The notes under the pieces were generated by a model. It did no database searches, had not been told where the DNA came from, and saw only the letters and a program-made list of their open reading frames with translations. The position numbers were made by a program, and so were the translations under genes. Below, one piece after another: positions 1 through 64,000 of a stretch of DNA of 64,000 nt (positions are counted from its first letter, which is position 1; every line of letters starts with the position of its first letter). The DNA comes from Bacteroides fragilis (GTDB lineage: Bacteria; Bacteroidota; Bacteroidia; Bacteroidales; Bacteroidaceae): positions 620,001 through 684,000 of the forward strand of contig NZ_CP018937.1 of NCBI RefSeq assembly GCF_002849695.1, given 5' to 3'.

Positions 1-411
1 GTCGAACTCATGCGTGATGTTGGTATCATCCTGCTGCGACTCAAGACAGTCCTCCGTAAAGATACATCCTTTGAGTGTCACCGTTGTGGTCGTCCAGTCA
101 TCACTGGCCATGGGGTTGGCAAAGCTGATGATCAGGTCGAACTCACCGATTTCGAGCAACGAGCCATAGACTGAACGCAACAATTGTTGCGTGGCATAGT
201 CCATTGTGATACTCGCCGTATAGGTAATGTTTCCGAATCCGCGGCTGACAGGTTTTCCACCCATGCCATAGTTACTTTCCACCTTACGTTTTTTCGACCA
301 TTTGATAGCGGACACACCTTCAAGGGTCGTGGATCCCTCGTCAATTCCCAGGGCGGTCGATGACAGGGTTATCATAGACCATGAATATGCCACATTATTA
401 ATTATTGCCAT
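1..411 (-). CDS. Phage tail tube protein (3' part beyond window edge)
   Basis: Likely the inner tail tube subunit of a contractile tail. 137 codons are visible from the ATG at 411; the reading frame runs off the left edge, so the C-terminus is missing. The protein is rich in beta-strand-like alternation with Thr/Ser, as expected for a tube fold, but I see no diagnostic motif. The main argument is position: it starts 3 bp after the sheath gene, the standard sheath-then-tube order of myophages. Function is inferred from synteny. Confidence 0.6.
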   Translation of the reverse strand, partial: MAIINNVAYSWSMITLSSTALGIDEGSTTLEGVSAIKWSKKRKVESNYGMGGKPVSRGFGNITYTASITMDYATQQLLRSVYGSLLEIGEFDLIISFANPMASDDWTTTTVTLKGCIFTEDCLESQQDDTNITHEFD

Positions 412-414
412 TTT

Positions 415-1767
415 CTATGATTTGTTTGCGGTTAATGAAAGTCCTTCCTCTACATAAATCTCCACAGCCACCCCGACAGGCACAAGGACATAGGAGATGC
501 GGAGCGTATCGTCCACCAGTACATTCTGGTTCGGATCGATAGTGACAGCATATCCTGAAATTTCCTGTGCCGCCTGCATCTTGGCCAATATATCCCCGAT
601 GAGTGTTTTGAATGCGGTGATCTTCGACGGGGCAAGGAACCCGGTTGAAGGATTGACCATCAACGGGGAATTCACATATGGCAACAGTGCGGCACGCACG
701 GCGCGGCGACTCTTGTTGATAGTACGGTTTCTTGCGATGGTGCGGAAATCACCCGTTGAGCAGGTCTGGTCCTTTGAAATATAAATACCGTTCTCACGGC
801 CGGCGTACTTGATGGGGAAAATATAGCCCTTGTCATCAAGTTCGTCAAGCAGTGACGGGGACAACGACTCATACCGGTTCAGGCTGATAAAATGTTCCTC
901 CGCCTCGTCAAGGCTGATATCACCGAACCCCAGCTCTATCTCCTGAAAATCATCCGTGAAGAGGTTGAACTGTTTGACCCATGCTATGGATTCATGGACG
1001 TTCGCCTTGGCAATGGCACCCATGACCGCGCCCAAGAATCCTACCGGTGTGTGATTCTTGTTGCGCATCTGCATCGTGGAGATCTTTTCGTGATGCGCCT
1101 GGCCGAATATACAGCTGATACGACTTGACTCACAGATACATGACGGTATTCTATTCAAGTCAATCTGACGCCCCTCAGTCGTGTCCGCCCCTGTATTGGA
1201 TGGATTGGCGGAGAGTATGAGTGACAGGGGCTGGTTCTGTCCGGCAAGCCCTACAGCCACATCATTAAGTCCCTTTACCAGGTTGAGATTGTACTCTCCG
1301 GAAGTCCCGTTCGCTTTCCACAGCGGCTGTTCCGTCCAAATTCCCATCTGGTTGATCATGCCTCCGGCGGCACGCTGCATGATTTCGAGTGCGTCCCAGT
1401 TTGCAGAACAGTCAGCAAACATCACATAGAGTTTTCCTGAACCGTTCAGATTGCCTGACATCCGGAAAAACTCACGAATATGGTAGGCAGGAATACCATG
1501 CAGAAAATTGACGTTCATCTCCTCCTCGTCGGTAGCCTCCACACGCTCAACAATACCGAAATCCTTAACGGCGGACTTGAATGAGGTGATGTAGCATACA
1601 TCCCCCGGTTTAAGCTTCGTTTCATTGGTTTTGCCATACCCTTCCGTAAAGAGTGTGGGTTGGAGGGAAATATCAAACAATAATCCCGTCACCTTCTCGT
1701 TGGAAGAACCGGTCTCGTAAGGGATATTGCCGTCCACATCCTTGATAAAGACATTGCCGAGTGCCAT
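415..1767 (-). CDS. Phage tail sheath protein (DUF2586-like)
   Basis: Contractile tail sheath subunit, 450 aa, the usual size for the short sheath proteins of Bacteroidetes Mu-like phages (DUF2586 family, recognised by overall pattern). Its C-terminal third (about residues 330-440) has the typical sheath end: a statement of sequential arginines in a RTIARNRTINKSRR segment, then a beta-rich domain ending in VPVGVAVEIYVEEGL. The ATG overlaps the stop of the upstream gene by one base (TAATG), and the tube gene follows after 3 bp, so the three are translated from one leftward transcript. Confidence 0.75.
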   Translation of the reverse strand: MALGNVFIKDVDGNIPYETGSSNEKVTGLLFDISLQPTLFTEGYGKTNETKLKPGDVCYITSFKSAVKDFGIVERVEATDEEEMNVNFLHGIPAYHIREFFRMSGNLNGSGKLYVMFADCSANWDALEIMQRAAGGMINQMGIWTEQPLWKANGTSGEYNLNLVKGLNDVAVGLAGQNQPLSLILSANPSNTGADTTEGRQIDLNRIPSCICESSRISCIFGQAHHEKISTMQMRNKNHTPVGFLGAVMGAIAKANVHESIAWVKQFNLFTDDFQEIELGFGDISLDEAEEHFISLNRYESLSPSLLDELDDKGYIFPIKYAGRENGIYISKDQTCSTGDFRTIARNRTINKSRRAVRAALLPYVNSPLMVNPSTGFLAPSKITAFKTLIGDILAKMQAAQEISGYAVTIDPNQNVLVDDTLRISYVLVPVGVAVEIYVEEGLSLTANKS

Positions 1768-2102
1768 TATGGTTTTGTTTTAAGTTCGTTATAAAAAGGG
1801 TTTTTGTAAAGTACAGCCCCGCCTCTGACAGTTGCCGCCGTGTCCGGAGTGTAGGTTCCACCATGCCTGTCGATATACAGGGACGGATATGCAGGGAATT
1901 TTTCCAAAAGGGCCAGTATATACGGGTCTGCCGCCTCGTCCTCCGTATTCCCTGTATTCTCAGCCGGGACGGGCCGTTTGTCTTCAACCGTAGCGGATAT
2001 TTTCTCGGACGTTTCCGGTATTGCTTCCGCCGGAAGTTCCGGTGCGGCAACCTTGTTGCCTTCTTTTTGAGGTTCCTCCTCCGTATTTATTTTTTTTGCC
2101 AT
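1767..2102 (-). CDS. Hypothetical virion-module protein
   Basis: 111 aa. The first 60 residues are acidic, Pro/Glu/Ala-rich and probably disordered; the last 50 contain a compact segment with FPAYPSLYIDRHGGTY and end in KTKP. It sits between the major capsid and sheath genes and overlaps the sheath start by one base. Proteins at this place in myophages are often head-tail connectors or tail-assembly factors, but nothing here allows a specific call. Confidence 0.6.
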   Translation of the reverse strand: MAKKINTEEEPQKEGNKVAAPELPAEAIPETSEKISATVEDKRPVPAENTGNTEDEAADPYILALLEKFPAYPSLYIDRHGGTYTPDTAATVRGGAVLYKNPFYNELKTKP

Positions 2103-2111
2103 AACAGTGGA

Positions 2112-2148
2112 ATAAAAATGGGGAACGGGGCTCTGACCTCCGCTCCCC
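2112..2148 (-). terminator. Hairpin with T-rich tail between capsid and downstream genes
   Basis: On the minus strand a 9-bp stem (GGGGAGCGG with CCGTTCCCC, one G-T pair) is followed by ATTTTTATT. It lies directly downstream of the major capsid gene and would reduce read-through into the tail genes, which fits the need for more capsid than tail protein. Confidence 0.55.
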
Positions 2149-2179
2149 GGGTGGATATTGAAAAATGAAGAAAGGTGTG

Positions 2180-3229
2180 TTATTCGCTCTTTTTGTAGGC
2201 GGTATGCACCACGATCTCCGCGGGACGGACAATGTTCACGTCCATTTTCATGCGCATCTGGAAAAAGAACAGTTCGGAGTTGGCCTGCAACCGGTCAATT
2301 TTCAGAATATCCGTATCGTTGGCATAATCCACCCCCATCCAAAGATTGGAGTCCATCCCGGTGGAAAACTCGCCGAGCACCATCGTATGTTCGGGAATTC
2401 CCACGATCGGGATAATCCTCTTGCCTTTAAAGCGATAGCGGTTGACCTCGGTATTTTCGGAGTATTTGACCTGTTTGTCCGAGATATACTGGTCATACGC
2501 GTCCCAAGCATCCCATCCTACCACAAAGGCCAAGGATGTCTTCTTGCGGATTTGTTTGGGACATTTTTTCCACATCGCATAAAGAGCCGCTTCCACCGCC
2601 GCACCGTCCGTCAACTCGGTCGTTCCCGAAACGATACACTGTCCGCCGGCAACTACCTGCGTGTCCGTAGAGTTTACATTGTCGAGGATGCGTTTGACAA
2701 CACCATCAAAATACTTCTCCTTGTTGGCACCAATTTTCGTACAGCCTTCCGGTGCGGTGATTTTTGCCACCGTATCTCCGCCACGTGCGGAGGTCCATAT
2801 GGCATTACCGATGTATTCGTTTTTTTTGTCCATGAGCAAGCGAAGCATCGTGGCTTGGATTTTCGGGTCAAGTTCCCGGAATACAAGACTGCCCTCCGGT
2901 TGTGCGAAACGCCAGTACTTTTCATAGTCCCTGGGATTGAATTCAAGGTAAACCATAAAATCGGAGGGCTCAAGATACCGTTCGGTGAACTGGTACTCGT
3001 TCGAGCCGTCATCCCCTTTGGAACCGTGAATGGGCTGTGGGGTCGGCACATTGTCCTGAATGATATTGCCCAGCTTGATGGCAGGGAGTGTATAACGGTG
3101 CTGGATGCCCGTCTTGATATGGATCAGTCCTTCACGAACCGTATCATTACCCTGCACGGTATAGGTCAGCAGGTCCTCAAGAACCTCGCCGCTATATCCA
3201 TTTTGAAGAAAATTTACTGTATCGGCCAT
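2180..3229 (-). CDS. Phage major capsid protein
   Basis: 349 aa, starting at the ATG at 3229 (residues MADTVNF); in-frame codons farther upstream lie in the intergenic gap and look unused. Placed directly after the protease/scaffold gene, the invariant position for the major capsid gene. The sequence shows features common in the Bacteroidetes capsid family: an N-terminal arm, a central helix with LRLLMDKKNEYIGN, and a C-terminal beta segment ending in RPAEIVVHTAYKK. The HK97-like fold is inferred from family and context, not from a motif. Confidence 0.75.
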   Translation of the reverse strand: MADTVNFLQNGYSGEVLEDLLTYTVQGNDTVREGLIHIKTGIQHRYTLPAIKLGNIIQDNVPTPQPIHGSKGDDGSNEYQFTERYLEPSDFMVYLEFNPRDYEKYWRFAQPEGSLVFRELDPKIQATMLRLLMDKKNEYIGNAIWTSARGGDTVAKITAPEGCTKIGANKEKYFDGVVKRILDNVNSTDTQVVAGGQCIVSGTTELTDGAAVEAALYAMWKKCPKQIRKKTSLAFVVGWDAWDAYDQYISDKQVKYSENTEVNRYRFKGKRIIPIVGIPEHTMVLGEFSTGMDSNLWMGVDYANDTDILKIDRLQANSELFFFQMRMKMDVNIVRPAEIVVHTAYKKSE

Positions 3230-3343
3230 TGTCGTTTTAAGTTTTTCCGTTGAAATGTGAAACTCGGCCGACTGGCGGATACTTGTGTTTCCGCGCGAGG
3301 CCTGCGGCCTCCGGCATGTCAATTAAGATCGGATGTCTGCCTG

Positions 3344-4582
3344 TCAGAGTTTGCGGAACTTGAAATCCGCACCGACTACCTCGGCCACCTTCTCGGCCAT
3401 CATCTGCTCGGCCGTCTTGGTCGCCTCCGCCGTGGCCTGGATGTTGGCCGGGTCATTGGCGATTTCTTTGGAGATGATCTCACGCGCGGGGATGGAAGCC
3501 AGTGTTTTTTCCGCCAACTCGAAGTTGGCCTCCGCCATCTCCACCCATTGCGCTTTTGCCTCACGGTCAATCTTGCCTTCGCCAATGGCGTTCTCCACCA
3601 GCGTTTCGATGCGGGATGTCCTCTCGTCCTTCTCCTTTTGTTCGTAAGTGGAGAGACGTGCCGTAGCAGCGGACAGATCCTTCTGCAAGTTCCGGATTGC
3701 AGCATCCTTACCGGCTATGACCGTTTGTGCGTCACTCAGGGCTTTCTGCACCTCTTTGTATTTAGGTTCCATCGCTGCCAGTTCGGAGATACGGGCCATC
3801 ACGTCCTTGACTTCTCCGTCCTTCATGCCCAGCGAGGCGGCAATCGCCCCGTACTCAAAACCTTGTGTCTTGTTTTCGTTTGCCATATCGTTTTCTGTTT
3901 CTGTAAGAGTAGGAAAAATATCCTCAAAAGGTTTATTCCCCTCACTGACGCGGTCCATCAACTCCTGAATGGCCGCCGTGTCCGCCAGTCCGGCAATCTC
4001 GTCATGTACTTTGCGACAGAGCTGCTTCGATGTACGAATAATGTTCTCTGATGGAATGATGCCCGCTTTTACGGCAGCCTGCGCATCAAAATAAGTCCCG
4101 TCCTTGCCGGCCTGCCCGTCCATAATGGCGCGCACATGCTCCTTGGTCAAACCGAACCTTTTCCGATAAATCGTTTCTATCTGCCTGGTGAAAGCCAACA
4201 GCATGTCCGAAGGCTCTTCCCCGTCATTGTCCGGCAGTATAGGATTATGGATCATTAAAATGGCGTAGTCCCGCATAAGGGAACGTTTGCCCGCAGCCCA
4301 GATAATGGAAGCCATTGACGCCGCCACGCCCTCGATGACACATTCTGTGTCCACTTTGGCATTGGCGATGGTGGAATAAGTGGACATGCCGTAAAGGACA
4401 CTGCCACCTTCCGAATTGATTAACACGCGGATACAGGATGGACGGATAATATTTTCAAGAAAGTCGAACTCGTCATTGAACCGGGAGGTGGTTTCTTCCG
4501 TTACGCGGCCGAAGAAACGGATAACGGCAGGTTCACCCGTTTTTGCTTCACCCACCACATATTGCAATTCTTCTGTACTCAT
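3344..4582 (-). CDS. ClpP-like prohead protease fused to scaffold
   Basis: 412 aa in two parts. Residues 1-200 are a ClpP/Clp-like serine protease: nucleophile Ser89 in GVAASMASI, His112 in MIHNPIL, and the oxyanion glycines in INSEGGSV. Residues 230-400 are a charged coiled-coil scaffold (KYKEVQKALSDAQ, then heptad-like ATARLSTYEQKEK). An internal ATG at 3886 (MANENKTQG) lies exactly at the domain boundary and could give a separate scaffold product, as in lambda C/Nu3 and Mu I/Z. It processes and shapes the procapsid before DNA packaging. The capsid gene follows after 114 bp. Confidence 0.8.
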   Translation of the reverse strand: MSTEELQYVVGEAKTGEPAVIRFFGRVTEETTSRFNDEFDFLENIIRPSCIRVLINSEGGSVLYGMSTYSTIANAKVDTECVIEGVAASMASIIWAAGKRSLMRDYAILMIHNPILPDNDGEEPSDMLLAFTRQIETIYRKRFGLTKEHVRAIMDGQAGKDGTYFDAQAAVKAGIIPSENIIRTSKQLCRKVHDEIAGLADTAAIQELMDRVSEGNKPFEDIFPTLTETENDMANENKTQGFEYGAIAASLGMKDGEVKDVMARISELAAMEPKYKEVQKALSDAQTVIAGKDAAIRNLQKDLSAATARLSTYEQKEKDERTSRIETLVENAIGEGKIDREAKAQWVEMAEANFELAEKTLASIPAREIISKEIANDPANIQATAEATKTAEQMMAEKVAEVVGADFKFRKL

Positions 4583-4619
4583 GTTTTTCTTTTTATGGAA
4601 GAGTAGGCGTTAGACAAGA

Positions 4620-4754
4620 TTATGGGTTAAAAACAGTTCCGGACGGGCTGTCCACCTGCACGCCACGCAACTTTAAGATCATTTTACAAGACATTTGGAT
4701 ATGGTAGCGGGACTTACTTCCCGGAATAATGACATTTAATCGAAAAATGACCAT
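4620..4754 (-). CDS. Small hypothetical protein (44 aa)
   Basis: An ATG-initiated 44-aa frame in the 245-bp gap between the neck gene and the protease gene, on the same strand. It is basic and beta-like (MVIFRLNVII ... LKLRGVQV) and ends in VFNP. No family recognised. It would be the only coding content of this gap; support is limited to strand, position and open length. Confidence 0.35.
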   Translation of the reverse strand: MVIFRLNVIIPGSKSRYHIQMSCKMILKLRGVQVDSPSGTVFNP

Positions 4755-4827
4755 GCATTGTTTGAACGGACGAAGCGCCGGACCACCCTTTCAGATACCC
4801 ATGCCGTGAATGTGCAAGGCCCCACCA

Positions 4828-5568
4828 TCAAATGCCGGAAATCTCATCCTTGTTTCCGCCATGTACGCCTGTTTCCACCGCCTGACTGAATCCTGTCGCC
4901 TTATCATAGCCCGGTTCAGGGTGATAGCCGTGCCCGCCGCCGTCATGCTGCGGCGCATCGCCATGCTGCGTGAAAGGCGGCATGACCAGATAGCGCTTTA
5001 CCCAGTCCCTGTATTTCCATGCGGAAGACTCCCGGAACCATACCTCATAGTCCACCCAATACGCCTGGAGCATATTAGTGGTGGTCGGCATGTCAAAATA
5101 GGTCAGGTTACACCGTTCGTTAAGGGCGGGTTCCCTGTTCTTGGCATCCTGAATGGCCACGTTCAGCCTCTGGAATACGATGAATGACTCGCATTCCCTA
5201 TCCTCGTCCCCGTTGTTGAGCGTATTAAGAATGAAGCGTACACGCATGGTGGCGCGCCCCTCGCCGATTCTCTGCTGTTGCACCAGGTACCTCACGTTGA
5301 CGAAATGGATAAAGACGGCCGGAAAAACGGTCTCATATTCCGTGTTTTCCCCACGTACGATACGGGCGAACTGTCCGTTGTCAATGGCTATGGTCTTGAA
5401 AAAGGGAGGTGAGAGCGGATCGTCCGGGTCCTCTTTTATGGTCTGTATGGCCCGCTTCACCGCCTGATACATGTTCACAAACGGATTTTCGGACACTTCT
5501 TCCGGCAGGCTTTCCTGCACGGGAGCCGGTTGATGCGGTTGTCCTACGGAATGCTTGTCCTTTATCAT
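4828..5568 (-). CDS. Putative neck / tail terminator protein
   Basis: 246 aa. The N-terminal 30 residues are Pro/Gln-rich; the core (30-190) has the alpha/beta make-up of tail-terminator proteins (QAVKRAIQTIKED, then AVFIHFVNVRYLVQQQRIG and RVRFILNT). The C-terminus is His/Gly-rich and low in complexity. It starts inside the stop of the preceding morphogenesis gene (4-nt ATGA overlap). Role inferred from gene order between head-morphogenesis and protease genes. Confidence 0.5.
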   Translation of the reverse strand: MIKDKHSVGQPHQPAPVQESLPEEVSENPFVNMYQAVKRAIQTIKEDPDDPLSPPFFKTIAIDNGQFARIVRGENTEYETVFPAVFIHFVNVRYLVQQQRIGEGRATMRVRFILNTLNNGDEDRECESFIVFQRLNVAIQDAKNREPALNERCNLTYFDMPTTTNMLQAYWVDYEVWFRESSAWKYRDWVKRYLVMPPFTQHGDAPQHDGGGHGYHPEPGYDKATGFSQAVETGVHGGNKDEISGI

Positions 5569-6149
5569 ACGCCCGGGAATCCTTTAAAAATCATATCCAT
5601 AAAATTATCAGCGATGTAATCCTCTATCTTCGGGGAGAAACCTATGAACTGGCGGTGTACGGGACGCCGTGAAGAATGCTGGTTTACGGTGTACAGACCA
5701 AATTTCGGGTCGGTATTGTGTACGGCGGCATAGTGCCCGTAGCGGTTCTTGCTGCGTCCCCGTTTGCCCTTAATCGGAATGCTCTTCTCGGTAGTCCATA
5801 TTGAGTAGCGGGCCCCTTTACGGAATATCCGGCTGCCGTCGCTGCGCCGCCCCCTGATATCGGTCCTGTCCGCTTCTCCCTTGATACCTGCGGCAAGAGC
5901 TCCCGTGTCATTCATGACCGGATGTGTAAACTTCCGCCCCCAACGGGAGGTACGTGGCGTCCATGTGCCGCCGCAGAAACCTCCCGAGGGAAAGGAGGCA
6001 AGAAACTGCTGCCGGCTGTACTGTCCGGCCTCGGTGGCAAAATCAAACGTGTTACCCGCCAGACGGCTGGGCAGGAACGGATCCCAGCCTCCCTTTCCCC
6101 TTTCCCTCACCCAATGGGTGCAAAATTCATCGAGTGTTATCTTTTGCAT
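5565..6149 (-). CDS. Phage virion morphogenesis protein (Mu gpG-like)
   Basis: 194 aa, strongly basic, with a central IPIKGKRGRSKNRYG stretch and C-terminal PVHRQFIGFSPKIEDYI. The ending resembles the tail-completion/virion-morphogenesis family represented by Mu gpG, where an RxFLG/RQFIG motif precedes a final helix. It overlaps the F-like head gene by 23 bp upstream and the neck gene by 4 bp downstream, so it is translationally coupled on both sides. Confidence 0.6.
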   Translation of the reverse strand: MQKITLDEFCTHWVRERGKGGWDPFLPSRLAGNTFDFATEAGQYSRQQFLASFPSGGFCGGTWTPRTSRWGRKFTHPVMNDTGALAAGIKGEADRTDIRGRRSDGSRIFRKGARYSIWTTEKSIPIKGKRGRSKNRYGHYAAVHNTDPKFGLYTVNQHSSRRPVHRQFIGFSPKIEDYIADNFMDMIFKGFPGV

Positions 6150-6990
6150 GAAATTTTTCTTTTATCCGTTTTACAATTTTGGTCATGTGCTCCGGCAGCG
6201 GCATGTCGAAATAGCGGTGTGCCCTGGAAAAAATGCGTCCACCCGTGGCCAGACTCTCCCGGAAGACAGGATCGATCCTCTTCCTGTAATTTTCCGGAAC
6301 GGGCAGTGCAGCCCGTACCGCGGCGAACCCGTCCGCTACCAGAAAACAACGGCATCCCCACTCAATGGGCGGTATCAACTCCGGCGGGAATTCCGATTTG
6401 CGGTACGAGAGCCCCTCGAGGGACAGATGCCACGCCCGCACCCGTTCGTCTCCCTGCGTCATATAGGTCAGCACCGTGTCCGTATCCACCGTGAGCCACC
6501 ATGCCGCCATCGAAGCGGCGAAAAGCACCTGGCTGTTCTCTCTCTCCGCATAAATAAAGTTATACCGGCGGCATATCTCCCCGTATGTCTCCATATCCCG
6601 TTCATCCACTGTCTCAGGCATATCCTTGAACATCGCATACTCTTCGGCCGCCGCAAAATCAACCAGGTTGTCTATGGCAGCGATGAGAATGTCACGCTGC
6701 AGCCTCTCTCTCTCCGTCGTAAAGCTATTATGGTTTCTCAGAATCTCCAATGCACGGTCCAGGTCAATACGTAAACCTGTCAACGCTTTGTCTATCAGGA
6801 AAGAAGCACGCAAAGTGATGATGTCCTCCATAATATCGAGACGTTCGGCACTGTTTTCATAGTGGAGAATGAACCTGCGGAATGCCTCAAATATGACACG
6901 GTACTCCTTTTCCGTACCGGATTCCTGAAAAGCGGACGCCCTGACGGCTCCATATGGAACACCGTTTGGGAACGGAAGCCGGGCCATCAC
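6127..6990 (-). CDS. Phage head morphogenesis protein (Mu gpF-like)
   Basis: 287 aa. The last 100 residues match the minor head protein family of Mu F / SPP1 gp7: a RVRAWHLSLEGL segment, then PPIEWGCRCFLV with the characteristic W-x-C-R-C. This family sits at the portal vertex and assists head assembly and DNA ejection. The gene starts within the 3' end of the portal gene (4-nt overlap), the normal portal-then-F order. Confidence 0.75.
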   Translation of the reverse strand: MMARLPFPNGVPYGAVRASAFQESGTEKEYRVIFEAFRRFILHYENSAERLDIMEDIITLRASFLIDKALTGLRIDLDRALEILRNHNSFTTERERLQRDILIAAIDNLVDFAAAEEYAMFKDMPETVDERDMETYGEICRRYNFIYAERENSQVLFAASMAAWWLTVDTDTVLTYMTQGDERVRAWHLSLEGLSYRKSEFPPELIPPIEWGCRCFLVADGFAAVRAALPVPENYRKRIDPVFRESLATGGRIFSRAHRYFDMPLPEHMTKIVKRIKEKFHAKDNTR

Positions 6991-8309
6991 TCCGTTCCCC
7001 GCAAAAAATTTTCAACCTTACTCCCCCGGGGATGCCCGTAACGTCGGAAATACTCTTCGTCTGACATGATACCGCGGTCGTTATGGCCGGGAATGTACCG
7101 GCCGCCATCCGCTTCAAGCCCCATAACCGGGATGGCATTAAGCTGCTTGCCCACATTGATTCCGAACTCCTTCTCGATTTCGTCAGCCGCAACCTCGTAT
7201 TTTTCTGTAATGAGCGAATAGAGCCTGATACGGTCCTCGTTATTCATCTCTATCCGGTTTGAATACCTGAATTCCAGTCCTGCAGGAATATATCCGATGG
7301 CTACCAGCCGGGGGATTATCTCCTCATTCATGACATTCTCGATATATCTGCGGTAAACCTCGATACGGTCACGGAAAATATCCTGATGCGCCTTTGTAGA
7401 ACCCACATACGACTGCATCCCTCCGGCCATGGACTCGGAACCGAGCACAAGGTTGGCAACCTCCTTGTTGACAAAGTCAATCAGTCCGGTATATATCTTT
7501 TCCGAATTGGACATGGTGAAGGTCTTGATGTCCACCTCATCCTCGATGCCGGTGACCACGACCTTGTTCTGCGCCGCATTGGCTATTTCACCGGCCAGCC
7601 GTTTGCGGTCGGCATTGCTCTCACTGACCGTCTTTCCATGAATGATCGGTTGTCCGTAGGTGTGGGAGAAGTTAACATAATTGGCCACCGTGAACTTTTT
7701 GGCGAGTATCAATGGCGTTGTGGCAGAAAAAAGCCCAAGGTCACCCGAGGTTACCAGCACATAACAACGGCGGTAGGCCGGATTGCGCAAATCCCAATGC
7801 GGCTCCCATAGACCCTGCCTTTTCAGTACAACTCTCTGGTCCGGCAATACATTGCGCCGTTCGATGATGTTGACTTCCGCCAACCTGCCTGTTCCGGAAT
7901 CAACATACGGCATGATTTCGAGTAAAGTATACCCGTAAAGCTTGGCTTCCACGATACCCTTGATTATCTTGTCAAATTGCGAGCCCTGTATCTTTTGCGA
8001 GTTCACCACGTCTTTGGTATATTTCCCTTTCCCGTTCACATGCGCAAGCATATAACGGTCGCCGAGTATCTGGCTCTCCAAAGTTTCAACCACCGACCGT
8101 ATATGCGCATCCTGCTGCAGGCAGGCCTCGTACAGGTCAATGAGCCTGGCACGGTCATCAAGGATGTATCCTGAACTTATATCCTGGCGGCATGAACGGT
8201 AGCGGTTGTTGCGTTCGATTTCGCGGACATACTCCTGAATGGTTTTCTTGGAAGTCCTGAATATGCTCTCCAAAAGCTCCCCGTTGAATGAATTGTCCGA
8301 TGTCACCAT
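6987..8309 (-). CDS. Phage portal protein (DUF935, Mu gp29-like)
   Basis: 440 aa. The sequence shows the DUF935 pattern: DARIRSVVETL-type segment (here QDAHIRSVVETLESQIL), GYTLLEIMPYVDS, an INVR-like RLAEVNIIERRNVLPDQR, and LGSESMAGGMQSYVGSTKAHQDIF. The portal forms the dodecameric entry ring for DNA. It is the first gene of the leftward virion operon; a terminase normally precedes it, but none is present here because the divergent rightward cluster begins instead. Confidence 0.8.
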   Translation of the reverse strand: MVTSDNSFNGELLESIFRTSKKTIQEYVREIERNNRYRSCRQDISSGYILDDRARLIDLYEACLQQDAHIRSVVETLESQILGDRYMLAHVNGKGKYTKDVVNSQKIQGSQFDKIIKGIVEAKLYGYTLLEIMPYVDSGTGRLAEVNIIERRNVLPDQRVVLKRQGLWEPHWDLRNPAYRRCYVLVTSGDLGLFSATTPLILAKKFTVANYVNFSHTYGQPIIHGKTVSESNADRKRLAGEIANAAQNKVVVTGIEDEVDIKTFTMSNSEKIYTGLIDFVNKEVANLVLGSESMAGGMQSYVGSTKAHQDIFRDRIEVYRRYIENVMNEEIIPRLVAIGYIPAGLEFRYSNRIEMNNEDRIRLYSLITEKYEVAADEIEKEFGINVGKQLNAIPVMGLEADGGRYIPGHNDRGIMSDEEYFRRYGHPRGSKVENFLRGTE

Positions 8310-8596
8310 ATTTTTTTTGCTTTTTTACCTAAAGAGTAGAGAGCAGGCGGGAGAGAAGTTTTGTACAAAAAAAAGTATATGAAAAACAGGCTTCTTAATG
8401 CTTGATTTGCAAAACGAAATAATACAACCAAATATATAGATATTTCGATTTGAATTTTCTGTAAATCGCTTATTATCAACGATAATCAATTAAATAAAAA
8501 CGAAAAATCAGTCTTGTTTTTTGTGATATTTCACCGTAAAAAGATATATATTTGCACAATGTTAAATACAAATTTGAAAACAATGGAAAAAAGAAC
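8310..8596. promoter_or_regulatory. Divergent control region between virion and early modules
   Basis: A 287-bp AT-rich gap between the leftward portal gene and the rightward cluster. A Bacteroides-type -7 box (TATATTTG, 8547-8554) with a TTTG at 8520-8523 faces right, about 40 bp before the first ATG; the 23-nt spacing is longer than the usual 19-21. I find no equally good box facing left. A repressor controlling both directions would be expected to bind here. Confidence 0.55.
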
Positions 8597-9040
8597 ATGA
8601 AAGAAGAAAAGATTCCCTGCCGGACAGTCCGGTACAGGGAATTCCCCGATTTGCTTTTTGGAACGTCACAGGAGGACGGACCGGTCTATTTCGACGCAAC
8701 ACATTTTATCCGGGCCCGAGGAGACGCACACCGGCACAACGTCCGTGACTTCCGCGCCTCTTTCCATCATTGGATAACAGCGCTGACGGATGTTTACGGA
8801 ATAGACAAGGAAAACATGGTTATCCGTGACGAGGCGTCGGGACATCTGTTAATTGATGAATGTCTGGCTCTATTATTTGTCGTTTACATCGATCCTGCAT
8901 TCGGTGCCTACCTTCTGGAGCGCATGTCCGAATTGCTGTCCGGTGGATTTACCGTTTCAGACACTTGGCTGGTACAGACTGCCGGCCTTAGATTTACAAA
9001 GGAGGAATTAACGCAAATATTAGGACAACATGAGACGTAG
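8597..9040 (+). CDS. Hypothetical protein, first gene of rightward cluster
   Basis: 147 aa. The frame opens upstream at a TTG that lies inside the promoter's -7 box, so the ATG at 8597 (MKEEKIPC) is chosen. Contains a segment VYFDATHFIRARGD followed by a His/Arg-rich helix. The FDATHFIRA run loosely recalls the start of KilA-N-type domains, but this is too weak for a call. The next gene begins within its last 11 bases. Confidence 0.6.
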   Translation: MKEEKIPCRTVRYREFPDLLFGTSQEDGPVYFDATHFIRARGDAHRHNVRDFRASFHHWITALTDVYGIDKENMVIRDEASGHLLIDECLALLFVVYIDPAFGAYLLERMSELLSGGFTVSDTWLVQTAGLRFTKEELTQILGQHET

Positions 9041-9398
9041 TACATTTAAACGGCCAAAAATGGTGCTCATTTTCAACGGGGCACAGGTTCTTGTCGCCAT
9101 TACGCGCTCGCTACATAGTGCGGCGGAACTGACAAAAGGCAACTTGCAGGCCATTTCATTTTGTTGCACGGGCAAGTACGTATGCAGCGGCGGGCTCTAT
9201 TTCAGACATCTGCATCCGGATGTCGAGATCGAACTGTCCGACCTTGGCACGCTGATGCTGAAGGATTATGATGCCCTTTGCGGTGAGAAACGTACATACT
9301 ATCCGGTGCGCAAAATGGCCCACAAGCGGGCCTTGCTTGAGAATAAACATAAATCTGACAACAAAAAGAAAGGAGGAAATGATTATGAGAGAGAATAG
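9030..9398 (+). CDS. Hypothetical protein with Cys-containing core
   Basis: 122 aa. The core has FCCTGKYVCSGGLYFRHLHP and then an acidic EIELSDLGTLML segment; the C-terminus is Lys-rich (KHKSDNKKKGG). Overlaps the preceding gene by 11 bp and the following one by 20 bp, hence part of the antirepressor transcript. No family recognised; a small nucleic-acid-binding protein is possible from its charge. Confidence 0.6.
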   Translation: MRRSTFKRPKMVLIFNGAQVLVAITRSLHSAAELTKGNLQAISFCCTGKYVCSGGLYFRHLHPDVEIELSDLGTLMLKDYDALCGEKRTYYPVRKMAHKRALLENKHKSDNKKKGGNDYERE

Positions 9399-10521
9399 GA
9401 ACATTCCGTTTCGGGACTGGAACATACGGGTTTCCCGAAACCACAGCGGCCATCTGCACATCTGTGCCATGGACGTATGTAACATACTTAAACGGAGCGA
9501 GCTGCTTGAAGACGGGGCCATCGCCCGTATCTGCCCGACGGCATTGAGGATCAGTTTCCGGAAGAACGGACGGGAGCAGTGGAGTTTCCGGCCCATCGAT
9601 ATGCGCAGGCTTTTGCGGACGGTGCGCAAGGAGACTATTATACCCCGCGACATGCTTGACGAGCTGGAGGCATGGGGCAACCAGCTTCTGGAACTGGAGT
9701 CTGATGATCTGCACTCCGCGGTCCAGAATGACACAATCCTTCATTTCATGGAAGGGTTTCCTGTCACATTCCGGCGCATCGGTGACAAGCTGATGGTCAA
9801 CGCCACACAGATCACGATGCATTTCGGGAAGATTCCATCCGAGTGGCTCCGCATTGCCTCTACAGATATGCTCCGCAGGGAGATGGCGGGTAACGGACGT
9901 ACCGGAAAGTATGAGTCGCAAATCTTCACCACGCGTGGACGTGGACATGGGGCGACCTGGCTGGAATCCCCCCTTATCATACCGTTGGTCCGGTGGGTCA
10001 CACCGGAAGACCTGTCCCTGGCGGAATGGTGTGGTGAAGCTATCGAAAAGCTGTCCATGAAACGCCCGACGACCGCCATTCGTGAACATCCGAAGCCGGC
10101 GCCCCCCAATATGCCTTGCCTGGATTGTCCCATGCCGCAAGATATGGAGGCGGCAAAGGAACTGATCCGGGAACTACGGAAAGTGGTGCGCGACTCCATG
10201 CCCAAAATTGTCTTCTACGAGGAGTTCATCGAGAACAGGGACTGGTTCAAGAGCACACGTATCGCCGACGAGCTCGGTATCTCCCCGCGACAGCTGCATC
10301 AGTTTCTTGCCGAGGAAGGAATCTGCAAGTACGAAAAACGGCAGTGGGTGGTCTTCCCCTCCTGCCGGGCATGGCAATGTGATGTCCCCTACACATGGGA
10401 AAACAGCCGGGGAAAGGTATATACCTTCGGTTCGACAAAACGTTGGACGCAGGCCGGCCGTGAATGTATCATAGAGTTATGGCGGAAAAAGAATCCGGAA
10501 TACCATTTACCGGGCGCATAA
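9379..10521 (+). CDS. KilA-N / KilAC phage antirepressor-type protein
   Basis: 380 aa, starting at the ATG at 9379, which is preceded by a clear AGGAGG at 9371 - rare in this genome and decisive for the start. Residues 126-222 form a KilA-N domain (FRRIGDKLMVNATQI, FGKIPSEWL, then a WLESPLIIPLVRW helix). Residues 275-365 are a KilAC/ANT domain (IADELGISPRQLHQFLAEEG, KYEKRQWVV). This pairing is the classic DNA-binding antirepressor of temperate phages, which relieves lysogenic repression. Placed third in the operon that diverges from the virion genes, a fitting position for a lysis-lysogeny regulator. Confidence 0.8.
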   Translation: MIMRENRNIPFRDWNIRVSRNHSGHLHICAMDVCNILKRSELLEDGAIARICPTALRISFRKNGREQWSFRPIDMRRLLRTVRKETIIPRDMLDELEAWGNQLLELESDDLHSAVQNDTILHFMEGFPVTFRRIGDKLMVNATQITMHFGKIPSEWLRIASTDMLRREMAGNGRTGKYESQIFTTRGRGHGATWLESPLIIPLVRWVTPEDLSLAEWCGEAIEKLSMKRPTTAIREHPKPAPPNMPCLDCPMPQDMEAAKELIRELRKVVRDSMPKIVFYEEFIENRDWFKSTRIADELGISPRQLHQFLAEEGICKYEKRQWVVFPSCRAWQCDVPYTWENSRGKVYTFGSTKRWTQAGRECIIELWRKKNPEYHLPGA

Positions 10522-10961
10522 CGATGGAGACAGCATTACAGCGGATAATCCGCAAGACAGGAAGGCGTCCGGTGGAATGCCGCTGTCCGCTATGCAGGCG
10601 GCAATGCCACACCCCGTGCCTTGGTACGCCGGAAGATATCCTGCGGCTACTGAAAGCCGGATATAAGGAGAGGCTGGCACCCACCGGATGGGCTGTGGGA
10701 TTGTTGCATGGAAAAGTTCCGGGCATTGTACCAATGGTACAGGCCAGGCAGGAAGCCGGAAGATGTACATTTTTCCGGGACGGCTTATGCGGGCTGCACT
10801 CCATCGGACTCAAACCTACGGAAGGAAGACTGTCATATCACACCATCACAAAGGAGAACCTGAAATTCAGCAAATCGCTCTCCTGGAACGTGGCCAGGGA
10901 GTGGCTGGACGAACGGAATGCCGGTACGATACGGGAGATCTGCCGGCTGATGGAGAAATAG
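10479..10961 (+). CDS. Cys-rich putative metal-chelating protein (YkgJ-like)
   Basis: 160 aa from the ATG at 10479. Eight Cys are arranged as CRCPLCRRQCHTPC near the N-terminus and CTFFRDGLCGLH later, the pattern of the YkgJ/zinc- or iron-chelating CxxCxxCC family, in which clustered cysteines bind one metal. It overlaps the antirepressor gene by 43 bp. What it does in a phage is unknown. Confidence 0.6.
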   Translation: MAEKESGIPFTGRITMETALQRIIRKTGRRPVECRCPLCRRQCHTPCLGTPEDILRLLKAGYKERLAPTGWAVGLLHGKVPGIVPMVQARQEAGRCTFFRDGLCGLHSIGLKPTEGRLSYHTITKENLKFSKSLSWNVAREWLDERNAGTIREICRLMEK

Positions 10962-10965
10962 TCGG

Positions 10966-11034
10966 GAGACGGCTCCGTGAATGAGGCTAAAATATAACCC
11001 GTTAATTCCTCCGTGCCGATTTCATGGCCGTCTC
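10966..11034. repeat. Inverted repeat in intergenic gap
   Basis: GAGACGGC (10966-10973) pairs with GCCGTCTC (11027-11034), closing a 53-nt loop region. The following bases (TTATTAATT) do not form a proper T-tract, so it may be a weak terminator or an mRNA 3' end. Confidence 0.4.
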
Positions 11035-11073
11035 TTATTAATTCATATCAATTGAAAACAATTTGCACCAGTC

Positions 11074-11334
11074 ATGGCTATCCTTACCATGAAACCAAAT
11101 AAAAGCAATGATATGGAATTAAAAAGCAGAATGACCGTCGAGGAGATGGCGGCACACCTGACGGAACATACCGGCAAGTTCGCCAACCGGGTTTCCGTGG
11201 GACGTTATGCCAGGAAACTGGGTTACTCCGTGTATAAACCGATGCGAAATGGCAAAATATGCCACTTCTATGTCAATCCCGCAATAAGGGATGATGAAGC
11301 GGGAAATTCACAAACGGACGTTTCCGGGAAATAG
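11074..11334 (+). CDS. Small winged-helix-like DNA-binding candidate
   Basis: 86 aa. After MTVEEMAAHL and a polar turn comes VSVGRYARKLGYSVYKP and then a hairpin KICHFYVNP, which reads like a helix-turn-helix followed by a wing. No named family. The next gene starts 6 bp downstream. In-frame ATGs at 11089 and 11113 are alternative starts. Confidence 0.55.
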   Translation: MAILTMKPNKSNDMELKSRMTVEEMAAHLTEHTGKFANRVSVGRYARKLGYSVYKPMRNGKICHFYVNPAIRDDEAGNSQTDVSGK

Positions 11335-11340
11335 CGCGCC

Positions 11341-11799
11341 ATGAAAGAAAATAATGAAAAAAAAGCGGCCGTGATACCGTTTCTGAAATGCTTCAGCGGA
11401 CTGGTGGGAGCATTTCCACCGGAAGAGGTCATATTCATGATGTACATGGCGGACCGCACACGTCTGCGGGAGAAGGGATATGACACTTTGCGTAGCAAAC
11501 GGTATCATATGGAGAGCATGGAGATCGGTTCGCGCCTTTTTGATAAATGCGTGAAGAAGGCAACATGCATGGGGCTGCTTAAACGGGTGCCGCTTGGCGG
11601 AATGTATGATTATCTCTGGGACATGCATGCTTATGACAGGCTCGTGAGAATACTGGCGGAACTGAAAACATCCTTTTGTGTCAAGGCATTCTGCCGGCAG
11701 GTGTTTGATGTGGAAAAAAGAACAGTGATGTCCGTCTCCGACAAGGAGGTTTACCACTGGAAGGAGAACGGGCAAAAGCACGGAACATGTCCGCCCTGA
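11341..11799 (+). CDS. Hypothetical protein, possible winged-helix replication factor
   Basis: 152 aa. The segment FPPEEVIFMMYMADR ... SRLFDKCVKKATCMGLLKRVPLGGMYDY has the helix-turn-strand rhythm of the winged-helix domain found in phage replication initiators and DnaD-like proteins (two helices, then a loop with a YDY hairpin). That comparison is by eye only. It closes a transcription unit: a good terminator follows 22 bp after its stop. Confidence 0.55.
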   Translation: MKENNEKKAAVIPFLKCFSGLVGAFPPEEVIFMMYMADRTRLREKGYDTLRSKRYHMESMEIGSRLFDKCVKKATCMGLLKRVPLGGMYDYLWDMHAYDRLVRILAELKTSFCVKAFCRQVFDVEKRTVMSVSDKEVYHWKENGQKHGTCPP

Positions 11800-11820
11800 A
11801 AAGAGGCACATGGAAGAATA

Positions 11821-11854
11821 ACAGACGGTATCATTGCATGCCGTCTGTTTTTTT
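11821..11854 (+). terminator. Rho-independent terminator
   Basis: ACAGACGG pairs with CCGTCTGT across a 12-nt loop, followed by a run of seven T. Ends the 8.6-11.8 kb operon. Confidence 0.8.
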
Positions 11855-11907
11855 ATATCCGTAGCCATATGCGACAAACAACAGATGTCTAAATTGAAAC
11901 AAAATAT

Positions 11908-11948
11908 GGCGCCAGGGGGAGAAGCCCCGGACGCCCCGTTTTTTTTAC
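11908..11948 (+). terminator. Second terminator-like hairpin
   Basis: GGCG/CGCC and GGGG/CCCC stems around GAGAAG, then GTTTTTTTT. A back-up terminator 54 bp after the first. Confidence 0.65.
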
Positions 11949-12051
11949 CTTGAAGATGATACAAATGTACCGGATAACTGAGACGAGGGGTGTTACAAAT
12001 GTAGCAACAATACTATAAGTAGTATCATACAAGAAGAAGATGGTAGATGTA

Positions 12052-12078
12052 CTTTTTTCTTTGGAGCAAAGAAAAAAG
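12052..12078. repeat. 12-bp perfect inverted repeat
   Basis: CTTTTTTCTTTG, loop GAG, CAAAGAAAAAAG. An almost pure Y/R palindrome with no T-tract context; I recall similar palindromes in Bacteroides intergenic DNA, but that is memory, not a search. Confidence 0.5.
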
Positions 12079-12104
12079 ATACCAAAAAAGAAACAGATAG
12101 ATAG

Positions 12105-12136
12105 CAGACGGCATCGCCGTCTGTTTTTGTTTTTAT
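12105..12136 (+). terminator. Third terminator hairpin with the same stem as the first
   Basis: CAGACGGC, loop ATC, GCCGTCTG, then TTTTTGTTTTT. Its stem repeats the CAGACGG stem of the terminator at 11821. Confidence 0.7.
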
Positions 12137-12226
12137 AAGGGAAAGAGCAAAAAAAAGAAAGGCCACTTCCCCTTCAGATTCCTAAAAGAGAGAACGATAG
12201 AATAATATTCTCCCCCTATTGTCGTG

Positions 12227-13006
12227 TTATCGCCTGACATCCTTGCCCCGGTTCAGCTTGACGATGGAGCGCACACAGTCACACACCAGTTCGGCATCCT
12301 TATGCTCCCTGAAATAGTTTCCGCATTCCAGGCGCTTTCTGTCTGACGGCCGGCTGCTGTCCCTGCATTCACAGATTTCCAGGACATCATTCAGGTAATA
12401 GTATTTTCCTCCACGATTGATATGTATTTCCAGCGGTTCAAGGCGTTTCAGCCGTCCGTTCCATACAATCCCTTCCCGGTGCAGCGCATCGGCAAACCGG
12501 CTGCGGGCACTGGTTCCTATCGGGGTAATCTGCCAATTCTCCGCAACGCCGATTTCCTCATGCAGTGAATGACGCAGGGTGCCGTCCTCCTCCATCAGGC
12601 AATACAACACAAGATTCCCTTTCCTGTCAATCTCCTTGAACGCCCCCAATATGACATGCTCGTCCAAAAGGCTCACTTTCACCTGCTGCCCGTCTTTGGG
12701 TATGTACATCGATTCCGACAATGCGCCTTTGCGCCTGTCCCATACCAGATGCCGTTTGTTCAACAGACGCTGTAACGCAATCTTCTGTTCCGTATCCGCC
12801 TCCCGGCAATCTTTCAAGGGCATTACGACATCGTCCGTAAGAAGTTGTTTGTCCGCAGTCACCCTGACCGGGACTGAAATACACTCGCCGGAAACATCAC
12901 CCACAAGTCCCGTCTCCAATGTTGCCTCATTGAACACGGCCAGCCCCTTGCTTATGGAGAGTTCGCCCGGAATATTCCTGATATCCTTTCTACGATATGG
13001 TTTCAT
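12227..13006 (-). CDS. Hypothetical protein, lone leftward gene
   Basis: 259 aa, not recognised. It is the only minus-strand gene within the 8.6-53.6 kb rightward cluster. It reads like two beta-rich halves: residues 60-150 with KVSLLDEHVILGAFKEIDRKG, and 150-259 with EIHINRGGKYYYLNDVLEI and a Cys pair near the end (ECGNYF, LVCDCVR). It has its own promoter box on the minus strand (TATATTTG at 13087-13080) and about 70 nt of leader, so it is controlled separately, as a lysogenic or maintenance gene would be. Confidence 0.65.
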   Translation of the reverse strand: MKPYRRKDIRNIPGELSISKGLAVFNEATLETGLVGDVSGECISVPVRVTADKQLLTDDVVMPLKDCREADTEQKIALQRLLNKRHLVWDRRKGALSESMYIPKDGQQVKVSLLDEHVILGAFKEIDRKGNLVLYCLMEEDGTLRHSLHEEIGVAENWQITPIGTSARSRFADALHREGIVWNGRLKRLEPLEIHINRGGKYYYLNDVLEICECRDSSRPSDRKRLECGNYFREHKDAELVCDCVRSIVKLNRGKDVRR

Positions 13007-13077
13007 TATTCATCCTTTTCTTCGCTTCCTTCCTGTAACATTCAAAAGCCATGTTTCATACACAAGAGAAACATTAT

Positions 13078-13087
13078 GGCAAATATA
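13078..13087 (-). promoter_or_regulatory. -7 box of the 12227-13006 gene
   Basis: Minus-strand TATATTTGCC fits the Bacteroides TAnnTTTGY element and lies about 70 bp upstream of the ATG at 13006. A TTTTTG stands 12 nt upstream, closer than the usual -33 spacing. Confidence 0.5.
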
Positions 13088-14740
13088 CACATTATTCAGC
13101 AAAAAGACAGGCGTTTAAACACCAATTCTCAGGATTCTTATACAAAATCACAAAAAACATACAAAAAAGTCAAGAATCATACACATGCATTTCCATATAT
13201 ATTCTATATGGTTAATAAATAGACTATTACAGCGTAATCCCTACCGATGAAAATTCCATTTGAACATGCTGTTTTACAGAATCCAACAAGCCGTTTCTTA
13301 CCGGTACAATCAAGAATATATACCAAGAGCCGGATACTTTGGCACTATATATTTATGCCCACATTTCCGATGTTCCCCAAAACCGGCCTTACCCGCAAGA
13401 AACGAAAATCTTCTGAAAGTCTGTATATCCATGAAAACCGGAAGTATGTGTATCTGTGGCTTGGGAATGTCTTATAAATGCCGGAATAACAGTTATGATT
13501 GTATTTAAAACCGCTGTAAGTCCATGTCCCCGTTATTATATATTTTTTGACGTCCGCTTACAATTTTATGGCAGGACCCCATATTGGATCGTTTTAAAAA
13601 ACGGGATTTGGAAAAATGCCCCGAGGATAGAAATCGAATCCGCACCTTGGAGTACACCCACCCGGTTCTTTTTAAAATTGTTACTATATTAATTTACAAT
13701 AAGTTACTTGTTTTACTTTTATATAAAGTAAACATAAAACAGACTTTGTTATTATTATTAGTTACAAAATGAAAGCAATATATATTTTTTCATTCTGTTT
13801 TTATCTAATTTGGATATTTATTCAGACCTATACCATTGATAATTAAATATATAGTAAAACTTTCATTTTAATATACATATAGAAACGGGCTTTTTTCGTT
13901 TTTTGCAATGAAAAATTTTTTTTTCGCAAAAGCTATTATTTTATATATTGTTGATATTCAATGAATTAATAATTCTCTTCGCGCGTATGCGTACCATATT
14001 CGCAAAAGGGGTGTTTTTGAAACAATCTAAAAAAAATTCTCAAAAAGTTTTGCAGTTCTGAAAAACAGTTTTATAATAGTCATGTACTCGAAAGCCAAAC
14101 AAACGGCAAACAAGTACGGAGAAAAAAAGAAAAAAAATAGATAACTAAAAAACAGATTTAAAAAACAGAAAAACAAAGACCGCCAAGAGCGAGAAACAAA
14201 AAGCCCTTTTTGTGGGAAACCTATTTTTGAGGCTTGGAAAATCAAAAATTCGCTTGTTCGCTTTGGAGCGATTAAATAGGGTGTTAAATAACCACACCGA
14301 GCAGGACTACAAACCAATGTAGCAAGTTGGAACGGCTAAAAACGTGTTTTTAGACCGCATACACAAAGCACGCAAATTTGGGAGTGCAAGTTGTATGAAA
14401 AAGGACGTGTAAGAATAATGCCATAATTGCGCCCAGTGCGCTCGGAATAAAATGCACGATAGCGGTAAAAACTATCCGTATAGGGGACGCCGGTAAATGT
14501 ATATGCCAATGCTATGCGCAATACCCGGCTCGGCAAAACGCCTAAATGCCTCACCTTAAAGTTATCTGCCGGATTGGAAAAGATCCGGGACGTGCCAAAG
14601 AAACGTCTTGTCGAAATTGGAGTAAGCGAGCGTTTGCCATGATGCGAAGTTACAGGTATTTGTCATTTAACATTGCAAATATAGTATTTTTTTGCGAGCA
14701 AACTATAGGGCACGTTAAGAAAGTTGCGGAAATGAATTAA
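13088..14740. other. 1.65-kb non-coding stretch with AT-rich core
   Basis: No convincing gene on either strand; short open frames here have no start context, no coding-like composition and overlap one another. About 13690-13980 is extremely AT-rich with homopolymer runs and a near palindrome (TTTACTTTTATATAAAGTAAA type, around 13713). About 14030-14730 is mixed in composition with small inverted repeats such as GCAC...GTGC around 14370. A good -7 box faces left at 14681-14673. Replication origin, attachment or long non-coding RNA are all possible; the sequence alone does not decide. Confidence 0.5.
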
Positions 14741-14776
14741 AACCCGCGCATGTAGGGTGAAATACATGGGCGGGTT
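14741..14776 (+). ncRNA. Two-step hairpin just upstream of tRNA-like fold
   Basis: AACCCGC pairs with GCGGGTT and, inside it, CATGTA with TACATG around GGGTGAAA. It directly precedes the tRNA-like element and the gene at 14887, so it lies in that gene's leader or in an RNA processed from it. Confidence 0.5.
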
Positions 14777-14778
14777 AT

Positions 14779-14846
14779 GGGCACGTGGCAATGGCTGCCA
14801 CATTTCGCAGCAATGTGAGATTTCCGGTTCGATTCCGGAAGTGCTC
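14779..14846 (+). ncRNA. tRNA-like structure upstream of the 14887 gene
   Basis: The 68 nt fold on paper as a four-way junction: acceptor-like stem GGGCAC/GTGCTC (one G-U); arm GTGGCA/TGCCAC with a 5-nt loop; arm of 8 bp closed by a GCAA tetraloop; and a perfect T-arm, TTCCGG-TTCGATT-CCGGAA. The T-loop is canonical, but the arm in the anticodon position either has a GNRA tetraloop or, if refolded, a 7-nt loop reading GCA with C instead of U at position 33. It is therefore unlikely to decode and looks like a mimic or degenerate tRNA. It ends 40 bp before the start codon. Confidence 0.55.
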
Positions 14847-14886
14847 GCAATACGCACTTTTGCGTAGTAACTAATACTTTATCATT

Positions 14887-15612
14887 ATGGCAACAAGCAG
14901 ATTAAATTCAGAACAGTTTGTAAATTTGGTGAACGGGTTGAAAGGCGTGATCCTTGTGTACAAAAGTACAGACCGTGACGGCAATGAAAAAGAAACCGCC
15001 CAACAGTTCTTCGGTGCGGATTATGAACCGAAAGACAAGACGCAGGATGAAATTTTCCGTGTGTGGAAAAATGTGGTGATGACTTTCTGGGCTGTCAAAG
15101 CCGAAGAAATCAAATTGCGTGAGGCGAACGACGGCATCCGCTCGAAACTCCGTGCCACAACTCCGTGTGCCGTCATCTTCCGCACCCAAAAGGGTGAAAC
15201 GGTGAAACGCTTCGACTTGGAAGAGTCCGTATGGGCAAAAATCGGTCTTGTACCGACCAAAAAGGACTTTGAACGTACGGCACGTGACTACAAGAAAGCT
15301 ATCCACGCCGCCGCAAAAGCGTCCTTTGATGCGCTTGGTTTCCGTGTGGCGCTGCCAAGAGAAGCGGAACAACCGGTACCACAACCTGCCGAAATCCCGG
15401 CAGCAGTGACCGTAGAAACGACTGCCGGAACCGTGGCGGAACAGGCGGGCGCCAAAAGCAAGGGCAAAGGCAGAAACAAAGCAACCGAACAACCGGCTGC
15501 CGGACAGTCCCAAGAACAGCCTGCTGAAGTAACCGCTGAAACAACCGCCGGAGCTGTTTCCGAACAGGCGGCAGGACAACAACCTGCCACTGATATGAAA
15601 ACTGCCGCCTGA
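14887..15612 (+). CDS. Hypothetical protein with repetitive Ala/Glu/Gln tail
   Basis: 241 aa. Residues 1-150 are a folded-looking domain (NSEQFVNLVNGLKGVILVYK, then FFGADYEP, DEIFRVWKNVVMTFW and EESVWAKIGLVPTKKDFERTARDYKKA). From about 160 the protein is low-complexity with two imperfect copies of an EVTAETTAGAVSEQAAG-type unit separated by a basic KSKGKGRNK. No family recognised. It stands alone: tRNA-like element upstream, own terminator downstream. Confidence 0.7.
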   Translation: MATSRLNSEQFVNLVNGLKGVILVYKSTDRDGNEKETAQQFFGADYEPKDKTQDEIFRVWKNVVMTFWAVKAEEIKLREANDGIRSKLRATTPCAVIFRTQKGETVKRFDLEESVWAKIGLVPTKKDFERTARDYKKAIHAAAKASFDALGFRVALPREAEQPVPQPAEIPAAVTVETTAGTVAEQAGAKSKGKGRNKATEQPAAGQSQEQPAEVTAETTAGAVSEQAAGQQPATDMKTAA

Positions 15613-15646
15613 TTCATTGGAATTTCCGGTGAATTGCAGGTAACAT

Positions 15647-15687
15647 GCCCGCATTGTATGGCAGTGTGCCGACTTTGCGGGCTTTTT
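15647..15687 (+). terminator. Terminator of the 14887 gene
   Basis: GCCCGCA pairs with TGCGGGC, enclosing a second small hairpin (GGCA-GTG-TGCC), and is followed by TTTTT. Confidence 0.75.
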
Positions 15688-15883
15688 CCGTCCAACTGTC
15701 TACATATCACTGTATGCCAATGGTATATCCTGCAACAAAGTGGTTTGTGAGAGTAAAGATGTTGCTATTTGCCGTATCACCGCCATTGTTATACAGCGTG
15801 GCACATCCGGGCAAACACTTGCGGTCAAAATGCCGCCATCAGCATAACTCCCGTTTTACAGGGAGATGCCGGATTAAATTCAC
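15688..15883. other. Non-coding stretch with small hairpin
   Basis: No gene visible. It holds a hairpin CTCCC-GTTTTACA-GGGAG (15848-15865) immediately before the second tRNA-like element. Confidence 0.4.
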
Positions 15884-15930
15884 GGGTGCTTCAGGTCTTG
15901 GCTGAAAACGGGTTCGATTCCCGTACACCC
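15884..15930 (+). ncRNA. D-armless tRNA-like element
   Basis: 47 nt: GGGTG/CACCC closing stem, an arm TTCAG/CTGAA with 7-nt loop GTCTTGG (U at position 33, CUU in the anticodon place), and a T-arm ACGGG-TTCGATT-CCCGT, followed by ACA. The D-arm is absent. The T-loop heptamer is the same as in the element at 14779. It may be a minimal tRNA relic or an RNA-processing signal. Confidence 0.5.
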
Positions 15931-15995
15931 ACACTTCCAATTTAACTTCCACAATTTACTTCTTTGCGTCGTGAGATGCCGTTCCCACCCCCGAC

Positions 15996-16070
15996 ATAAC
16001 ACGGTTGACGTAGTGCAGCAGGGCTGCCTTCAAATCACCCTTCACTGGGTGAGCTACGTCCCGCTGTTAT
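15996..16070 (+). ncRNA. Three-way-junction RNA candidate
   Basis: Nested pairing: ATAACA/TGTTAT outside, then GACGTAG/CTACGTC, which encloses two hairpins, GCAGC-AGG-GCTGC and TCACCC-TTCACT-GGGTGA. All four stems are perfect. It lies 65 bp before the gene at 16136, so it could be a leader regulator. No known riboswitch core is recognised. Confidence 0.55.
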
Positions 16071-16135
16071 CCCCAGTTTGGAACGTGAGGTAAAAGGAAA
16101 CACCGAAAAACAGATAACTTATAATATATTTCAAC

Positions 16136-16531
16136 ATGGTAGAGATATTTTCCACAGACCGTACCATGAGTCTGGGCTGCTTTGTAAATTTCAAGGCTGC
16201 CAAAGGTACACTCAGCGGGCTTGCCGATGCCGGGATACTCAGCGAAAAACCGGCTGTCATGGTGTGCAGCTACAAGAATGACGAACCGCAACAGGAATAT
16301 GTCGCAACTTATTCCGGCGGGAAATGGCATACGCCACGGATACCCAAAGTTCCCCATGCCGTCGAAAACAGGACAAAAAGACGCCACAGGAAACGTTTGC
16401 GCAAAGAATACCCGACTCCGGAACACTGCTTCCGTGAAGGGTTTCCTGACTGGATGAACAGGTCATACCCGGTGCCATATGCCGACAATCTCAGAAGTTG
16501 CAACCGGAAATGCCGGATACATGCGGTATAA
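16136..16531 (+). CDS. Hypothetical basic protein
   Basis: 131 aa, with a strongly basic block RTKRRHRKRLRK at about 79-90. The N-terminal half is neutral (SLGCFVNFKAAKGTL, then VMVCSYKND) and the end has Cys residues. Not recognised. First gene after the RNA-rich region. Confidence 0.55.
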   Translation: MVEIFSTDRTMSLGCFVNFKAAKGTLSGLADAGILSEKPAVMVCSYKNDEPQQEYVATYSGGKWHTPRIPKVPHAVENRTKRRHRKRLRKEYPTPEHCFREGFPDWMNRSYPVPYADNLRSCNRKCRIHAV

Positions 16532-16559
16532 TGCAATAATCAAAACAAGACATAATCAC

Positions 16560-16841
16560 ATGAGAACATTAGCAGATGTAAAAAGAAAAATGGAACTCGG
16601 TTCCAACTGGCACTGCGTCAGGCTGTCCGGAGGCAACGAGGATATGGGCGTACGTGAGGTCGGCAAAGTACAGGGCAATGCCGTGGCTTTCCTCAGCGGT
16701 GGGAAACTCTCGTGGCTCTGGTGGCCAAAAGCAAAGGACGTGCAGGTACAAGGCAACTCGTTTACCATATTCCGAAACGGGAAGCCGGCACTTCGGTACA
16801 CCCTTGTGGAACAGGCGCCACAGACAGTCAGTACAAAATAA
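16560..16841 (+). CDS. Small hypothetical protein
   Basis: 93 aa from the ATG at 16560; longer in-frame extension overlaps the preceding gene and is rejected. Beta-rich: LGSNWHCVRLSGG, then FLSGGKLSWLWWPKAKDVQVQGNS. No family. Confidence 0.6.
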   Translation: MRTLADVKRKMELGSNWHCVRLSGGNEDMGVREVGKVQGNAVAFLSGGKLSWLWWPKAKDVQVQGNSFTIFRNGKPALRYTLVEQAPQTVSTK

Positions 16842-16942
16842 TATGAATTAATAACAACCATGGGGGCGGAATGCCCCTATGCTTTTACAAACAGGAGAAA
16901 AAAAAGAATGGCAAAAATAACGGAAAAACAAATAGGAGAACC

Positions 16943-17191
16943 ATGGGAACAAACAACTTGTCCACCCACCGGCGTGGTGTGATCCTGCGCGGTATCTGCG
17001 GCGGAGCCGCATTGAAAGACAAGTCACCGCAGATTTCAGAAGACAATACCGTCATAACCTGTGGTGCGGAACTCAGTATCTGGGATATCTGTGCCATATC
17101 GAGCGATGCCGAAGCCTTCGGGCTGCAGGTCAAGTTCGGTTATGACGGACATACGAGAATCACTTTTACCCCTAAAGAACAACCGGAATGA
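16943..17191 (+). CDS. Small hypothetical protein
   Basis: 82 aa, start ATG at 16943 with AGGAG 6 nt upstream. Contains ILRGICGGAALKDKSP and a C-terminal beta hairpin (QVKFGYDGHTRITFTP). Its last codons overlap the next start (ATGA). A 24-codon frame from 16908 runs through the same start region and may be a leader, but is not annotated separately. Confidence 0.6.
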   Translation: MGTNNLSTHRRGVILRGICGGAALKDKSPQISEDNTVITCGAELSIWDICAISSDAEAFGLQVKFGYDGHTRITFTPKEQPE

Positions 17192-17715
17192 AATCATATT
17201 ACTACATGGACTGCCTGCACCGTGAAATCTTCCTTGAAGAGGAGGATATTCAGGCCGTGCCGGAATCAGGCAGGGCGGACGAAGCCTGTTCCGCCATTGC
17301 CGGGAAGCCGTATGTCGTGGAGCAGTTCATGGCGGACTCTTTCCGGACCCTCAAAGACGCGGCCAGCCATCTGTGCGATTCCCCCGATGTTAAAAGCCGC
17401 CACGACGCTCTGATGTATATCGTGTGGACGGCGGCACTGGACATAAGGGAACGGCGGACCCTGCGCCATGGCGAAGCCGCCGTCAAGGTAACCCGTGAAG
17501 ACGGTTTCGTGTGGCTGCTTGTACCGGCGGAAAATGCCCGGAAGCTATGGGAGGCGGATGTCTTTGCCCTGTACAGGCTTTATGCCGATGATTCGGAATC
17601 CCTGATCGAAAGCGAGGCGGATTTGGAATCGACCATCGAGGGCGGATACCAGATAGGTATCGAGGTGGGGTTCGCCTCCGTAATGGGCCATGCTGCCCGG
17701 ATAAAGCAACAATAA
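17188..17715 (+). CDS. Hypothetical acidic protein
   Basis: 175 aa, acidic and largely helical (RTLKDAASHLCDSPDVKS, then ALMYIVWTAALDIRERRTLRHGEAA), ending in a Gly/Ala helix. Starts by 4-nt overlap with the previous gene. No family recognised. Confidence 0.65.
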   Translation: MKSYYYMDCLHREIFLEEEDIQAVPESGRADEACSAIAGKPYVVEQFMADSFRTLKDAASHLCDSPDVKSRHDALMYIVWTAALDIRERRTLRHGEAAVKVTREDGFVWLLVPAENARKLWEADVFALYRLYADDSESLIESEADLESTIEGGYQIGIEVGFASVMGHAARIKQQ

Positions 17716-17750
17716 AAATCGGAAACAATCAAATAATCAAGAAGAAAGGT

Positions 17751-18848
17751 ATGGAAACAACATTGTTGACAAAGGAAAATGCCCACCGTGTGACCATGGT
17801 GCGGCGTGTGGATGCCCCGGAAAGCGAGCCGGTGGCGTTTCTTTTCAGGGGAAAGAGATACGGGTATTGCAGCTATTCCCACCTTGTCGGGAATCCGGGC
17901 GGGGAAGAAATCCTCGCCCCGGCGAATTTCAAGGACTGGGAGGTTGTGGAAGTGGCGCATCCGGGTTATCTGGAAGAATACTTCCGCCGGGCGTGCGACT
18001 CCTATAACCTCACCTCGTTCTCACCCGAAGAGCGGGGCGAAACGGACATCGCCTCGCACGAAAAGGAACTGCACGAGGATTTGCAGTCTATGCCCGAACA
18101 GCAGCGGGAACGTTACATGGAAAACTACAAACGCTATTTCTCGGCAATGATTGCCGCCAACAGCCGCTGTGCCAGCGCGATGATCACGGGACCTGCGAGA
18201 TTCAACACCGCCCGTAACGAAAAGGCCTGCAACAGCCACAACAAGAGCGTTACGGCATTCAGAGAGTGGCGCGAACGTGCCCTCGAAGCGATACGCAAGG
18301 CCCTCGAAGCCGCCAAGCCCGAAGAACAGCGTGCCGAAGAGGAATGGCAGAGGGTCAAGGCTGATATCGACGACACGGCCGCCACCATCCGTGGCATTGA
18401 TACGGGCACATCACGCGGTTATAGCCGCTCCCTTTTCGTCAGCAATCTTGCCGGACGGCTCTCCACATATGCCAACCATGGCAATGTCGAAATAATCGAC
18501 CGTGCCGTCGCCCGCCTCCGCGAGTGGAACGGCAAGGGCGGGAAACCCGTCGTCACGGAGCGTCATTCCATCTTCAAATACCCCGAGATCGCCCGCAAGG
18601 TGCGGGAGAAACAGCAGGAACAGGCCGGTCGTGAGAACCGTGAAATACTGTTTGACGGCGGCAGACTGGTATGGAATTACGAGGAGAACCGACTGCAGAT
18701 ACTTTTCGACGGGAAACCGGACGAGCAGACCCGGACACTGTTGAAAAAGACCGCATTCAAATGGGCGCCGAGCCACCAGGCATGGCAGCGGCAACTGACA
18801 CTGGCGGCAGAATCCGCCGCACGGCACGTATTGCGTATCGACTTCTAA
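17751..18848 (+). CDS. Coiled-coil protein with polyvalent C-terminal domain (DUF3560-like)
   Basis: 365 aa. Residues 85-220 are a long charged helical region (SMPEQQRERYMENYKRYF, then ERALEAIRKALEAAKPEEQ). The last 65 residues (LFDGGRLVWNYEENRLQI, then DEQTRTLLKKTAFKWAPSHQAW) match a domain I know from large multi-domain proteins of Bacteroidetes conjugative elements and phages, where it caps proteins with DUF3560-like helices. Such proteins often enter the recipient or act against host defence, which is inference here. Confidence 0.6.
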   Translation: METTLLTKENAHRVTMVRRVDAPESEPVAFLFRGKRYGYCSYSHLVGNPGGEEILAPANFKDWEVVEVAHPGYLEEYFRRACDSYNLTSFSPEERGETDIASHEKELHEDLQSMPEQQRERYMENYKRYFSAMIAANSRCASAMITGPARFNTARNEKACNSHNKSVTAFREWRERALEAIRKALEAAKPEEQRAEEEWQRVKADIDDTAATIRGIDTGTSRGYSRSLFVSNLAGRLSTYANHGNVEIIDRAVARLREWNGKGGKPVVTERHSIFKYPEIARKVREKQQEQAGRENREILFDGGRLVWNYEENRLQILFDGKPDEQTRTLLKKTAFKWAPSHQAWQRQLTLAAESAARHVLRIDF

Positions 18849-18860
18849 CATACCGGCATC

Positions 18861-19727
18861 ATGAAATACATCATAGATTCACGTTATTTCGACGGGACAT
18901 GCCTCACGTCGATGTCCGATGACATGCACAGCGACTACGGCGGCGAGACGCTGGAAGCACTACGCGAAAGGGAGAAGAACCCGCATCTGGTCGCCGTATC
19001 ACCGGGACGCATGACACAGCTTGTGAAACGTTATACCCGGGCACTATGCAAGCCCTTCCGTGAAATTACGGAGGAACGCTACTACGACCTGTGGGAATGC
19101 CTGCCTCCGGCACGCTGGAAAAACGGTTATTTCTTCGTTGGAGAACCTTATTACGGTGACCTGTATCCGTTCTGCTTCCGCTCGCAGGAGCGGTTCTTCA
19201 TGGCGGAACGTTCCATACGTCTTTCCGACGGGGAACTCTCCCGCCAGATCAGGGAACATGCGGAGAGGCTGAACCGCCGTCCCGCCCTCGTTAAGGGCAC
19301 GCCGGAGGTACGCTACATGGCATGGTATCGGTCGGACGTGGCCTATATCCCGTACTCGTTCATACTGGACGGGAAAAAACGGTTCTTCCGGAATCTCGCC
19401 ACACGGACGGGGGTTGAATTCTACGATCGCAGTAATCGGAATGAACTGGCGGCATTGCTCCGGAACCTGCGCGGGAACGATTATGAATACTGCGCTTTCT
19501 ACTCCCAAAAGAAGGACCTCTTCGAGTTCTTCGACTGGCTGCGGCAGAACAAATACACGCTGGAAGTCCAGGGCGACTTGTTCGACTTCGCTCCGGACCG
19601 TTCCTATGTGGACTTTCACGGCAACGTGCGTGAGTATTCGGCCGTGTTCCATTACCGCATCTATTCACGCGAGCTTTTCAGCCATATCATTAACCAGCTA
19701 CGCACCGTGAAACGGTATCACGCGTGA
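18861..19727 (+). CDS. Hypothetical protein
   Basis: 288 aa, rich in Arg, Tyr and Phe. Segments ERYYDLWECLPPARW and NGYFFVGEPYYGDLYPFCFR look like a substrate- or ligand-binding face; the second half has RFFRNLATRTGVEFYDRS and a DLFEFFDWLRQNKYTLEV helix. Begins 12 bp after the preceding gene. No family recognised. Confidence 0.65.
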   Translation: MKYIIDSRYFDGTCLTSMSDDMHSDYGGETLEALREREKNPHLVAVSPGRMTQLVKRYTRALCKPFREITEERYYDLWECLPPARWKNGYFFVGEPYYGDLYPFCFRSQERFFMAERSIRLSDGELSRQIREHAERLNRRPALVKGTPEVRYMAWYRSDVAYIPYSFILDGKKRFFRNLATRTGVEFYDRSNRNELAALLRNLRGNDYEYCAFYSQKKDLFEFFDWLRQNKYTLEVQGDLFDFAPDRSYVDFHGNVREYSAVFHYRIYSRELFSHIINQLRTVKRYHA

Positions 19728-19747
19728 CATAAAAGGAGGGAAACACG

Positions 19748-20206
19748 ATGAAAATCTCAAATGAACCTACCCCATACCTTTTGCTCAAGGCAGGAACTTA
19801 CAGTGCATGGGATTGCTGCGACTTTGCAATCGTGTACCTGTCAAAAGAGTGGAAACAGACACAGTCCGGCAGGCTGGAAGCCGTCAAGCCATTCAAGGAT
19901 GACATCAGTTTCCAGTCTTTAAACTTTTATGACATATCGGTTGGTTTTTACCAGCCGGACGAGGACGGGATACTGGGCAGCGAGGACTTGCCGGAAGACA
20001 ATAGCTGGTGCTTCGTGGAACTTACCGAAACGGAACTGGAAAGGTTGGTTCCGCCGGACAATGTGCTGGACAGCCATATCTTGGCGGTATTTGCAAACGG
20101 GGAAGCCAGATACCGGGCGTACGGCAAACATACCGACGAGCGATTCTGGACTGAAAAATTCCCTTTGCAACAGATTTTGGATATACTGGCGAGTCATGAA
20201 TCTTAA
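19748..20206 (+). CDS. Hypothetical acidic protein
   Basis: 152 aa, acidic. Preceded by GGAGGG at 19737, a usable ribosome site. Contains LLKAGTYSAWDCCDFAIVYL and VELTETELERLVPP. Possibly a DNA-mimic or modulator by charge, but no family is recognised. Confidence 0.6.
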   Translation: MKISNEPTPYLLLKAGTYSAWDCCDFAIVYLSKEWKQTQSGRLEAVKPFKDDISFQSLNFYDISVGFYQPDEDGILGSEDLPEDNSWCFVELTETELERLVPPDNVLDSHILAVFANGEARYRAYGKHTDERFWTEKFPLQQILDILASHES

Positions 20207-20221
20207 AATTTCAAAGCAGCC

Positions 20222-20497
20222 ATGACAGAAATCATCAAAACGGACGGAACACGCCAACCCGTGCAGCCTGCCAATGGCTCGGACTTCACGCTGAAGGAGA
20301 TGCAGGCGATTGTCGGCGGCTACATCGAACTGGTGGAACTGGACGGGAACACGACAATGGTCGTCAACGAGGAAGGCAAACTTATCCCTCTGTCCCTCAA
20401 TCTTGAAGCGAGCAGGATATTCCGTGCTCATCACCCGGCGTCGAAAGACTTCATCGTCGGGGACGTACTTGTGTGCAACAACAATCAAATCAGATAA
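20222..20497 (+). CDS. DUF3846 domain protein
   Basis: 91 aa that is almost all one domain. The DUF3846 signature is clear: FTLKEMQAIVGGYIELVEL, then MVVNEEGKL and a C-terminal DFIVGDVLVC. The family is common in phages and conjugative elements, where it accompanies antirestriction genes; its activity is unknown. Confidence 0.8.
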   Translation: MTEIIKTDGTRQPVQPANGSDFTLKEMQAIVGGYIELVELDGNTTMVVNEEGKLIPLSLNLEASRIFRAHHPASKDFIVGDVLVCNNNQIR

Positions 20498-20502
20498 AAA
20501 TT

Positions 20503-20982
20503 ATGGATAAAGAAAAAGCAAAAGCGCTCAGCGAAATTCTCGCGCGCTACAAAGAATTACAAGAGAACGACAGTGTAAACCTGATCGAATTTCATACCGC
20601 TGACGGGAAGAAACACGGTATCGGCAATGCCGCTGCCATCAAGCTCCTGCTTTCAGTGGCCGTCATCGAACTGGAACGCCAGCTTCGGGCCGCACAGTTC
20701 GGTGATATTCCGGAAAGCCTGGAGAACAGCCGCGAGTACAAGGCGGCCAAACAGCTGGAATACGCCATGAACGATTTGGGATTCAAGTCCGAACGTTTCG
20801 CCCAGGCGCTTCCTTATTTCCACAAGACACTGGAACAGACATTCTTCAGAACTGTAAAAGCCGGTATTCTCGCCATGGCGGAGCGTGACCCGCGCCGTAT
20901 CGACGGGCGCAACGAGGCTTCTTACGAAATGTGCCGGATGCTGGCCCCCATGTTACAGGATACCAGACTTCCATTCATCTAA
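20503..20982 (+). CDS. Hypothetical helical protein
   Basis: 159 aa from the ATG at 20503, five bp after the DUF3846 gene. Mostly helices (ALSEILARYKELQEND, KLLLSVAVIELERQLRAA, EYKAAKQLEYAMNDLGF). No family. Confidence 0.6.
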   Translation: MDKEKAKALSEILARYKELQENDSVNLIEFHTADGKKHGIGNAAAIKLLLSVAVIELERQLRAAQFGDIPESLENSREYKAAKQLEYAMNDLGFKSERFAQALPYFHKTLEQTFFRTVKAGILAMAERDPRRIDGRNEASYEMCRMLAPMLQDTRLPFI

Positions 20983-20988
20983 AAGGAC

Positions 20989-21306
20989 ATGTTCATAGAC
21001 GAGAGGACACAGAACCGGATCCATGCCATCCCCGGCGAGAGCATTTCCCATAGCACGATGCGTACGCAAGACCTGATCCCGGTGTTCATGGATGTTATCC
21101 GTGACACACCGGAGTACGTGCAGGTGATGGATGCCGTCCCCGCCCATGCCATGGAAGACAAGGATGCTGAATGGTGGAACAGCGATGACGCGGCCGGATT
21201 GCTGGAATCGCTGTTCGACACGCTTGACAGCTGCTCCCCGGAGGATTACTATTTCGGCGCCCACCCCGGTAACGGCTCCGATTACGGATTTTGGAAAATG
21301 GACTAA
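20989..21306 (+). CDS. Small acidic hypothetical protein
   Basis: 105 aa, acidic C-terminal half (DAEWWNSDDAAGLLESLFDTLDS). Six bp after the preceding stop. Not recognised. Confidence 0.6.
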   Translation: MFIDERTQNRIHAIPGESISHSTMRTQDLIPVFMDVIRDTPEYVQVMDAVPAHAMEDKDAEWWNSDDAAGLLESLFDTLDSCSPEDYYFGAHPGNGSDYGFWKMD

Positions 21307-21319
21307 TGAATGCCGGAAC

Positions 21320-21499
21320 ATGATACGGATTAAAAAAGACAAGTGGCATGGCATCCTCAAAGACGGGATTTGTATCGGGCAAATCTATCTTGCCCGTGCC
21401 GAAAGCAGGAAATTGAGATACTGGGCAATCTCTTGCGTGAGTGGAATCGGTTTCAACACTTTCAATGAAGCCCGCAGTTATGCCAAAAATTTCCTTTAA
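21320..21499 (+). CDS. Small basic hypothetical protein
   Basis: 59 aa from the ATG at 21320. Reads as a single small beta-sheet fold: KWHGILKDGICIGQIYLAR and then YWAISCVSGIGFNTFNEA. Not recognised. Confidence 0.5.
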   Translation: MIRIKKDKWHGILKDGICIGQIYLARAESRKLRYWAISCVSGIGFNTFNEARSYAKNFL

Positions 21500-21511
21500 T
21501 AAAAGAACCGC

Positions 21512-21757
21512 ATGATAAATTGGATACAACAGATGCTTTTGTGCCGTAAAAAGACGGACAAAGGCAGAATGACACTCGGGAAGGTGCAGGAAGAGTATGG
21601 CGGGAACGATGTATGCATGGGAGAACTCCTTGATGCCCTTCCCGCCGACGGACTTTCCATAGAGGAAGCGTTCGGGCTGGCTATCGCCGCCAAGAAATGG
21701 GCGGACGGAGACCGTTTCTACCGAAGTATCAACGATGGAGAACCGGAAGAATTGTAA
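21512..21757 (+). CDS. Small hypothetical protein
   Basis: 81 aa. N-terminus MINWIQQMLLCRKK, then an acidic helical part (LSIEEAFGLAIAAKKWADGD). Twelve bp after the previous gene. Not recognised. Confidence 0.55.
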   Translation: MINWIQQMLLCRKKTDKGRMTLGKVQEEYGGNDVCMGELLDALPADGLSIEEAFGLAIAAKKWADGDRFYRSINDGEPEEL

Positions 21758-21787
21758 ACAACAACAGAACAATGAAGACAAAGAAAA

Positions 21788-22444
21788 ATGGACAGATATG
21801 ATTTCATAAGATTCGGGGAACAGGTACGCTGGTACAACGAAAGTGAAGACCTGATGGAAACCATGCAGGTGTGCTGCCCCGTATATCCTCCCGTGCAGGG
21901 CGACACAAGGGTACAGCTGGTATCCGCCGGAATAGAGGCGCTGCAATCGGGATGCGGGTCGGAAAAGACGGTCAGGGCCTCGCAGCTCGTGCCCTTCATA
22001 AGCCACTTCGGCAGGGGATACTGGGAGGCTCTCACACAGGCAGCGGACAATGGGGCAGGCACGGACCTGCTCGAAGCGATGATCAGAAACAGCTGTCTGG
22101 GCCTGGGAGAACAGATATGCCTGCTTTGTGGCAAGGTGTCGGCAAGCGTGCACGCTGCATTCTGCAGGGTATATCCCGAAGAGGGAAGCCTGCTCGACGT
22201 CATTGAGTGGCAGGGAAAGGAGTACCCCATAAGGAAGCTGACACTGTTCCGGGGGACGGAACAGGAAATGGAAACAACCGTATCGGTCACCGCATTGCAG
22301 AGGAAGCTCATCGGACGCAGGAGCGGCGCACCCGTTTCAAAAGCCGCAGAAAGGATCGATGAAGGTATTTATTATTACTGTGAACAGGAAAAGGAGTTCC
22401 TCCTCCCGCAAGAAGGCCTCACCGCATTTGTAGAAAGGGGATGA
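21788..22444 (+). CDS. Hypothetical protein
   Basis: 218 aa. Five Cys are scattered (VCCPVYPP, SCLGLGEQICLLCGK); the region 90-125 looks helical. Contains EWQGKEYPIRKLTLFRGTEQ and a late YYYCEQEKEFLLP. Transcribed with the reverse-transcriptase module downstream, 43 bp before the next ATG. No family recognised. Confidence 0.6.
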   Translation: MDRYDFIRFGEQVRWYNESEDLMETMQVCCPVYPPVQGDTRVQLVSAGIEALQSGCGSEKTVRASQLVPFISHFGRGYWEALTQAADNGAGTDLLEAMIRNSCLGLGEQICLLCGKVSASVHAAFCRVYPEEGSLLDVIEWQGKEYPIRKLTLFRGTEQEMETTVSVTALQRKLIGRRSGAPVSKAAERIDEGIYYYCEQEKEFLLPQEGLTAFVERG

Positions 22445-22487
22445 GACAGGGAAATGATACGATATACACAGATAAAGACAATTGAAA

Positions 22488-23114
22488 ATGAAAAAAGAAC
22501 CGAGTAAAACGCAAGAAAACGGCATATCGGATACCGGCATTCCCATGCCGGACGACATCCTGCCGAGACTTGTCAAGGAAAAAGATGCCGGCAAAGAATA
22601 TATGGCCGCTACCCGTGAAAAACTTATGCGCCTGCTCAAGGAATACCTTGGGCAAAAATACGGGCGGAAAGTCCGCTTCATCCTTCCGACGGGTGATCCG
22701 GCCGGTGACCTGCTGGACGGGAAGGGATTCTATCCCTGTTCGGTGACCATATACGACAAGTACGGTTTTGCAGCCTGCAGCAGTGCCGTATCGGTAGAGC
22801 TGACTGCGGAAGGAAAAATTCTCATCCCTACCGACGAGGCCGGAAAAATCCACGACGCGGAAGAGTACCTCTCAAATGACGACCTGCTGTCCTTGTGCGG
22901 AACGGTAGAAGAATACGAACGGCTGTTGCCTGAAATCCGCAAGGAACTGGCAGAAAACGGGAACTGGAAAGAATTTGCCCGAAGAATGCTGGAGGAAGAA
23001 TTCCCGCAGGCAAAAGTTGAGGTACGGGAGGAGTTTATCCGGGACTGCTGGGAGAACCTGCAGACAGAAAGTTATAACCTCCAACACTTTGAACGGTATT
23101 GTCAGGAAAAATAA
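22488..23114 (+). CDS. Hypothetical protein upstream of reverse transcriptase
   Basis: 208 aa from the ATG at 22488. Residues 40-130 contain LMRLLKEYLGQKYGRKVRFILPTGDPAGDLL and YPCSVTIYDKYGFAACSSAV; the second half is an acidic helical bundle (VEEYERLLPEIRKELAENG). Its stop lies 17 bp before the reverse transcriptase ATG, so the two are almost certainly co-transcribed and it may be a partner protein. No family recognised. Confidence 0.65.
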   Translation: MKKEPSKTQENGISDTGIPMPDDILPRLVKEKDAGKEYMAATREKLMRLLKEYLGQKYGRKVRFILPTGDPAGDLLDGKGFYPCSVTIYDKYGFAACSSAVSVELTAEGKILIPTDEAGKIHDAEEYLSNDDLLSLCGTVEEYERLLPEIRKELAENGNWKEFARRMLEEEFPQAKVEVREEFIRDCWENLQTESYNLQHFERYCQEK

Positions 23115-23131
23115 TAAAAAATATACGAACC

Positions 23132-24397
23132 ATGTCAGACAAGATATTACAGATGTTCTTCGACATCGGCCGGTGGAAAAAGGCCATTGAGAAAGGCGTG
23201 CTGAAAGACATCCGGAAAGACCAGCTTATCCGGCTGACCGACGAGCATACCCGTATGGCCATGGCCGATGCCATGATACAGGGGAAGTACGAAATCGCTC
23301 CCCCGCATACCGCACAGATACCGAAGGAGAACGGCGAGTTCCGTACGGTATACATCAACGAGCCCGTCGACCGGGTAGTGCTGGGCATTGCCAACGACCT
23401 GCTCTTTGAACTCATGCCGGAAATGGTACACCCCTCGTGTAAGTCCTACCAAAGCGGTATCGGCTGTGGCAGCGTAGTCACCGAGGCCAGCCGCCGGATA
23501 GCGGAAACGAGAGGCGGCGGCATTCTGGGCTGGAAGTCGGACCTGAGCAAATATTTCGATAGTGTGCCGATACGGTACATTGACGAGGCGTTCGACAAGG
23601 TCGAGGCCAGACACGGACGCTCCTCCTTAATTGACGTGCTCAGGAAGTACTACCACAACGATCTTTACTTCGATGAAGACAACCGCCTTCAAGCCAAGTA
23701 CCAGTCCCTCAAACAGGGCTGTCCCGTGGCAAGCTGGCTGGCCGACGTGCTGCTCCATGATCTCGACGGGGAACTCTCAGGAATGACAGGCTACTACATC
23801 CGATACTCGGACGACATGCTGTTCATCGGGAAAGACTACGGGAAAGCAATGCAAGTGCTGGAACAAAGGCTCGGCGAGAAAAGCATGAAGCTCAACCCGA
23901 AGAAGGTGGAATACCTGATGTCCGACCGCTGGTTCAAGTTTCTCGGGTTCAGCATCAAGGGGGACATGATCTCCCCTTCGGCAAGCCGTATCAAGACTTT
24001 TCAGAAAGAGATTGAACGCCGCACGATCCGCAATCCCCGCACTACCCCGGCAAAAGCGGTCAATGCAGTCAACCGCTACCTGTATAAGGGCAACGGGGAG
24101 TTCAGCTGGGCGACCCAGGTGCTTCCGGTATGCAATGTCCGCAGAGACCTTGACGAACTGAACAAGTTCGTGATGGACTGCCTGCGGGCCGTAAGTACGG
24201 GCAAGCGGAAGGTAGGCGGTCTGGGATATGTCAGTACCGGGCAGGACGGCTGCATTGTCCGGGGCAAAGGGCGCAACGTGAAGGCGAACCGGGGCAAGAC
24301 CCCGGGAATCATTCCGGGCTACCTGACCATAGGATGCATGCGCGGCGCCTTATTGACGAGCCGGGCGGTGTACAATACGCTGGTAGCATCGTTATAG
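23132..24397 (+). CDS. Reverse transcriptase of unusual class, array-associated
   Basis: 421 aa from the ATG at 23132 (the frame opens at a TTG 33 nt earlier, inside the preceding gene). RNA-directed DNA polymerase fold in order: RTVYINEPVDRVVL (motif 1, about 71-84), SYQSGIGCGSVV (motif 2), first catalytic Asp137 in WKSDLSKYFD, QGCP at 195-198, active site RYSDD with Asp227/228, and LGF at 271-273. After about 285 comes a basic extension with RRTIRNPRTTPAKAV and a closing GYLTIGCMRGALLTSRAVYNTL that I do not recognise. No endonuclease, protease or RNase H domain. Group II introns and DGRs mostly use YADD. It is followed at once by a structured RNA array (24388-25266), its likely template or partner. 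Confidence 0.9.
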   Translation: MSDKILQMFFDIGRWKKAIEKGVLKDIRKDQLIRLTDEHTRMAMADAMIQGKYEIAPPHTAQIPKENGEFRTVYINEPVDRVVLGIANDLLFELMPEMVHPSCKSYQSGIGCGSVVTEASRRIAETRGGGILGWKSDLSKYFDSVPIRYIDEAFDKVEARHGRSSLIDVLRKYYHNDLYFDEDNRLQAKYQSLKQGCPVASWLADVLLHDLDGELSGMTGYYIRYSDDMLFIGKDYGKAMQVLEQRLGEKSMKLNPKKVEYLMSDRWFKFLGFSIKGDMISPSASRIKTFQKEIERRTIRNPRTTPAKAVNAVNRYLYKGNGEFSWATQVLPVCNVRRDLDELNKFVMDCLRAVSTGKRKVGGLGYVSTGQDGCIVRGKGRNVKANRGKTPGIIPGYLTIGCMRGALLTSRAVYNTLVASL

Positions 24398-24443
24398 GGC
24401 ATGCCGGGCACACGGCAGAACGGGTGAACGGGCAGGTTATTCA
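24388..24443 (+). repeat. Array core 0, decayed, overlapping the reverse transcriptase stop
   Basis: ATCG, TATAG and ATGCCGG appear in core order but with bases missing between them; a CAGAACGGG segment follows, as AGCAC-GGRA does in the other linkers. The reverse transcriptase stop codon lies inside it. The weakest copy. Confidence 0.5.
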
Positions 24444-24616
24444 ACGTTACAGGCTTATAACCAGAATCCATATAGGAATTAACCGGTCTAACAGCCGGTT
24501 AATCCCACCTTGATTCTGGCTGCGCCTGTAATGTATCGGGAAATTAGAGTCATGTGCCGTCTGTCCCGCACCCGTTACCGGAGCACACCGGGAAAGTTCA
24601 AGGAATAGGTTTGGGC
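24444..24616 (+). repeat. Array unit 1
   Basis: Hairpin 24444-24534: outer stem of 11 bp (ACGTTACAGGC with GCCTGTAATGT, one G-U), middle CCAGAATC/GATTCTGG, inner ATTAACCGG/CCGGTTAAT with an 8-nt loop. Core ATCGG-GAAAT-TAGAG-TC-ATGTGCC begins at the very next base, 24535; AGCAC follows at 24582. Confidence 0.85.
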
Positions 24617-24793
24617 ATCCCGCGTACCGACGTCTTCTTTCCGAGTCTGAAGGCGGCTGACCGTCGCCTTCGGACTCCGCAGAAGACCCATACGCGGGAT
24701 ACATCGGAAGCATAAAGCCATGTGCCGGTATTATGAGAACTTTCAGTCTTTTCCAGCACGGGAACGTGCGGTTCGGGGGAATGGATTCAGCCC
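24617..24793 (+). repeat. Array unit 2
   Basis: Hairpin 24617-24700: ATCCCGCGTA/TACGCGGGAT, then GTCTTCT/AGAAGAC, then a 13-bp GAGTCTGAAGGCG stem (one G-U). Core at 24703: ATCGG-AAGCA-TAAAG-CC-ATGTGCC. The linker also has a GCACG-GGAA-CGTGC tetraloop hairpin and CGGTTCGGGGG. Confidence 0.85.
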
Positions 24794-24964
24794 GCTGTCT
24801 CCGATAAGCCCGTATCGCGCCGTCGTATCCCTAGCGTCATACGACGGCGCCATTCCGGCTTCCGCCACAGCAGACATCGGACCTGTAAAGGAACGTGCCG
24901 GCATTCCGGGAACCGCAAAAAGAACAGCACAGGACAAAGGGGGCAAGGCCGGGATTTCAACAGA
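24794..24964 (+). repeat. Array unit 3
   Basis: Hairpin 24794-24871: GCTGT/ACAGC, AAGCC/GGCTT, and a perfect 12-bp GCGCCGTCGTAT stem with a 10-nt loop. Core at 24876: ATCGG-ACCTG-TAAAG-GA-ACGTGCC; AGCAC follows at 24926. Confidence 0.85.
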
Positions 24965-25136
24965 GCCGCGATTTACACGGCTGGAACCTTTGTCATCTCC
25001 TGCTAACACGACAGATGACACAGGGTCCAGCCGTACTCGCGGCCCGTATCAGGTTTTTAAAGGGATGTGCCGTCCGGATGAGCCCCCTGAACAGAAGGTA
25101 GCGCGACCGCATATGCACGAGAGACCCAAATTCAAG
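24965..25136 (+). repeat. Array unit 4
   Basis: Hairpin 24965-25043: GCCGCGA/TCGCGGC outside, then arms 24978-24998 and 25013-25033 (CGGCTGG/CCAGCCG, TCATCT/AGATGA, with two mismatches between). Core at 25048: ATCAG-GTTTT-TAAAG-GG-ATGTGCC. An alternative pairing GACAAAGG/CCTTTGTC (24933 with 24987) competes with this hairpin. Confidence 0.8.
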
Positions 25137-25266
25137 ATACAGTATTCAAGCTTGGTCCTGAGCCAGGCTACTACCTGGTTCAGGACCGAAGTCCTACTGT
25201 ATTTATCAGGACTATAAAGATACGCGCCAGGGGTTTGAGTGCCATTAATTGTAAACAGGTGAGAAA
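25137..25266 (+). repeat. Array unit 5, short 3' end
   Basis: Hairpin 25137-25202: ATACAGTA/TACTGTAT outside, 14-bp GGTCCTGAGCCAGG stem (one G-U) with a 6-nt loop. Core at 25205: ATCAG-GACTA-TAAAG-AT-ACGCGCC. The linker is truncated at the next gene's ATG. Confidence 0.8.
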
Positions 25267-25746
25267 ATGGAAGATATTTACCGAGAAACCGTCACCGCCA
25301 TAGAGAACGGCGCAAATTTCCGGATTGATTTCCAGTCCAGAAGTTTAAAAGTAAACGGGAGACACATGATACGGAACGGCAGGCATGATGGCGCTCCGTG
25401 GTTGCCGAAGTACGGCTGCGGGGATTTTTTCACGGATGTGGAGGATCTGTACCGCCGCTATAAACATTCGATACCATCGGAGCGCAGCCAGAGCAAGTCC
25501 CGCCGGTATTTCATGGCATTGCCCGAAAGTGACCTCGAGGACGGGGACATGCTGTATGGGCAACACCGGGACACCGCTCAATTCGAGCTGGAATTCTATA
25601 TCCTCTGCCGGATTATGGGCGGGTTCACATGGAATCCCGAAACGATGGGCAAATGGTTCTGGCAAAGCGAAAAAGACAAGGACCTGGTGATACTCAGAGA
25701 ATGGGTGGAGCCCGGAAGTAATCAACTATTAACAAATTCACAATGA
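25267..25746 (+). CDS. Hypothetical protein between array parts
   Basis: 159 aa, starting right after the array. Contains GANFRIDFQSRSLKVNGRHMI, a SERSQSKSRRYFMALPESDL segment, and a Trp-rich end (GGFTWNPETMGKWFWQSEKD). Overlaps the next gene by 4 nt. Lying between array unit 5 and the distal unit, it may belong to the reverse-transcriptase module. No family recognised. Confidence 0.65.
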   Translation: MEDIYRETVTAIENGANFRIDFQSRSLKVNGRHMIRNGRHDGAPWLPKYGCGDFFTDVEDLYRRYKHSIPSERSQSKSRRYFMALPESDLEDGDMLYGQHRDTAQFELEFYILCRIMGGFTWNPETMGKWFWQSEKDKDLVILREWVEPGSNQLLTNSQ

Positions 25747-26831
25747 GCAGAAAGAAACAAGAAACAAAAATCCTGTGCCCCGGATGCGGCACGGAATTCG
25801 CCATCGCGGACAAGGAATTTACCGCCACGGGCATCGTTATCGGCAAGAATTCGGGTTTGGGCACGGTCTATCCGGCGGTGGCCGGTCATAATCCCCCTGC
25901 CGGACTTCCCAAAGGGGCGCGCGAGCGTATCGAGGCGCTCCGAGGCGCCGGTGTGGACGTGAGCTGCCTGTTCGCCATGCAGGGAGCCGGGGGTGGCGAG
26001 TACGTCGCCTCCAACAAGGACGGGAAACTTACCATCCTGGATGACAACGACCCGATATTCGGCTGCATCATGGCACAGGGTACCGTTCCCAACAACCGCC
26101 TCTTCCGCCGGTGGGTCATGGCGCAGATGTTCCACATGATGTCATATACGCATCACTGCCGGAAAGAGCCGGCAGGGGTGACCGAGATGATCCACAGGAA
26201 AGGCTATGATTACCAGTGGAAAATGCTCCTGAACGAGCTACACGCCCAGATGAAGATGGAACACAAGGACATCACAGGTTTTGTAGAGAGAAACCGCTGG
26301 TTCAACCGTGATGTGGTTCTGGCCATCGCGAGCGACTATGTCAGCGCGCTGAAAAAACACGTGGGTAACCTGGAAACAAGAAAATGCAAGGGAGTTCCCT
26401 ACAAGCGTGTATACGGCCGTAATATTTTCGTGGAGGACCTGCAATCCAAACTGTACTACCCGCTTTCCATCGCGATAACCCACATCAGGCACGCGCTGGA
26501 CGCCGCACAGCTTTACAACGCGGTCAGACAGTTCAATGACCGCCGTATCCGGCTGCCATGGGATACTCCTCAAAGCAAGGCATGGATGGACGCCTATAAG
26601 GGCGCCGGGGCGTTCTTTACCATGCAGAACCTGATCCGTTTCCACGGCTGCACAGCCATTGACGATTCGGGGCGCAGGCTGGACAAGTACCAGTCACTGG
26701 CGTTCCTGTCAGCAAAAGCGGAAGAGTATAAAAACGGAGAAGGATGGCGGTTGCTGGCAGTCCTGAAAAAAATGCTGGCGGACAACAATATCAACATCAA
26801 GAAGAAGATGGCGGCATGGCGTAAGAAGTAG
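25743..26831 (+). CDS. Zinc-ribbon-start hypothetical protein of the reverse-transcriptase module
   Basis: 362 aa. Begins with a CPGCG knuckle (residues 13-17) typical of half a zinc ribbon, though a second Cys pair is not evident. The rest is helical and basic, with FRRWVMAQMFHMMSYTHHC, then LLNELHAQMKMEHKDI and a C-terminal MLADNNINIKKKMAAWRKK that could bind RNA or DNA. Translationally coupled to the 25267 gene. Its final codons run into a possible linker of the distal array unit. No family recognised. Confidence 0.65.
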   Translation: MSRKKQETKILCPGCGTEFAIADKEFTATGIVIGKNSGLGTVYPAVAGHNPPAGLPKGARERIEALRGAGVDVSCLFAMQGAGGGEYVASNKDGKLTILDDNDPIFGCIMAQGTVPNNRLFRRWVMAQMFHMMSYTHHCRKEPAGVTEMIHRKGYDYQWKMLLNELHAQMKMEHKDITGFVERNRWFNRDVVLAIASDYVSALKKHVGNLETRKCKGVPYKRVYGRNIFVEDLQSKLYYPLSIAITHIRHALDAAQLYNAVRQFNDRRIRLPWDTPQSKAWMDAYKGAGAFFTMQNLIRFHGCTAIDDSGRRLDKYQSLAFLSAKAEEYKNGEGWRLLAVLKKMLADNNINIKKKMAAWRKK

Positions 26832-27033
26832 GCCGTCATCTCCATCCGCCCGGTAGGCGGCACGGTGTGGCGGGTCAGAATAAATCAGTACTCCCTCCAT
26901 TGAAATGATGCTCATCCCTGTTAACACAAGATGAGCTTCTTTCAATGGAGGCATTACATCGAAAACGTAAAGAGATGCCCCCGTTTGACGACCACACCAC
27001 TATTCTAATCAAAACGACATAATCCTTTATACG
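26832..27033 (+). ncRNA. Distal unit 6 of the reverse-transcriptase array
   Basis: A hairpin at 26894-26951 (CCTCCATTGAAA/TTTCAATGGAGG and GCTCAT/ATGAGC) is followed at 26958 by the array core, ATCGA-AAACG-TAAAG-AG-ATGCCCC, with the same 5-nt and 2-nt spacing as in the main array. Upstream, CGGCACGG and later GAATAAATCAG resemble the linker before other hairpins. The remainder up to 27033 shows nothing more. Confidence 0.75.
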
Positions 27034-27219
27034 ATGAGCAAGAAACAACTACGACGCAGGGCTTACCTGCTGTACCGGTTACGAAAACAGGGTATCCGAT
27101 GCCTGACGCGCTGCCGGACCATCTTCTATCCTTACGGGGAGGATCCGAAATCAGTACCGTACATCCGCAGCCTGATAAGCGAGTTCCATTTCCTGGTCCA
27201 ATTTGAAATATCCGCCTGA
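27034..27219 (+). CDS. Small basic hypothetical protein
   Basis: 61 aa, with a very basic N-terminus (KKQLRRRAYLLYRLRKQG). Not recognised. Confidence 0.5.
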   Translation: MSKKQLRRRAYLLYRLRKQGIRCLTRCRTIFYPYGEDPKSVPYIRSLISEFHFLVQFEISA

Positions 27220-27220
27220 C

Positions 27221-27373
27221 ATGCAACCGGGAGACATTGCAACATTGAAAGTGCCCTACAAGGGCTATCGCCGCATAGAGCTGCTGGAACGGCTCCAATA
27301 CACCTGGCTGGTACGCATCTGTGAGAGCGGGAAGGAAATCGAGGTCTATGAAGACGAGTTCGAAACGGATTAA
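27221..27373 (+). CDS. Small SH3-like hypothetical protein (50 aa)
   Basis: Starts one base after the previous stop. MQPGDIATLKVPYKGYRRI ... YTWLVRICESGKEIEVYEDEFE reads as a small beta-barrel of the kind that opens with GD.A.L. Coding strength comes from tight packing and a full open frame between two genes. Confidence 0.55.
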   Translation: MQPGDIATLKVPYKGYRRIELLERLQYTWLVRICESGKEIEVYEDEFETD

Positions 27374-27385
27374 AGGTACGGAACA

Positions 27386-27673
27386 ATGAAAGGAGAACAA
27401 CAGGAAGAACGCGTACCGAACTTCATCGGTAATGCCGTCATTATCCTCACGGCCAGCCATCTGGGCTGCAGGGTGGAGATGCTCGCCACCGCACAGGAGG
27501 TGTGGCGGACGAAACGCCTGCCCGAGGCGGTGCTGCTGGGCATGTACGAGAAGGCCGCACGCGAGGCCGTGTCGGCTGTCTGGAAGAGAGGCCTGGCGGA
27601 ACAGGCGGACCGTCTCGGAGAGATATTTTACAAGACGGGGGAATTTCCTCCGGACAAAAAACGGGAACACTAA
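27386..27673 (+). CDS. Small hypothetical protein
   Basis: 95 aa, helical: NAVIILTASHLGCRVEML, then LPEAVLLGMYEKAAREAVSA. Not recognised. Confidence 0.55.
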   Translation: MKGEQQEERVPNFIGNAVIILTASHLGCRVEMLATAQEVWRTKRLPEAVLLGMYEKAAREAVSAVWKRGLAEQADRLGEIFYKTGEFPPDKKREH

Positions 27674-27686
27674 AAAAGACACCAGT

Positions 27687-28412
27687 ATGAGAGCAAGAAC
27701 CTTTCAGGAAATATACGACTTCTGTCGTACGGATGACACCTATCGGAGCTATTTCGAAGTATCGGACGAGTCCCGCATCACCGGGGCAAAGGCAAGAAAG
27801 TACTATTACGGCGATATTCGCCGCGGCCAGTGCCGCGTGGGAACATTCATCTACTGCCAGTCAATGCGGCAGCTTGAAAGGTTCCTCGGGGGCGCAAGGC
27901 AGGATCATTACATCCATATTGACCCGCTGACCTGCCGGGAAGTGAGTCTTAAGGACGATATGTTCCCCCACCGGACCGCCTATATCGTGGTACACGTCAG
28001 GCGGCAGGGCGTGCGGATTGAAATCGAGCATCCCCTGCACAAAGGATGGGTAGATTTCACGGCACGTTCCCACCGTCCCTTCACCAGGGAGGGAATCATA
28101 GCCGAGGCGAAGTCCTATATTGACAGGCACATCCTGCTGGCACCGGGCAGATACCGGGACTTGCAGCTGGAACATATGGTTTTCAGGGAACAGTTCCCCA
28201 CATGGTACAGGCAGTATAAAAAGAGACTGCATGACCGGGCGGAAGCCGAACATCAGGACATGGTGGAGAGATACCGGTACAGGAATGACATCACCTACGG
28301 GGAAGCCCGTGACATGCTTGCGGCTTCAGGCATATTTTTCGACCTGAACTGCGACGAGTTCGAGCGGGATGAGATTACGGAACAATTTGTACAACTCTGT
28401 AACAGAACTTGA
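27687..28412 (+). CDS. Hypothetical protein
   Basis: 241 aa from the ATG at 27687. Tyr/Arg-rich: EIYDFCRTDDTYRSYFEVS, HIDPLTCREVSLKDDMFP, TAYIVVHVRRQGVRIEIEHP and a C-terminal acidic segment. Looks like one alpha/beta domain with a helical end. No family. Confidence 0.65.
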   Translation: MRARTFQEIYDFCRTDDTYRSYFEVSDESRITGAKARKYYYGDIRRGQCRVGTFIYCQSMRQLERFLGGARQDHYIHIDPLTCREVSLKDDMFPHRTAYIVVHVRRQGVRIEIEHPLHKGWVDFTARSHRPFTREGIIAEAKSYIDRHILLAPGRYRDLQLEHMVFREQFPTWYRQYKKRLHDRAEAEHQDMVERYRYRNDITYGEARDMLAASGIFFDLNCDEFERDEITEQFVQLCNRT

Positions 28413-28413
28413 A

Positions 28414-28932
28414 ATGGAAACGGACATAGTAAGAAAATGTATTGCGGACTATCTGCACAAGATAGACAGGTACAGGCAGCAACGGGATGAACTGCAAGGA
28501 AGGATTGATGCGACCCGCCGGAAAATTGCCTGGCATGAAAAGCGGATCATCAGGCTGTCAGAACAGCAGAAACGTATCGAAAGGCCGTGGTGGACGAAGG
28601 AAATCGTGGCTCCCCTCATGCGGGAAGTGGCACGCCTCACCCCGGAGGTGGCATGGAGTGCCGAAAACCTGTACACCCATGGGCTGAGGGCAGCATGTTC
28701 TGTTTACGGGGAAGCACAAAACGGCGGGACCGTCGGCCTGACTTTCACGTTTGACGGCGGTGTCCTCAGTTATGACACCGGGGAAGTCACACGCCGATTC
28801 GCTCCGGGTACGCTCGGTGATATCAACGGCATGAACAATGTCTGCGCCCCCGTGGAGAGTGTGGACACACTGGTTGCAAAAGTAAATGGACAAAGAGTGG
28901 AACTTAAAAGCCAAGCGGATGAACCTGTATAA
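28414..28932 (+). CDS. Coiled-coil hypothetical protein
   Basis: 172 aa. Residues 1-65 form a coiled coil (YLHKIDRYRQQRDELQGRI, then IRLSEQQKRIERPWW); the rest is a beta-rich domain (VGLTFTFDGGVLSYDTGEV). Starts 1 bp after the preceding stop. Not recognised. Confidence 0.6.
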   Translation: METDIVRKCIADYLHKIDRYRQQRDELQGRIDATRRKIAWHEKRIIRLSEQQKRIERPWWTKEIVAPLMREVARLTPEVAWSAENLYTHGLRAACSVYGEAQNGGTVGLTFTFDGGVLSYDTGEVTRRFAPGTLGDINGMNNVCAPVESVDTLVAKVNGQRVELKSQADEPV

Positions 28933-29503
28933 TCAAATCAAATATAACGGATACCACATCAACATCTACTATGATGACGATGCCGGAAGCCCGCGAAAAA
29001 TGTTCGACAACCTCGGTACGCTCTACACGGCACACCGTCGCTACCGCCCGGAGAAGGAGTTCGATGAGCACTTTGATATCGACAAGGTTTTTGACGGGCG
29101 CATCGGAAATTTCCGGGGATCGTTCCTGAAGGAGTATATCGCCTTGCCGGTCTATCTCTACGAGCATAGCGGCACTACGGTATCCACCTCGCCGTTCAGC
29201 TGCCCGTGGGATTCCGGATTTTTCGGCATCATCGCGGTACCGTTGGACAAGGTGCGCCGGGAATACGGGTGGAAGAACATCACCGTGGAACGCAGGAAGC
29301 GGATCGAGGAATACCTGCAAGGTGAAATCAAAACCCTTGACGACTACTACACCGGAGAGGTCTTCGGATATTGCATAACACCGGAGGATGACGACTCCAA
29401 CGAACTGGACAGCTGTTGGGGATTCTACGGAACGGACAGTCTGAAAGAGATGGAAGCCGAATGCAGGCATATCATCGACGGACTGGACAAGGCGGCAGCA
29501 TAA
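28919..29503 (+). CDS. Hypothetical acidic protein
   Basis: 194 aa from the ATG at 28919, which overlaps the previous gene by 14 nt; an ATG at 28886 is possible. YNGYHINIYYDDDAGSPR, then FDEHFDIDKVFDG and CPWDSGFFGIIAVPLDKV. The WDSGFFGIIAV stretch is a distinctive core that I have seen repeatedly in phage and plasmid hypothetical proteins, but no activity is known to me. Confidence 0.65.
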   Translation: MNLYNQIKYNGYHINIYYDDDAGSPRKMFDNLGTLYTAHRRYRPEKEFDEHFDIDKVFDGRIGNFRGSFLKEYIALPVYLYEHSGTTVSTSPFSCPWDSGFFGIIAVPLDKVRREYGWKNITVERRKRIEEYLQGEIKTLDDYYTGEVFGYCITPEDDDSNELDSCWGFYGTDSLKEMEAECRHIIDGLDKAAA

Positions 29504-29513
29504 AATAGAAAAA

Positions 29514-30431
29514 ATGATTGACATGGAAGAAAAACAAGATTATAAGGAGATTAAGGTACGCCTGCATCATATAGATCGCGGGAACTGCACGGAAGTCTGG
29601 GAAGTACAGACGGAGGAAGGCAAGCCCGGGCGCTATCTGGGACGTGATGACGGTTATGGTCCGAAGGAGTGGTACACGCTCTGCGATGCCCCCTACGGAT
29701 ATTGCGAGAGGGACTGCCACGTAAGGACGGACCTCATCCTTGTCATATGTGACAAGAAATGGAACGAGGTACTGCGTGACGGAATGGACAGGGAACGCTT
29801 TCCCGAAAGTTTCCCTTCATTGGACGAGGCATGCAACGAGGCATGGGACAAGGTCGTGAAAGGGCTTCCGCATGTCACACGCAAAGGTTTCGGGCAGTGG
29901 ATTACCAAACAGTCATTCCTTCCGCTCAGCCAGACCGAGGAGCTGAACTGGCGGGATTGCTACTGTGAGGAAGAGGCAAGCGAGATTCTCTCGCGTTTTA
30001 CATGGATCAGTGAAGAGTACGCCATCTTCAAGGTCACCCGGCGGCACACCAAATGCGATGCACGGTGGTACGAGTATTACGCGGGCAAGACAAACCGGCA
30101 GGAACACGAAAGTTACGTCCGTTTTTTCGGATACGAGTTCCATGACCGACATGTCAGCGACGTAATCGGAACACTCGGCAGGCGGTGTGACGACATCTTC
30201 CGTACTGTGGTGGAAACCCGCACGGACCACTACTACGGGCGCACGGTTTCCTATTTCATGGACGAGATCATCGGTTACGACCTGTCCCATGAACAAGTCC
30301 GTGACGCCAAGGAATGCAGGTTACGAAAGGCACGGGAAGACTATGATGAGGCGCTCGCCTATTATCATTGGCTGGAAAAGAATGGGAACGGTATCCCACA
30401 GAACACAGAACAGGAAAAACAGTCACAATAA
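29514..30431 (+). CDS. Hypothetical protein, first of a paralogous pair
   Basis: 305 aa. Shares its whole length with the gene at 31322: VRLHHIDRGNCTEVWEVQT, WYTLCDAPYGYCERD, FTWISEEYAIFKVTRRHTKC, FFGYEFHDRHVSDV, and a nearly identical end with SYFMDEIIGYDLSHEQVRDA. Conserved Cys and His (about residues 60-70 and 175) may bind metal. Function unknown. Confidence 0.7.
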   Translation: MIDMEEKQDYKEIKVRLHHIDRGNCTEVWEVQTEEGKPGRYLGRDDGYGPKEWYTLCDAPYGYCERDCHVRTDLILVICDKKWNEVLRDGMDRERFPESFPSLDEACNEAWDKVVKGLPHVTRKGFGQWITKQSFLPLSQTEELNWRDCYCEEEASEILSRFTWISEEYAIFKVTRRHTKCDARWYEYYAGKTNRQEHESYVRFFGYEFHDRHVSDVIGTLGRRCDDIFRTVVETRTDHYYGRTVSYFMDEIIGYDLSHEQVRDAKECRLRKAREDYDEALAYYHWLEKNGNGIPQNTEQEKQSQ

Positions 30432-30479
30432 CTAAAAATACAATTCAAAAGTATAACTACAATATAAAAAACATATATA

Positions 30480-31325
30480 ATGAGAACATCATACGGACTT
30501 GAATTCAATACGGTAACAGAAATCAATCCTGAATGGAGCGATTATGACAAGACAATAGCGGAATGCCACCTGGCCAATACCGGTGTGGTCATCGTGGATA
30601 CGGAGTACGGGCAACCGATAGACAACGAATATGACCTTGAAGAGATCTACCGCCTTCTCGAAAAGGAGAATAAAAAAAGCGCCGCCAGGGTAATCCGGTC
30701 TCCCTTCCAGCTTCTTGACGAGCTATGCCTGTTGGAACCCGGGAGCACCATCCACTGTACCTGTCTTCACGGGAAGGACATGGACAATCCCCTGACACTG
30801 AAGGAGAAAAACTGCCGCATCGGCGACTGTCCCACGTTCGTACTCGCACATAATGACGGGAGCACGGTCAGGGTTGACGGCGAGCAAATCATGGAAGGCA
30901 GCTGCCGTTTCGATCTTCCCGGATGGGAAACCCCTCCCGCCGGGCAACTGCGGTATGTAAACAGGACATACCCTGACGGCATTCCGGTACGGCTGGAAGT
31001 ATTTTCCTACGATTCTCCCGGAAACCTTTACGTGGGACTTCTCTCACCGGAGAATGACAACGTGACATCATGGGGATCCTTCACCGACGTGACGGTAAAC
31101 ATGCGCCCCCTTCCTCCGTATTATGCCTTCGTCAAGGAGTACAGCGAGAACGAGGGAATGGGCGAGTTTCTCACCCGGAACGGCATCGCCTGCCGCTCCC
31201 ATGTCATACCCGATATCCAGAACGGATTCGTCACGATGCACGCCTACCTGTTCGACAGGGAACGGCTCGCGCTGCTCGCGCCGGACACTTTTCCCGATTA
31301 CGAAAAAAGCCTTGTGGAAGAATGA
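30480..31325 (+). CDS. Hypothetical protein between the paralogues
   Basis: 281 aa, acidic. EITNP-type start (TVTEINPEWSDYDKTIAEC), an EYDLEEIYRLLEKENKKSA helix, and a beta-rich second half (MRPLPPYYAFVKEYSENEG). Its stop overlaps the next start (ATGA). No family recognised. Confidence 0.65.
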   Translation: MRTSYGLEFNTVTEINPEWSDYDKTIAECHLANTGVVIVDTEYGQPIDNEYDLEEIYRLLEKENKKSAARVIRSPFQLLDELCLLEPGSTIHCTCLHGKDMDNPLTLKEKNCRIGDCPTFVLAHNDGSTVRVDGEQIMEGSCRFDLPGWETPPAGQLRYVNRTYPDGIPVRLEVFSYDSPGNLYVGLLSPENDNVTSWGSFTDVTVNMRPLPPYYAFVKEYSENEGMGEFLTRNGIACRSHVIPDIQNGFVTMHAYLFDRERLALLAPDTFPDYEKSLVEE

Positions 31326-32263
31326 TACCGACTACCATGGAAGTAAAGCAGGAAAATAAAGGCATCAGGGTACGCTTGAACCATATCAGACACGGGGAGT
31401 GTATGGAAGTCTGGCAACTACAGACACCCGAAGGCAAACCAAAACGCTACGTCTGCCGCGATACTTACGGTGAGAATTGCTGGTACTGGCTATGTGACGC
31501 CCCATCCGGCTGTTGCGAACGCGATTACGCAATCAATAACGACATCGCTATAACAGTGTGCGACCAAAGCTGGCGGGAAATCACGCGGGACAGCAATAAC
31601 CGCAGACGTTACGCGAAAAGTTTTGCGACATTGGAAGATACCTACACCGAAGAGTGGAGGAAGATTGCCGGCAACTATCCGGGAGTGACACGGAACGGTT
31701 TCAAGGAATGGATTCTCAAGCAATCGTTCCGCCCGCTCAACGGGACTGAAGAGGCCAACTGGCAATATTGTCGGCATGAAACGGTGGCAAGCGAGACTTT
31801 GGCACATTTTACATGGATCGGTGAGAAGTACGCCATCTGCCGGGTCACCCAGAAACATACCGAATGCGACGCCCGGTGGTACGAATATTATGCGAGGAAA
31901 GTACAGGGAATATATTACGGACACACCCATTTTTTCGGTTACGAGTTCCATGACCGGCATATTAGCGACGTGCTCCGGACGCTCGGCAAACGGTGCGAGG
32001 ACATCGGCAGCACCGTGGTGGAGACCCGCTACAGGAAGGGCCACTCTGCCATGTCCTACTTCATGGACGAGTTCATCGGTTACGACTTGTCCTATGAACA
32101 AGTCCGTGACGCCAAGGAATGCAGGTTGCGCAAGGCAAGGGAAGACTACAACGGGGCGAACACCTACTATTACAAACTGAAAGAGAACGAGGTGAGTGTC
32201 CGAGGCATCGAGGCAATACTGCTTGCCATGAGAAAACAAATGCTAAAAGCGAAAAAACAATAA
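31322..32263 (+). CDS. Hypothetical protein, second of the paralogous pair
   Basis: 313 aa from the ATG at 31322 that overlaps the previous stop; MEVKQ at 31337 is an alternative. Colinear with the 29514 protein over its full length, strongest in HFTWIGEKYAICRVTQKHTE, FFGYEFHDRHISDVL and YFMDEFIGYDLSYEQ. The C-terminus adds a basic helix (LLAMRKQMLKAKKQ). Confidence 0.7.
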   Translation: MIPTTMEVKQENKGIRVRLNHIRHGECMEVWQLQTPEGKPKRYVCRDTYGENCWYWLCDAPSGCCERDYAINNDIAITVCDQSWREITRDSNNRRRYAKSFATLEDTYTEEWRKIAGNYPGVTRNGFKEWILKQSFRPLNGTEEANWQYCRHETVASETLAHFTWIGEKYAICRVTQKHTECDARWYEYYARKVQGIYYGHTHFFGYEFHDRHISDVLRTLGKRCEDIGSTVVETRYRKGHSAMSYFMDEFIGYDLSYEQVRDAKECRLRKAREDYNGANTYYYKLKENEVSVRGIEAILLAMRKQMLKAKKQ

Positions 32264-32271
32264 ATATTGAT

Positions 32272-32535
32272 ATGGAAACAAGTAAAACTATTAAACCAGA
32301 AGAAAATGCCGAAGCATCCGAGATGCTCGGCTATATCATGGGGCAGCTGAAACACAACGGTGGTAAATGGGACCTGACCGATGATGCGGGCAAGCCCGTC
32401 ATCTTTGATACGGAAAAGAACGTGTATATTCCAGATATCATGCTTTCAAAAGACTGTACTCCGTGTGCGGTAATCCCGCTGGGATATTTCGAGGATGACA
32501 CGATCCGTGCCATCGTGGAAATGATTTCCTTGTAA
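32272..32535 (+). CDS. Small hypothetical protein
   Basis: 87 aa from the ATG at 32272. A compact alpha/beta fold: EMLGYIMGQLKHNGGKWDL, then CTPCAVIPLGYFEDD. Not recognised. Confidence 0.55.
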   Translation: METSKTIKPEENAEASEMLGYIMGQLKHNGGKWDLTDDAGKPVIFDTEKNVYIPDIMLSKDCTPCAVIPLGYFEDDTIRAIVEMISL

Positions 32536-32546
32536 TAATCCTCCAA

Positions 32547-32768
32547 ATGAGATTCAAGGACAACGGACTGGCCAACCTTCACGACCGGAACCGTGAGGAA
32601 AGCGGTTTCTGCTGCATGCAACTGATCACATTCCTTACGGACAATGGAGTGAAAAGCTGGGATGAATGGCACCGGGCGCATACCGACGCGGCCCGGGGCG
32701 AATGCAAATACCGGACACGATGCCCGGTTTACCGGCGCAGTAAAAACAAGACAGAATCAGACAAATAA
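32547..32768 (+). CDS. Small hypothetical protein with four Cys
   Basis: 73 aa. ESGFCCMQLITFL and later GECKYRTRCPVYRR supply possible metal ligands. Not recognised. Confidence 0.5.
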   Translation: MRFKDNGLANLHDRNREESGFCCMQLITFLTDNGVKSWDEWHRAHTDAARGECKYRTRCPVYRRSKNKTESDK

Positions 32769-32776
32769 ATACTGCA

Positions 32777-33091
32777 ATGAATAAAATAAGGCCCGAACTG
32801 TTGGAGCGGATAAGAAAATCCAACGAGGAATACAAAAGGATTGGATCCCTGTTGAAACCTTTGGGATTCACGCTTTGTACGGGAGCGGTCTTTTACGGAG
32901 AACGCCCGTTCAGCATGTACTGCGGTAAAATGGAAGACTACCGGTCTTTCATCGACAATATCGACAGTATCAGGGAAAGGTACCGGAAACGGAAAAACGA
33001 GAGCCTGGGAATTTATGAAACAAGAAGTCAAAAGCAACATCCGCAGAATCGAAGCGATACCGTACTGCATAAGAAAAAGAAAGACATATGA
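32777..33091 (+). CDS. Small hypothetical protein
   Basis: 104 aa, basic at both ends (LLERIRKSNEEYKRIGSLLK and HKKKKDI). Overlaps the next gene by 4 nt. Not recognised. Confidence 0.5.
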   Translation: MNKIRPELLERIRKSNEEYKRIGSLLKPLGFTLCTGAVFYGERPFSMYCGKMEDYRSFIDNIDSIRERYRKRKNESLGIYETRSQKQHPQNRSDTVLHKKKKDI

Positions 33092-33297
33092 TACTCAACA
33101 TCGTTAAGAACGGAACAGAAAACACCCGCATAGCGGAAGCTGTCAGGGAGGTATTCCCCGACTCGGAAGTGAAAGTAAAGGAGGATTACGGCATGTCCGT
33201 GGACATAGAGATAAGCTCCCAGGAAGGGCTGCACAGCCTGGAAGGCCTCAAAGAGCTGGAGGACTGTTTCAAGGACTATGACATAAGAATATGGTGA
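33088..33297 (+). CDS. Small alpha/beta hypothetical protein
   Basis: 69 aa. ILNIVKNGTENTRIAEAVREVFPDSEVKV ends in KDYDIRIW; reads as a single beta-alpha-beta unit. The longer quoted pattern is split by a Gly-Thr turn. Not recognised. Confidence 0.55.
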   Translation: MILNIVKNGTENTRIAEAVREVFPDSEVKVKEDYGMSVDIEISSQEGLHSLEGLKELEDCFKDYDIRIW

Positions 33298-33355
33298 CCG
33301 CCACGCAACGGGCGGCAAACCGGAAATTGTTCAACTACAGATAAAAACAATCAAC

Positions 33356-34360
33356 ATGAAACAAGAAAATCCCACAGTACCGGAAACAGACAGAATTTTT
33401 CCGGAAGATGATGACGCGCTTTACCGCGAAATGACAGCGCACATGCCCGGTTGTTATTTCCCGACTTCGCTAAGCGAGGATGGCATCCACGAATTTGCCG
33501 GGGAGGAATTTCGCCGCATCAGGAACATTGTCTGCCGGCACTATAACTTCGACGAGGACAAATATATCCAAGAAAACGCCGGCGTATCCCCTTTCGATTC
33601 CGTCCAAGACAACTTCGAGCTGGAAGTGTACAGGCGTATCCGTAAGGATTATATGCAACTCAGTGTCATCTCCATTAGAGAATCACTTTTGGGGAAAATT
33701 CGCCGTGCCGTGGAAAAAGAGAACAATATTATCGGCACGTTTTACCGTAACCGTGGCGTGCATTACCGGGAGTCGGAATCACCGGAGTATGAAACCTCCC
33801 CGATAGTGGTGGTCCATAATCCCGTTTTTTACGGATACGGCGGTTACGAAGGTGCGACAGTTTATGAACTTTTCATCAACGGGAACGGCAAACTGCTCTG
33901 CACGCTCAACGGTGAGGCCGGCGAGGATTTTGATGAGCCTGCCGAAAACGTACAGACCGAAGGACTGCTCAATATCACCCACTGGCTGGAAGAATACGGG
34001 TTTATCCCTGATGATACTGATGACGACGAGATTACCGTATGCGACGAGTGCGGTTCAGACAATATCCAGACACAGGCATGGGTGGACCCGAATACCCGCA
34101 TATTCATTGGCACTACGGGCATTGACCGTGATGACAACTGGTGTGACGAATGCGAGGATCATCTGCCCTTTACCACGCTTAAAGAATTTAAGGGACGTAT
34201 GCAGGAATGGTGGGATTCGCTGGATTCAAATCAGATGGAGAAGATTACAGGCTACCGTCAGAACAAGCGTCAGGCATTTGTAAAAGCCTGCAATATATGG
34301 TGGGGCAACAAGAACTACGACGAGAAACGTAAAATCTGGAAAGAACATAACAATTATTGA
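33356..34360 (+). CDS. Large hypothetical protein with zinc ribbon
   Basis: 334 aa. N-terminal 120 residues are acidic and helical; a beta-rich middle has SPIVVVHNPVFYGYGGYEG; residues 225-265 hold a zinc ribbon, VCDECGSDNI and DNWCDECEDHLPF. The C-terminus is basic and Trp/Lys-rich (NKRQAFVKACNIWWGNKNY). No family recognised. Confidence 0.65.
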   Translation: MKQENPTVPETDRIFPEDDDALYREMTAHMPGCYFPTSLSEDGIHEFAGEEFRRIRNIVCRHYNFDEDKYIQENAGVSPFDSVQDNFELEVYRRIRKDYMQLSVISIRESLLGKIRRAVEKENNIIGTFYRNRGVHYRESESPEYETSPIVVVHNPVFYGYGGYEGATVYELFINGNGKLLCTLNGEAGEDFDEPAENVQTEGLLNITHWLEEYGFIPDDTDDDEITVCDECGSDNIQTQAWVDPNTRIFIGTTGIDRDDNWCDECEDHLPFTTLKEFKGRMQEWWDSLDSNQMEKITGYRQNKRQAFVKACNIWWGNKNYDEKRKIWKEHNNY

Positions 34361-34363
34361 CTC

Positions 34364-34900
34364 ATGGTTTACAATCTTCTTAAACGCATACAGAACCTGT
34401 TGGTTTCCAAGCCTTCCGGAACAAAGGAGGAATTGGAACTCCTAAGTCTGGTCAACCAGGCGCTTCCTACAATGCTCAATGGGCGTGAGACCGAAACACT
34501 TGCCCCCAATGAACTGCTGGTACGGATATGTCCCGACACCAAACATCCGGTCCTCGTATGCCATGACGGCAACGGGCAGTGCCTGTGCCTGCATAACGGG
34601 ACGACGGAAGAGGATGCCATCGATGTGGACTTATGGCTGCGTTCCAACGGCAGGGAGTGTAACGGCTACAACAAGTTGCAGGAGGCAGTCGTGGACCTTG
34701 CCTACAATGCCGGAGCGGACAACCTATGGGAAGATATGGATTCCCGTGCCGTCAATGCCGAGATCGTCCGGTGGGCGGAGGAATTCGAGACTGAACATGC
34801 GGGCACTGATTGGGATGCGGGGGACTACTTCCTTGCCATCGACGGGTTTTACAGGAAAAAGGCAAAACAAATGAATCCGGCCGCAATGTCGGCGGACTGA
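34364..34900 (+). CDS. Hypothetical protein
   Basis: 178 aa. Starts 3 bp after the zinc-ribbon protein. LLKRIQNLLVSKPSGTKEE, then HPVLVCHDGNGQCLCLHNG and an acidic helical C-terminus. Not recognised. Confidence 0.6.
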   Translation: MVYNLLKRIQNLLVSKPSGTKEELELLSLVNQALPTMLNGRETETLAPNELLVRICPDTKHPVLVCHDGNGQCLCLHNGTTEEDAIDVDLWLRSNGRECNGYNKLQEAVVDLAYNAGADNLWEDMDSRAVNAEIVRWAEEFETEHAGTDWDAGDYFLAIDGFYRKKAKQMNPAAMSAD

Positions 34901-34914
34901 AAAATGGTAACCGA

Positions 34915-35130
34915 ATGGACAAGGAAACTGCAGAAGAAATCATCCGGGAAAACCGTTATCCGTCCGGATATGACATACAAGACTATCTGTCGGACAATAA
35001 GGATACGGTGCTTTCTCTGGAGGATGGAACGGAGCTGCTTGACGACTTCGACCTCTGGAAAGAACATTCCGACCTCGAACTTGAGAAAACCATGGACCGG
35101 AACTACTGGTCCTCGGCAGGTGGGTATTAG
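34915..35130 (+). CDS. Small acidic hypothetical protein
   Basis: 71 aa from the ATG at 34915. EEIIRENRYPSGYDIQDYL followed by DGTELLDDFDLWKEHSD. Strong negative charge. Not recognised. Confidence 0.55.
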   Translation: MDKETAEEIIRENRYPSGYDIQDYLSDNKDTVLSLEDGTELLDDFDLWKEHSDLELEKTMDRNYWSSAGGY

Positions 35131-35151
35131 ATTAAACACAAAAATAATATT

Positions 35152-35964
35152 ATGGTAAGAGAACTTTATCAACGGCTCAGGGAATATTTCAACAACTTAC
35201 CCGAACCGACAGAAGAGGAAAAACAATTTATCCGGAAGCTGAACGCCGGGTATTTCCCCATCACGTCCGTCCATCGCGATGACCTGGAAGGGAAAGGTTT
35301 CGATGTGAAAAAGATCAGCGATGACGACATGCAGAACCTGGCGAAAAAGATGGCGAACGATTACTATGAACAGTTGTTCTGGCTCAGCATGGAAATTATC
35401 GCCGGAGAAATCCTGGGTTTCCCGAAAGTAAAAACAAAAGACATTATCTGTCCGAAATGCAATTCGGAAAATATCCGTTATGATATTCACGAAAGCCGGT
35501 TCCACTGCGACAAGTGTTTTCAGGCATGGGATGACAAACTGTATGTGCTCGTGGAATTTCCCGGGGACAGTGCCCCTTTCGAGGAAGAAGGAACCGGTTA
35601 CCCGGCATGGGAAAGCGGGGACAACGGGGCGCTTTACGTGTCCGAGGAAGACTATGTCCGCCATACCGGCAAATCTCCCGAGCGGGACAAGTGTTACCGG
35701 GCCGTATGCTGGCCGGACTCCCAGAAATACATGGGGACGAAGGGCTGTGACCCCATACAGGATGAAAACGGGATACGGGATTTCGGCACATCGGCATACT
35801 GGGTGCCGATACTTCTGACGGAAGAAGCGGCAGGTCGACGAATGGACAAGAAAATGGCACCGGTATGCCCCGAATGCGGGGGCACCGATATTGACATTCT
35901 TAGTGACGAGGGCGTGGCTGTATGCAACGGCTGCCACCTTGAATGGCCTTACGTGGAGGATTAA
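35152..35964 (+). CDS. Protein with two zinc ribbons
   Basis: 270 aa. First ribbon about 101-124 (ICPKCNSENI ... FHCDKCFQAW); second at the C-terminus (VCPECGGTDI ... AVCNGCHLEW). Between them lies a Tyr/Asp-rich domain with YVLVEFPGDSAPFEEE and TSAYWVPILLTEE. Likely binds nucleic acid or a protein complex; no enzyme signature. Three bp before the next zinc protein. Confidence 0.65.
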   Translation: MVRELYQRLREYFNNLPEPTEEEKQFIRKLNAGYFPITSVHRDDLEGKGFDVKKISDDDMQNLAKKMANDYYEQLFWLSMEIIAGEILGFPKVKTKDIICPKCNSENIRYDIHESRFHCDKCFQAWDDKLYVLVEFPGDSAPFEEEGTGYPAWESGDNGALYVSEEDYVRHTGKSPERDKCYRAVCWPDSQKYMGTKGCDPIQDENGIRDFGTSAYWVPILLTEEAAGRRMDKKMAPVCPECGGTDIDILSDEGVAVCNGCHLEWPYVED

Positions 35965-35967
35965 GGG

Positions 35968-36738
35968 ATGGAGAAAACAATGACAGTAGACGTATATGCA
36001 ATCAGTGGTGATTTTGTCACCTGTTCCGATTGCGGCAAAGTGATGCTCCTTCCGCACGGCGCGGACAAATGTCCCGCCTGCCGTTCGGAAGGGACCCTCG
36101 CATGGACGGACGACGCATTGCAGGAGACCGACATCGACGGACTGGTCGGACGGCACTGCAACCTGCACCAGAAGGTCGCCCCCACACCGGAGGAATACCT
36201 GTCGCTCTCCACGCTGGCGACGGAATACATCCATTATCTGGCCGACAGACCGCAGACAGCGCGTGAGACCCTCTCGCTGATCCTTGAAATCAGCTCCCTT
36301 TTCGAGAAGCACTGGCAGGAAACGTGCTGCTTCCAGTCCGAGAACCTGTACACGCCGGCCATCAACAGCCTGCTTGACAAGCTGGACCGGAAACTGAGAG
36401 AGGGCGATGCGATCCCGATAGAATACCAGAACTGCCGTTCCCTCGGCGAATTCTTCCGGGTGGTCGCCGACGACCGTCCGGCAAGACAGGAGGTGCTGTT
36501 CTCCTCGGACAGGGAGGGCAACTTCTATTTCAACGGGCGGAAAGTCACGGTGGTGCCGTCCATGGACTACGCCTACCGGCTGAGGAAGACCCGGATACAC
36601 ACCAGCTACAACCGTCCGGCGGACTTTTACTTCCGCTTCCTGGCCCGTTACGGCCCGTACGGCACCTACGGGAACTCCTACTATCCGAGCGTCACGGACA
36701 TGATATGCCGGCGCTATCTTCCCGACGCGACAGAATAA
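35968..36738 (+). CDS. Zinc-ribbon hypothetical protein
   Basis: 256 aa. N-terminal ribbon TCSDCGKVM ... KCPACRSEG. Middle helices (TARETLSLILEISSLFEKHW). The end is Tyr/Arg-rich with FLARYGPYGTYGNSYYPS. Last gene before a strong terminator. No family recognised. Confidence 0.65.
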   Translation: MEKTMTVDVYAISGDFVTCSDCGKVMLLPHGADKCPACRSEGTLAWTDDALQETDIDGLVGRHCNLHQKVAPTPEEYLSLSTLATEYIHYLADRPQTARETLSLILEISSLFEKHWQETCCFQSENLYTPAINSLLDKLDRKLREGDAIPIEYQNCRSLGEFFRVVADDRPARQEVLFSSDREGNFYFNGRKVTVVPSMDYAYRLRKTRIHTSYNRPADFYFRFLARYGPYGTYGNSYYPSVTDMICRRYLPDATE

Positions 36739-36745
36739 ATTCCGG

Positions 36746-36782
36746 AAGGCGGTGGACGACGCTCCACCGCCTTTCTTATTGT
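36746..36782 (+). terminator. Rho-independent terminator
   Basis: GGCGGTGGA, loop CGACGC, TCCACCGCC, then TTTCTTATT. The flanking AA/TT extends the stem to 11 bp. Confidence 0.75.
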
Positions 36783-36805
36783 ATAACTTTTTAACACCAA
36801 TCATT

Positions 36806-37705
36806 ATGGCAACAGCATTAGCAACAACGGCTGCCCCCGTGCAGTTCGATTTTCAGAACAACAACGTCGAGGTGATGACACTCGACACGCTCCGACGCAC
36901 ACACAAGGAGAATGACATCTACGGCAACCCGCTCAAGGGAATTTACCATTACGAGGTGATAGAGCGCATGGCGGGTCTCTGCCAGAAACACAACCTGAAC
37001 TACGAGGTGGAGGAAATCTTCGCCGCCCAGAACAAGAACAAGGCCCAGCCCGGCGTGGTCGTCCTGCCCCAGGTGGAACAGAAGTTCGGAACATCGGCTG
37101 TCGAGGCACATATTCTGCGCCGTGTCTACACGACCATCCGCATCAAAGAATGGGAAACGGACGAGTTGACCACCACGCTGGTCGTTGCGTTCCATCAGGA
37201 CGGCATACAGGCTGCAATAGGCCCCTGCGTTAAAGTGTGCCACAACCAGTGCATCCTCTCTCCCGAACGCAGCGTTTCGAACTATGGGAAAGAAAAGGCC
37301 TCCACCGAACAGCTTTTCGAGCGCGTGGATGAATGGTTGTCTAACTTCGAAGTGCAGATGAATGAGGACCGGGAACGTATCCGCCGTCTGAAAGCGAAAG
37401 TGATTACCCCCGTGGAAATGTACGCCTACATCGGCCTGCTGACCGCCTTGCGCGTATCACATGACAGTTCCGACAAACGCCTCTCGTCCAAGGTGGAAAC
37501 CTACCCGCTCAACCAGTCCCAAATTTCAATTTTTACCGAGGATCTGCTCAAACTTGCCGAGGAGAAGAAAACACTTACAGCGTGGGACATCTATAACGTG
37601 GCAACCGAAATCTACAAACCCGGTCGCACGGACATCCCAGCCATGATTCCCCAGAACGGGGCATTGGCCGAGCTGATGCTCTCGGAAAACCTGCCTGAAG
37701 CCTGA
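36806..37705 (+). CDS. DUF932-like phage/plasmid protein
   Basis: 299 aa. The pattern YHYEVIERMAGLCQKHNL, TTTLVVAFHQDGIQAAIGPCVKVC with HNQCILSPE, and a helical second half fits the DUF932/LGT-type proteins carried by phages and plasmids. The match is by pattern only. Begins a new transcript after the terminator at 36746 and is followed 2 bp later by a recombinase, a pairing that suggests a common function. Confidence 0.55.
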   Translation: MATALATTAAPVQFDFQNNNVEVMTLDTLRRTHKENDIYGNPLKGIYHYEVIERMAGLCQKHNLNYEVEEIFAAQNKNKAQPGVVVLPQVEQKFGTSAVEAHILRRVYTTIRIKEWETDELTTTLVVAFHQDGIQAAIGPCVKVCHNQCILSPERSVSNYGKEKASTEQLFERVDEWLSNFEVQMNEDRERIRRLKAKVITPVEMYAYIGLLTALRVSHDSSDKRLSSKVETYPLNQSQISIFTEDLLKLAEEKKTLTAWDIYNVATEIYKPGRTDIPAMIPQNGALAELMLSENLPEA

Positions 37706-37707
37706 CC

Positions 37708-38298
37708 ATGACCCGCATCAGAGGACAACTGACAACAGCGGACTACCTTCCCATGGATATGTTCCGAAAATTGCTCGATGCATTGGAAAAAGACGGTGAA
37801 TACCTGTGGGCGACCTACTGCTGGCTGTCATTCTGTACGGCATTCCGGGCTTCGGACGTACGTACACTCCGATGGAAAGACGTGCTCGGCCGCAACCAGC
37901 TGGTAAAGACGGAGAAGAAAACCCGCAAGAGCCGCATGGTGAAGTTCAGCCGATATGTACAGGAAAAGACGCGGCATCTGTACGGGCTGCAGGGCAGCCC
38001 CGATGTGGAAAACCTGATTTTCATGAACCCGCAAACCGGCAATCCGTACTCTCTGGAATACATCAACCGGTTGCTTAAGGTGTTCCGGGTCAGATACCGG
38101 ATTCCCATACGCGCTTTTTCCACACATACCTTCCGCAAGACCTTCGGGCGCTATGTCTACGAGATGATGGGGCGTTCGGCGGAAGCCCTGATCCTGCTCA
38201 ACCAGATATTCCGCCATTCCAATCTGGAGACCACACGACGCTACATCGGGCTGGCGCAGGAGGACATCGACAAGGTATTCAATTCCATACATATCTGA
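37708..38298 (+). CDS. Tyrosine recombinase, catalytic core only
   Basis: 196 aa with the full set of tyrosine-recombinase residues: Arg47 (TAFRASDVRTL), Lys in KTEKKTRKSR (about 70), His140-x-x-Arg143 (STHTFRKTF), His170 (FRHSNLETT) and Tyr179 (RRYIG). The N-terminal SAM-like DNA-binding domain of integrases is missing, as in the simplest XerH/resolution-type enzymes. It may resolve multimers or invert DNA; or work with a separate binding protein. Distinct from the integrase at 54603. Confidence 0.8.
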   Translation: MTRIRGQLTTADYLPMDMFRKLLDALEKDGEYLWATYCWLSFCTAFRASDVRTLRWKDVLGRNQLVKTEKKTRKSRMVKFSRYVQEKTRHLYGLQGSPDVENLIFMNPQTGNPYSLEYINRLLKVFRVRYRIPIRAFSTHTFRKTFGRYVYEMMGRSAEALILLNQIFRHSNLETTRRYIGLAQEDIDKVFNSIHI

Positions 38299-38314
38299 CA
38301 ACAATTTCAAGGAC

Positions 38315-38344
38315 GCCCGGAAACCGGATGGTTGGTTTCCGGGC
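38315..38344. repeat. 11-bp inverted repeat after the short recombinase
   Basis: GCCCGGAAACC and GGTTTCCGGGC around an 8-nt loop; no T-tract follows. Might end the transcript or be a recombination site for the adjacent recombinase. Confidence 0.5.
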
Positions 38345-38385
38345 TATGCTTAATATGACAACATCTAAAAAACAACACTGTAAAA

Positions 38386-39042
38386 ATGGATAAACCGATA
38401 TATACAGACACCTACTTCCGCATCGAATCCGGTTACGAATGGGGACGTGGTATGTCAGAGGAAAAGACAGAGACATTTTTCGCCGAAATCAGAAGCCTGT
38501 TCTCGCAAAACGGCTTCACAATCGAGGAGCGCAAATACGGCGGTTGTCCGGATGTCGTGCTGGATAAGACACGGCTCTACTGCCACCCGCAAGAACTCTC
38601 CGGTCCCGTAAGGAAAGAACTTATCGGACGCATCGAGAAGATTCTGACGCAAGGTACGACATTCCAATACCTGCGTACCGACACCTACGGGGAAGTCCTC
38701 GACCTGACGGAAGAGGAAGAACTGGCGTATTACCGCGAAGTCCATGCCATGGGCATTGAGGGGATATTCAGCGAAGCCTTCCGTACCAGACGCCGGAACT
38801 TGTACAAGAGCCGTGAGCAGGTGCAGGAGATACTTGTCGAAAAACTCCGGGTCAAGACGTTCCGTGAGAGTTCCGTCTATTCAAGCACCTCCCCGGCGTG
38901 GCGCTATATCCGTGAGATCTACGAAAAGATGCTGGCCGAAGGGAAGCTCGTGGAAGGGTACAAGCATACCGGTTCAGGAAAACTGATGCTCTGCCGTACG
39001 GCAACCGACAGGGAAATCCTGCCAGACAAAGCAAAGAAATGA
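38386..39042 (+). CDS. Hypothetical protein
   Basis: 218 aa. FFAEIRSLFSQNGFTIEER, YCHPQELSGPVRKELIGRI, then RVKTFRESSVYSSTSPAWRY. The end (AEGKLVEGYKHTGSGKLM) has a wing-like hairpin. The 162 bp after it hold no convincing gene, only a 33-codon frame. Confidence 0.6.
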   Translation: MDKPIYTDTYFRIESGYEWGRGMSEEKTETFFAEIRSLFSQNGFTIEERKYGGCPDVVLDKTRLYCHPQELSGPVRKELIGRIEKILTQGTTFQYLRTDTYGEVLDLTEEEELAYYREVHAMGIEGIFSEAFRTRRRNLYKSREQVQEILVEKLRVKTFRESSVYSSTSPAWRYIREIYEKMLAEGKLVEGYKHTGSGKLMLCRTATDREILPDKAKK

Positions 39043-39204
39043 CGGGAAGGAACCGTTTGCCATGCACTCTCCGGCCATCGTCATGCCGGTCAAACAACCC
39101 TTTTCAGGCGACCGCATGCAAGTAATCCGGCAGATATCAATTTCCAGCCAAAGCTGCAGGTAGAAAGAAAGCAGCCAGATTATACTTTAATAAAAAACAA
39201 GACA

Positions 39205-39792
39205 ATGAGCATACAAATCGGGAAACTGTTGCCGGACGGCAGAGTCCGGCACATCAAGGCGCTCCATGAGACGCTTTCGAAAGACCTTGTGAGGAAACTC
39301 CGGGTGTTCTATCCTAACGACTGCCGGGTGGACGCCCTGCTTTCGCTGGGCGACATACATAAACTGGGACCGTCACCCTATGGGAAATGGACAGGGGCCG
39401 GTGACGTTGTCCATTGCTTTTCAAAGATCCGTGACGGACGGGAGACCCGGCAGCAATCCGTATCACGCATCGCGGACAACACGGACATTTTCAGCCGCAT
39501 GGAGAACACGTGCCTCCTGTTCGATAGTGGTAAATGGTATATCATAGACAAGGGCGAACGACGTGAACTGCAGCTTTCCGTTGAAGACACGCCCTCCCAT
39601 GACAGCATGAAGCCGATAACTGTTTATGTAAATAACCGTGCCAGACTCGAGAAGATCGAAACGCCGCATTGGCAGGAGCTTCAGGAGCTTGCCGAACGGG
39701 AATCCCGGATACTCTATGTCTACCGCGGTAGCCGTCTTGTGAGAATCGTACGATCATCCAAACTTAAAAAGAAACTGTATGCTACACAATAA
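39205..39792 (+). CDS. Hypothetical basic protein
   Basis: 195 aa. Contains DALLSLGDIHKLGPSPYGKW and a late VYRGSRLVRIVRSSKLKKKL. Overlaps the following large gene by 14 bp, so the two are coupled. Not recognised. Confidence 0.6.
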   Translation: MSIQIGKLLPDGRVRHIKALHETLSKDLVRKLRVFYPNDCRVDALLSLGDIHKLGPSPYGKWTGAGDVVHCFSKIRDGRETRQQSVSRIADNTDIFSRMENTCLLFDSGKWYIIDKGERRELQLSVEDTPSHDSMKPITVYVNNRARLEKIETPHWQELQELAERESRILYVYRGSRLVRIVRSSKLKKKLYATQ

Positions 39793-41680
39793 CATCGTAT
39801 CGGCCATAGAATGGCTGCCGGACTGCCTGTTCACGGAAGAGATCGTGGAGGCAGCCGTCGAGAGCAAGGAAATAGAGGTGCTGAGCCATATTCCGGGACG
39901 CTTCCTCACACCCGAACGTATTGAACGCATCATCGCGGGCAGTACGGACAACTGGCACAGCTTCGAGCTGCGCAATATCCCGGAGGCGTGCCGTTCGGGG
40001 GCAGTCTGTGACTATGCCACGCGCAAAAAACCGAAGAACATCACCGCCGTTCCCGAGGCAATGGTTACCCGTGGGATGGCGGAAGCGGTCATACGAAACG
40101 GACGCGGTGATTTTGACATTCTCGCTTTCATACCTGAACGCCTCTGGGACGCACAGCTGGCATACTCGGCCTTGCGCAGCTATATTTACGATCCGTATTA
40201 CACGGACAGCAGGACAGACGCCGTCATGAAAACGGGTCTTATCCTCGGATATGTCCCCGTTGGGGTAAAGACTCAAGGGTTCTATTACGGGATGCTCGAC
40301 GAGATGAAAATATTAAGCACGGTTACCGACGCCGTTGTGCCGCCGCGCTTCAAAAACGCGGCGTATTACCGCAAGATGGCGGAACATGACCTCTCGCTTG
40401 TTCCCGCCCGGTTCTATTCCTATGGGATTCTCCATGCGGCTGTCTGCTCGACCGAAGGGAAAAACTTCATCACAGACCCCCAGTTTTTCAAGCCGTTGTC
40501 GGCATATCTGGATGACATGCTGGCGGACCGGCTGATGGAGAAACACCCTTACATGTTCGGGGAGCTGCCGAAGCGGTTCAAGACACCGGAAAGACTGGTC
40601 ATCGCCATCGATAACAGCAAACGGGAGACAAACTGCTATATCGATGGGGAAACTGAACAATCCCTGCTCACGACGGAAGTATGCAAGGCGTTCGTCCGAA
40701 GAAACGGCAACTGTCCCGAATTTCCTGAAAATGTATGGACGCGGGAATTTGTCGACTACTGCATGGAGCACGGGACGTGTTTCCGCTGGTTCCGCCAGAT
40801 GCCCAAAAAGTTCCAGACCTCCGCGAACACACAGGCGGCGTATGATTACGGTCATTACCATATCTGTGACTTTGCCAAACGGTTCATCACCCCGCAAATG
40901 GCGAAAGAGTGCTACCGGGAGCGCAGTTATGCACATGCCATCCCCGGACATTTCCTCACGGAGTTCTGCCGACAGACCGGACTGCCCGAGAAGTTTTACG
41001 GCAGGGAAACCACGATGCTGTCGCTGAAAAACAGCCGTGACGACTATACTTACTGCAAAATCGGCAATACCTGTCTGGCTTTTTACCTGAAAGAACGATA
41101 CGAGCCGTCCTCGGCACACCTGATGATGACCCGGTCGGATTCAAAATACTGCACGCCGGAGAAGGTGTTCGACGTGCCTGTCGGAACCTTCCACCGCACG
41201 TGGCTGGAAAAGAACGTGGCGGAGAATGACCCGCGTTTCGTCAAGCCCCGAGTGGACAAGTCGCTGAAAGCCGTACAGGCAATCTGTTATTACGGTGTCG
41301 AGAAATTGAAGGACCTGAACCGTACGGAAATCTTCCGCAACACCTTCATGGGCGAGACCGTCGGTTACTGCGCCCGGCGCGGGAGCCTGACCTACCACAG
41401 CGACAACTGCGGGACCCTTATCGAGGGGCTGAAGTTCAAGATCCGGGGAATGGCCGTCCCCGTAACCCTGGCGGAAGACATGACTCCTTATACGGCCGAC
41501 ATGCTGCACCAAAAATTCGGATTCTGCTATGTCGGCATGACGGCATTCGCCACGGACTACGATCTGGACATGGAGAAGGCGTATACCTTTGCACAGATGC
41601 GCCAGATCGTAAGGGAGAAAGGGCACAAGCCGTCATTGAGAAACTACAAACGTGAACTGAAACAAATAAACATCATCTGA
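39779..41680 (+). CDS. Large helical-repeat protein (DUF4116-like)
   Basis: 633 aa, the largest phage-cluster protein. Built from repeated short units of the form LPxxFLTxExVxxAI: CLFTEEIVEAAVESKEIEVL, HIPGRFLTPERIERII, PKRFKTPERLVIAID, PENVWTREFVDYCM, AKRFITPQMAKECY, GHFLTEFCRQ. Such repeats form a superhelical scaffold, as in DUF4116 leucine-rich-variant-like proteins. No catalytic domain. Likely a protein-interaction platform; target unknown. The next gene begins 1 bp after its stop. Confidence 0.6.
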   Translation: MLHNNIVSAIEWLPDCLFTEEIVEAAVESKEIEVLSHIPGRFLTPERIERIIAGSTDNWHSFELRNIPEACRSGAVCDYATRKKPKNITAVPEAMVTRGMAEAVIRNGRGDFDILAFIPERLWDAQLAYSALRSYIYDPYYTDSRTDAVMKTGLILGYVPVGVKTQGFYYGMLDEMKILSTVTDAVVPPRFKNAAYYRKMAEHDLSLVPARFYSYGILHAAVCSTEGKNFITDPQFFKPLSAYLDDMLADRLMEKHPYMFGELPKRFKTPERLVIAIDNSKRETNCYIDGETEQSLLTTEVCKAFVRRNGNCPEFPENVWTREFVDYCMEHGTCFRWFRQMPKKFQTSANTQAAYDYGHYHICDFAKRFITPQMAKECYRERSYAHAIPGHFLTEFCRQTGLPEKFYGRETTMLSLKNSRDDYTYCKIGNTCLAFYLKERYEPSSAHLMMTRSDSKYCTPEKVFDVPVGTFHRTWLEKNVAENDPRFVKPRVDKSLKAVQAICYYGVEKLKDLNRTEIFRNTFMGETVGYCARRGSLTYHSDNCGTLIEGLKFKIRGMAVPVTLAEDMTPYTADMLHQKFGFCYVGMTAFATDYDLDMEKAYTFAQMRQIVREKGHKPSLRNYKRELKQINII

Positions 41681-41681
41681 T

Positions 41682-42554
41682 ATGAAAAAATACCGGATAG
41701 CTATCGAAGAGACACTCCGCAAGGTCGTGGAGATTGAAGCGGAAACGCCCGGACTGGCCGTCTGCCGGGCGGAAGACGAATACAATGAAGAGAAACACGT
41801 GCTGTCGGCCGACAATTTCGCTGGGGCCGATATCGCGCTCTCGGCCGATGACACCACGCTCATGGAGGCACTGGGCAATACGGATTTCATGGAGTATGTG
41901 CAGTGCCGGTTCGAGGAATACCGGGAATCCATATCCATCGAGGACAAGATCAGGCTGGCGTTCGGAAGTTTCGACAATGCCCTATTCGAGTTCGGCGAAT
42001 ACCGCAAGGAGGCGGCCCGGAACCGTCCGCAGGTCTACCTGCTGTACAGGAGCGGCGCCTGGCACAGCCGTTCTTCCATGGAACTCATAGCCCCGTTCTC
42101 CTCCCTCGAAAACATGATGGAGTACCTGCGGCGCAAGAAAAAGGAATTCCGCCTGACAGAAAGTGACCTGGAAGAGTTCGAGAACAACCGGCAGACGCAG
42201 GGACGTGACGGGAACTACCTGTACGAGTCGGATTATCTGGATGTGCTGCCGGAACAAGAACCCGAACTGCCGCCGAAAGACGACGCTTTCTATGACAAGG
42301 TTTTCACTTGCGGGCAATCCGAGCTGTCACGCAGGGAGCTGGAATCCCTGCCGGAGCCGTTCAACACCTGCCATGTTACGGACGAACAGATGGAACAGAT
42401 TGTGTACGAAACGGAAATGGAGACCCGCGACCGGCTGCGGCTCGGTGAAGGCGAGTCCATCGATTTTAACAACGACCGCCATAGTGAAATCTGGTGGGAA
42501 GAAATGGAAAAAGCACTGGTTAGGCACGGTGTACCATACTACGAAGACGAATAA
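41682..42554 (+). CDS. DpnD/PcfM-like N-terminal domain protein
   Basis: 290 aa. Residues 1-50 (KKYRIAIEETLRKVVEIEA, then KHVLSADNFAGADI) match the small DpnD/PcfM domain of mobile elements. Residues 55-290 are acidic with LYRSGAWHSRSSMELIAPFSS and MEYLRRKKKEF. Coupled to the helical-repeat gene and followed by a terminator. Confidence 0.6.
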   Translation: MKKYRIAIEETLRKVVEIEAETPGLAVCRAEDEYNEEKHVLSADNFAGADIALSADDTTLMEALGNTDFMEYVQCRFEEYRESISIEDKIRLAFGSFDNALFEFGEYRKEAARNRPQVYLLYRSGAWHSRSSMELIAPFSSLENMMEYLRRKKKEFRLTESDLEEFENNRQTQGRDGNYLYESDYLDVLPEQEPELPPKDDAFYDKVFTCGQSELSRRELESLPEPFNTCHVTDEQMEQIVYETEMETRDRLRLGEGESIDFNNDRHSEIWWEEMEKALVRHGVPYYEDE

Positions 42555-42595
42555 CGGAAACAGAACCTGTTCATCACATGCCATAATGATGACGG

Positions 42596-42630
42596 GCCGT
42601 CGCGGCTACGGCTGCGGCGGTCTTTTTTTT
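42596..42630 (+). terminator. Rho-independent terminator
   Basis: GCCGTCGC pairs with GCGGCGGT (two G-U) around a 10-nt loop, then C and eight T. Confidence 0.7.
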
Positions 42631-42694
42631 CACAACGAGGTGAATATTCCACCCCTTATACAAAACGATTACCTACTCTTAAAGAAACGGATTT

Positions 42695-43366
42695 ATGAAA
42701 CAGACAAGACAGGATTTCTTCACGGCAAACGGGGAAGGAATCAAAATCATGACGTTCGCGGAGTTCGCCCGGCATATCCTGCATATGGAATGCGGGGAAA
42801 GTCTGGAACTGTATGCCACTGTGAACCGGCAGACACGGGAGTGTTCCCGGCCGCTCTCTGTCAGAAAGGAACAATGGAACGGCACGCCCTTTTACCTGCT
42901 CGGCGGGCACAGGCAGGAAGTCCGTACCATCAATTTTGCGGGTCGCCCGAAAGAGGAGTTTGAAACGACCTGCCATGATGCCCTGGACAGCTACGATGCC
43001 GTGGAAAGTATCGGGGCGGTCGTGTCGAGACTGCGTGAATTATCCCCCGAAGAGCTGCATAAGCGGATTGCGGAAGAGATGAAGGCCGGCTGTAAATACC
43101 TGCTGGTCTACCGCAGCGAGGAGGAAATGGCGGCTGCACTCGACGGCAGGATATACGCCGTCAGCGACACGGACGGTAAATATCTTTGCGACCTGTACCA
43201 GCCGGATTACCTCCATTTGGAAAACGAGGGCGATATTGTGGACACCGCATCCATTCCGGACATGCGCTTCCATTCCGATTGGGCAATCGCCAACCCCACG
43301 GTACGCGACAAGGTGCTGTCCTCCCGGATGGTGATTATATATACCCACGAAACGATAACGCTATGA
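42695..43366 (+). CDS. Hypothetical protein
   Basis: 223 aa. TFAEFARHILHMECGESLELYATV, then LLGGHRQEVRTINFAGR and EELHKRIAEEMKAGCKYLLVY. The long quoted runs are separate pieces. First gene after a terminator; overlaps the next gene by 4 nt. Not recognised. Confidence 0.6.
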   Translation: MKQTRQDFFTANGEGIKIMTFAEFARHILHMECGESLELYATVNRQTRECSRPLSVRKEQWNGTPFYLLGGHRQEVRTINFAGRPKEEFETTCHDALDSYDAVESIGAVVSRLRELSPEELHKRIAEEMKAGCKYLLVYRSEEEMAAALDGRIYAVSDTDGKYLCDLYQPDYLHLENEGDIVDTASIPDMRFHSDWAIANPTVRDKVLSSRMVIIYTHETITL

Positions 43367-43713
43367 TAGAAATTGGCAAAAGGATAGAAACGCCGGAAGG
43401 TGTATTCTATGAACTGGAATACGGAGGGGAAGGAAACATCTACAAGAACGAGGATGCCTTTCTCTACCGCCCCGATGAAGTGTGCTATATACCTGAATAC
43501 GCGGCAGAAGACCATGAGGGCTGGCGTGTACCGGAGAGCAGTAACGGCTGTTTCACGCATAACTCACTGCTCGCCCTGTGCAAGGGTAATGAAGAGGTGT
43601 GCCAGGACCTGTTTTACAGCCTTGAATGGACGTATCCGACCACCTTGCTGGAAGAATGGGACTCGAACGGCTATTTCGATGATATCGGGGGCTGGTATGA
43701 CGATAACGGTTAA
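43363..43713 (+). CDS. Small acidic hypothetical protein
   Basis: 116 aa from the ATG at 43363 (4-nt overlap). RIETPEGVFYELEYGGEGN, then YIPEYAAEDHEGWRVPE and TTLLEEWDSNGYFDDIGG. Acidic, Tyr/Trp-rich. Not recognised. Confidence 0.6.
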   Translation: MIEIGKRIETPEGVFYELEYGGEGNIYKNEDAFLYRPDEVCYIPEYAAEDHEGWRVPESSNGCFTHNSLLALCKGNEEVCQDLFYSLEWTYPTTLLEEWDSNGYFDDIGGWYDDNG

Positions 43714-44034
43714 ATGGAACGGTACATCATGGACAGGAAATACAGAATTACATACTCGAGGAAGATCACGAACAAGACCCCAAGCTATATATTGGGCCTG
43801 CGGGCGCATCTGAAAGGCGTCTTCCCTGAAACGGAACGGTACGGCAAGGAAGAATTCGACCACGTGCTTCATTGCATCAGCTCGTTCATTGATGATTTTA
43901 CCTTCAAGGTACGCAATTCCCGATACCGGGGCAATATCCTGAAAAGGACTATCCGGAACGACTGCCTGGAAGTCTTCAGCCTGGGTGACGGGAAAGTGAT
44001 ACTGACCGTCTCCTTTACCCTGCTGGAAACATGA
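43714..44034 (+). CDS. Small basic hypothetical protein
   Basis: 106 aa beginning at the base after the previous stop; MDRKY at 43729 is an alternative start. KYRITYSRKITNKTPSYIL and an amphipathic helix, then RNSRYRGNILKRTIRN. Not recognised. Confidence 0.55.
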   Translation: MERYIMDRKYRITYSRKITNKTPSYILGLRAHLKGVFPETERYGKEEFDHVLHCISSFIDDFTFKVRNSRYRGNILKRTIRNDCLEVFSLGDGKVILTVSFTLLET

Positions 44035-44044
44035 AACCAATAAC

Positions 44045-44470
44045 ATGACAGATATGGATAAAATACAGAAAGACAATGCGGAGCCGGGTAAAGCCCCGGA
44101 CAAAATGAGTGCCGACGAGCTGCACCTGTTCGCCGTCCAGTACGCCTTTATCGACGAACGGCTGCACGAGGCCGGGCAGGCCATGCTGAAATTCATGCTC
44201 GAATTTCTAAAACGATACGGCCGCGTATCGCTCGGCCTCACGGAAGAGGAGGAACTCGATGACAACAACTTCCCTGTCACGACAACCCTGTACGGGAAGC
44301 ACGACACGCCCCGTATTAAACTCACCGACGTATACCTGACAAACGGGCAATACCTTCATGCCGACGGAATAGATGCAGAAACCGGTGAGAAACGGAGCGG
44401 TTTTTACATATACAGTGAGCAGTATGCCGATATCTTTCAGTTTATCGGCTACGCCTCCCAAATGAATTGA
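44045..44470 (+). CDS. Hypothetical protein
   Basis: 141 aa. Helix LHLFAVQYAFIDERLHEAGQ followed by LKRYGRVSLGLTEEEELDD and a beta-rich end. Not recognised. Confidence 0.55.
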   Translation: MTDMDKIQKDNAEPGKAPDKMSADELHLFAVQYAFIDERLHEAGQAMLKFMLEFLKRYGRVSLGLTEEEELDDNNFPVTTTLYGKHDTPRIKLTDVYLTNGQYLHADGIDAETGEKRSGFYIYSEQYADIFQFIGYASQMN

Positions 44471-44503
44471 CAATCGAATGAATAACCATAAAACCAAGCA
44501 TCG

Positions 44504-45022
44504 ATGAACAGCATTGAAAATTTACAGACTGCAATCCGCAATATCCTGACGAGCAACCGCCTTACGGAACTCTGTCTGGGAGAACCCGGCGAACTGGAGG
44601 ATCCCACCTATATCATCTGGTATGACAGGCACTGTGAGCCTAACGAAGACCCGGTATTGAAGGTTTGCCTTGAAGATGAGGGCATTGCCGTTGAGGTCGA
44701 AGCCCGTAGTTTCGGGAACACGATAACCGTCTACGATTATGACATAGACCGTATTGAATGGTGGGAAGGCATTCATGCCAATATTCTGGAAGTACTGGAA
44801 CGTGACGGCAAGCGTCGATGTCCGGCCTGTGGCAGGACGGTCAAGGGGAAGCAGCGGTATTGCGGTACCGGATGTCGTGATTTCATGATTCCCGGACCGA
44901 CAGTAGAACAGGTGGCGGAAAAAGCCAACCGGAATATCCGCAAGCTGGCAAGCCTTGCCGCCGGAAAGGACAAGGCGTACCGGAAACGGCTGATAGAGAA
45001 ATATACCGTCGGCCTGTCATAG
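44504..45022 (+). CDS. Hypothetical protein with zinc finger
   Basis: 172 aa. N-terminal 100 residues form an acidic alpha/beta domain (IRNILTSNRLTELCLGEPGE); residues 105-125 are a CPACGRTVKGKQRYCGTGC zinc finger; the C-terminus is basic and helical (KANRNIRKLASLAAGKDKAY). A nucleic-acid-binding role is plausible. Confidence 0.6.
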   Translation: MNSIENLQTAIRNILTSNRLTELCLGEPGELEDPTYIIWYDRHCEPNEDPVLKVCLEDEGIAVEVEARSFGNTITVYDYDIDRIEWWEGIHANILEVLERDGKRRCPACGRTVKGKQRYCGTGCRDFMIPGPTVEQVAEKANRNIRKLASLAAGKDKAYRKRLIEKYTVGLS

Positions 45023-45055
45023 GCCGGCTTTGTTACACTAATAATATACGATACA

Positions 45056-45235
45056 ATGGCAACAAGAACCATTTACCTGACTGTACGGCTTGATATCGAC
45101 AACCCGAAAGTCGATGAAATAACTGACGAAGAGGTTGACGAAATCATCAGCGAAATAGATTACGAATTCAAAAAATACGGGGATTATGAAATCGACACGG
45201 AAATCTGCGGACGAAATGACGAGGATGGTCTTTAG
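45056..45235 (+). CDS. Small acidic hypothetical protein (59 aa)
   Basis: Starts MATRTIYLTVRLDIDNPKVD and continues with a dense acidic helix (TDEEVDEIISEIDYEFKKYG). Fully open between two genes and overlapping the next one by 20 nt. Too acidic to bind DNA; may mimic it. Confidence 0.55.
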   Translation: MATRTIYLTVRLDIDNPKVDEITDEEVDEIISEIDYEFKKYGDYEIDTEICGRNDEDGL

Positions 45236-45512
45236 ACGCTATCCCGACGGACAGGTCATCGCCCTGTTCCCGGACATACCGTGGAGCGGACGGCGGGGTG
45301 AGGCAACCTCCTACATGCACGTCGGCCAGCATGGCGCGGCGGATTACAGCCATGTCGTCGCCACGACCAAACCGGTAACGGAAAAGGAATATGCCGGCCT
45401 GCTGGATGAATTGAGGCAGACCGGCTATGACAATATGAGAATTGTAAAACGGGCAAAAATTCAGAACTATGAACAAAGATATAGAAAGGACAATACTTGC
45501 AGGCCATTATGA
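45216..45512 (+). CDS. Small hypothetical protein
   Basis: 98 aa if started at the ATG at 45216 (MTRMVFRRYPDGQVIALFP); an ATG at 45186 would overlap the preceding gene by 50 nt. GDIPW-like segment FPDIPWSGRRGEATSYMH resembles small phage proteins of unknown role. Overlaps the next gene by 44 nt, one of the longest overlaps here. Confidence 0.55.
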   Translation: MTRMVFRRYPDGQVIALFPDIPWSGRRGEATSYMHVGQHGAADYSHVVATTKPVTEKEYAGLLDELRQTGYDNMRIVKRAKIQNYEQRYRKDNTCRPL

Positions 45513-45843
45513 AGGCAGCCTTGATTTCCGGAAGGGACAGGGCAAAGATGAAATTACAGCTATGGAACCGGCCCTGCGCGGACCTGGAAACGCTGCGGAA
45601 ACGGCGGACGGGATTGTGGCGACAACACCTGAACCTGACGATGAGAATGTCCGCCGCTGCGACCATTGCGGGAAACCCATGAAAGAAGGATATTATCTGG
45701 GCGGGGAATTCGCCTGTTCCGACGAGTGCGCGCTCGCCCTTTACCACGGGGACAAGGCTCAGATGGACGAAGACCTGAGCCACGCGGACGAAGCGGACGG
45801 AGAGTGTTACTGGACGGAATGGGATTCCGTTTACTTTGATTGA
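45469..45843 (+). CDS. Small zinc-finger protein
   Basis: 124 aa. First 60 residues look disordered. Residues 64-88 are a treble-clef-like finger, CDHCGKPMKEGYYLGGEF then ACSDECA. Acidic end. Not recognised further. Confidence 0.55.
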   Translation: MNKDIERTILAGHYEGSLDFRKGQGKDEITAMEPALRGPGNAAETADGIVATTPEPDDENVRRCDHCGKPMKEGYYLGGEFACSDECALALYHGDKAQMDEDLSHADEADGECYWTEWDSVYFD

Positions 45844-45855
45844 AATACCGGGGCA

Positions 45856-46071
45856 ATGAGAAAATTTGAAAAAGGACAAAAAGTCTTCTGGAATGACCCT
45901 GCCGGTGAAACTTTCGGGGAATACAAGGTCTATGATGCCTTTGAAGAGAGATATGCGGACCTCACAGACGAAGATTTGGAAGCTCTGGAGGAATTCGACG
46001 ACCGCATCATCCTGATCGGTGACGGGGTAAGTGAGGCGGAAGTCTACGCAGCCGAACTTGAAATCCTGTAA
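45856..46071 (+). CDS. Small SH3-like protein, paralogue of next gene
   Basis: 71 aa. KFEKGQKVFWNDPAGETFGEY shares its pattern with the start of the 46109 product (KKGQKVWWDDPAREKSGEY). Ends in an acidic IGDGVSEAEVYAAELEIL. An SH3-like barrel is likely from the pattern. Confidence 0.55.
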   Translation: MRKFEKGQKVFWNDPAGETFGEYKVYDAFEERYADLTDEDLEALEEFDDRIILIGDGVSEAEVYAAELEIL

Positions 46072-46108
46072 GGAATTCATTTCAGGAACAAGAATAATAG
46101 AATATCAA

Positions 46109-46591
46109 ATGACAACGACCATCAAAAAAGGACAAAAAGTGTGGTGGGACGATCCCGCCCGAGAAAAATCCGGCGAGTACGATGTGCTTGCCGTAGATTA
46201 CGTCAAAAATATCGTGAAAATAGGTGACGGAAAGGAGACTTTCGAGTTGCCGTCGGAACACGTGGAGATTGCCTGTCCGGTATCGGAAGAAGACCGGTTG
46301 CAGCTTGACAAACTGGGCCAACATTACCGTATGCTGGAAAAAGACATGCTGGAACTGATGCGGAAAATCGTCTCCCGTTTCGATGACGGGGAGTTTTCCG
46401 TCGAGGGGTATTCCGTACAGGTTTGCGACGAGGACCATGACCCCTGCTGCGTTTACGGTTTTACGGTGGACAACGGGGAATTGTATGCCGAACTGGATTA
46501 CGAAAGCGGGGATATCCGCAAGGTTCCGGCCAAGGATTTACACACCGGGGCACTCTTTGAGGCTTTCTGTGAATTGGTCGAAAATCTATAA
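46109..46591 (+). CDS. SH3-like N-terminal domain protein
   Basis: 160 aa from the ATG at 46109. Residues 1-50 repeat the fold of the 45856 product, including IGDGKETFELPSEHVEI; the rest is a helix (QHYRMLEKDMLELMRKIVS) and a beta-rich domain. Function unknown. Confidence 0.6.
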   Translation: MTTTIKKGQKVWWDDPAREKSGEYDVLAVDYVKNIVKIGDGKETFELPSEHVEIACPVSEEDRLQLDKLGQHYRMLEKDMLELMRKIVSRFDDGEFSVEGYSVQVCDEDHDPCCVYGFTVDNGELYAELDYESGDIRKVPAKDLHTGALFEAFCELVENL

Positions 46592-46599
46592 AACATCTC

Positions 46600-47304
46600 A
46601 TGAAAGAACTCTATATTAAAAATCTTTGTATCGAGATTACCCGGCGCTGCAACATGTGCTGTGCCCACTGCATGCGAGGAGATGCCGAGCCCGTGGATAT
46701 CCCTTTGAAACATATAAGCAACCTGCTGCGGCATGTCAGGCATATCCACCATTTCAACATCACGGGCGGCGAGCCTTCGCTTAACGTCCGGGCCATCCGC
46801 CATATCCTTGATCGGGTACGCGCCTACGGCATTACTGTCAATGACTTTTATATCGTAACCAACGGCTCTGCCACATCCCGTTCGGAGGAATTCATAGAAG
46901 CCTGTGCCGCGCTGTACGAGTACCAGGAGGAAAAGGAGCAGGACTCCGGCCACATGCTCGAAATGAGCGACGACCGTTTCCATGATCCGGCAGAGCATGC
47001 CGCCACGCTCGCGGCACTTTCCCCGTATCCCTTTTTCGGAGTCAGGGGACAGGCCGAACGGATCTTCCTTTTCCGGGAAGGTCGCAGTACGGAGGGACAT
47101 CCGAATCCCGTTCATAGGATTTACCTTACGGAGGAGAACTACGTTTATGGCGATCTCTGTCTCAATGCCGAAGGCATGATTCTCTCCAACGGTGACCTGA
47201 GCTATGCCCGCCAGCGGGAACATGCCCTGTGTCCTTGCGGAAAGCTCATGAAATATCTCCGGAATACCCTGAAAGAGCGTAGAAAAGAAAGATTATACAA
47301 ATAA
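46600..47304 (+). CDS. Radical SAM protein
   Basis: 234 aa. The [4Fe-4S]-binding CxxxCxxC is Cys17, Cys21, Cys24 (ITRRCNMCCAHCMRG), with the SAM-contacting GGEP at 56-59 (FNITGGEPSLN). Shorter than most radical SAM barrels. Two further Cys clusters near the end (GDLCLNAEG, LCPCGKL) could bind an auxiliary cluster as in SPASM-type proteins. Substrate unknown; phage enzymes of this kind modify nucleotides, RNA or peptides. Starts 8 bp after the previous gene. Confidence 0.85.
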   Translation: MKELYIKNLCIEITRRCNMCCAHCMRGDAEPVDIPLKHISNLLRHVRHIHHFNITGGEPSLNVRAIRHILDRVRAYGITVNDFYIVTNGSATSRSEEFIEACAALYEYQEEKEQDSGHMLEMSDDRFHDPAEHAATLAALSPYPFFGVRGQAERIFLFREGRSTEGHPNPVHRIYLTEENYVYGDLCLNAEGMILSNGDLSYARQREHALCPCGKLMKYLRNTLKERRKERLYK

Positions 47305-47326
47305 ACCATTCAAAACAAAAAGACAT

Positions 47327-47782
47327 ATGATAAAGATAACCATGATTTTTGGCGAGGATGCCGTAAGAAAATATGACGAGAGCAAGGAACTGCCTTCCGA
47401 GGAATGGCTGATGGACAACGGGGGTGTCGTGGACGAGAAAGAGTTCAAAACTCTTGAAGAATATAACGCCTATGTCGCCGGGTTGAATGACGGTGACGGC
47501 TGGAGCGATTACCAGATCATACGTCATGAGGACGAACCGGAAGATACGGACACCCAGTGTGAAGAGTCAGTATGGATGCGCCTTGGTGCCACGGTAACAG
47601 GCAAGCGTGAGGAAATCGAAAAAATACTGAAAGGTCATGTGGATACGCTCGCGCAGCTGTTGGCGCGGGGAAAGTTCGAGATAAGCGGTGAAACATATAT
47701 TCCCGCAACGGTCATAGAGGAATACAATAAAGAACACCTGACCGATTTCGAGGAAAAGGATATGGATTTTCACTTGTCATAA
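47327..47782 (+). CDS. Hypothetical protein, first of a paralogous pair
   Basis: 151 aa. The first 65 residues (ITMIFGEDAVRKYDESKELP ... EEYNAYVAGLNDGDGW) align with the start of the 47801 product. The rest is an acidic helical domain. Function unknown. Confidence 0.6.
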   Translation: MIKITMIFGEDAVRKYDESKELPSEEWLMDNGGVVDEKEFKTLEEYNAYVAGLNDGDGWSDYQIIRHEDEPEDTDTQCEESVWMRLGATVTGKREEIEKILKGHVDTLAQLLARGKFEISGETYIPATVIEEYNKEHLTDFEEKDMDFHLS

Positions 47783-47800
47783 AAAACGATTGCCACGATC

Positions 47801-48268
47801 ATGATAACAGTGACACTTTTGCCCGGTAAGGACACCGTAAGCATATACAAGAAAACCGGGATCATCCCGCCGGAAGAGAATACCGCCGACTCCGGCGGTC
47901 ACGTGATAACCAGGCAATTCGGGACTGAAGCGGAATATAGGGCCTACGCAATGGCAGTGGAAGACCTGGAAGGACATAGGGGCCGGCAGATGCCGGCTCC
48001 CGTCACGAGTCCGGCACCATCATTCCGCACCGGGGATTTCGTACGCCTGACGGACGAGACGGTCGGTTCGATACGCCGAAGTTTTGGAGACGGACCAGCG
48101 GCTTACCGCAAGGAAATGCTGCTTGAAGTCATATACTTACGGCCGAGTAGCGAGAATCCGACCGTAGGGGTGCGGGATATACACGAGGACGACGTCCAGG
48201 AATTCAACGCCGTTTCCCTCCGTCCCCTGACCGCCGAAGATCTGTTGGGAATTTTCTCAACGGTATAA
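47801..48268 (+). CDS. Hypothetical protein, second of the pair
   Basis: 155 aa. VTLLPGKDTVSIYKKTGIIP ... EAEYRAYAMAVEDLEG repeats the N-terminal domain of the 47327 product; its C-terminal part (GDFVRLTDETVGSIRRSFGD) is SH3-like and different. So one domain is joined to two different partners side by side. Confidence 0.6.
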   Translation: MITVTLLPGKDTVSIYKKTGIIPPEENTADSGGHVITRQFGTEAEYRAYAMAVEDLEGHRGRQMPAPVTSPAPSFRTGDFVRLTDETVGSIRRSFGDGPAAYRKEMLLEVIYLRPSSENPTVGVRDIHEDDVQEFNAVSLRPLTAEDLLGIFSTV

Positions 48269-48290
48269 GTTCACTAATACATAGAAATGA

Positions 48291-48515
48291 ATGGCACATT
48301 ATACCTTTGAGATTTTTAAATATAAGTGGATAACCGACAAGGACGGAGATACTTATAGAGATTATATAGATGAGATGCCACACTTGATTGTAGAAGCGGA
48401 AAATTATATCGAAGCGACTTTTAAGGCACAAAAGAAATACCCGTCGGATAAATACACGCATATGCTTATAGATACGGACGTGGAAAAATGGCCTGCCGAT
48501 ATATCAATGTTTTAG
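48291..48515 (+). CDS. Small hypothetical protein
   Basis: 74 aa, start ATG at 48291; an overlapping out-of-frame ATG four bases upstream gives only seven codons. YTFEIFKYKWITDKDGD and KYPSDKYTHMLIDTDVEKW. First gene of the AT-richer tail of the cluster. Confidence 0.55.
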   Translation: MAHYTFEIFKYKWITDKDGDTYRDYIDEMPHLIVEAENYIEATFKAQKKYPSDKYTHMLIDTDVEKWPADISMF

Positions 48516-48544
48516 TTTAAATACGAACAAAAAGGAGATAAAGT

Positions 48545-48709
48545 ATGGAATCAGAAGTATTAAAAACAGGAATGAATTTAATCATGGAGAAACAGATTAT
48601 TCCCAATCCTATTTGCCCGAATGGTTGCATTTATCGATTAATACACAACAAAAGAATTAAAAATGAAAATACAAACTACAAAAATCACATTACCGCCGAT
48701 TGGCCTTGA
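48545..48709 (+). CDS. Small hypothetical protein (54 aa)
   Basis: ATG at 48545 with AAGGAG 8 nt upstream. Contains IPNPICPNGCIYRLIHNKR with a CxxxxC pair. It overlaps the following gene by 47 nt in another frame, so one of the two starts may be wrong. Confidence 0.4.
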   Translation: MESEVLKTGMNLIMEKQIIPNPICPNGCIYRLIHNKRIKNENTNYKNHITADWP

Positions 48710-48965
48710 CACACAAATTCAAGATGCAATCGAAGGCGAAAATGAAGAAACTAAGTTGGCCGTTCAGGACAAGAAAGAAAAGGTAAAAATCAATCTCAAC
48801 AGGATAGTAAGTATTAATAACTCTCCGGTACGTGAGTGTTGGATAAAAGAGGAAAATCTCCACTATTATATGGCTAATGGTAAGGGTGTTGAATATTACT
48901 TCCCTATAAAGTACGCTTCGATTGGAATTGACATTGACTCAGGACCAACGATAACTTGTTTGTGA
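48663..48965 (+). CDS. Hypothetical protein
   Basis: 100 aa, basic to neutral. ITLPPIGLDTQIQDAIEGEN, then EKVKINLNRIVSINN. Lower GC than the genes before 48 kb. Not recognised. Confidence 0.6.
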   Translation: MKIQTTKITLPPIGLDTQIQDAIEGENEETKLAVQDKKEKVKINLNRIVSINNSPVRECWIKEENLHYYMANGKGVEYYFPIKYASIGIDIDSGPTITCL

Positions 48966-48984
48966 CAAGAAACTCTCAAATGAC

Positions 48985-49341
48985 ATGAAAGAAAAAGATA
49001 TAAATAATTTAGTAATGAATAAAGATGTTTTAGTAGCACATGCCTCCGATGGAATGGGATGTGCTTATGAAAAAGAAGTAACTTCCATATCTGTATGGAT
49101 AAACGGAAAATGTAGGCACTGCGTTAATGATGAAAGTGTTTCCGCTTTACTTAAAGAGGCGAAGAAGTCCGGTAAAATTCAAATATACATCTGTGGTAAT
49201 AAGAAAATGGACGGAAATATAGATGCGTTTGGAAGTACTCCTCTGTACACTAATGGGCAATTCAGCGTAAATGAGTTGATATACAACGGAAATGCTGTTT
49301 GGTCAAGAATTAAATCAAAATCAAATAGATATGAACTGTAA
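48985..49341 (+). CDS. Hypothetical protein
   Basis: 118 aa. CAYEKEVTSISVWINGKCRHC, then KIQIYICGNKKMDGN. Clearly AT-richer than its neighbours on both sides, which suggests later arrival. Not recognised. Confidence 0.6.
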   Translation: MKEKDINNLVMNKDVLVAHASDGMGCAYEKEVTSISVWINGKCRHCVNDESVSALLKEAKKSGKIQIYICGNKKMDGNIDAFGSTPLYTNGQFSVNELIYNGNAVWSRIKSKSNRYEL

Positions 49342-49400
49342 AAAAAATCAGGCTATTACGACTTTTATTCATGGAATGCAAACGATAAACAGACACAGCC

Positions 49401-49742
49401 ATGCCATACAGAAGCACGGGAATAACCATTTGCGGGACACGGTATGACCGCAGGCAAAAACTGACACCCGAACAGCGGGCAGAGATTTTCCACCGTTACA
49501 TGACGGAAGATGTCAGTCAGCGCCAGCTGGCACGCGAGTACGGTGTAAGCCGCCGCCTGATTACGTTCATCGTGAATCCCGAAAGGGAGAAGCGTAACAG
49601 GGAGCTGCTGAATAAGCGCAAAGCGAAGGGGCTGTACAAGCCTGACCGAAAAAAGCACACTGAAATTATCCGTGAATACCGGCGCTACAAACAGAAGTTA
49701 TTCAAAGAAGGCAAAATCCAATTAAATACTGACAGAAAATGA
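49401..49742 (+). CDS. Helix-turn-helix regulator candidate
   Basis: 113 aa, very basic. Residues 20-62 (LTPEQRAEIFHRYMTEDVS then QRQLAREYGVSRRLITFIV) form a textbook homeodomain-like helix-turn-helix like those of resolvases and IS3-type transposase ends. The C-terminal half is a basic helix. Could be a local transcription regulator. Its stop overlaps the next start. Confidence 0.7.
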   Translation: MPYRSTGITICGTRYDRRQKLTPEQRAEIFHRYMTEDVSQRQLAREYGVSRRLITFIVNPEREKRNRELLNKRKAKGLYKPDRKKHTEIIREYRRYKQKLFKEGKIQLNTDRK

Positions 49743-50395
49743 AATTACAGGAAAAACAGAAAGAACTGGAACAGGAGATTATCGCCAATCTCAGGGCGAT
49801 TCCAAAAATGCCGGAGGGCTTGCTGCCCCACACGGTCTATGTCGAGGAGGAAGGCGAGGACGATGAACATCACGGCATACCGGTATATACCGCGTACAAG
49901 CTGGAAGAGATCAGGTCGGACGGGAGCTGCATGCTCTATAATCCCGACAGCCGGGAGCGTTTCCCCTGCCGTCATCTTTACGAAATCAATATCGACTGGC
50001 TGGTTACCGTCTGGGAACGGTATCTGGAACTATGCGTCGGGCAGAAACTCTGGAAACAGAACGCCGTCGCTTTCCTGAAAGAAAGCACGGATAAAACGGA
50101 GGCGGAGATCTCCGCTTTCGTGGACTCTGGCTGGGACAGATGTTCGGCTTACACGGACAACCTGAAACGATTTCTCGGGAAAGATGAGGTCAAAGAGGTG
50201 TGGGTGTTCTCTTTCCCTATGGATGATTTCGGGCGTGACGCTCCTGACAAGGAGATCATTTTCGATTACGAGAACAACCCGCATACAGAGGTTGAAAAGA
50301 TGACACCGCTGGAGTTCACGGCAAGAATCAATGACGAGATGTTCAATGACCAGGATAATTGGGTTCGGGCCATTGAACTTCCCGAGCATAAGTAA
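49739..50395 (+). CDS. Hypothetical acidic protein
   Basis: 218 aa. Coiled-coil start (LQEKQKELEQEIIANLRAIP), then GIPVYTAYKLEEIRSDGSCM and a helical C-terminus. Coupled to the helix-turn-helix gene by a 4-nt overlap. Not recognised. Confidence 0.6.
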   Translation: MKLQEKQKELEQEIIANLRAIPKMPEGLLPHTVYVEEEGEDDEHHGIPVYTAYKLEEIRSDGSCMLYNPDSRERFPCRHLYEINIDWLVTVWERYLELCVGQKLWKQNAVAFLKESTDKTEAEISAFVDSGWDRCSAYTDNLKRFLGKDEVKEVWVFSFPMDDFGRDAPDKEIIFDYENNPHTEVEKMTPLEFTARINDEMFNDQDNWVRAIELPEHK

Positions 50396-50415
50396 TAACC
50401 ACAAAACAATTTAAT

Positions 50416-50724
50416 ATGATTACCCAAAGAAATATTCAAGACGAGAACTTTGACTCTATGACTGTCAACGGTATACCGGCATTGTTCACCAATTTCAAGA
50501 TTGACCGCAATGCCGTGCCGGAAGGACTGCATGCGTATGATATCCGGGAGTCGGATGACGGCGGGCGTTTTGCGACCATTGAACCGGAGGTAATGGTAAA
50601 CCGTGCCGGAACAATCCTTACAAGAGAAAAGCTGGTCATGGGAGAAAATGGTTACGTGCGGATTGAAGAGTACGGATTTGAAGATTCCATGACACTGGAC
50701 GAATGGCTTGCAGAGTATAATTAA
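50416..50724 (+). CDS. Hypothetical protein (LPD28-like)
   Basis: 102 aa. DSMTVNGIPALFTNFKIDRN, then LHAYDIRESDDGGRFATIE and GTILTREKL follow the layout of the LPD28-type small domain of large polyvalent phage and plasmid proteins, here stand-alone. Match by pattern only. Confidence 0.6.
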   Translation: MITQRNIQDENFDSMTVNGIPALFTNFKIDRNAVPEGLHAYDIRESDDGGRFATIEPEVMVNRAGTILTREKLVMGENGYVRIEEYGFEDSMTLDEWLAEYN

Positions 50725-50728
50725 AACG

Positions 50729-51073
50729 ATGGAAACAGGTGTTAAAGAACTGACAGAAAAATACCGTAAACGTTTTGAGGCTTTTTATCATACGGAAGGA
50801 AGCAATACCGACAGAAAAGGAAGCGGGAGGAAGAGAACGGAAGAAAGTCCGAGCTTTCTAAAAGAGGTCATACGCCCGATACTTGACACGCTACCGGAAC
50901 TGTTACCGAGATATGGCCTTATCAAAACCACGGGTGATTACGCTATGTACGGAAAATATTGTCGTATTAAAGCAGGCGCTGTCCTTATTGGTGGATTTTC
51001 TATAAGCGAGAACTTGGGCTACTTTTTACACCTCTGTTCCATGGTAAGGCCTGTAGTAAAAGCCATAGGATAG
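50729..51073 (+). CDS. Small basic hypothetical protein
   Basis: 114 aa from the ATG at 50729. A basic DRKGSGRKRTEESPSFLKE stretch leads into a hydrophobic C-terminus (GAVLIGGFSISENLGYFLHL). Not recognised. Confidence 0.5.
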   Translation: METGVKELTEKYRKRFEAFYHTEGSNTDRKGSGRKRTEESPSFLKEVIRPILDTLPELLPRYGLIKTTGDYAMYGKYCRIKAGAVLIGGFSISENLGYFLHLCSMVRPVVKAIG

Positions 51074-51181
51074 ACAATATGAACAATTCGTTAAAACCAT
51101 CAGTGAGGAGTTTGAAAAAAGGAGGTGAAAATGAGAGAATAGTTCCGCTTATAAAAAGTGGGGCGAGTCCGCAATTTATTG

Positions 51182-51189
51182 TATATTTG
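51182..51189 (+). promoter_or_regulatory. -7 box before the MutS-like gene
   Basis: TATATTTGT fits the Bacteroides -7 consensus, about 105 bp before the ATG at 51296. No TTTG at the -33 place. Confidence 0.4.
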
Positions 51190-51295
51190 TCCAATAAAAA
51201 AGTCTGTATATACCTTTCGGATGAACTCCCAACAACTGAATTGGTTGCAGGTACTTTTTATGTTTGGCAGACACCAAACCATACACATATATTAT

Positions 51296-51595
51296 ATGAA
51301 AAAGGAACAGATTATCCGTCAGTGTTACGGAGGTATGAAAGAAAAGCATGGCGTGGAAACCATTACCCTTTTCCATGTAGGTGATTCATACGAAGCGTAT
51401 TTTGAAGACGCCGAAACGATTTCCCGGATCATGGTAGCGCCTCTTTTCAAGATGACGGCGGCGAATATTCCTGCTGTCAGGATATCAGATACTGCCATGG
51501 AGGAATGTCGAAACCGGTTGTTGGATGCAGGACATGAAGTATGCGTGTCCGAGTTCCGGGGTGCATCCGGCCGCCACATCCTCAAAATTCTATGA
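51296..51595 (+). CDS. Stand-alone MutS domain I-like protein
   Basis: 99 aa from the ATG at 51296. KEKHGVETITLFHVGDSYEAYFEDA matches, in two overlapping stretches, the mismatch-recognition start of MutS (LLLFRVGDFYEAFGEDA), and IPAVRISDTAMEECRNRLL corresponds to its IPMAGFPHHALDTYLPKLV, ending in GHEVCVSEF for GYRVAICEQ. The Phe of the F-x-E mismatch motif is replaced by Tyr (SYEA). All later MutS domains are absent. Such N-terminal-only proteins are common in Bacteroidetes mobile elements; role unknown. Confidence 0.7.
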   Translation: MKKEQIIRQCYGGMKEKHGVETITLFHVGDSYEAYFEDAETISRIMVAPLFKMTAANIPAVRISDTAMEECRNRLLDAGHEVCVSEFRGASGRHILKIL

Positions 51596-52248
51596 AACAG
51601 TTAAGAAAGCAGGCTGATGAGTTTGTTTTCATGACAACTACAATCGGTCCACGGGCGATATTGGTATTTCTTGTCATTGTGGTAGGGCTGTTACGGATGT
51701 GTATTCCCGATAAGACTGATCCAATGGACAACAGTATCAACAAATCTTCCGAGATAGTGGCCCATGTCATGGTCAGGGACAGTACGAACAATGGCTTCCG
51801 GGTGGTATATGCAACAGCCGAACCTGTAACAGATGAACGGTTTGCGGAAATATGCACACGGACAAGCGTACGGAATGGTTTTGAAAGTCTGGAAAAGGAA
51901 GCCCCGATACATTTTGGAAACAATCTTTTGGAGACGGATATTTGCGACTTCGCCCTATATGTTTACAGGTTTCCGATTGACAAGGATATCCGCGTACATA
52001 ACATTTTCGTGACAGGGAAAGAGAAGATGGATTTTTATGTCCGGGACAACCCTAATCTGCCGGGATGTGCCAGATGGATGCATCACGGCACAGAACAGGG
52101 AAACCAATATCTGAACGCTGACGATATAAATTACTATATACCTAACGGTGGGCGGATTTACCGATATTGGAAATGCCGTTATCTTCTGCAAACCTCTGAT
52201 ACAGATGAACGTTTCAGCCATTTTACAGAGGAAGAAAGACTGTACTGA
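51592..52248 (+). CDS. Hypothetical protein with one membrane segment
   Basis: 218 aa from the ATG at 51592, which overlaps the MutS-like stop. One hydrophobic helix at about 19-37 (RAILVFLVIVVGLLRMC) with a basic N-terminus, so probably anchored with the acidic remainder outside. The soluble part has VRDSTNNGFRVVYATAEPV and YRFPIDKDIRVHNIFVTGK. A terminator overlaps its end. Confidence 0.6.
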   Translation: MKQLRKQADEFVFMTTTIGPRAILVFLVIVVGLLRMCIPDKTDPMDNSINKSSEIVAHVMVRDSTNNGFRVVYATAEPVTDERFAEICTRTSVRNGFESLEKEAPIHFGNNLLETDICDFALYVYRFPIDKDIRVHNIFVTGKEKMDFYVRDNPNLPGCARWMHHGTEQGNQYLNADDINYYIPNGGRIYRYWKCRYLLQTSDTDERFSHFTEEERLY

Positions 52249-52268
52249 GTGCAGTCTTTCTCTATATA
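52234..52268 (+). terminator. Rho-independent terminator
   Basis: GAAAGACTG pairs with CAGTCTTTC across 9 nt, followed by TCTATATATT. Confidence 0.55.
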
Positions 52269-52306
52269 TTCGTACATAATTACCTGAAAACTAATGATTA
52301 AAATAC

Positions 52307-52337
52307 TTTGTCAACACGCTTATTTGATATATATTTG
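52307..52337 (+). promoter_or_regulatory. Bacteroides-type promoter
   Basis: TTTG at 52307-52310, exactly 19 nt, then TATATTTG at 52330-52337: the best match to the Bacteroides -33/-7 consensus in the window. Drives the three genes from 52409. Confidence 0.8.
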
Positions 52338-52408
52338 CATGATAAAGTGAGTTATTAAAGACATATTGTTAATTGAAAGTAATAGATTGAATATGAAAGA
52401 CCTGTAAT

Positions 52409-52939
52409 ATGACATCGGAAAAATCGCAACTGAAGTTTGCGAAATCGGAGCGGACAGGCGAACTGATCGGATTCGTTTCGCGCCACTCCAAAACACGTAA
52501 ATTGATGGGAGTTCGTGAAGACTCAAGATTTGGCAAACAAATATGTGTTCTTTCAGAAGATCTGAAAGGAACTATTGAGCCAAACATCCTCTATTCGGTA
52601 GAGTTGAAACCCATGCACAACGCCAAAGGATATGTAGTGGTTGCTGCTACCCCTGTCTTGTTTCAAGCGCATGTGGAAACAATAATTGTCCCGAAAACAT
52701 TGTATCAAGTAACTGTGACATTCGGCAACAAAAAGATTTTCTTCGATCCCAAGGACGGAAAGAGTGCTATGAGCCGTACAATAGACGGTGTATTGGAAAT
52801 TCTCAAAGGGCGCAAGGATATCAGGCATCAGGAGAGTGTAATCAACGATTACCTAAACCAAGCACAGGCTTTGGTACGACGCATGGAATCTGACGGATTC
52901 ATCCACACGAAAAACGGACATTCGGGAAGAAGCAAATGA
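52409..52939 (+). CDS. Hypothetical protein paired with RNase H
   Basis: 176 aa. N-terminal beta-rich part (RTGELIGFVSRHSKTRKLMG), a middle VYRV-like TLYQVTVTFGNKKIFFDPK, and a helical basic end. Overlaps the RNase H gene by 4 nt, so they are made together; it may supply substrate binding. No family recognised. Confidence 0.65.
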   Translation: MTSEKSQLKFAKSERTGELIGFVSRHSKTRKLMGVREDSRFGKQICVLSEDLKGTIEPNILYSVELKPMHNAKGYVVVAATPVLFQAHVETIIVPKTLYQVTVTFGNKKIFFDPKDGKSAMSRTIDGVLEILKGRKDIRHQESVINDYLNQAQALVRRMESDGFIHTKNGHSGRSK

Positions 52940-53334
52940 AAGGAAAACCAAAGGTAGGCATAGCGACCGATGGTACCCATAAGGCAAAAGAGAGATTGAC
53001 ACGCTTCCGGGCTGTCGACCTCTCTTCCGGAATGGAACTCTTTTCGGAATCAATTGGCAATTGGACAAACAATATCGGGGAGTTTCTCGGTATTGTGACA
53101 GCTGTCAAGTATATTTTAGAGCATCCGGGGACTCCGCACACAATCTATTCCGACAGTATAACGGGTATTACATGGTATAATAATAGACAGACCGCTTCCT
53201 CACGCACATGCCCGGCATTACAGAAAGCGGAGATATTTCTCAAGGTAATGGAAGCAAGGATAGTGGATATAGAGGTATTGTATTGGGACAAGCACTTATG
53301 GGGCGAGATTCCTGCTGATTTCGGAAATAAATAA
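52936..53334 (+). CDS. Ribonuclease HI-like protein
   Basis: 132 aa. The four acidic active-site residues of the RNase HI fold are visible: Asp12 (GIATDGT), Glu49 (NNIGEFLGIV), Asp73 (IYSDSITG) and Asp128 (IPADFGN). The basic protrusion of E. coli RNase HI is absent. It would cleave the RNA strand of RNA-DNA hybrids, relevant to replication primers or to reverse-transcription products. Co-translated with the 52409 gene. Confidence 0.85.
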   Translation: MKGKPKVGIATDGTHKAKERLTRFRAVDLSSGMELFSESIGNWTNNIGEFLGIVTAVKYILEHPGTPHTIYSDSITGITWYNNRQTASSRTCPALQKAEIFLKVMEARIVDIEVLYWDKHLWGEIPADFGNK

Positions 53335-53351
53335 TAAAGACAATTAATGAT

Positions 53352-53555
53352 ATGGCAAAATTGAAATCCCAGTCACAAAAATATGTTGAGCTGAAAGAGG
53401 AGGACTACTTACAGCTGGTTGAGAATACCATTAAAATGGAAGCTCTAAAGATTGCTGGCATTGAGAAGATGCCCATCTACAAGGCTATGAAGCATATTCT
53501 TGAACACGAGCACATCGACTTGCTTATCAAACCCGTTTCAAGGAGATATTCCTAA
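53352..53555 (+). CDS. Small basic hypothetical protein
   Basis: 67 aa. LKSQSQKYVELKEEDYLQLV then IEKMPIYKAMKHILEHEHIDL. Last gene of the rightward cluster. Not recognised. Confidence 0.55.
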   Translation: MAKLKSQSQKYVELKEEDYLQLVENTIKMEALKIAGIEKMPIYKAMKHILEHEHIDLLIKPVSRRYS

Positions 53556-53662
53556 TCTTTAAGTGGACAATACTATACTCCCAATACCGGAATAATTGTA
53601 TATAGTCCATTATTTTATTTATTATTTATTGAAAACCCAAGAGAATGTGTAAAAATTATATT

Positions 53663-53749
53663 CACAGATTACACGGATTTACGCAGACAAATATTACAGA
53701 GTATCATCTGTTTGTTAAATTTAGTCTATGTACATCTGCGTAATCTGTG
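53663..53749. repeat. Bipartite inverted repeat between convergent genes
   Basis: CACAGATTAC and ACGCAGA on the left pair with TCTGCGTAATCTGTG on the right. Lies between the convergent 53352 and 53784 genes and could end transcripts from both sides. Confidence 0.5.
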
Positions 53750-53783
53750 GTAAATTATGACACATTTCTGTTGTATTTCGTCA

Positions 53784-54269
53784 TCACACCTTTCCGTACA
53801 CTGTCCGTATTTTACCATCCACCAGCATCTTGTTCGACCGCACAATCCAGGTTCCACCGTCACTCAATCCGCATTTCAGTGCTTTCTCATCACCTCCGAC
53901 CAGTATCGGTACGGTCGTTACCGTGATTTCGTCCGCCAACCCGTTATCCAAAAGCAGAGTTCCAATCTCCTCACCGTAAGCCACCACCGTACCGTCGCCA
54001 TCCTCTTTTATTCTCTGCAGTTCTGCCACTACATCCCCTGTAATAAACTGCACTCGTTCATTCTCAGTCAGGTTGATAGCATTGTTCGTTACAACCAAAG
54101 TCTCTTTCGCTGTAATTGGCCAGCCCAAATGATTCATATAAATGCGCAGGTAAGTTTCTTCATCAATCAGCACGCAACCGGAGGCATCCACCGCTGTATC
54201 GAAATACTTGTCCGAAGAAGCCTGACAACCGTCGATAGATTGGTACACGTACAAAGTAATTTGTTTCAT
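53784..54269 (-). CDS. Dihydrofolate reductase family protein (RibD-C-like)
   Basis: 161 aa. LYVYQSIDGCQAS at the start, then SGCVLIDEETYLRIY, ITAKETLVVTNN, and a late VAYGEEIGTLLLDNGLADEI-type segment, the order found in the RibD C-terminal/DHFR superfamily of NADPH-dependent reductases. Substrate unknown. It is separated from the phage cluster by an inverted repeat and from the integrase by 333 bp; whether it belongs to the element or is cargo is unclear. Confidence 0.75.
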   Translation of the reverse strand: MKQITLYVYQSIDGCQASSDKYFDTAVDASGCVLIDEETYLRIYMNHLGWPITAKETLVVTNNAINLTENERVQFITGDVVAELQRIKEDGDGTVVAYGEEIGTLLLDNGLADEITVTTVPILVGGDEKALKCGLSDGGTWIVRSNKMLVDGKIRTVYGKV

Positions 54270-54602
54270 ATCAATAATATTTTAATGGTTATGTTCGCCT
54301 TGTACCCAAAAGAACAGCGTGAACTCATTTTATATAAGCATACACAGCATGAACATTGCGTATACATCTTGCCTTTTTGAAAAGTGCAAGTTTATCTATA
54401 CCAAGACGTTCAGCGAACGTACAATATGTATATCCCCCCGTCTATTTTCGGGCTGGGTATGAAGACGGCAGGAATCATACCCAGCCTGTCGTCTTCATTG
54501 CAACAAAGATAGCGAAACTTCCCGAATAATAAAACAATAGCCCTGTCAAATCCGGCTTCATCCATTAAAATATCCGGAAATTCTAACTTGTTGGTTGCTA
54601 CT
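54270..54602. other. Gap between DHFR-like gene and integrase
   Basis: 333 bp without a gene. Around 54432-54505 an imperfect inverted repeat (GGGCTGGGTATGA with TCATACCCAGCC) encloses GACGGCAGGA and would stop transcripts. Nothing else seen. Confidence 0.45.
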
Positions 54603-55886
54603 TTAGAATACAGAATTCATTTTTGTCAATAAGGTTTCGCCTTCGGTAAACTTGTAATAGTGCTTAAAGATTACCGCAACACTGTTTCCTGCTTGTTCTG
54701 CCGTAACAGCCGGAGAACAACCGGCATCTACCATACGGGAGATAAATGTACCTCGTGCGGAATACCAAGTTATATTCTCTTTTATATCCAGAATATTGCA
54801 AACTTTAGTCAACGTTTTGCTGACTCTATTAGAGATTTGAATGACTCTATTACGCATTTTGGCCTCCGTGGTATGTTTTTTTGTGAATACAGGGAATACA
54901 TAGTTGTCAATGCCTTGACCTTCATATTTCTCAATAATTTGTTTTGATTTCTCTATCAACAAGGGTTTTCCAATTTTCGGGAATTTCATCCGTTCATAGA
55001 TAACCTGGTTTCCTTGAATCATATTGTACGTCAAATGGCAGACATCCACATTGGCCATACCTCCTGTGTAATAACTGAAAAGAAATAAATCCAAGCAAAA
55101 TTCCTCTTTAAGTGTAAGCAAGCTTCTATCCACATTCTCAATTAACTGTATCACTCTCTTGGAAACAGTTCTCGGTTCAAACTTGTGCCATTTCATCTTA
55201 TCCTCCACACAGCCGAATATTTCCGGATCAGCACCGTGCATATTCAGCCCTTTGGCATAGTTGACTATGGCTCTTAGTTTACGCAACTTCTGGTTCAAGC
55301 CTGCTTTATTACCATTGGCAATCCCTTTTTTTTGTGTATATAGAACAAAATCCAAGAGGAACTGTTTTGTTATGTCACTGAAATAAAACACGGATAATGG
55401 TTTATTGTATTTCTTTTGTGTGAACTCTTCCAAAGCCTTCTTTATGATTTTATAGTCCTTTACACTCGCCAGGCTTTTCACAATCTTGCCGTTTTTCTCT
55501 TTTTCCTTTTCAGAGAATTTTTTAATCAAATAATCAATCATCTGGGAAACGGACAGAGAACGGTCTTCCTCTTTCATTTCCTTCCCTTTCTTTTTATCAA
55601 GACTAAGTGCCAGTTCGGCCGGACTCCATTTACGTCCTTCCTCTTCCCATTCTTCCGCAATCTTCTGATACTTTAATTTCAGATCAAGCAACATCTTGTT
55701 CTTTTTGATAGCATCGCTTGATTTGGAAATAAATGATTGTGACGCATTGTCCCAGTCTTTGATGGGACCGGTGATATTTAGCACTTTAGAAACTCTGTTG
55801 TAGCCTGTTTGGAAGAAGATCATTTCCAGTTTCACCAGTTTTTTGTCTTTTGAGGTCACTTTTCCTTTAATGTTGATCGAATACAT
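54603..55886 (-). CDS. Tyrosine integrase of the element
   Basis: 427 aa. N-terminal arm-binding part (1-90), SAM-like core-binding domain (about 105-215) and C-terminal catalytic domain. The catalytic boxes are divergent in the manner of Bacteroidetes integrases such as IntDOT: box I reads YYTGGMANVDVCHL without the usual Arg; box II is ITWYSARGTF with Tyr for His but Arg kept; the later His is Asn in EQAGNSVAVIF; the nucleophile is in KHYYKF. It would insert and excise the element; the facing chromosomal gene suggests the right end lies just upstream. Confidence 0.85.
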   Translation of the reverse strand: MYSINIKGKVTSKDKKLVKLEMIFFQTGYNRVSKVLNITGPIKDWDNASQSFISKSSDAIKKNKMLLDLKLKYQKIAEEWEEEGRKWSPAELALSLDKKKGKEMKEEDRSLSVSQMIDYLIKKFSEKEKEKNGKIVKSLASVKDYKIIKKALEEFTQKKYNKPLSVFYFSDITKQFLLDFVLYTQKKGIANGNKAGLNQKLRKLRAIVNYAKGLNMHGADPEIFGCVEDKMKWHKFEPRTVSKRVIQLIENVDRSLLTLKEEFCLDLFLFSYYTGGMANVDVCHLTYNMIQGNQVIYERMKFPKIGKPLLIEKSKQIIEKYEGQGIDNYVFPVFTKKHTTEAKMRNRVIQISNRVSKTLTKVCNILDIKENITWYSARGTFISRMVDAGCSPAVTAEQAGNSVAVIFKHYYKFTEGETLLTKMNSVF

Positions 55887-55909
55887 TTTAATTAGGTTTT
55901 ACGTGTACT

Positions 55910-55949
55910 CATGTAGACCAATTTTTTGCCTACATAACAGCCTACATAA
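55910..55949. repeat. Candidate integrase arm-type sites
   Basis: GCCTACATAA occurs twice as a direct repeat (55928 and 55940) and a related GTCTACATGA in inverse orientation at 55910-55919, directly upstream of the integrase. Spacing and place fit integrase arm or excisionase sites; not proven. Confidence 0.45.
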
Positions 55950-56059
55950 GAATAGAGGTTACCCGCTATTTTTGTTTATTTCGGCTATTTATCCGTTCTA
56001 CTACCTTTAATTAATTGTTTGACAATCAGAATGTTAAGATTTCCTCTTTATATATGGGC

Positions 56060-56089
56060 AAAAAAAAAGGCTATCTATCCCAGACAGCC
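56060..56089 (-). terminator. Terminator of the rlmI-like gene
   Basis: On the minus strand GGCTGTCT pairs with AGATAGCC (one G-U), followed by nine T. Confidence 0.75.
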
Positions 56090-56117
56090 AATCTTTATTA
56101 ACCTTAAATCTAATACC

Positions 56118-56141
56118 ATGAAAAACACATTGCAAAGATAA
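56118..56141 (+). other. 7-codon frame MKNTLQR in a Bacteroides-type intergenic element
   Basis: ATG AAA AAC ACA TTG CAA AGA TAA, preceded by AATCTAATACC. I recall this short string recurring in Bacteroides intergenic regions. It lies antisense between the rlmI-like gene and its terminator, so it may be part of the 3' UTR rather than a peptide. Confidence 0.3.
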
Positions 56142-56238
56142 AGGGTTTTATGTTATAGAACATAATGATTTGGTGAAAATCTTCTGTTTGTTAACTCATA
56201 TTAACTTTGTAGCTTCTGCTTTTATGCTATTAAGGCGA

Positions 56239-57417
56239 TTATTCGACATACAGTACCAATCCTTTGAGATATTCGCCTTCCGGGTGATAGATATTTACCG
56301 GATGATCTGCTGGTTGAGTCAACTGATGCAGTATGCGTACACTTCTACCGGACATGGCTGCTGCTGTGAATACAGCAGTACGGAAATTATCTTTGGTCAC
56401 CACCTGTGAACAAGAGAAGGTGAACAGGATACCGCCCGGTTTGATTTTCTCAAATGCTTTGGCATTAAGTTTGCGATAACCTTGGAGGGCGTTGCGCAAT
56501 GCGTCTTTGTGCTTGGCGAATGCCGGCGGATCGAGGATGATCAAATCGTATTGGTCGCCCATGCGGTCGAGATATTTGAAAGCATCTTCTGCAAAAGCCG
56601 CATGACGGGTATCACCCGGGAAATTTAATTCTACATTTTTATTAGTCAAATCAATGGCCTTGGCAGAACTGTCTACCGAATGTACCTGTTTGGCACCTCC
56701 ACGCATGGCGTAAAAGGAGAATCCGCCGGTGTAGCAGAACATGTTTAATACCGAACGGTCTTTGGCATAACGTTCCAACAAAGCACGGTTTTCGCGTTGG
56801 TCTACGAAGAATCCCGTTTTTTGTCCTTTCAGCCAGTCTACATGGAACTTTAATCCATATTCCTGAGCGATGTTGTCGTTACTTCCTCCTTTGAGGAAAC
56901 CGTTTTCCGGAAAAAGGTCCGCTTTGAATGGCAAAGTCGTTTCCGATTTATAGTAGATGTTTTCAATCTGGTTGCCCATTACTTCGGACAATGCTTCGGC
57001 AATGGCCATGCGGTCTACGTGCATGCCGGCAGAGTGTGCCTGCATTACGGCGGTCCGGGCATAAACATCGATAACAAGTCCTGGCAGGTTATCGCCTTCT
57101 CCGTGTACCAGGCGGTAAGTGTTGTTAGTCGGGTTGGTAGCGATGCCGATGCTGCGTCGCATGTCATAAGCCACTTCCAACTTGCGTTTCCAGAAGTCAT
57201 GGTCGATCTCTTCTTGTTTAAAGGAAAGAACACGTATGGCAATGCTTCCGATTTGGAAATGCCCTTTAGCTATGAATTCTTTTTTTGAGGTATACACTTC
57301 CACTACTTCTCCTTCTTCGGGTTCGCCGTCGAAGTGAGCAATGGCCCCGGAGAAAATCCAGGGATGGAACCGTTTCAGTGAGTCTTCTTTGCCGGGTTTA
57401 AGATATACTTTATGCAT
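56239..57417 (-). CDS. rlmI: Class I rRNA methyltransferase, RlmI-like
   Basis: 392 aa. N-terminal PUA-type RNA-binding domain (KVYLKPGKEDSLKRFHPWIF), an EEHG-like linker, and a C-terminal Rossmann methyltransferase: FCYTGGFSFYAMRGGA (SAM site), catalytic-loop ILDPPAFAK at about 296, and the m5C nucleophile Cys336 in FTFSCSQ. In the RlmI family this enzyme methylates C5 of a 23S rRNA cytosine (C1962 in E. coli). Chromosomal gene flanking the element. Confidence 0.85.
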   Translation of the reverse strand: MHKVYLKPGKEDSLKRFHPWIFSGAIAHFDGEPEEGEVVEVYTSKKEFIAKGHFQIGSIAIRVLSFKQEEIDHDFWKRKLEVAYDMRRSIGIATNPTNNTYRLVHGEGDNLPGLVIDVYARTAVMQAHSAGMHVDRMAIAEALSEVMGNQIENIYYKSETTLPFKADLFPENGFLKGGSNDNIAQEYGLKFHVDWLKGQKTGFFVDQRENRALLERYAKDRSVLNMFCYTGGFSFYAMRGGAKQVHSVDSSAKAIDLTNKNVELNFPGDTRHAAFAEDAFKYLDRMGDQYDLIILDPPAFAKHKDALRNALQGYRKLNAKAFEKIKPGGILFTFSCSQVVTKDNFRTAVFTAAAMSGRSVRILHQLTQPADHPVNIYHPEGEYLKGLVLYVE

Positions 57418-57444
57418 AAATTTATTATGTTGTTTTTATTTTTA

Positions 57445-58092
57445 TCATTGATCCGAACCTGCTTTCACCGTCTCTACGGTTTCTTCTTCCGGGGCCAGTT
57501 CGTAATTACCCGTACGCTTTAGGTCTTGCAGTAGGTGGTATATGTTGAGGCAAGCCCATGCGTCTGTAGCTGCATATTGCTTTTGGGCATCCGTCAGTAC
57601 ATCTGCTTCCCAATTGGAAAGACGTTGTGATTTTGAGATTTTTTCCCTGAATAAGATACCGTATATCTTTTGCAGGCTTTTATCCTGAATGCCGAACGGA
57701 CGGACATACTCTTGCAACTCGATGCATGCCTGCTGGTTGAAAGGAGCCCGTTTATGCAACATCATAAAGTCGTCTTTCAACGAGAGTCCTACTTTGATCA
57801 CTTCCGGATTTTCAAGCAACTCTATGATGGGTTGGGTCAGCCCGGTCATGTTCAGGCGGAACAGGAAGCAACATTCGTCAGATGAAATCTGGAGCAATGC
57901 TACTTTATGGGAATGTCCTTTGGTGAATGAGGGACGGGTTTCGCTGTCGATGCCCAGAATTGCCTGGGATTGCAGATAAGCCACTGCTTTTTCCGCTTCA
58001 CTTTCAGTTTGTATTACATGAATCCGTCCGGGGAATGCCGCTTTGGGCATCTCCTTCACCTCTTCTTTGCTTATGGTTCTTTTTAAAATCAT
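57445..58092 (-). CDS. 3'-5' exonuclease, DEDDy (RNase D-like)
   Basis: 215 aa. Exo I ILGIDSETRPSF (Asp49, Glu51), Exo II VGLSLKDDF (Asp107/108), Exo III QYAATDAWACLNIY (Tyr173, Asp177), so all four acids plus the Tyr of the DEDDy class. Single exonuclease domain with no HRDC, as in the small Bacteroidetes homologues. Acts on RNA or DNA 3' ends. Lies 27 bp upstream of the rlmI-like gene in the same operon. Confidence 0.85.
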   Translation of the reverse strand: MILKRTISKEEVKEMPKAAFPGRIHVIQTESEAEKAVAYLQSQAILGIDSETRPSFTKGHSHKVALLQISSDECCFLFRLNMTGLTQPIIELLENPEVIKVGLSLKDDFMMLHKRAPFNQQACIELQEYVRPFGIQDKSLQKIYGILFREKISKSQRLSNWEADVLTDAQKQYAATDAWACLNIYHLLQDLKRTGNYELAPEEETVETVKAGSDQ

Positions 58093-58098
58093 ATTCGT

Positions 58099-58734
58099 TT
58101 ATTCATCGTCGTGGCAATGACAGCCATGATCGTGACAATGGCAGTCGTCATCTTCACAGTGACAGTCTTCATTGTTTTCGGGTTCGTATTCATCCTCCTC
58201 TTCGTCTTCTCCCCGGGCCTTCGGACTATATTTCACGTCATGCAGGGCACGCATGGTATTTACCAGTTTTTGTCCCCACAAGAGTCCGAAGTTTTCCTGG
58301 CAAATGGCAAGGGAGTCATTCATCGTCTCGTTCAATCCCAGTTGAAATACAAAGATAAAATCTTTAATATCCTGATAGATATCGGCCAGGTCTTCCGAAA
58401 TATTCTTTTTGATGGGTTCATCGCTGTAAGCCATGTCGGGTAGGAATACTTCCAGATAGTCGTCCTTTTCCGCCAATACGGATGCCAGGTTGATGCGCAA
58501 CACTTCGTATATTTCTTCCGTCACATATGTTTCCGGTGCTTCGTCGCCTATCATTTCGCATTTCGGAAGCATGGACGCTTTTAGATAAAGTAAAGGAAGA
58601 ATTTTCAGGGTGGTGTCAACAAACATACTACGTTTCATGCCTTCGGCACGTTCCAGAAAAGCGCAGAACTCGGCAGCTACCGTAACGAATTCTACCACAT
58701 TCTTATCAAATATTACTTGGCTTTCTTTTTTCAT
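58099..58734 (-). CDS. DUF5063-like protein with His/Cys-rich tail
   Basis: 211 aa. Helical body (NVVEFVTVAAEFCAFLERA ... DLADIYQDIKDFIFVFQLG) typical of Bacteroidetes DUF5063. The last 25 residues alternate Asp/Glu with CHC and HDH (DCHCHDHGCHCHDDE), an obvious metal-binding tail. First gene of a leftward operon with the exonuclease, six bp apart. Confidence 0.75.
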   Translation of the reverse strand: MKKESQVIFDKNVVEFVTVAAEFCAFLERAEGMKRSMFVDTTLKILPLLYLKASMLPKCEMIGDEAPETYVTEEIYEVLRINLASVLAEKDDYLEVFLPDMAYSDEPIKKNISEDLADIYQDIKDFIFVFQLGLNETMNDSLAICQENFGLLWGQKLVNTMRALHDVKYSPKARGEDEEEDEYEPENNEDCHCEDDDCHCHDHGCHCHDDE

Positions 58735-58753
58735 ATCAGCTTGAATTGAAACG

Positions 58754-58784
58754 CAAAGGTAAGAAAAAGTTGTGGGTAGTCCAA
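58754..58784 (-). promoter_or_regulatory. Promoter of the DUF5063-exonuclease-rlmI operon
   Basis: Minus-strand TTG (58784-58782), 20 nt, then TACCTTTG (58761-58754): a good Bacteroides promoter, 20 bp before the ATG at 58734. Confidence 0.65.
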
Positions 58785-58802
58785 TGAAATTCTTTTTTTT
58801 AC

Positions 58803-58810
58803 TACTTTTG
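58803..58810 (+). promoter_or_regulatory. -7 box of ftsK
   Basis: TACTTTTGC fits TAnnTTTGY, 36 bp upstream of the ftsK ATG; no clear -33 element. Confidence 0.5.
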
Positions 58811-58846
58811 CATCATTAATCATATAGCTTAAGATTCTTCATCCAC

Positions 58847-61336
58847 ATGGCAAAAAAGAAATCAGATAAGGAAGCAGAACAGAAGCCGGCTTCCACAAAT
58901 AAGTACTTGGCTTTCTTCAGAAACGAAACAATCCACTTTGTGATCGGATTGGTATTGGTCATCTTTTCAGTCTATCTGTTGCTGGCTTTTACCTCCTTCT
59001 TTTTCACCGGAGCAGCCGACCAGAGTATCATTGATAGCGGGAATGCCCAGGATCTTGCTGCTGTGAATAATCATGTAAAAAACTATGCAGGTTCCCGGGG
59101 AGCTCAACTGGCAAGTTATCTGATCAATGACTGTTTTGGTGTCTCCTCTTTCTTTATTTTGGTTTATCTGGCTGTAGCCGGATTGAAGTTGATGCGTGTG
59201 CGTGTGGTGCGTCTTTGGAAGTGGTTCATCGGATGTACGCTGTTGCTCATTTGGTTTTCCGTTTTCCTGGGCTTTATTTTTATGGATCATTATCAGGATT
59301 CATTCATTTATCTGGGTGGATTGCATGGATATAATATCAGTAACTGGCTTATTTCGCAGGTCGGTATTCCCGGTGTTTGGCTTATTCTTTTGGTGACAGG
59401 CATTTGTTTTCTTATATATATGAGTGCTCGCACAGTCATCTGGTTGCGTAAGCTTTTCACTCTTAGTTTCCTGAAACGCAAACAAAAAGAAGAACATTCA
59501 GAGGTGAAGCAGGATTCCGATCCCCGTGAATATGATAATCCGAAACCTCAGGAAGTGGAATTCGATGTTAATCGCACTTTCCGTCAGGAGGTACCGGTGA
59601 AGAAGGTGGAAACTCCTACCGTAGCCGATCTGCTTGTCGAGTCTCCTTCTGAGTCTCCAATAGTTACGGAAAGCAGAAATACGGCAACCGATGGTGATGT
59701 CACCATGACTTTCGAACAGACAACTCCTGATCCTGTGCCCCCTTTTCGGGCAGAGTCGGCAGATAACGGGCCTGAGTTTGAAATAGAGGCTGCTGCCGAT
59801 GACGAAAGTTATCAGGGAACGGAAACCGAACCCTATAATCCAAAATTGGATCTGGAAAACTATCATTTCCCTACTATCGATTTGATGAAGCACTATGAAA
59901 ATAGTGAGCCTACCATCAATATGGAGGAACAGAACGCAAATAAAGACCGTATCATTAATACATTGCGTAGTTTTGGTATTGAAATCAGTACGATTAAAGC
60001 TACGGTAGGTCCTACGGTGACTCTTTACGAAATCACTCCGGAACAGGGAGTGCGCATCTCAAAGATTCGTGGGTTGGAAGATGATATCGCTTTAAGCCTT
60101 TCTGCCTTGGGTATCCGTATTATAGCTCCTATACCGGGAAAAGGTACAATCGGTATCGAGGTACCTAATTCAAATCCTAAGATTGTTTCGGGGCAGTCCA
60201 TCATCGGCAGTAAGAAGTTTCAGGAATCGACATACGATTTGCCCATTGCGCTTGGTAAGACCATTACGAACGAGGTATTCATGGTAGATCTTTGCAAAAT
60301 GCCTCATGTGCTGGTGGCAGGTGCTACCGGACAGGGTAAATCTGTCGGTTTGAATGCCATCATCACTTCATTGCTCTACAAGAAGCATCCTGCCGAACTG
60401 AAGTTCGTTCTGGTGGATCCTAAAAAGGTAGAGTTCAGTATTTATTCTGTTATTGAGCATCATTTTCTCGCGAAGCTTCCCGATGGTGAGGATGCTATCA
60501 TCACCGATGTGACCAAGGTGGTGCAGACCCTCAACTCAGTCTGTGTAGAGATGGACAGTCGTTACGATCTGTTGAAAATGGCACATGTACGCAATATCAA
60601 AGAGTACAATGAGAAATTCATCAACCGCCGCCTGAATCCGGAGAAAGGGCATAAATTTATGCCTTATATTGTGGTAGTCATCGATGAGTTCGGAGACTTG
60701 ATCATGACTGCCGGCAAGGAGATCGAGTTGCCGATTGCCCGTATTGCGCAGTTGGCACGTGCCGTAGGTATCCACATGATTATTGCAACCCAGCGTCCGA
60801 CTACAAATATCATTACCGGTACTATCAAAGCCAACTTCCCGGCGCGTATTGCGTTCCGTGTGTCGGCCATGATGGACTCACGTACCATCCTTGACCGTCC
60901 GGGAGCCAATCAACTGATTGGGCGTGGTGATATGCTTTTCTTGCAAGGGGCCGATCCGGTGCGTGTGCAGTGTGCTTTTATCGATACGCCGGAAGTGGAA
61001 GAAATTACCAAATATATTTCACGCCAACAAGGATATCCTACCGCTTTCTTCCTGCCCGAATATGTGAGCGAAGACAGCGGAAGCGATCTGGGAGATGTCG
61101 ATATGGGGCGCCTCGATCCTTTGTTTGAAGATGCTGCCCGCCTGATCGTAATTCATCAGCAAGGGTCAACTTCGTTGATACAGCGTAAATTCTCCATTGG
61201 CTACAACCGTGCCGGACGCTTGATGGATCAGCTTGAAAAGGCCGGCATTGTGGGTCCTTCGCAAGGAAGCAAGGCGCGCGACGTACTTTGTGTTGACGAG
61301 AACGACCTTGAAATGCGTTTGAACAATATTCAATAA
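58847..61336 (+). CDS. ftsK: DNA translocase FtsK/SpoIIIE
   Basis: 829 aa. Four membrane segments in the first 200 residues, an acidic Pro/Glu linker (about 210-370), then the motor: alpha domain, Walker A GATGQGKS (about 490-500), Walker B VVVIDEFGDLIM (about 608), and the C-terminal gamma winged helix (LIQRKFSIGYNRAGRLMDQL). It pumps DNA and activates XerCD at the septum during chromosome segregation. First gene of the ftsK-lolA-trxB operon. Confidence 0.95.
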   Translation: MAKKKSDKEAEQKPASTNKYLAFFRNETIHFVIGLVLVIFSVYLLLAFTSFFFTGAADQSIIDSGNAQDLAAVNNHVKNYAGSRGAQLASYLINDCFGVSSFFILVYLAVAGLKLMRVRVVRLWKWFIGCTLLLIWFSVFLGFIFMDHYQDSFIYLGGLHGYNISNWLISQVGIPGVWLILLVTGICFLIYMSARTVIWLRKLFTLSFLKRKQKEEHSEVKQDSDPREYDNPKPQEVEFDVNRTFRQEVPVKKVETPTVADLLVESPSESPIVTESRNTATDGDVTMTFEQTTPDPVPPFRAESADNGPEFEIEAAADDESYQGTETEPYNPKLDLENYHFPTIDLMKHYENSEPTINMEEQNANKDRIINTLRSFGIEISTIKATVGPTVTLYEITPEQGVRISKIRGLEDDIALSLSALGIRIIAPIPGKGTIGIEVPNSNPKIVSGQSIIGSKKFQESTYDLPIALGKTITNEVFMVDLCKMPHVLVAGATGQGKSVGLNAIITSLLYKKHPAELKFVLVDPKKVEFSIYSVIEHHFLAKLPDGEDAIITDVTKVVQTLNSVCVEMDSRYDLLKMAHVRNIKEYNEKFINRRLNPEKGHKFMPYIVVVIDEFGDLIMTAGKEIELPIARIAQLARAVGIHMIIATQRPTTNIITGTIKANFPARIAFRVSAMMDSRTILDRPGANQLIGRGDMLFLQGADPVRVQCAFIDTPEVEEITKYISRQQGYPTAFFLPEYVSEDSGSDLGDVDMGRLDPLFEDAARLIVIHQQGSTSLIQRKFSIGYNRAGRLMDQLEKAGIVGPSQGSKARDVLCVDENDLEMRLNNIQ

Positions 61337-61360
61337 TCAAACGTTAAATGAGTGTATACA

Positions 61361-62002
61361 ATGAAGCAGATTATAATTAGCATTTGGATAGCTTTACTGA
61401 CTTTGCCTGTGTTTGCGCAACAACAAATGCAGGCAAAGGTTGTGCTTGATAAAACGGCAGCCACATTTGAGAAAGCAGGGGGTATTCGTGCGGGATTCAA
61501 CGTGATGGTGTTCAATAAAGGCCGGATGGCGGGACAATTTGCCGGAGTCATTGAACTCAGGGGAGAGAAGTTCGTGCTGAAAACGGACGATGGTACCACG
61601 TGGTTTGATGGCAAGACCCAATGGAGTTATCTGGCAGGTAGTGACGAGGTCAATATCAGCAATCCAACCGGAGTCGAACTGCAAAGTCTTAATCCGTACG
61701 CACTTTTGCAGATTTATCGCCATGGTTTCAGCTATAAGCTTGGAACACTGAAGAATTTTGGTGGCAAATCGATTTATGAAGTGGTGCTGACTGCTACCGA
61801 CAAGAAACGGGATTTATCACGAATTGTGCTTTATGTCAGTAAAGACACTTACCAGCCACTCTTCATTCTGATGGAACAACGTGATAAGAGCCGTAGCGAA
61901 ATCACGGTGACCAGCTATCAGGCTGGATTGAAATATGCCGACAGTATGTTTGTGTTTGATAAGAAGCTCTATCCTCATGCCGAGGTGATCGATCTCCGAT
62001 AG
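61361..62002 (+). CDS. LolA-like outer-membrane lipoprotein carrier protein
   Basis: 213 aa from the ATG at 61361; a GTG nine bases upstream is unlikely. A signal peptide is plain (MKQIIISIWIALLTLPVFA then QQQ). The mature part is the LolA/LolB-type open beta barrel (GQFAGVIELRGEKFVLKTDD, TQWSYLAGSDEVNIS). It would carry lipoproteins across the periplasm. Follows ftsK closely, a conserved Bacteroides order. Confidence 0.8.
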   Translation: MKQIIISIWIALLTLPVFAQQQMQAKVVLDKTAATFEKAGGIRAGFNVMVFNKGRMAGQFAGVIELRGEKFVLKTDDGTTWFDGKTQWSYLAGSDEVNISNPTGVELQSLNPYALLQIYRHGFSYKLGTLKNFGGKSIYEVVLTATDKKRDLSRIVLYVSKDTYQPLFILMEQRDKSRSEITVTSYQAGLKYADSMFVFDKKLYPHAEVIDLR

Positions 62003-62058
62003 GTCAAGAGGAGTAACTTCGATCGTTTATTATAAATCGTAGAATGTAAAATAGGAAT

Positions 62059-63006
62059 ATGGAAACAGAAAGAATTAAATGCCTTATTATAGGTTCAGGA
62101 CCAGCCGGCTACACAGCCGCTATTTATGCAGGACGTGCAAATTTGTCACCGGTGCTTTACGAAGGAATACAACCGGGTGGACAGTTGACCACGACTACCG
62201 ATGTAGAAAATTTCCCGGGCTATCCTCAGGGAATCAGCGGACCGCAATTGATGGAAGATCTTCGTACACAGGCCGAACGATTCGGTGCCGATATCCGTTT
62301 TGGAATCGCTACTGCTTCCGACCTTGGCCAAGCTCCCTACAAAATCACGATTGATGGTGAAAAAGTAATTGAAGCCGATTCATTGATTATCGCTACCGGT
62401 GCCACAGCCAAATACTTAGGTTTGGATGATGAAAAGAGATATGCCGGTATGGGGGTCAGTGCTTGTGCTACTTGTGACGGATTTTTTTATCGCAAAAAGG
62501 TAGTTGCTGTTGTGGGTGGTGGCGATACCGCTTGCGAAGAAGCCATCTATCTGGCCGGACTCGCTTCTAAAGTCTATTTGGTTGTACGCAAGCCCTATCT
62601 TCGTGCTTCAAAGATCATGCAAGAGCGTGTGATGAAGCACGATAAGATTGAAGTCCTTTTCGAGCATAATGTAGTCGGACTCTTTGGAGATAACGGTGTA
62701 GAAGGTATGAATCTCGTAAAACGTTGGGAAGAACCGGACGAAGAACGTTATTCGCTGCCTATCGACGGATTTTTCCTTGCCATCGGTCATAAGCCTAATT
62801 CGGACATTTTCAAACCTTACCTGGATACTGATGAGGTGGGATATATCATCACTGACGGTGATAGTCCCCGTACCAAGGTTCCCGGAGTGTTTGCGGCTGG
62901 CGATGTAGCCGATTCACATTATCGCCAGGCTATTACTGCTGCAGGAAGCGGCTGTAAGGCTGCCATTGAGGCTGAGCGTTATCTGTCGGAGAAGGGATTG
63001 ATCTGA
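62059..63006 (+). CDS. trxB: Thioredoxin-disulfide reductase
   Basis: 315 aa. FAD site [16 protein letters not shown], redox pair CATC at about 135-138 ([10 protein letters not shown]), NADPH site [10 protein letters not shown], and the closing [18 protein letters not shown]. Reduces thioredoxin with NADPH in the cytoplasm. Ends the operon at a strong terminator. Confidence 0.95.
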
Positions 63007-63033
63007 TAGTCGTAAGATATTGTTTATTAATAT

Positions 63034-63089
63034 ACCGGACGCAACCATGCTTAATAAGAGAGAGCTGGTTGCGTCCGGTAGTTTTTTTA
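63034..63089 (+). terminator. Terminator after trxB
   Basis: ACCGGACGCAACCA pairs with TGGTTGCGTCCGGT, then AG and seven T. Confidence 0.85.
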
Positions 63090-63341
63090 TAACTTCTTAT
63101 TTCTTTATTGATTTTGCGAGATCAAGCCCCTATGGCACCCTACAAATTCGTCTTGTTCAATTCTATATGTTGTATCAGAGTCATCTCAGGCTTGATTCTG
63201 TTTTATATTTATCACTTATCCGGATAGATGAAGTTCTTTTTCCGGTAGTTTTCATTTCACCACCGATTAACAGATTACATTGAGAAGAAGATAATTGGGA
63301 TTATTTATTTTTATGTAATCGTCAATCGATGGAAAAACAAA
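63090..63341. other. Gap between trxB and the glycosidase-like gene
   Basis: 252 bp between convergent genes, AT-rich, with no gene and no further structure noticed. Confidence 0.4.
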
Positions 63342-64000
63342 TTAGTATACTTCAATTTCGTCCAGATACAGGTTTGCCTGAACCACCTCTTTGCTGCCCG
63401 GGTCTTTTACGAAGTCGATGCCGTTTCGCAAAGTACCGCCATTCTGAAGGGTGACTTTGAGATAGGTTACTTCTCTCGGTTCGAAGGCTAAGGTGTCTGT
63501 AAATGCCTTTCTGCCTCTTTCCGGATAGTTGCGTTTGAAGGAAGCTTCTGCGACTTTGCTGTATTTTTGTCCGTCGGAAGAGGTTTCGATGGTGGCAACA
63601 CTCGGAGGGAGGATAACTGATGCAGGGTTGTATAGCGAACCGAAGACTACTTTGCTGACAGTAGTGGGCTTATCGAATTCGACGATGAATACCATCTCTT
63701 TGCAGTTATCATCCATCCGGAATCCGCTCCACGGAGTCATAGAGGCGGTGTTCCCGCGTTTACCGTTGGTAAGCCCGAAGGTACTTATGTCCGTGCCGAG
63801 AACGTCATTTTCACCAAAGATGTCGCCTTTGGCACCTCCAATGGCCGGAGTGACTGTGAAGCTCTTTCCGCTGATCAGGTTGCCGTACAGTTTCTTTCCG
63901 GTGACCTTGCCCAGCATCTGTCCGTCTTTGAAAGCGGCTGCTTTCACTTCAATTTCGCCCGAGAGGGTGAAAGGGCGATTGTAGAGGGGTGATTCTACGG
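63342..64000 (-). CDS. C-terminal part of a secreted glycosidase-like protein (5' end beyond window)
   Basis: About 219 codons of the C-terminus; the frame is open to the right edge. It has FTLSGEIEVKAAAFKDG (an Fn3-associated/chitobiase-C type strand), then a discoidin (F5/8 C-like) module: ASMTPWSGFRMDDNCKEMVF, TTVSKVVFGSLYNPASVI and a final NLYLDEIEVY. This ending is common in Bacteroides beta-hexosaminidases (GH20) and fucosidases, so a carbohydrate-active enzyme is likely; the catalytic part is not in view. Confidence 0.65.
   Translation of the reverse strand, partial: VESPLYNRPFTLSGEIEVKAAAFKDGQMLGKVTGKKLYGNLISGKSFTVTPAIGGAKGDIFGENDVLGTDISTFGLTNGKRGNTASMTPWSGFRMDDNCKEMVFIVEFDKPTTVSKVVFGSLYNPASVILPPSVATIETSSDGQKYSKVAEASFKRNYPERGRKAFTDTLAFEPREVTYLKVTLQNGGTLRNGIDFVKDPGSKEVVQANLYLDEIEVY

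Follow-up and report, generated by a model that had tools for sequence, protein, structure and literature searches.

A conserved chain of predicted pseudoknot RNA domains beside a phage-borne UG27 reverse transcriptase, likely its RNA partner

Genes and carrier of the UG27 locus

The window (the whole stretch of DNA analysed, 64,000 nucleotides of a Bacteroides fragilis contig) is, judged by its gene content, a prophage, since it carries a tail sheath, a maturation protease, a Mu-type portal, an antirepressor, and an integrase (Table 1). Inside it, a reverse transcriptase (RT) gene is followed by five RNA units of ~171 nt, the genes RTas346 and RTas337, and a diverged sixth unit. The same UG27 system occurs in Bacteroides phage BS-TP1 (PQ571274.1, our locus L104), where the RT is gp79, RTas346 is gp80 (42% identity), and RTas337 is gp82 (44%). 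A 1.35 kb unannotated gap in this sequenced phage gives four unit matches and holds structured RNA. One prophage, the window, and one phage, BS-TP1, are the carriers identified.

RT_UG27 is the top PADLOC RT profile for the window enzyme, matching over its whole length, with RT_UG26 as runner-up at 120.7 bits; the RT_UG17 profile scores 72.6 bits versus 761 for UG27. The YSDD motif is present in all 27 aligned RT sequences, the window RT among them. The PADLOC models RT_UG27, RTas346, and RTas337, which are protein models only, cover nearly the full length of the three window genes. Because of these matches the neighbourhood is catalogued as DRT-type, yet the family is unstudied in the literature searched: papers combining 'UG27' and 'reverse transcriptase' concern only plants and HIV, and the term UG27 is absent from the available parts of the DRT10, DRT3, and DRT9 papers. 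No RNA partner of UG27 was found in the same literature, although Mestre et al. 2022, reportedly a survey of the UG/Abi group, may mention one.

The two partner proteins are conserved across the homologous loci, and tblastn detects both in 60 of 61. The exception, L045, carries a UG27 RT with units (7258-8213; model R2, filters off), and neither partner was found there by tblastn with the window proteins as queries. Pfam Zn_ribbon_4 matches RTas337 only below its cut-off. At E 0.001, 122 relatives of RTas346 are found, and none of their names is informative. The predicted models (pLDDT 86 for RTas346 and 80 for RTas337) have no PDB match at E 0.001.

Table 1. Features of the UG27 locus and its carrier; positions refer to the window unless stated otherwise
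Feature	Position	Strand	Support
UG27 reverse transcriptase, 421 aa, YSDD intact	23132..24397	+	PADLOC RT_UG27 761.2 bits, 6.6e-230; Pfam RVT_1
RNA unit 1: SL0 loop strand GCACA 24408-24412; P3 ~24445-24533; core 24535-24558; pseudoknot strand 24553-24557	24403..24577	+	R1 68.1 bits; P3 z -8.3
RNA unit 2: SL0 loop strand 24583-24587; P3 ~24617-24700; core 24703-24726	24578..24743	+	R1 82.5 bits; z -9.5
RNA unit 3: SL0 loop strand GCACG 24756-24760, complementary to CGTGC 24894-24898; P3 ~24794-24871; core 24876-24899; 3' end approximate	24744..24917	+	R1 97.5 bits; z -4.9
RNA unit 4: SL0 loop strand 24927-24931; P3 ~24965-25045; core 25048-25071; ends approximate	24918..25090	+	R1 85.4 bits (whole-genome search, contig 1 bases 644908-645102); z -7.6
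RNA unit 5: SL0 loop strand GCGCG 25101-25105, complementary to CGCGC 25223-25227; P3 ~25137-25202; core 25205-25228; ends approximate	25091..25245	+	R2 91.1 bits; z -7.9
RTas346, 159 aa	25267..25746	+	PADLOC RTas346 1.2e-67
RTas337, 362 aa, N-terminus zinc-ribbon-like	25743..26831	+	PADLOC RTas337 8.8e-155
Distal RNA unit 6, diverged: P3 26888-26957; core 26958-26981 (ATGCCCC variant); ends approximate	26845..27000	+	R2 E 0.0077; core with 2 mismatches; z -7.6
Prophage structural and integration genes (tail sheath, protease, Mu-type portal, antirepressor, integrase, methyltransferase)	415-10521 and 54603-57417
Bacteroidales-2 RNA, RF02943, within prophage region	14194-14595	-	417 bits
FopS family sRNA, RF04319, between integrase and methyltransferase genes	56057-56128	-
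Host FtsK	from 58847
BS-TP1 UG27 RT, gp79, annotated 'tail protein'	L104 12001-13263

Layout of the RNA array

A first-pass annotation had described five conserved cores, each preceded by a long hairpin. The cores are exact, with zero mismatches, and shuffled sequences fold much less well than the hairpins (z from -4.9 to -9.5). When up to two mismatches are allowed, the core pattern gives one further match, that of the distal unit, against a mean of 0.07 matches in 100 shuffles; the hairpin before it also folds far better than shuffles, and model R1 does not match this unit at E 0.1. A distal unit stands at the equivalent place in at least eight other loci. Behind RTas337, a core lies within 900 nt in 25 of 61 loci, and at 120-130 nt in 17 of these; none was seen in the close relatives L026 and L052. 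Cores are spaced by 170.7 ± 10.8 nt (82 intervals below 230 nt), and most loci hold several units, with 0 to 7 cores before RTas346 under the strict filter.

None of the 29 gaps between RT and RTas346 is open end to end in any plus-strand frame, with at least two stops in each when counted frame by frame, the longest single runs being 330 aa (L010) and 188 aa (window); the reading of the region as RNA and not as an intact protein frame stands. The sole array-wide direct repeat (repeat listing for 22000-27500) is 29 nt long in three copies, two of them 66 and 76% identical to the reference copy; a CRISPR array, which needs identical repeats with spacers, was rejected on this ground.

Unit 1 begins ~5 nt past the RT stop codon, so RT and array are probably co-transcribed. 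This position directly 3' of the RT stop, and that of the array between genes, would also suit a structure in the mRNA that regulates the operon's translation or decay purely in cis, with no role in trans. We consider that explanation very unlikely, because the units are not confined to one place: L012 has four cores 3' of RTas337 and none detected in the gap from RT to RTas346, L056 combines five behind RTas337 with units in front, and in L053 just one core precedes RTas346. The distal cores of L012 and L056 argue for a trans-acting RNA, and the pseudoknot covariation and slot identity set out below exceed what an attenuator would show.

Predicted fold of the unit and its pseudoknot

Folding with the core held open gives the listed units a common plan: a small 5' hairpin (SL0), a basal stem, a TTCAA-like junction, the long hairpin P3, the core, and the returning basal stem. 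The basal stem has bulges that are CAAGG-like on the 5' side and TGAG-like on the 3' side. The core, with the consensus ATCR-N6-TARAG-NN-AYGYGYC, is unpaired in this basic fold. An unguided column scan of 50 aligned units recovers SL0, P1, and P3 together with a fourth helix, between the SL0 loop and the 3' part of the core. The SL0 loop is thus predicted to pair with the YGYGY strand of the core in its own unit, forming a covarying pseudoknot.

Three lines of evidence bear on this pseudoknot. First, 104 of 132 units have an exact 5-nt complement in their SL0 region and the other 28 lack it, whereas permuting the cores leaves 34.9 ± 4.1 (2000 permutations, maximum 48, in which relatedness among units remains). 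Among units with non-consensus cores the complement is exact in 55 of 69, versus 12.1 ± 2.9 permuted. In the window, all five array units have the exact pseudoknot; the distal unit has no exact 5-nt partner, although its loop could pair using a G-U. Second, the partner belongs to the same unit: the core matches its own SL0 in 51 cases and that of the previous unit in 5 (of 65), and its own in 48 versus that of the next unit in 5 (of 65). Third, the pairing covaries. In alignment A1 (50 units), from which the tested structure was itself derived, 83.8% of cells are paired versus 58.2 ± 1.0 when shuffled and 30-43% when slid, all 24 pairs are changed on both sides somewhere, and the pseudoknot helix is 99.2% paired. 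In alignment A5 (104 units), made with a model whose base pairs leave out the pseudoknot, that helix is 96.4% paired against a chance level of 79.9 ± 0.8, and 104 cells are changed on both sides versus 28.3 ± 3.8; one of the five measures, the number of pairs changed on both sides, lies at chance (5 versus 5.0).

These results fit the first-pass suggestion that the core is a recognition element, because it contributes the 3' strand of the covarying pseudoknot. By contrast, the N6 within the core appears, by eye, unconserved even among same-slot units, so that no fixed cDNA product is predicted.

Linkage of the units to UG27

Homologous loci numbered 60 (13 + 47), to which two more were added. 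A covariance-model search had been proposed in the first pass as the way to see whether such units accompany homologous RTs, and they do. Model R1 finds units in 59 of 63 UG27 loci and model R2, with filters off, in the other four, although many of the matched loci had served to train the two models and many loci are near-duplicates. R1 finds no unit in 27 loci of other RTs, which are short (2.4-4.1 kb), and R2 finds none there with filters on or off. All 193 R1 hits, in 90 sources, lie on the RT strand, and the phage records L104 and L105, outside the R1 training set, carry units too. Among 393 genomes of the window's order, R1 with strict filters marks three (13 hits), and the UG27 RT profile at E 1e-40 marks the same three. 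By sequence comparison, a structured RNA array is tied to the UG27 RT with RTas346 and RTas337. The covariation and the presence of units in all 63 UG27 loci but in none of the 27 controls bear out the earlier claim of selected RNA structure linked to this RT; the basal stem, the 5' SL0 pseudoknot, the sixth unit, the UG27 family with its gene partners, and the prophage go beyond that annotation.

The solved RTs nearest to the window enzyme in sequence are group II intron enzymes, which come first among the solved-structure matches of its profile, followed by DRT9 (9nlv, 9.3e-16) and DRT2 (2.2e-09). Its best NCBIfam match is a group II RT/maturase at 92.6 bits, under a cut-off of 300. Such a match could be expected if the locus were a degenerate retroelement, built of group II intron pieces or an integron-like run of cassettes, but we find this scarcely credible: no Rfam intron match appears at the gathering threshold or at E 5; even distant loci retain the same structure, order, and spacing; and covariation and slot conservation speak against decay. 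A group II intron was rejected on the NCBIfam score and the lack of an Rfam intron match, and the first-pass view that the region is no decayed intron accords with the Rfam result.

P3 hairpins are conserved slot by slot

The first-pass annotation held that the hairpins share nothing in sequence. Within a locus this is right, as none of 124 units in 25 loci has a P3 resembling another P3 of its own locus (blastn, E 0.001); between loci it does not hold, and P3 is homologous slot by slot. The best inter-locus match of a P3 is to the same slot in 66 of the 81 units having one, some of the 25 loci being close relatives. Same-slot P3 hairpins are on average 73% identical across loci (60-88%, 47 pairs). 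The average is 53% both between different slots (43-62%, 142 pairs) and among the P3 hairpins of one locus (30 pairs). With pairs involving L026 and L002/L004 set aside, the four-fold sites of the RT genes in those loci show no more than 34-48% agreement, so that the P3 sequence itself is under constraint. The hairpins are therefore not free cargo, and the proposal that they are exchangeable is not supported. Five-unit arrays end in a unit of the same P3 family as the seventh unit of seven-unit arrays, which implies that units are gained or lost in mid-array. The P3 of window unit 2 and that of L023 unit 2 are 88% identical and the RT four-fold sites of the two loci only 43%, perhaps through transfer or exchange of a single unit. 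In the apical loops of P3, the motif UANC, which was picked after inspection of the loops, occurs in 37 of 95 units (21 loci) versus 8.7 ± 2.7 after shuffling of each loop's letters, as if the tips of the arms dock or are bound.

A retron msd is bounded by conserved elements. P3 is likewise long, stable, different in each unit, conserved by slot, and bounded by conserved elements, as it would be if the array were cut into units and the RT copied each P3 into a different hairpin DNA, a multiplex set of retron-like templates. This reading is unlikely, given that the shared apical UANC suits a structural arm better than a free template and that the RT is of another type: it scores 40.9 bits with the retron St85 RT family, the sole retron model listed, whose cut-off is 235, and the best retron RT among the PADLOC matches listed reaches 1e-09, far below UG27. 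A retron-type RT was rejected on these scores.

ToxI repeats are short and near-identical. The units are ~171 nt long and divergent, the locus includes an RT, and RTas346 has no PDB match as described above, all of which counts against an RNA antitoxin array whose units would be processed by RTas346 or RTas337 and neutralise them, as ToxI pseudoknots neutralise ToxN. ToxN is absent among the 27 Foldseek matches listed for RTas346 and in a second look, although RTas346 may still have a ToxN fold. Type III repeats were rejected on the 170.7-nt spacing and on P3 hairpins that are unlike within a locus. We therefore judge an antitoxin role quite improbable, even though multiple pseudoknot RNA repeats beside a protein gene, in the available description, mark type III systems (PMC8860590).

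A model of a probable UG27 RNA partner

Sequence comparison establishes the repeated fold, the covarying within-unit pseudoknot, the UG27/RTas346/RTas337 linkage, and the slot-wise conservation of P3. We lean, with modest confidence, towards reading the array as a conserved chain of predicted pseudoknot RNA domains beside a phage-borne UG27 RT and as the likely RNA partner of this RT. Each domain is predicted to bind one copy of the enzyme, so that one transcript would line up several. In a UG27 ribonucleoprotein the array would then most likely supply the RNA, as DRT-type ncRNA domains linked covalently into a chain. Each unit may be the counterpart of one whole DRT2, DRT9, or DRT10 ncRNA, joined to its neighbours in one strand, and the number of units may set the size of the RT-RNA assembly, which DRT9 builds from separate RNAs. 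As unit number is variable (0 to 7), an exact hexamer is not implied.

Within each unit, P3 may be the stable stem-loop that bounds the template, like SL5 of DRT10, and the unpaired ATCR-N6-TARAG strand that immediately follows P3 may sit at the active site, like the DRT10 template loop. A bolder form of the model, which we offer tentatively and as possible, is that the UG27 RT works on a covalent ncRNA polymer in which unit number fixes assembly size, each unit carries a variable template hexamer of its own, flanked by ATCR and TARAG, and the distinct P3 arms prevent misfolding or recombination between neighbours. More speculatively, the cDNA, or the complex acting via RTas346/RTas337, could protect the lysogen against other phages.

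UG27 thereby gains a concrete candidate RNA partner, with defined ends, pairs that can be broken and restored, and a natural series of unit numbers, so that RNA control of RT assembly or templating in this superfamily becomes directly testable. In the literature searched, no tandem layout of RNA domains, each predicted to bind one RT copy, was found for any reverse transcriptase. If the covalent polymer were real, it would be the first multi-domain tandem guide or template RNA among reverse transcriptases, and Bacteroidales phages would be spreading it.

Comparison with known systems

Like the DRT systems with an ncRNA, UG27 has a conserved structured RNA beside its RT. In the accessible portions of the sources, DRT2, DRT3, DRT9, and DRT10 each have one ncRNA species (PMC13213688, PMC12632851); unlike the single ncRNA per system of DRT2, DRT9, and DRT10, several units are present in most UG27 loci. 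DRT10 (UG17), as far as the text available describes it, has a 137 nt structured ncRNA by the RT, a SLATT accessory protein, and a stable stem-loop, SL5, immediately 5' of a template loop that is poorly conserved (PMC12632851). UG27 resembles it in combining a UG RT with an adjacent structured RNA and accessory proteins, in having a stable stem-loop 5' of an unpaired strand, and in length, one unit being comparable to the whole DRT10 ncRNA. It differs in having a chain of units, and RTas346 and RTas337 belong to other families than SLATT.

In the part of the DRT9 report available, the ncRNA is both scaffold and template in a D3 hexamer, with separate RNA copies joined by RNA-RNA contacts, and has a universally conserved poly-U tract (PMC12483538). 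UG27 shares with DRT9 a UG RT of detectable homology; by contrast, its units are joined in one strand and their consensus has no poly-U tract. The DRT2 ncRNA, in the accessible text, is pseudoknotted and lies beside the RT (PMC12039810), and the RT-ncRNA complex is a functional monomer (PMC12483538); the UG27 array shares the predicted pseudoknot and the position but is not a single ncRNA. ToxIN (type III), as described in the portion available, also has a repeated pseudoknot RNA beside a protein gene (PMC8860590), and UG27 departs from it in its RT operon, unit length, and divergent units, with no recognised endoribonuclease in the locus. On these comparisons, the simplest reading would be that UG27 has joined DRT-like RNAs into one chain.
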